Source: Polaromonas sp.
GTDB taxonomy: Bacteria > Pseudomonadota > Gammaproteobacteria > Burkholderiales > Burkholderiaceae_C
Length of the DNA stretch: 13,976 bases
Assembly: GCA_026786065.1 (NCBI GenBank)
Contig: JAJAYS010000367.1
Span: forward strand, 1-13,976
Reading direction: 5' to 3'
In this document: in pieces, positions 1-13,976 of the stretch
Numbering within the stretch: the first letter of the stretch is position 1
Layout: each line of letters opens with the position of its first letter
The notes under the pieces: generated by a model
Databases searched by the model: none
Seen by the model: the letters and a program-made list of their open reading frames with translations, nothing else
What the model was told of the DNA's origin: nothing
Position numbers and translations under genes: made by a program

Positions 1-1
1 C

Positions 2-85
2 GTGCTGGGGCGCGAACCGGTAATCCGGGTGGCTTCGACAGGCAACGCAGTGCGGGACACCCCGGCTATGGCGATCACGCTCTAA
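2..85 (+). CDS. 3' end of an unidentified gene (partial)
   Basis: An open frame enters from the left edge and ends with TAA at 83-85, coding 27 residues that end in DTPAMAITL. Another plus frame is open to a TAG at 136-138, so the frame choice is not certain. I prefer this one because its composition looks more protein-like and it stops before a GC-rich hairpin (113-126). I do not recognise the family, and the piece is too short for a functional call. Confidence 0.35.
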   Translation: MLGREPVIRVASTGNAVRDTPAMAITL

Positions 86-250
86 CCGGTGGGGGGTGCG
101 CCTGCGGGGGGCGGCCCGACCGGGCCTGTCCTGTTTAGCGGGGCGGTGATCGAGACTCCACGCTGATTGCTGCGATGGTGCAGCCGTCGATAGCCCGGTT
201 GGGCCGTCGGGCCACATCCCGGCCGGGCTTGGCGCTGCCGCCGCAGCTGC

Positions 251-310
251 AGTCGCTATAAAATAAATAGCTGCTTACGCCCGTATTAATGGGCTTTAAG
301 CTGTTTTTTG
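251..310. repeat. AT-rich intergenic element with imperfect stem-loop
   Basis: Inside GC-rich DNA there is an abrupt AT-rich segment beginning with AGTCGCTATAAAATAAATAG. At its centre GCTT-ac-GCCC (273-282) pairs with GGGC-ttt-AAGC (291-301) around an eight-base loop. From memory it resembles a short dispersed intergenic element common in Comamonadaceae genomes, which starts with AGCTAT plus an AT run and then a GC hairpin. No second copy occurs in this window, so the repeat status is inference. Confidence 0.4.
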
Positions 311-381
311 CTTAAGTTTCAGTCCGACAAGAAGTCTGAGAGCGGGGCCCTCGGCCAGTCTGGCGCTCCGGCGCGCAAACC

Positions 382-412
382 AAAAAAAAGAGCGCCCAAG
401 CGCTCTTTTTTT
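382..412. terminator. Bidirectional intrinsic terminator
   Basis: GAGCGC (390-395) pairs perfectly with GCGCTC (400-405) around the loop CCAA. The stem is flanked by eight A on the left and seven T on the right. On the minus strand the hairpin is followed by a U run and lies 17 bases past the stop of the glycine-zipper gene. On the plus strand it would also stop the gene ending at 85. Confidence 0.9.
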
Positions 413-428
413 CAGCGGGAGGCGCGTC

Positions 429-1259
429 TCAACGCCAGCCGCCGCGATATCCGTTCCCAAAGCCGAAATTCAGCGAAAGGCCGATAGGCGCCACATACGG
501 GGCGTAGAAATAAGGCCGCGGGTAAGACTGGTAGTACGGCTGGTAGTACGGCTGTTGATGCGGCTGTTGATACGGCTGTTGATACGGCTGCCCGTAGTAA
601 ACCGGGGCTGCGCCATAGTAGGTCGTGCCGGTAGTGATGACGGTTTGCCCTGCGGTCGGCTGCTGAACCACGTAACCGGGCTGGGGCACCGGTTCAGCCT
701 GATTCAGACTTTGCGCCTGGGCCTGCTCTGCCTGCCCGGAAAACCCGGCCTGCGGCGCGCCGGCCATACCGCCGACGGGAGTCACCTGCAGCCGCACGTA
801 CAAGCCCGGATCGGTCGCCATCTGGGCGTTGTACTGGGTGCCCTGGTATTCATAGACCACGTTGTAGTGGCTGGGCCGGTTCTCGTAAAAGGTCTGCGTG
901 TTGCATTGCTGCACGTTTTGAACCTGCTGCCGACCGCCGCCTTCGATCTGGTCGCCGACGATGGCGCCGCCGACCAGCCCGATTGCCGTTGCCAGCGCAC
1001 GCCCGCCGCCGTTGCCAAGGGCGTTTCCAGCTACGCCCCCGGCCAATGCGCCAAGTACGGCACCGCCGCCGGAGCGTGGCGCGTCGGTCAGGTACTGCTG
1101 GTTGTTGCAGACCTGCCGCGGCACGGCGACCTGTTGCACGACGGGCGTGCTGGAGATCACCCGCGCCAGGATGTCGGTCGCCGCCGAGGCGGCAGAAAAC
1201 GGAATTGCAGCGATTGCGGCTGCCGCCGTCAGGGAATGAAGAAAGTGAACTTGTCTCAT
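429..1259 (-). CDS. Glycine-zipper 2TM-type envelope protein with QP-rich tail
   Basis: A predicted exported envelope protein of 276 residues, function not established. I chose the ATG at 1259 rather than 1277 because a GAGG motif sits seven bases upstream and it gives a clean signal peptide (residues 1-26, ending ASA). Residues about 64-108 form a glycine-zipper block (GGGAVLGALAGGVAGNALG and GLVGGAIVGDQIEG) typical of Rick_17kDa_Anti/glycine-zipper 2TM proteins, usually linked to the outer membrane or periplasm. Cys51 and Cys119 flank this block and could form a disulfide. The tail is rich in Gln, Pro and Tyr and carries a four-residue tandem repeat (see 529-588). It is the last gene of the minus-strand series, directly before a strong terminator. 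Confidence 0.85.
   Translation of the reverse strand: MRQVHFLHSLTAAAAIAAIPFSAASAATDILARVISSTPVVQQVAVPRQVCNNQQYLTDAPRSGGGAVLGALAGGVAGNALGNGGGRALATAIGLVGGAIVGDQIEGGGRQQVQNVQQCNTQTFYENRPSHYNVVYEYQGTQYNAQMATDPGLYVRLQVTPVGGMAGAPQAGFSGQAEQAQAQSLNQAEPVPQPGYVVQQPTAGQTVITTGTTYYGAAPVYYGQPYQQPYQQPHQQPYYQPYYQSYPRPYFYAPYVAPIGLSLNFGFGNGYRGGWR
529..588 (-). repeat. Five tandem 12-bp units inside the glycine-zipper gene
   Basis: Five adjacent 12-bp units start at 529, 541, 553, 565 and 577. Units 1 and 2 are identical, units 4 and 5 are identical, and unit 3 differs from unit 4 by one base. On the minus strand they encode QPYQ, QPHQ and QPYY-type tetrapeptides. The unit is a whole number of codons, so copy-number change would lengthen or shorten the tail without a frameshift. 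Confidence 0.85.
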
Positions 1260-1335
1260 CGGAAAACCTCGATACATCGCTAGGGTGAACTGGACGGCGC
1301 TCCAGCCGCCGCGTATCGGCCAGGCAGGCGCAATT

Positions 1336-1776
1336 TCAGTTAGTTGGAGGGTAGGCGGGTCGAGAAAGTTCGGTGCTGAAAGGTAAAGGCGGGGGAAAAA
1401 TCACGCTGGCTGGCGCTGCGGCCCGTGCCGCGCCGAGCCGACCGTTCCAGCCCGCTTCGTCAAAGCTGACCGTAATTTCGCCATCCCAGTCCATCACCGG
1501 CCGGCGGATCACGCTGGGCTGCGCCAGCATCAGCGCGCAGGCACTGGCTTCGTCGCACACCGCGAACTGGGAATCGGAGTCGAGATTGCGCCAGGTGGTT
1601 CCCCGGCGATTGATCAGTGTCCACCAGCCCAGTGCCTGAGACCATTTCGCAAGTTGTTGCGGCGGCACCCCGAGCTTTCTGAAATCATGAAATACGAAGG
1701 TGCAATCGTGCGCTTCAAGCCAGGCGCAGGCCTTTTTCACCGTGTCGCAGTTTGGAATGCCGTAGAGCGTGGTCAT
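1336..1776 (-). CDS. ArsC/Spx-family thioredoxin-fold protein (YffB-like)
   Basis: A small cytosolic protein of the arsenate reductase/Spx superfamily. The N-terminus TLYGIPNCDTVKKA places the single catalytic-type Cys at residue 10, with no second Cys of a CXXC pair. NRRGTTWR (57-64) and IRRPV (90-94) match the conserved ArsC-fold segments. This suits the YffB-like branch, whose substrate is not firmly known, better than a proven arsenate reductase, and no ars genes are nearby. The ATG at 1776 has AAGGGA seven bases upstream. The family fold should end near residue 116. Residues 117-146 are an Ala/Pro-rich extension of uncertain meaning. It lies 76 bp after a DUF5666 gene, behind an imperfect terminator. 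Confidence 0.85.
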   Translation of the reverse strand: MTTLYGIPNCDTVKKACAWLEAHDCTFVFHDFRKLGVPPQQLAKWSQALGWWTLINRRGTTWRNLDSDSQFAVCDEASACALMLAQPSVIRRPVMDWDGEITVSFDEAGWNGRLGAARAAAPASVIFPPPLPFSTELSRPAYPPTN

Positions 1777-1799
1777 TTGGACATCCCTTATAGAAGGTT

Positions 1800-1846
1800 A
1801 AAAAAAGAGGTGTGGCGGCCCTGAAACGCAATGCACGCGCCGCACC
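1800..1846 (-). terminator. Imperfect intrinsic terminator after the second DUF5666 gene
   Basis: Read on the minus strand, GGTGCGGCG pairs with CGCCACACC (eight of nine positions, one C-A mismatch) across a 20-base loop and is followed by TC and seven T. It starts seven bases after the DUF5666 stop and ends about 24 bases before the ArsC-like start. It probably reduces rather than abolishes transcription into that gene. Confidence 0.55.
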
Positions 1847-1852
1847 AAAAGG

Positions 1853-3082
1853 TCAGTTATCAATCGAAATTTCGGTAGCTTGAACGCGCGTGCCGCCGAC
1901 CGCGAGCGTCCCCTTGACCTTGATGGCGCGGCCAGCCAGATTCGACAGGTCGAGTGCGAGCCCGTCCTTGAATTCCACCGGGCGGTTGTAGTCCACCGTC
2001 ACGCCGCGCAACACAAAAGTTTTCGCGGTCGTGTTCAGTCCGCTGATGGTGCCGCGGAGTTCGAATTTGTACAGGTCGAATTCGTCTTCCAGTTCAATTT
2101 TTCTAGCGATCAGAACGCCATTTACCAGCCTGCCTTCGACTTCGACCCGCACGCCCAGCGCCAAGTTGGCCGGCGCCTGCATTTCACTGGCGTTGACTGG
2201 TACTCCGCCTACGCTGAACTGGGTGAGCGAGGTGATGGCCGTGACGGTACCTTCGATTTTTGCTTCCGCGACATCGCGGGATTCGAGTTCGCTCGCGCGA
2301 ATCGAGGTGGCGGTGCGGGCGCCTCCTGACTGGCCGCTGGCGGCCGGGCTGAGCTGAACGCGCACCACCAGAGCGTCGCGCAAAGCCAGCCCTGTTAAAT
2401 CGGCTGTTGCATAGCCGATGCTCAGCGCACCGATCGAAAAAGTCCGGGCCTGCGTGTTGAGATTGCGGATGGCCCCCTGCAGCTTGAACGCCTTGACGTC
2501 GGCGATGCGCTTTTTTTCGACCCGCGTGGCGCTCAGACTGTTGCTCGCCGGGTCGTTAAAACCGTGCAGTTCAAGGATGTTGCCGATGCTGACGGCTGCC
2601 AGGCCGGCCAGGCCGTCCTCTAATGTGGTTGTCGGGGAAATTTTTACGGTCTGTCCGAGGACCACCAGCGTTGCCGCTGCGGCATTGATGCTTTCAACTG
2701 GTCCGAGCAGCTCGCTGCGCACCTCAATGCTGTCGGCGTCGGCACGGAAGCCGTCCATACTTTTCGGCTGGCCCTTGATCCGCACGACCATGCCGAGTTT
2801 GAGCTGACCGCGCAGGTCCGTTCCACTGTCGATATCCCGAATGCTGCTGGCTTTCGAATCGTCAAAGCGGACACCAGCCACGATGATCGATCCAAAGCCG
2901 GTGATGGCCCCGGTTGAGAATGAACCGGTACCGCCACTGGAGACCCCGGCCAGTGAGCCGCCCGCACCATCCGCGCCGCCACCGCAGCCGGCCAGCGACA
3001 GCGCAGTGGCCCCAACCGTCAGCACGAGTGCGTTGCGCCGATTCAGGCGCTGGGGGAAAAAGGTGGTGGGAAGCTGTTTCAT
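1853..3082 (-). CDS. DUF5666 repeat lipoprotein (copy B)
   Basis: A predicted lipoprotein of 409 residues, function unknown. The frame is open to 3259, but the ATG at 3082 is the likely start. It gives a basic stretch (QRLNRRN), a hydrophobic core and a lipobox ending LAGC with the lipidated Cys at 33, then a Gly-rich linker. The rest reads as about five related beta-rich units (roughly 58-122, 125-190, 200-265, 275-333, 340-409). Each has a pattern like GxI..hN..t.TF.hgg..V followed by G..VEVEG or an equivalent, as in DUF5666. It is clearly paralogous to the 4074-5330 gene: EVEGRLVNGVL-ARKIELED is nearly identical in both. The start follows the DUF6502 gene by 38 bp, which suggests co-transcription. 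Confidence 0.88.
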   Translation of the reverse strand: MKQLPTTFFPQRLNRRNALVLTVGATALSLAGCGGGADGAGGSLAGVSSGGTGSFSTGAITGFGSIIVAGVRFDDSKASSIRDIDSGTDLRGQLKLGMVVRIKGQPKSMDGFRADADSIEVRSELLGPVESINAAAATLVVLGQTVKISPTTTLEDGLAGLAAVSIGNILELHGFNDPASNSLSATRVEKKRIADVKAFKLQGAIRNLNTQARTFSIGALSIGYATADLTGLALRDALVVRVQLSPAASGQSGGARTATSIRASELESRDVAEAKIEGTVTAITSLTQFSVGGVPVNASEMQAPANLALGVRVEVEGRLVNGVLIARKIELEDEFDLYKFELRGTISGLNTTAKTFVLRGVTVDYNRPVEFKDGLALDLSNLAGRAIKVKGTLAVGGTRVQATEISIDN

Positions 3083-3120
3083 GGTGTGCTTTCGTGAATA
3101 TTTACGGCCGCCGAAGGCTT

Positions 3121-3990
3121 TTAGCCCGGCTCCATTTTTATCGGAGACCAGCTGTACAGGCCAATGCGGATGCTCTGGTCCTGCGGCCGTCCCAGCTTGC
3201 GGTCTTGCTCGATCATTTTTTCCAACTGCGGCGCGATGTCGGTCAGCAGGCTGCGCCACTGCGCAGTCACGAGGCTCGCGGTTTCGACCAACGATTCGGC
3301 AGACAGCTCGTCTGCAAAAAGGGCTTGTTCAAGATGCTGCCGGCCGTCTTTCAGCACGTTGGCCACCGCTGCGCGGAAGTGATCGCCGACGTTGTCCCCC
3401 AAATGGTGAAGCATGCGGGACCAGTCGCCGCTCGGCACGAATGCGTCGCGCAGCAGCGCGACCTCATCGCCTTCAGGAACGAGCCGGGCCAGCTGAAGCC
3501 GGCACAGCTCATCGAGAAGGGTTCGGGGATGGACATCGCGCGTGACGCTTTGGGCCAGGGCTTCGAAGCTTGGGGCCGCACCTTGCCGCCGGAGCTGCAG
3601 CGGCTTGCCGTCCGCGCTGCGCCAGGCTGGGTCCGAAAGCCACCGGGTGAACAGTTCTGTGATGGGTGAACGCGGCGCTTGCGCCGCGCCGGTCGGGTTG
3701 CGGGACAGGCGGTCCACCTCGCGCCGCGTCAAGCCGGTGGCAGCGCTGATCCGGCTGGTCACCCGCGCCGAGGAGGTCGCGGGCTGGGCCTCATGCGCCG
3801 CTTCTACGAAGGCGATGCGCAGCCGCTCTTCAATGGCCTGGATTCGAATGCCTTTGGACAGGCACAGTTGCGCCAGTGGCGCAAGCACCCCGTCCAGCGC
3901 ACCCAATGCGGCGAGCTGGTCGGCATTCAAGGCCTCTGCCGCGTGGGCGTCCACCGGCGGAATTGGCGGAGCGGGGGGCGGCTTTTGCAT
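3121..3990 (-). CDS. DUF6502 family protein
   Basis: A cytosolic protein of 289 residues without signal peptide or membrane segment. The core from about residue 34 (LDGVLAPLAQLCLSKGI) through FVEAAHEA and SRISAATGLTRREVDRL (79-95) matches what I know as DUF6502. That segment has helix-turn-helix character, and residues about 108-186 look like a second winged-helix-like unit (LLDELCRLQLARL then an acidic turn). DNA binding is therefore plausible but is inference. The C-terminal third is helical (DHFRAAVANVL, SLVETASLVTAQW). The first 20 residues are Pro/Ala-rich. No Shine-Dalgarno is visible before the ATG at 3990. It is flanked on both sides by paralogous DUF5666 lipoprotein genes. Confidence 0.82.
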   Translation of the reverse strand: MQKPPPAPPIPPVDAHAAEALNADQLAALGALDGVLAPLAQLCLSKGIRIQAIEERLRIAFVEAAHEAQPATSSARVTSRISAATGLTRREVDRLSRNPTGAAQAPRSPITELFTRWLSDPAWRSADGKPLQLRRQGAAPSFEALAQSVTRDVHPRTLLDELCRLQLARLVPEGDEVALLRDAFVPSGDWSRMLHHLGDNVGDHFRAAVANVLKDGRQHLEQALFADELSAESLVETASLVTAQWRSLLTDIAPQLEKMIEQDRKLGRPQDQSIRIGLYSWSPIKMEPG

Positions 3991-4027
3991 GGTGTGAAAG
4001 GAGACTATAGACCGGGGGAACCGGATG

Positions 4028-4068
4028 CCTGCGGGTGGCCGGCAGATCCGGCGCCGGCCACCCGCAGG
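4028..4068 (-). promoter_or_regulatory. 15-bp perfect hairpin between DUF5666-A and DUF6502 genes
   Basis: CCTGCGGGTGGCCGG (4028-4042) and its exact complement (4054-4068) enclose an 11-base loop. It starts five bases after the stop of the upstream lipoprotein gene. No T run follows on either strand, so it is not a standard intrinsic terminator. It could protect the upstream mRNA's 3' end or attenuate transcription. Its function is inferred. Confidence 0.75.
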
Positions 4069-4073
4069 TCAAA

Positions 4074-5330
4074 TCAGTTCTCCAGAGAAATCCGGGTGGC
4101 CAAAATGCCATTGGTCTCGGACCGCACACCCTTGACTTCCACGTTCGCGCCGTTGCGCAGACCGGTCACAGTCAGACCAATGCCGTAGGTGGCCTTGGTG
4201 TAATCGACGGTTAGCCCACGCAGCACGAAGGTTTTGACCGTGGTGTCCAGCGCGCTGACGGTGCCGTGCAATTCGAACTTGTAGTTGTCTTCTTCATAGC
4301 CTTCGTCGTCTTCCAGTTCGATTTTTCTTGCTACCAGAACGCCATTCACCAATCTTCCTTCGACTTCCACCCGTGCTCCGATCACAACGCCGACTGGCAC
4401 CGTGGAGACGCTGGCATCCACCGGCAGCCCGTTGACGCTGAAACGGGTGCTGGACTCGACGCTGGTAACGATACCTTCGACTTCGGCCTCGTCGTGGTCT
4501 TCGTGTTCATACTCGGGTTTGCGGATCTTCAATGCAGTCCGGGTACCGGTCAGTGGCGTCACCGCCAGCCGCACGCGCACAACTAGCGCATTGGCCAGCA
4601 TCAAGCTGGTTGGCAGGTCGGCGGTCAGGTAGCTGATCGTCAAGCTGCCGATGTTGAAGGTTTTGGAGGCCGTGTTCAGCCCGCTGATCGCACCCTGCAG
4701 TTTGAAAACTTTGGCTTCGGCCTTGCGTTCAATGCGGGTGGCGGTAAGTGAGTTCGTCACCGGATTGACGAAGCCGTGAACCTCCACCATGGTTCCGGTC
4801 GCAAGCGTTGCAGCGGTGAGGCCGTCTCCGAAGAAGGTCGTCGCCGAGATCGTTGCGGTTTGCCCGAGTACCGTGATCGAGGTTGCCGTCACCAAATCGA
4901 TCGGACCCTGCAGCTCGCTGTGTACCTCAATGCTGTCGGCTTTGGCGCGGATGCTGACGCCGTCATCTGACTTCTTGCCGCCTTTGATTCGCACGACCAT
5001 ACCGAGCTTCAGGTCGCCGCGGCGCAAGCTGGCACCGTCGTCGTCCAGAATGCTGGCGGCCGAGTCGTCGTAGCGCACACCACCGACGATGATCGAGCCG
5101 AAGCCGGTGATGGCGCCATTTGCCGAGGAGGCAGTCCCCGGTGTACTCGCGCCGGTGCCCCCGGTCGAAACCGGGCCGCCGCCGCCGCCTCCGCCGCAAC
5201 CGGCGATCAATAGTGCGCCGCCCAGTACAGTAAGCATTAACCCGTTTCGGCGGGTGATGCCCGACGCTGACCCACCAGCTTTTCGGGAAGCAATGGGTGT
5301 GGGTGTCGAGTTTTGCACTATGTTCTTCAT
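4074..5330 (-). CDS. DUF5666 repeat lipoprotein (copy A)
   Basis: A predicted lipoprotein of 418 residues, function unknown. The signal region has RR-N at 27-29, a hydrophobic core (LMLTVLGGALLIAGC) and the lipidated Cys at 45, followed by a run of Gly and a Ser/Thr/Gly linker. About five DUF5666-like beta-rich units follow: 73-137, 139-202, 210-272, 283-341 and 351-418. Short acidic stretches (EYEHEDHDEAE near 273-283, EDDEGYEEDN near 340-349) sit between units and could bind cations, but that is inference. It is the first gene of the minus-strand cluster and diverges from folC across about 225 bp. Its leader shares an 11-of-12 motif with copy B at the same distance from the ATG, so the duplication included the start region. 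Confidence 0.88.
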   Translation of the reverse strand: MKNIVQNSTPTPIASRKAGGSASGITRRNGLMLTVLGGALLIAGCGGGGGGGPVSTGGTGASTPGTASSANGAITGFGSIIVGGVRYDDSAASILDDDGASLRRGDLKLGMVVRIKGGKKSDDGVSIRAKADSIEVHSELQGPIDLVTATSITVLGQTATISATTFFGDGLTAATLATGTMVEVHGFVNPVTNSLTATRIERKAEAKVFKLQGAISGLNTASKTFNIGSLTISYLTADLPTSLMLANALVVRVRLAVTPLTGTRTALKIRKPEYEHEDHDEAEVEGIVTSVESSTRFSVNGLPVDASVSTVPVGVVIGARVEVEGRLVNGVLVARKIELEDDEGYEEDNYKFELHGTVSALDTTVKTFVLRGLTVDYTKATYGIGLTVTGLRNGANVEVKGVRSETNGILATRISLEN

Positions 5331-5401
5331 GATGCGCTTTCGTGGTGATTGATGAGTGATTGCAGGGACCCGAGAAAACCTGGCTTTAGGCCGACAGGAA
5401 A

Positions 5402-5417
5402 CGCTTTACAAGCGCTT
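5402..5417. promoter_or_regulatory. Palindromic site in the leader of the DUF5666-A gene
   Basis: CGCTT (5402-5406) and AAGCG (5410-5414) form a 13-bp inverted repeat around TAC. It overlaps the self-complementary octamer AAGCGCTT (5410-5417). It lies between the predicted start of transcription and the DUF5666-A start codon, so it could be an operator or an mRNA structure. Confidence 0.3.
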
Positions 5418-5437
5418 TCGGGTTGAATAACTGTAAG

Positions 5438-5452
5438 TGTGCATAACGCACA
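5438..5452. promoter_or_regulatory. TGTGC-N5-GCACA inverted repeat, possible operator
   Basis: TGTGC (5438-5442) and GCACA (5448-5452) are perfect inverted half-sites with a five-base spacer. The site touches the downstream edge of the predicted minus-strand -10 box, which is where a repressor would block initiation. The regulator is unknown. The neighbouring DUF6502 protein is only a guess. Confidence 0.35.
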
Positions 5453-5480
5453 TTTAAAGCGAAATAATGTAACAAATCAA
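5452..5480 (-). promoter_or_regulatory. Predicted sigma70-type promoter of the DUF5666-A gene
   Basis: On the minus strand, TTGATT (complement of 5475-5480) is separated by 17 bases from TTAAAT (complement of 5452-5457). Each box matches the consensus at four of six positions. It sits in the most AT-rich part of the divergent intergenic region, about 120 bp upstream of the DUF5666-A start. Confidence 0.35.
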
Positions 5481-5539
5481 TACAAAAAACCGATTTTCAG
5501 AGGGGAATACCCCGTGAGAAGGCGTTTCCCGCCTTGCTT

Positions 5540-5545
5540 CATAAT
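5540..5545 (+). promoter_or_regulatory. Candidate -10 box of folC
   Basis: CATAAT matches TATAAT at five of six positions and ends ten bases before the folC ATG. No clear -35 hexamer is visible at the usual distance. The region holds two small hairpins instead (GGGG-aata-CCCC at 5502-5513; AAGGCG-tttcc-CGCCTT at 5519-5535). If used, it would give a nearly leaderless folC mRNA, which fits the absence of a Shine-Dalgarno. Confidence 0.3.
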
Positions 5546-5555
5546 TGTTTAAATC

Positions 5556-6878
5556 ATGAATACCCTGTCTGACTGGCTAGCCCATTGCGAGCGCCTTCAC
5601 CCCAAAACCATTGATATGGGCCTGGACCGCGTGCGTGCTGTGGCTGTGCGGATGGGGCTGGAATTTGCGTGCCCGGTCATTACCGTAGCTGGCACCAACG
5701 GCAAAGGTTCGACCTGCGCGATGCTGGAGGCGATCCTGCTTGAGGCGGGTTACCGAACCGGCTTGTACACCTCGCCGCACCTGGTGCATTTCGAGGAACG
5801 CTGCCGGGTGCGTGGCGACATCGTTCAGGCCGATGCGCTGGTCGCCAGCTTTGCCGTGGTCGAGCTTGCGCGCCAGCAGGGCGGCGAGCCGATTTCGCTC
5901 ACTTATTTTGAATTCACCACGCTGGCCATCCTGCATCTTCTGGCTGCATCAACCCTGGACGTGGTGATTCTGGAAGTCGGCCTCGGCGGACGGCTCGATG
6001 CGGTCAACCTGATAGACACCGACTGCGCGGTGATCACCAGCATCGATCTCGACCACACCGAGCTGCTGGGCAATGACCGCGAAAAGATCGGCTTTGAGAA
6101 GGCCGGCATCATGCGCGCCGGCAAGCCAGTTGTCGTCAGTGATCCGGTGCCGCCGCAGAGCGTGAGCGACCACGCCGCTGCAGTCGGTGCGGATTTGTGG
6201 CGCCTTGGCCGCGACTTCAATTTTTCCGGCGACAAACAGCAGTGGCGCTTTGCGACCTCGGCCGAAAGAGGCGCGCGGCGCTATGCCGGCATGGCTTACC
6301 CGGCGTTGCGCGGGGCCAATCAACTGGTCAACGCAGCCGGGGTACTGGCTGCGCTTGCCGCGCTTCGGGGCCGATTGCCAGTGACGGCCCAGGCGGTGCG
6401 CGTCGGCCTGTCACAGGTCGAGCTGCCGGGTCGCTTCCAGATTGTTCCCGGCCAGCCGACGCTGGTGCTGGATGTGGCGCACAACCCGCATTCGGTAGCG
6501 GCGCTGGCTGCCAACCTGGACGCCATGGGCTTTTACCCTTGCACGCACGCGATTTTTGGCGTGATGGCGGACAAGGATCTGGCAGCTATGCTGGATCGCA
6601 TCGCGCCCCTGATTGACCGCTGGTACTGCACCGATTTGCCCCTGGCGCGGGCCGCAAAGGCGGCCGATCTGGTTTCCCAACTGAGGGCTTCACCGGCCGG
6701 TCGAGGTGGCCTTGCGACCGCGTTTTTCGCTTGCGAGAGCCCTGCGCAGGCGCTGCAACAGGCGGTAAAAGCCGCCGACCCCGCTGATAGAATCGTGGTC
6801 TTTGGTTCATTCCATACAGTGGGTGGCGTTTTACAGGCCGGCCTGCCGCGTTTGGGCGCTGCCCACCTGAAAGCTTGA
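5556..6878 (+). CDS. folC: Bifunctional dihydrofolate synthase/folylpolyglutamate synthase
   Basis: FolC ligates L-glutamate to dihydropteroate, making dihydrofolate, and then extends the polyglutamate tail of folates, using ATP in the cytoplasm. The protein has 440 residues, normal for the family. Visible signatures are the N-terminal LSDWLAHCERLHPKTIDMGLD segment, the P-loop GTNGKGST (46-53), the YTSPHL motif, LEVGLGGRLDAVN, ITSIDLDHTELLG and, in the C-terminal Mur-ligase-type domain, VLDVAHNPHS and FGVMADKD. The ATG at 5556 gives the family's standard N-terminus, although no Shine-Dalgarno precedes it. It opens the plus-strand cluster and is followed by a SPOR-domain gene after 122 bp, the usual order in Burkholderiales. 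Confidence 0.97.
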   Translation: MNTLSDWLAHCERLHPKTIDMGLDRVRAVAVRMGLEFACPVITVAGTNGKGSTCAMLEAILLEAGYRTGLYTSPHLVHFEERCRVRGDIVQADALVASFAVVELARQQGGEPISLTYFEFTTLAILHLLAASTLDVVILEVGLGGRLDAVNLIDTDCAVITSIDLDHTELLGNDREKIGFEKAGIMRAGKPVVVSDPVPPQSVSDHAAAVGADLWRLGRDFNFSGDKQQWRFATSAERGARRYAGMAYPALRGANQLVNAAGVLAALAALRGRLPVTAQAVRVGLSQVELPGRFQIVPGQPTLVLDVAHNPHSVAALAANLDAMGFYPCTHAIFGVMADKDLAAMLDRIAPLIDRWYCTDLPLARAAKAADLVSQLRASPAGRGGLATAFFACESPAQALQQAVKAADPADRIVVFGSFHTVGGVLQAGLPRLGAAHLKA

Positions 6879-6894
6879 CGGCTGGAGCGCCGTC
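6877..6894 (+). terminator. Hairpin at the folC stop codon without U tract
   Basis: GACGGC (6877-6882) pairs with GCCGTC (6889-6894) around TGGAGC. The left arm overlaps the folC stop codon and no T run follows, so it may be a weak pause or stability element rather than a true terminator. Confidence 0.3.
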
Positions 6895-7000
6895 TGATCA
6901 GAAAACGCCAGAGTCCCTAGTTTTGCGTCGTGTCTGACTGGCAAGCGCTGCATGGCAGACGAAGCCACCGCTGCTGACTACCGCGCCCCCCAGCCATACC

Positions 7001-7765
7001 ATGTCATTTTTCAACCTTCGCCGCAGCGAGCCTGCCGTTCCGAACGCGCCTTCGGCCACGCATCCCGAGAGTGCGGACTTGGTGCGCAGGCGTGCGAAGC
7101 ACCGGTTCATCGGTTCGGCGGTTTTGGTTCTGGCCGGGGTACTGGGCTTTCCGCTGCTTTTCGACACCCAGCCGCGACCGGTCCCGGTAGATATCCCGAT
7201 CGAGATTCCAGCCCGCAATGCCGCTGCGCCGTTGAAGGTAGCGCCTACCGACGCTGCATCCAAATCGCCGCCTGCCGCCAAGGCCGTGCAGGCCGAAAAA
7301 ATCGACATCGATGCAGGCTTGGGCGACAAGGAAGAGATTTTTAAGCCAAAACAGGCTGAGAGCCAGCCTTTACGGGCGCAGGCAGCTATTAAAACAGAAG
7401 CGAGACCGCTGCTCAAGACTGAAGTGAAGGCTGAACCGAAGGCAGAGGCTAAGGCGCCGTTGCCGGAGGCTCGGCTGGTTGCCAGGGCTGCGCCAGCCGC
7501 CGCAGCGACCGAGGCGTCCAAAGGCGCGCTGGAGGAAGCACGGCTGGTGGTCCAGGTCGGGGCGTTTTCAGACGCCGAAAAAGCCCGCGATGCCCGTCTC
7601 AAGCTGGAGAAAGCCGGGCTCAAAACCTACACCCAAGTGACCGAGACCAAAGACGGCAAACGTACGCGCGTGCGCGTCGGCCCATTTCTGACCAAGGCCG
7701 AGGCCGAGAAGGCCGCAGTCAGGATCAAGGCGCTCGACCTGCCGGCGGCAATTTTGTCGCTCTAG
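7001..7765 (+). CDS. SPOR-domain inner-membrane protein
   Basis: A predicted single-pass (type II) membrane protein of 254 residues. A short cytoplasmic segment with a basic cluster (RRRAKHR, 29-35) precedes one membrane span (about 36-54, ending FPLLF). A long Ala/Pro/Lys/Glu-rich periplasmic linker (about 55-175) leads to a C-terminal SPOR domain (about 178-254: LVVQVGAFSDAEKARDARL, then RTRVRVGPFLTKAEAEKAA). SPOR domains bind denuded glycan strands of septal peptidoglycan, so a role at the division site is likely. FtsN- and DedD-like proteins share this layout, but I do not assign either name. No clear Shine-Dalgarno precedes the ATG. It lies between folC and cvpA, as in related genomes. 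Confidence 0.92.
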   Translation: MSFFNLRRSEPAVPNAPSATHPESADLVRRRAKHRFIGSAVLVLAGVLGFPLLFDTQPRPVPVDIPIEIPARNAAAPLKVAPTDAASKSPPAAKAVQAEKIDIDAGLGDKEEIFKPKQAESQPLRAQAAIKTEARPLLKTEVKAEPKAEAKAPLPEARLVARAAPAAAATEASKGALEEARLVVQVGAFSDAEKARDARLKLEKAGLKTYTQVTETKDGKRTRVRVGPFLTKAEAEKAAVRIKALDLPAAILSL

Positions 7766-7782
7766 CAGCCCGGCGCAAACAA

Positions 7783-8268
7783 ATGCTCACCACGGACTGG
7801 ATCCTCCTCGGCGTGCTCGCCCTGTCGATGCTGGTCGGCGCCTGGCGCGGTCTGGTTTACGAGGTGTTGTCGCTGGTTGGATGGGTGCTGGCGTTTTACG
7901 CGGCGCAGTGGCTGGCGCCGCAAGTTTCTGTGCTGCTGCCCTTGCAGTCGGTGTCGCAGTCGGTGCGGTATGCGGCGGCTTTTGCTCTGGTTTTTGTCGT
8001 CTTCATTTTTGTTTGGGGGCTGCTGGTGTTTCTGGTCAAAAAGCTGGTCGATTCAATCGGCATGCGGCCGGTGGACCGCACGATGGGCGCCGCATTTGGC
8101 CTGGTGCGTGGCCTGGTGCTGCTGCTTGCCGCCACGGTGGTAATCAACATGACGGCATTCAAGCGCAGCGACTGGTGGCAGGAGTCGGCCGGAGCGATGG
8201 CGCTGACCAGCCTCCTGAAGGGGTTGAAACCCGCGCTTCCGGAACGATTTGCCCAATATCTCGTGTAG
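7783..8268 (+). CDS. cvpA: CvpA family membrane protein
   Basis: An inner-membrane protein of 161 residues with four predicted membrane segments (about 4-24, 29-50, 63-87 and 102-124). The motifs DWILLGVLALSMLVGAWRGL near the start and VDRTMGAAFGLVRGL in the third cytoplasmic/membrane region are typical of CvpA. CvpA was named for colicin V production in E. coli and is linked to envelope homeostasis. Its molecular activity is unsettled. It starts 17 bp after the SPOR gene and precedes purF, the same cvpA-purF pairing found in E. coli. Confidence 0.94.
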   Translation: MLTTDWILLGVLALSMLVGAWRGLVYEVLSLVGWVLAFYAAQWLAPQVSVLLPLQSVSQSVRYAAAFALVFVVFIFVWGLLVFLVKKLVDSIGMRPVDRTMGAAFGLVRGLVLLLAATVVINMTAFKRSDWWQESAGAMALTSLLKGLKPALPERFAQYLV

Positions 8269-8298
8269 CGCGCAGCCCATTTTTTCCAGGTCAACCCA

Positions 8299-8325
8299 AT
8301 GAATCGAACACCATGTGCGGAATAG
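8299..8325 (+). CDS. Possible eight-codon upstream ORF overlapping the purF start
   Basis: ATG at 8299 followed by AATCGAACACCATGTGCGGAA and TAG at 8323-8325 reads MNRTPCAE in a different frame from purF. AGG at 8288-8290 is eight bases before it, whereas nothing resembling a Shine-Dalgarno precedes the purF ATG at 8313. It could load ribosomes that restart at purF, or it could be chance. Confidence 0.25.
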   Translation: MNRTPCAE

Positions 8326-9830
8326 TCGGCGTTGTCAGTCAAGCACCGGTCAACCAGTTGATCTACGACGGCTTGCTGCTGCTGCAGCACCGGGGTCAGG
8401 ATGCGGCCGGCATCGTGACGCAGCAGGCGCGCAAATTCTTCATGCACAAGGCCAAGGGCATGGTGCGCGATGTTTTTCGCACGCGCAACATGCGCGCCCT
8501 GCCGGGTAACGTCGGTCTGGGCCAGGTGCGCTACCCGACTGCCGGCAACGCCTACAGCGAAGACGAGGCCCAGCCTTTTTATGTCAACGCGCCGTTCGGG
8601 CTGGTGCTCTCGCATAACGGCAACCTCACCAACGCCGCCGAACTGAAAGCCGAGCTGTTCAACACCGACCATAGGCACATCAATACCGACAGCGACTCTG
8701 AAGTGCTGCTCAATGTGTTGGCGCATGAGCTTGAGAAAACCACGCGCGGCCTGGCGCTCTCTGCAGCCGATGTGTTTGCGGCGGTGCGTGGTGTCCACAG
8801 GCGCGTCAAGGGCTCGTATGCGGTGGTCGCTTTGATCGCCGGGCACGGCATGCTGGCCTTTCGGGACCCCTTCGGCATCCGTCCGCTGTGCATCGGTCAC
8901 GGCAGCAACGAAAACGGCAGCACCGTGATGGTCGCCAGCGAATCCGTGGCACTGGAAGGCACGGCCCACCAGCTTGACCGCGACATCGCGCCGGGCGAGG
9001 CGGTGTTCGTCGATATGAACGGCAAGGTGCAGGCCGAGCAGTGCGCGGTCGGCGCCAAGCTCAGCCCGTGTATTTTCGAGTTCGTCTATTTGGCCCGGCC
9101 CGACTCGGTGCTCGACGGCATATCGGTGTACCAGGCGCGATTGAACCTGGGCGAAACGCTGGCCAAGCGCGTCGTCTCCACGGTCCCGCCCAACCAGATC
9201 GACGTCATCATTCCGATACCCGAGTCGAGTCGGCCAAGCGCCACTCAACTGGCACACCTGCTGGGCATTCCATATCGGGAAGGCTTCGTCAAAAACCGCT
9301 ACGTCGGACGCACTTTCATCATGCCGGGGCAGGGCGTTCGCAAGAAGTCGGTGCGCCAGAAGCTCAACGTGATCGCCAGCGAGTTCAAGGGCCGCAATGT
9401 GCTGTTGGTGGACGACTCAATCGTGCGCGGCACCACCAGCCGCGAGATCGTGCAGATGGCGCGCGATGCCGGTGCCAAAAAGGTGTACTTGGCGAGCGCC
9501 GCGCCGCCAGTGCGTTACCCCAATGTGTACGGCATCGATATGCCGACTGCCGACGAGCTGGTGGCGCACGACCGCACCGTCGAGCAGATTCGCGCGGCCA
9601 TCGGCTGCGACGCGCTGATCTACCAAGACGTCGCAGGCATGAAACGCGCCGTCGGCTCGCTCAACACGAGGCTCGACGGCTTCGATGCGTCCTGCTTCGA
9701 CGGCATTTACATCACCGGCGACATCACCCCGGAGAGCATTGCCAGGATGAACGCGCAGCGCACCGATAGCGCCGATGAAGGCGACGTGGACGTGTCGCGG
9801 CTGGCCCTACCGAATCCGCAGGAGGCGTGA
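8313..9830 (+). CDS. purF: Amidophosphoribosyltransferase
   Basis: PurF transfers ammonia from glutamine to PRPP, giving 5-phosphoribosylamine, the first committed step of purine synthesis. The protein has 505 residues, as expected. The ATG at 8313 is fixed by the sequence MCGIVGVV: Cys2 becomes the N-terminal nucleophile of the glutaminase after Met removal. An open frame extends upstream to 7881, but that part is a shadow over cvpA. The glutaminase half shows GLLLLQHRGQDAAG, GQVRYPTAG and SHNGNLTNA. The phosphoribosyltransferase half shows the PRPP motif VLLVDDSIVRGTT at 363-375. It lies 44 bp after cvpA and four bases ahead of metZ. Confidence 0.97.
   Translation: MCGIVGVVSQAPVNQLIYDGLLLLQHRGQDAAGIVTQQARKFFMHKAKGMVRDVFRTRNMRALPGNVGLGQVRYPTAGNAYSEDEAQPFYVNAPFGLVLSHNGNLTNAAELKAELFNTDHRHINTDSDSEVLLNVLAHELEKTTRGLALSAADVFAAVRGVHRRVKGSYAVVALIAGHGMLAFRDPFGIRPLCIGHGSNENGSTVMVASESVALEGTAHQLDRDIAPGEAVFVDMNGKVQAEQCAVGAKLSPCIFEFVYLARPDSVLDGISVYQARLNLGETLAKRVVSTVPPNQIDVIIPIPESSRPSATQLAHLLGIPYREGFVKNRYVGRTFIMPGQGVRKKSVRQKLNVIASEFKGRNVLLVDDSIVRGTTSREIVQMARDAGAKKVYLASAAPPVRYPNVYGIDMPTADELVAHDRTVEQIRAAIGCDALIYQDVAGMKRAVGSLNTRLDGFDASCFDGIYITGDITPESIARMNAQRTDSADEGDVDVSRLALPNPQEA
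9820..9825 (+). promoter_or_regulatory. Strong ribosome binding site of metZ
   Basis: AGGAGG lies inside the last codons of purF, eight bases before the metZ ATG at 9834. It is the best Shine-Dalgarno in the cluster and fixes the metZ start. Its position implies translation coupled to the end of purF. Confidence 0.85.
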
Positions 9831-9833
9831 GGC

Positions 9834-11048
9834 ATGAGTGACGGCAATCTTCCTGACGGTCTGCACCGGGACACCCTCGCCCTGCGCGTGGCAATTGAGC
9901 GCAGCCAGCACGGCGAGCATTCCGAGGCCTTGTACCTGACCAGCGGCTTCGTTCAGCCCGATGCCGAAACCGCTGCCCGGCGCTTCGCCGGCACCGAAGC
10001 CGGCTTTACCTATGGCCGCACCTCCAGCCCGACCGTGACCAGCTTCGAGCAGCGTCTTGCTGCGATGGAAGGCACCGAGGCAGCGATCGGGGCCTCCACC
10101 GGCATGGGCGCGATCCTGATGATGTGCATGGGCCTGCTCAAGAGCGGTGACCACGTAATCTGCTCGCAATCGATGTTCGGCTCGACGCTGGCGCTGATCG
10201 GCCGGGAGTTCGGCAAATTCGGTGTCGAAACCACCTTCGTTTCGCAAACCGAGGTCGGCGAATGGCGCGCCGCGCTGCGGCCGACCACCAAGCTGCTGTT
10301 CGCCGAAACACCGACAAATCCGCTGACCGACGTGTGCGACATTGCCGCGCTGGCCGATCTGGCGCACAGCGTGGGTGCCTTGCTGGCGGTGGACAACTGC
10401 TTTTGCTCGCCTGCGCTGCAGCGCCCGGTCGAATTCGGTGCCGACCTGGTGATCCATTCAGGCACCAAATACCTCGATGGCCAGGGCCGGGTCATGGCCG
10501 GCGCGATTTGCGGGCCTGCGCGACTGATCGTTGACGTCTTCGGTCCCATCGTGCGCACCGGCGGCATGACGCTCTCGCCGTTTAGCGCCTGGGTGGTGCT
10601 GAAGGGGTTGGAGACTCTGGGCATCCGCATGCAGGCGCAAAGCGCCAACGCGCTGGCGGTGGCACGCTGGCTCGAAGCGCAGGCCGGTGTTTCGCGGGTG
10701 TACTACCCAGGCCTGGCCTCGCATCCGCAGCACGAACTGGCGATGCGCCAGCAATCTGGCGTCGGCGGCGCAGTGCTGTCGTTCGATCTTGGTGGCAACT
10801 CGGCTGAAGCGGCGCGGGCCAGGGCGTTTCATGTAATAGACAGCACGCGGGTCGTCAGCATTGCGACCAATCTGGGCGACACCAAAACCATCATCACGCA
10901 CCCCGGCACCACTTCGCATGGCCGGCTGAGCGAAGCCCAGCGCCAGGCTGCCGGCATTGGTCAGGGCCTGATTCGTCTTGCGGTGGGACTCGATCACATC
11001 GACGACCTCAAGGCCGACCTGCTGCGGGGTCTGGACAGTTTGAAATGA
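9834..11048 (+). CDS. metZ: O-succinylhomoserine sulfhydrylase
   Basis: A PLP enzyme of the Cys/Met-metabolism family that makes homocysteine directly from O-succinyl-L-homoserine and sulfide in methionine synthesis. The protein has 404 residues, normal for the family. Visible motifs are [21 protein letters not shown] (substrate and PLP region), [13 protein letters not shown], the PLP aspartate in AVDNCF, and the Schiff-base lysine K212 in [31 protein letters not shown] follows in the C-terminal domain. The [12 protein letters not shown] form and the purF neighbour favour MetZ over cystathionine gamma-synthase (MetB) or a gamma-lyase, but these paralogs share the fold. The stop overlaps the gltX start (ATGA). 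Confidence 0.93.
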
Positions 11049-12445
11049 CCTTGAAAATACGCACCCGCTTTGCACCATCACCGACCGGCTTCATCCACCT
11101 CGGAAACATCCGCTCGGCGCTCTATCCGTGGGCGTTTGCCCGTGCCAGCGGCGGCGACTTCATTTTGCGCATCGAAGACACCGACTTGGAGCGTTCCAAT
11201 CAGGCCTCGGTCGATGTCATCATCGAGGGCATGCGCTGGCTCGGGCTCGACTACGACGAAGGCCCGATTTTCCAGATGCAGCGCATGGCCCGGTACAAAG
11301 CGGTGTTGCATGCGCTGCAGGCGAGTGGCCAGGTTTATTCCTGCTACATGAGCATCGCCGAGCTAGACGCGCTGCGCGAGCAGCAAATGGCAGAAAAGCA
11401 AAAGCCGCGTTACGACGGCACCTGGCGGCCAGAGCCGGGCAAGACGCTGCCGCCGGTGCCGCAAGGCGTCTTGCCGGTGCTGCGCTTTCGGAATCCAGAA
11501 GACGGCGCGGTAGTCTGGGACGACAAGGTCAAAGGCCGCATCGAGATCGCCAACAGCGAGCTCGACGACCTGGTAATTGCGCGGCCCGACGGCACTCCGA
11601 CCTACAACTTTTGCGTGGTGGTCGATGACATCGACATGGCGATCACGCATGTGATTCGCGGCGACGACCACGTCAACAACACCCCACGCCAGATCAACAT
11701 CTTTCGCGCTATGGGAAAGCCGGTGCCGGTCTATGCGCACCTGCCCACCGTGCTCAATGGGCAGGGCGAAAAAATGAGCAAGCGCAGCGGTGCCAAAGCG
11801 GTCACCGCCTACACCAGCGAAGGCTACCTGCCCGACGCTATGGTCAACTACCTGGCCCGTCTGGGGTGGAGCCACGGCGACGATGAAATTTTTAGCCGTG
11901 CGCAATTTTTGCAGTGGTTCGACCTGGATCACCTGGGGCGAAGTGCCGCGCAGTTCGACGAAGCCAAGCTGCGCTGGGTAAACAGCCAGCATTTGAAGGC
12001 GATGGTGGATGCCGATCTGGCTGAACGGGTGCGCCCCTTCCTGGCCACTAAACCCGCCGCAGGGTTGCCGGCCGACCGCCTGCTACGCGGCTGCGCGCTG
12101 TTCAAAGACCGCTGCAGCACGCTGGTCGAACTGGCCGATTGGCTGTCGGTGCTGGTCGCAGGCGGCAGCCCGAGCCGGGACGATCTTCAGACGCATGTGA
12201 CCGATGCTGTGCGGCCCGCGTTGGTCAGCTTGCAGCGCGCGTTGGCCGAATGCGAATGGACCCGGGCCGGCATTGCGGCAGCGATCAAGCAGGTGCTGGC
12301 CACCTGCAATCTGAAGATGCCGCAATTGGCCATGCCGGTTCGGGTCTTGGTCGCTGGAACGGCGCATACGCCATCGCTCGATGCGCTGCTTGAGTTGATG
12401 CTTCGCGAAGACGTGGCGGCCCGCCTTTCAGCTTCCGGCAGCTGA
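11045..12445 (+). CDS. gltX: Glutamyl-tRNA synthetase
   Basis: This class I aminoacyl-tRNA synthetase charges tRNA(Glu) with glutamate. The protein has 466 residues, typical for bacteria. The N-terminus [21 protein letters not shown] contains the HIGH-type motif HLGN (18-21). [34 protein letters not shown] and the KMSKS-type loop KMSKR (243-247) follow, then a helical anticodon-binding domain. The segment that carries zinc ligands in the E. coli enzyme has only one Cys here (YSCYMS) and reads PRYDGTWR, so the zinc site appears to be absent. The ATG at 11045 overlaps the metZ stop. The tRNA-Glu gene lies about 280 bp downstream in its own operon. GluRS rather than GlnRS, because the sequence follows the bacterial GluRS pattern throughout. 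Confidence 0.97.
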
Positions 12446-12471
12446 GAGCACGTTATTTTTCTGGCTATAAT
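12442..12471 (+). promoter_or_regulatory. Promoter of the tRNA operon
   Basis: A perfect TATAAT (12466-12471) stands just past the gltX stop. A weak -35-like CTGAGA (12442-12447, four of six matches) sits 18 bases upstream and overlaps the gltX stop codon. The predicted start is near 12478, about 110 bases before tRNA-Ala. The leader holds two small hairpins: GCGAT 12513-12517 with ATCGC 12527-12531, and GCTTG-ATTT-CAAGC at 12541-12554. Confidence 0.7.
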
Positions 12472-12587
12472 TCAAGGCTCGACAGATGCAGCAAACGCTT
12501 ATGGCTTTTGCCGCGATCATCGGAAAATCGCAGAAACCAGGCTTGATTTCAAGCGGAATTTTCGGGTTTGATGGGCGGCAAATTTCG

Positions 12588-12663
<76 letters not shown>

Positions 12664-12728
12664 AATTTGATTCGCCGCTCGGTTTTTGCGCGAGTTGTTC
12701 CGGGAATTTTTCCGGATTACAAGGTTTT

Positions 12729-12804
12729 GACCCCATCGTCTAGAGGCCTAGGACACTACCCTTTCACGGTAGGTACCGGGGTTCGAATCCCCGTGGGGTC
12801 GCCA
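12729..12804 (+). tRNA. tRNA-Glu (anticodon TTC)
   Basis: A 76-nt cloverleaf. Acceptor GACCCCA pairs with TGGGGTC. The anticodon stem CTACC/GGTAG encloses CTTTCAC with TTC at 12763-12765. The T arm contains GGTTCGAATCC, discriminator base G is followed by encoded CCA. It lies 65 bases after tRNA-Ala, and the spacer holds one weak hairpin (TCCGG 12699-12703 with CCGGA 12712-12716). Confidence 0.97.
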
Positions 12805-12809
12805 GCATT

Positions 12810-12830
12810 CATCACGCTTCATGCGTGATG
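12810..12830 (+). other. Perfect hairpin just after tRNA-Glu
   Basis: CATCACGC (12810-12817) pairs with GCGTGATG (12823-12830) around TTCAT. A second small hairpin, TGCGC-AAG-GCGCA (12829-12841), follows and shares its first two bases with this stem. With no T run this is more likely a processing or stability element of the tRNA precursor than a terminator. Confidence 0.6.
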
Positions 12831-12846
12831 CGCAAGGCGCAAGTTA

Positions 12847-12925
12847 GATAACGGAAAACCTGCGAAAGCAGGCCAGCCGGCCCGCAAGGGCAGGCGACTT
12901 GGCTCGAAAGAGCGAACCCGTTGTC
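12847..12925 (+). ncRNA. Predicted cloverleaf-like RNA element with three GNRA tetraloops
   Basis: GATAACGG (12847-12854) can pair with CCGTTGTC (12918-12925) in eight pairs, one of them G-U. Inside lie three hairpins: CCTGC-GAAA-GCAGG (12859-12872), GCC-g-GCCC-GCAA-GGGC-a-GGC (12876-12895) and GCTC-GAAA-GAGC (12902-12913). All three loops are GNRA. The 79-nt size and three-armed layout resemble a tRNA, but with no seven-base loops, no T-arm motif and no CCA. It must be part of the tRNA operon transcript. I do not recognise a named RNA family, and its function is unknown. Confidence 0.55.
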
Positions 12926-12932
12926 GCTATCA

Positions 12933-13009
12933 GGAGTGGTAGTTCAGTTGGTTAGAATACCGGCCTGTCACGCCGGGGGTCGCGGGTTCGAGTCCCGTCC
13001 GCTCCGCCA
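12933..13009 (+). tRNA. tRNA-Asp (anticodon GTC)
   Basis: A 77-nt cloverleaf. Acceptor GGAGTGG pairs with CCGCTCC (one G-U). The anticodon stem CCGGC/GCCGG encloses CTGTCAC, so the anticodon is GTC. The T arm contains GGTTCGAGTCC, discriminator G is followed by encoded CCA. It is the last tRNA of the operon. The integrase-like gene starting at 13101 makes its 3' half a candidate attachment site. Confidence 0.97.
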
Positions 13010-13016
13010 GACTCTC

Positions 13017-13042
13017 AAAAGGCCCGTATTCACGGGCCTTTT
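13017..13042 (+). terminator. Intrinsic terminator of the tRNA operon
   Basis: AAAAGGCCCGT (13017-13027) pairs perfectly with ACGGGCCTTTT (13032-13042) around ATTC, giving a GC stem with a T run, seven bases after the tRNA-Asp CCA. The palindrome also works on the minus strand. Confidence 0.93.
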
Positions 13043-13100
13043 GTCTTTCTGAGTCCCCAACAGGTGAGCCGCCGCAGCGAGCCACTTTTGGAGCTCAGTC

Positions 13101-13955
13101 ATGCGAATTCCGGCCTACCTGCGGCTTTCCCGACACGGGATTTATTTCTTCCGCATCTGCATTCCGGTCCCTTTGCAGGATCGATGGCGCAGTGGTCGGG
13201 AGTTGAAGGTGTCGTTACGCACGCGGGATCAGCGGCTCGCACTGGGGCGCGCCCGGGGCCTGGCCATCGCCGCCCACAAACACTTCGGTTACGCTTTAGC
13301 CGATATGAGCGTCAAACCATTCGATCCCGATGACATGACGACTTGGCCTACCGAGGCCAGCAACATCCGGCGGTTCGAGAAGACCATCGAGACCGTGAAT
13401 TCGGCCGAAGGCGTAATCGAGAGGGTCAAGTACAAAGTCGACCCAACCTCACCTGCCGACATCGCTGCCGCGCGTGCCGATGAGGTCTTGCATCAAAAGC
13501 GACAGCGTCTCATGCGGCAGCCGAACTCTCCGGAGGCGCAGGCGTTTTTTGAAGCGGAGCGAGAAGAGCTGCGACGCAGTGTGATGGCGGATGCTCAGTT
13601 GGCCGAGGCGAGACGAAGTGCTGAACTGGCGGAACTGCAAGGCAAGATCAAGGCGGCAGGTCAACCGGCAGTCCGGCCACCGTTGGCACTGACGGCTGCG
13701 TCCGCGAGCGTTGAGCACCAGCTCAAGGCCTGGAGTGAAGCATTTTGCAGCGCCCCTGCAAGCGACTCGCGCGAGTCCAAAGCGGCTTTGCGTGAACTGC
13801 AAACCAGGCACGAAGGATTGCAGCGCGACCTGCGCCGAAAAGAGAGGGCGCTGGCGGAAGCGGCAGCCCTGCTGGTGCTTACCAAAAAAAGTTCCAGGCG
13901 CTGTTGGGGGACGAGGACTGATGAGCGATGCCCAACAACGCAAAGACCTGCTTGA
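13101..13955 (+). CDS. Truncated integrase fused to an IS orfA C-terminus (chimeric ORF)
   Basis: A 284-codon frame with GGAG seven bases before its ATG. Residues 1 to about 60 (AYLRLSRHGIYFFRICIPVP, then LKVSLRTRDQRLALGRARGLA) match the N-terminal domain I know as DUF6538, found at the front of tyrosine recombinases of genomic islands. A charged helical region follows to about 200. No catalytic Arg...HxxR...Tyr domain exists, so it cannot be an active recombinase. From about 207 on (QLKAWSEAF, then LQRDLRRKERALAEAAALLVL) the sequence looks like the C-terminal coiled coil of an IS3-type orfA. The last 23 residues (SSRRCWGTRT...) look frameshifted. The join is near 13715, inferred from motif change. 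It stands just behind tRNA-Asp, as island integrases do. Confidence 0.7.
   Translation: MRIPAYLRLSRHGIYFFRICIPVPLQDRWRSGRELKVSLRTRDQRLALGRARGLAIAAHKHFGYALADMSVKPFDPDDMTTWPTEASNIRRFEKTIETVNSAEGVIERVKYKVDPTSPADIAAARADEVLHQKRQRLMRQPNSPEAQAFFEAEREELRRSVMADAQLAEARRSAELAELQGKIKAAGQPAVRPPLALTAASASVEHQLKAWSEAFCSAPASDSRESKAALRELQTRHEGLQRDLRRKERALAEAAALLVLTKKSSRRCWGTRTDERCPTTQRPA
13884..13890 (+). other. A7 slippage tract at the end of orfA
   Basis: Seven A follow ACC and precede GTTCC. In the reading frame of the coiled coil the sequence goes on as AAA AAA AGT and loses orfA similarity. One extra A, or a -1 slip on the second AAA codon, would give KKKFQALLGDED and the normal stop. A +1 shift here would instead enter the orfB frame. 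Confidence 0.65.
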
Positions 13956-13976
13956 GCTGATTGAGCAGGCCTGCAC
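13921..13976 (+). CDS. Start of IS3-type orfB transposase (partial)
   Basis: ATG at 13921 opens MSDAQQRKDLLELIEQAC and continues past the window edge. The start overlaps the expected orfA stop by one base. The sequence resembles the start of orfB proteins that carry an N-terminal helical/HTH region before the DDE integrase core (for example LIEQA...GAR-type openings). Only 18 codons are visible, so the assignment depends mostly on the orfA remnant before it. Confidence 0.6.
   Translation, partial: MSDAQQRKDLLELIEQAC

Follow-up and report, generated by a model that had tools for sequence, protein, structure and literature searches.

A conserved pseudoknot in the spacer between tRNA-Glu and tRNA-Asp genes of Polaromonas and its relatives, with a proposed role in pre-tRNA maturation

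The spacer between the tRNA-Glu and tRNA-Asp genes of a Polaromonas sp. contig (JAJAYS010000367.1 of assembly GCA_026786065.1, positions 1 to 13,976 of the forward strand, hereafter the window) represents, on balance probably, a conserved H-type pseudoknot within a tRNA-Ala/Glu/Asp precursor that serves in cis during pre-tRNA maturation. Comparison with related spacers shows two predicted interlocked helices (S1 and S2), a hairpin (P3) in the third loop, hairpin insertions, and the location of the element. The four-way junction proposed in a first-pass annotation of the same DNA is thereby replaced by a conserved pseudoknot that carries hairpin inserts in particular lineages. The interest of the element lies in a family-wide pseudoknot that is kept by compensating changes in a tRNA precursor and to which the upstream tRNA often contributes its CCA end.

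The gene order begins with gltX (11045-12445), which is followed by a tRNA cluster on the same plus strand, where both ARAGORN and Rfam place tRNA-Ala(GGC) at 12588..12663, tRNA-Glu(UUC) with an encoded CCA at 12729..12804, and tRNA-Asp(GUC) at 12933..13009. A sigma-70-type promoter-like site (12442..12471, plus strand; 10 of 12 matches in a consensus scan, a pattern only and not functional evidence) overlaps the end of gltX upstream of the cluster, and an intrinsic-terminator-like hairpin with a 12-pair stem (13016..13043, plus strand; likewise only a pattern match in a scan) lies 3' of tRNA-Asp. The 128-nt Glu-Asp spacer, which contains the structure at 12847-12925, has no ORF of at least 90 aa and, by pattern scan, contains neither a promoter-like nor a terminator-like site. 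The source genome, about 84% complete, holds a single copy of the element, with other matches spanning just 14-26 nt, and a mobile or repeated element was rejected on this basis. Beyond tRNA-Asp and the terminator-like hairpin, an ORF in 13101-13976 carries an N-terminal DUF6538 domain, a domain that occurs in integrases, and about 13763-13974 shows 70-80% identity to DNA annotated as IS3-family transposase; the region is apparently an integrase-type gene next to a tRNA, fused with or disrupted by an insertion sequence. On the minus strand (1853-5330), DUF5666 proteins are encoded at 1853-3259 and 4074-5330 with a DUF6502 gene (3121-3990) between them, the latter overlapping the longest call of the 1853-3259 ORF.

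Direct reading confirmed the 8-bp closing stem of the first-pass annotation (12847-12854/12918-12925, seven Watson-Crick pairs plus U12849-G12923), and the three hairpins that it was said to enclose are all present: the first at 12859-12863/12868-12872 with a GAAA loop, the middle one at 12876-12878 and 12880-12883 paired with 12888-12891 and 12893-12895, with a GCAA loop and a G12879-A12892 mismatch, and the third at 12902-12905/12910-12913, again with GAAA. The minimum-energy fold includes the closing stem together with all three hairpins (-41.3 kcal/mol, z -3.78, 0 of 200 shuffles equally stable). A chance origin had been considered unlikely, in agreement with 20,000 dinucleotide shuffles of the 79 nt, none of which contained three GNRA hairpins of at least four Watson-Crick pairs and only five of which contained two, for a feature picked post hoc, after being seen. 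The proposal of a structured RNA between tRNA-Glu and tRNA-Asp is also borne out, as the covariation check suggested at that time, when run on Glu-Asp spacers, revealed conserved, covarying stems with compensating changes. What does not survive is the four-way junction as a conserved unit, since its two inner hairpins are insertions missing from most spacers read. The three GNRA arms are accordingly not shared by relatives, and GNRA loops are not required, as the P3 loops of other genera include TTCG and larger non-GNRA loops. Two further suggestions were rejected: a degenerate tRNA, as ARAGORN and Rfam detect only the three flanking tRNAs and no tRNA match in the spacer; and an alternative partner for the first arm through the hexamer GCAGGC, which does occur twice (12868-12873 and 12890-12895) as claimed, in an arm found in no other listed inserted-form spacer.

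The pseudoknot arises from a five-base strand, CAAGU at 12840-12844, located 2 nt 5' of the closing stem and complementary to ACUUG at 12897-12901 within that stem. This helix, S1, was overlooked in the first-pass annotation because its 5' strand falls just beyond the closing stem. Along the plus strand, the putative architecture starts with a predicted hairpin, P0 (12811..12829), that separates the pseudoknot from the CCA of tRNA-Glu and is missing where S1 starts at the CCA end. It continues with the S1 5' strand (12840..12844), identified by its complementarity and by compensating changes in relatives, a UA loop 1 (12845..12846), and the S2 5' strand, identical to that of the closing stem (12847..12854). 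Two inserted GNRA hairpins follow: I1 (GAAA, 12859..12872), in a form unseen in relatives, and I2 (GCAA, 12876..12895), at a place where many same-genus relatives carry one hairpin. Thereafter come the S1 3' strand (12897..12901), for which relatives hold a matching strand; P3, GCUC-GAAA-GAGC (12902..12913), which is the third hairpin of the earlier description and is supported by covariation and RNAalifold in relatives; the remainder of loop 3, GAAC (12914..12917), A-rich in many relatives; and the S2 3' strand (12918..12925), which like its partner is predicted by folding and covaries in relatives. A tail, GCUAUCA (12926..12932), leads to tRNA-Asp, with CUACCA or CUGCCA found in 88 of 175 distinct Glu-Asp leaders.

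The strands alternate in the order S1 5', S2 5', S1 3', S2 3' expected of an H-type pseudoknot, with compensating changes in both helices. Adjacent, stackable helices with a short loop 1 are also typical of this class, and a scripted parse returned a junction of 0-1 nt in 116 of 159 spacers, a count in which some inserted forms are misparsed. The window's own form departs from this adjacency through a 42-nt insertion at the S2/S1 junction that contains two hairpins, and it is these two hairpins that create the appearance of three GNRA hairpins. Forcing S1 in the window at the expense of S2 costs 5.7 kcal/mol relative to the plain fold. Pseudoknot scores of single sequences are weak in general (mean z 1.2; p < 0.05 against shuffles for 43% of the 77 spacers scored), so the case for the pseudoknot rests on comparison.

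The comparison covered 183 distinct Glu-Asp spacers, 3 nt to 128 nt in length, from same-genus genomes, a family-wide sample, named contigs, and one further genus, and was concerned almost exclusively with spacers of this type (loci are designated L below). In the simplest form, the CCA of tRNA-Glu is followed by AGU, U or UU, the S2 5' strand, (A/G)CUUG, a hairpin, often an A-rich stretch, the S2 3' strand, a tail, and tRNA-Asp; the CA of CAAGU is thus the end of the tRNA-Glu CCA, and the partner ACUUG lies between both S2 strands. Of 159 parsed spacers, 70 have an S1 that starts in this manner, its first two bases being the final two of CCA, while the remaining ones, including the window, have a hairpin or other insert between CCA and CAAGU. 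Loop 1, usually 0-2 nt overall, is U or UU in 60 of those 70, and many relatives have zero nucleotides between S2 and S1. In the window's clade the S2 5'/S1 3' junction usually carries one hairpin, with two or a longer insert in a few species; junction inserts of this kind occur in 36 of the 183 distinct spacers, the pattern search having listed 37, one of which has no insert. Spacers close to that of the window were found at L010 (same genus) and L091 (Polaromonas sp. CF318).

An S1-type strand pair is present in 164 of the 183 distinct spacers by a loose pattern test that admits chance pairs, and 18 of 158 spacers were left unparsed by the structure parse, a few of them holding an imperfect version. 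Units of tRNA-Glu, pseudoknot, and tRNA-Asp occur as tandem repeats of two or three at L015, L024, L027, L030, L050, L203, and L262, and in several of these loci S2 or P3 has diverged between copies. Three of the 183 distinct spacers are 10 nt or shorter, with no space for a pseudoknot, and spacers without the element occur elsewhere in the family (e.g., L066-L068, L191, L211, L215, and L255), which indicates that the tRNA-Glu/tRNA-Asp gene pair can function without it. At L034, from the same genus, a plain GACAACG-GCAA-CGTTGTC hairpin precedes GCTACCA; here S1 and P3 seem to have been lost, and S2 to be capped directly by a GNRA loop. Assemblies of L064 and L276 show runs of about 100 N between tRNA-Glu and tRNA-Asp, which are probably scaffolding gaps at tandem units.

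Evidence for S1 comes mainly from alignment A5, which comprises 63 segments (53 of the 57 in a first set, the drops including the misparsed L063_2 and L221_1, plus 10 added). In A5, 24 double-change S1 cells were counted against 7.2 in shuffled data, and the S1 covariation score was 0.295 against 0.181, neither value being reached in 500 shuffles. The proportion of S1 cells that pair, 99.0% against 93.7% shuffled (0 of 500), is biased in favor of S1, the segments having been cut at S1 boundaries. Weaker measures were less decisive: two-sided changes affect 3 of 5 S1 pairs against 2.0 shuffled (14 of 500 shuffles reach 3), and further pair types show no excess (5 against 5.0, 491 of 500). The variants in A5 are CAAGU/ACUUG, CAGGC/GCCUG, CAGGU/ACCUG, and CGGGC/GCCCG, the last three carried by the genus designated g101, and at L280 two copies within one genome differ in S1 by a U-A to C-G swap. 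Outside A5, CAAGC/GCUUG occurs in two same-genus species (L021 and L022) and in another genus (L226). Exceptions include a broken last pair (CAAGC/ACUUG) at L028, L029, L224, and L252, and single mismatches at L025, L083, and L135. When S1 strands were chosen by sequence pattern and S2, S1 pairing not being demanded, all five pairs formed in 139 of 159 parsed spacers (mean 113 and maximum 123 in 1,000 shuffles). In several inserted forms, including the window and L138, the parser took an incorrect S1 strand, and several of the misses are of this kind. Most of the S1 variation comes from one genus and a few species, and relatedness is not accounted for in the shuffles.

Helix S2 and hairpin P3 were assessed in further alignments, and since none of the covariation shuffles takes relatedness into account, their outcomes are counts and not probabilities. 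In A2, for which 13 of 66 cores were hand-picked for uniform P3 and aligned without structure, 91.3% of cells pair and 7 of 15 pairs show two-sided changes; double-change cells in the whole structure, including S1, number 13 against 4.1 in shuffled data, with none of 500 shuffles reaching the observed value. Further pair types, a weaker measure, were matched or exceeded by 87 of 500 shuffles. The S2 3' strand is misplaced in A1 (MAFFT, 55 of the 66 diverse cores), which was excluded from the counts. A covariance model of S2 and P3, with S1 left out, was built from A2, and its search of 100 loci yielded 105 matches at E up to 5, a few of them by chance. Alignment A4 contains 75 rows fitted to this model, 67 of them distinct, from 67 loci chosen for at least one spacer without a junction insert; 12 of these loci were unmatched at E up to 1 (L057, L059, L060, L062, L063, L064, L192, L210, L212, L222, L258, and L259), and A4 retains a match far from the spacer (L015:2525-2598) as well as a misaligned row (L015:1578-1624).

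Across the whole structure, including S1, A4 has 102 double-change cells against 17.7 shuffled (0 of 500), a signal that is abolished by shifting partners by 1-3 columns; less telling is the tally of pairs changed on both sides, 8 against 5.5 in shuffled data, which 30 of 500 shuffles equal or exceed. Three S2 positions show four or five pair types each, and RNAalifold recovers S2 and P3 with two-sided changes in 8 of 9 pairs, from an alignment itself fitted to S2 and P3. In A4, 98.8% of S1 cells pair although S1 lies outside the covariance model, a figure that tells little alone, S1 being nearly invariant there. The inserted form of the window was represented by A6, a MAFFT-only alignment of 34 of 37 such spacers that omits L019_1 (mis-cut), L024_2 (no insertion), and L053_1 (near-duplicate). 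In A6, 95.4% of cells pair, 5 of 7 S2 pairs show two-sided changes, and the whole structure, including S1, has 42 double-change cells against 8.4 shuffled (0 of 500), with the window and L304, both misaligned on the 5' side, counted unchanged.

The distribution of the element points to a single bacterial family, the carriers by name being Polaromonas, Rhodoferax, Delftia, Ottowia, Ramlibacter, and their kin, in which at least five loci (L039, L187, L206, L220, and L256) have a tRNA-Asp not preceded by tRNA-Glu. Among other families of the order, surveyed through 24 loci from 24 families with one tRNA-Asp locus per genome, tRNA-Glu precedes tRNA-Asp in only one (L239) and tRNA-Val does so in 21; the L239 spacer has CAAGUUUGAUUGGUGCUUG, possibly a relative of the element. 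Covariance-model scans at the order and class levels found it in 5 of 300 and 1 of 274 genomes, all of the window's family, and the six matches have the same lengths as the Glu-Asp spacer elements in their loci. These scans are insensitive, scoring about 20 candidates per genome and missing known carriers, so the family limit rests on the gene order at tRNA-Asp loci. In the window's own genome, the junction insertion limited the model to the S1 3' strand and P3 of the window's copy, and one weak match at E 8.8 was also returned. Rfam (release 15) at gathering thresholds gave only tRNA matches in the window and eight relative loci, and no match in the Glu-Asp spacers of six loci at E up to 1. 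Such a motif is not reported in the accessible parts of the literature searched, motif-discovery surveys included, most subscription papers being beyond reach. As far as Rfam 15 and these literature searches show, the pseudoknot is a new structured-RNA motif.

Several explanations can be considered for these observations. A plain multi-hairpin domain in the form of a four-way junction, with ACUUG and CAAGU kept for other reasons, would draw on a non-pseudoknotted fold that is stable alone and on the invariance of S1 in most species; it is hardly credible given the compensating changes in S1 and the lack of the inner hairpins in most relatives read. The spacer might instead act as a passive insulator, in which any compact fold suffices to protect a long spacer against Rho loading and against misfolding with the tRNAs, the pseudoknot being one solution retained by inertia. 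Spacers of just 3-7 nt, the family spacers lacking the element that are listed above, and the freedom with which hairpins are added would all agree with this; however, one knotted topology maintained by compensating changes in both helices is left unexplained, and the proposal appears rather unlikely. A folded RNA released by tRNA processing could also persist as a stable by-product sRNA acting in trans, as does the E. coli RNA from the spacer after leuZ. Such a role is decidedly improbable, as S2, P3, and the insertions vary in sequence, the best-kept stretch, ACUUGG, is already engaged in S1, and no conserved unpaired seed is visible in the alignments.

Another possibility is that the element is a natural tRNA-like pseudoknot within a tRNA transcript and itself a substrate of RNase P, cut in loop 1. 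Liberation of the tRNA-Asp 5' end would leave an upstream piece ending with S2 followed by RCCA or RCC (or RCC and a few nucleotides); S2 stacked on S1 would then be taken as an acceptor arm and loop 1 would be cut, just after the tRNA-Glu CCA where S1 starts at the CCA end. According to the accessible part of one study, E. coli RNase P RNA cuts a model H-type pseudoknot in loop 1 only with a GCCAC trailer after helix 2, with the highest rates for U before the cut, and the status of pseudoknots as in vivo targets was called an open question in 2025 (PMC12710915). Among the 70 spacers whose S1 takes in the CCA end, the U or UU loop 1 of 60 would suit such a cut. Two of the 70 show R-C-C immediately 3' of S2; another 31 would do so once the outermost S2 pair, U-R, is opened, an arrangement that by definition places U before the cut, and 26 have 1-2 nt and then RYCA at the exact end. 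RYCA also ends 94 of 175 distinct Glu-Asp leaders and none of 37 other tRNA-Asp leaders. Yet none of these arrangements is found in 11 of the 70, nor in 41 of the 89 other parsed spacers (some of these parses being wrong), the cut would fall away from the CCA end in the long forms, ACCACTGC precedes tRNA-Asp also where tRNA-Val is upstream (L230), and the published cutting was slow in the part of the study available, at about 0.2% per minute for one variant (PMC12710915). The tail may instead be kept to pair with the tRNA-Asp 5' strand, to which the leader (12926-12942 in the window) and its counterparts in relatives are complementary (CUACCA/UGGUAG or CCACU/AGUGG); the best helix has a mean of 5.8 pairs against 4.25 shuffled and 4.8 in the 37 other leaders. 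Where tRNA-Asp carries GGAGCGG, the leaders of L265 and L286 have CCGCTGC in place of CCACTGC, while CUACCA is unaltered in L072, L105, and L199. The window's tail ends in AUCA, one base from RCCA. Cleavage of the knot by RNase P is improbable overall; if true, a single enzyme would make both internal cuts, leaving tRNA-Glu with a few extra 3' nucleotides, and the element would be a pseudoknot that RNase P naturally cleaves in vivo.

The preferred explanation remains a cis-acting processing domain, and we infer that the element is co-transcribed with the tRNAs and acts in cis as a compact folded domain. Its duplication together with both tRNAs, the lack in its spacer of an ORF of at least 90 aa and of promoter-like or terminator-like sites, and the conservation of topology rather than sequence favor a cis role over a trans-acting RNA. 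Such a domain may help cut the two tRNAs from their shared transcript. The RNA would run from the S1 5' strand through loop 1, the S2 5' strand, the S1 3' strand, a loop 3 with P3 and often an A-rich stretch, the S2 3' strand, and the tail to tRNA-Asp; in the window's clade, a hairpin splits S1 from CCA, and one or two GNRA hairpins have been inserted at the S1/S2 junction. Once folded, the pseudoknot could prevent the tRNAs from misfolding onto the spacer and block exonucleases and RNase E inside it, leaving separation to cuts at the edges, with RNase P at the tRNA-Asp 5' end and subsequent trimming of the tRNA-Glu 3' end. Where S1 includes the CCA end, this end would be hidden until the knot opens, so that RNase P action on tRNA-Glu would be delayed and the cuts ordered, the knot possibly holding back tRNA-Glu until tRNA-Asp is released. 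The accessible part of PMC9433436 describes E. coli tRNAs on which RNase P is slowed when the 3' RCCA pairs with the leader, and attributes the order of polycistronic cuts to structural features; a delay of tRNA-Glu processing by the knot is conceivable on this precedent. The detachment of S1 from CCA in the window's clade indicates that CCA hiding is not the common function. As a natural system, the element could be used to ask how structured spacers determine the order of cleavage in polycistronic tRNA transcripts, and whether pseudoknots are acted on by RNase P in living cells.

Among known systems, the H-type pseudoknots of the biotin aptamer, the TYMV tRNA-like structure, and preQ1 riboswitches likewise consist of two interlocked helices, with a short loop 1 across S2 and a longer loop 3 across S1, and an extra hairpin inside loop 3 is known from preQ1-II. 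The spacer element differs from them in lying between two tRNA genes and not ahead of a coding gene, in the absence of an Rfam match, and, in the window form, in its 42-nt two-hairpin junction insert. E. coli 3'ETS-leuZ is also a spacer RNA released by tRNA processing, whereas the spacer alignments show no conserved unpaired target-binding region. The TYMV structure used by RNase P resembles the element in being a pseudoknot followed by (R)CCA, in the available part of PMC12710915; in contrast, the spacer element lies inside a tRNA transcript and would acquire an RCCA end only once tRNA-Asp is cut, the window's tail reads AUCA, and aminoacylation and RNase P cutting are hypothetical here. A further parallel may be drawn with E. 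coli valVW and valU, where structure beside a tRNA or pairing of the 3' RCCA slows RNase P: there, as far as the accessible part of PMC9433436 describes, the partner of RCCA is a stem-loop or two bases of the leader, whereas in the spacer element the CCA end would be held by a pseudoknot in the trailer.
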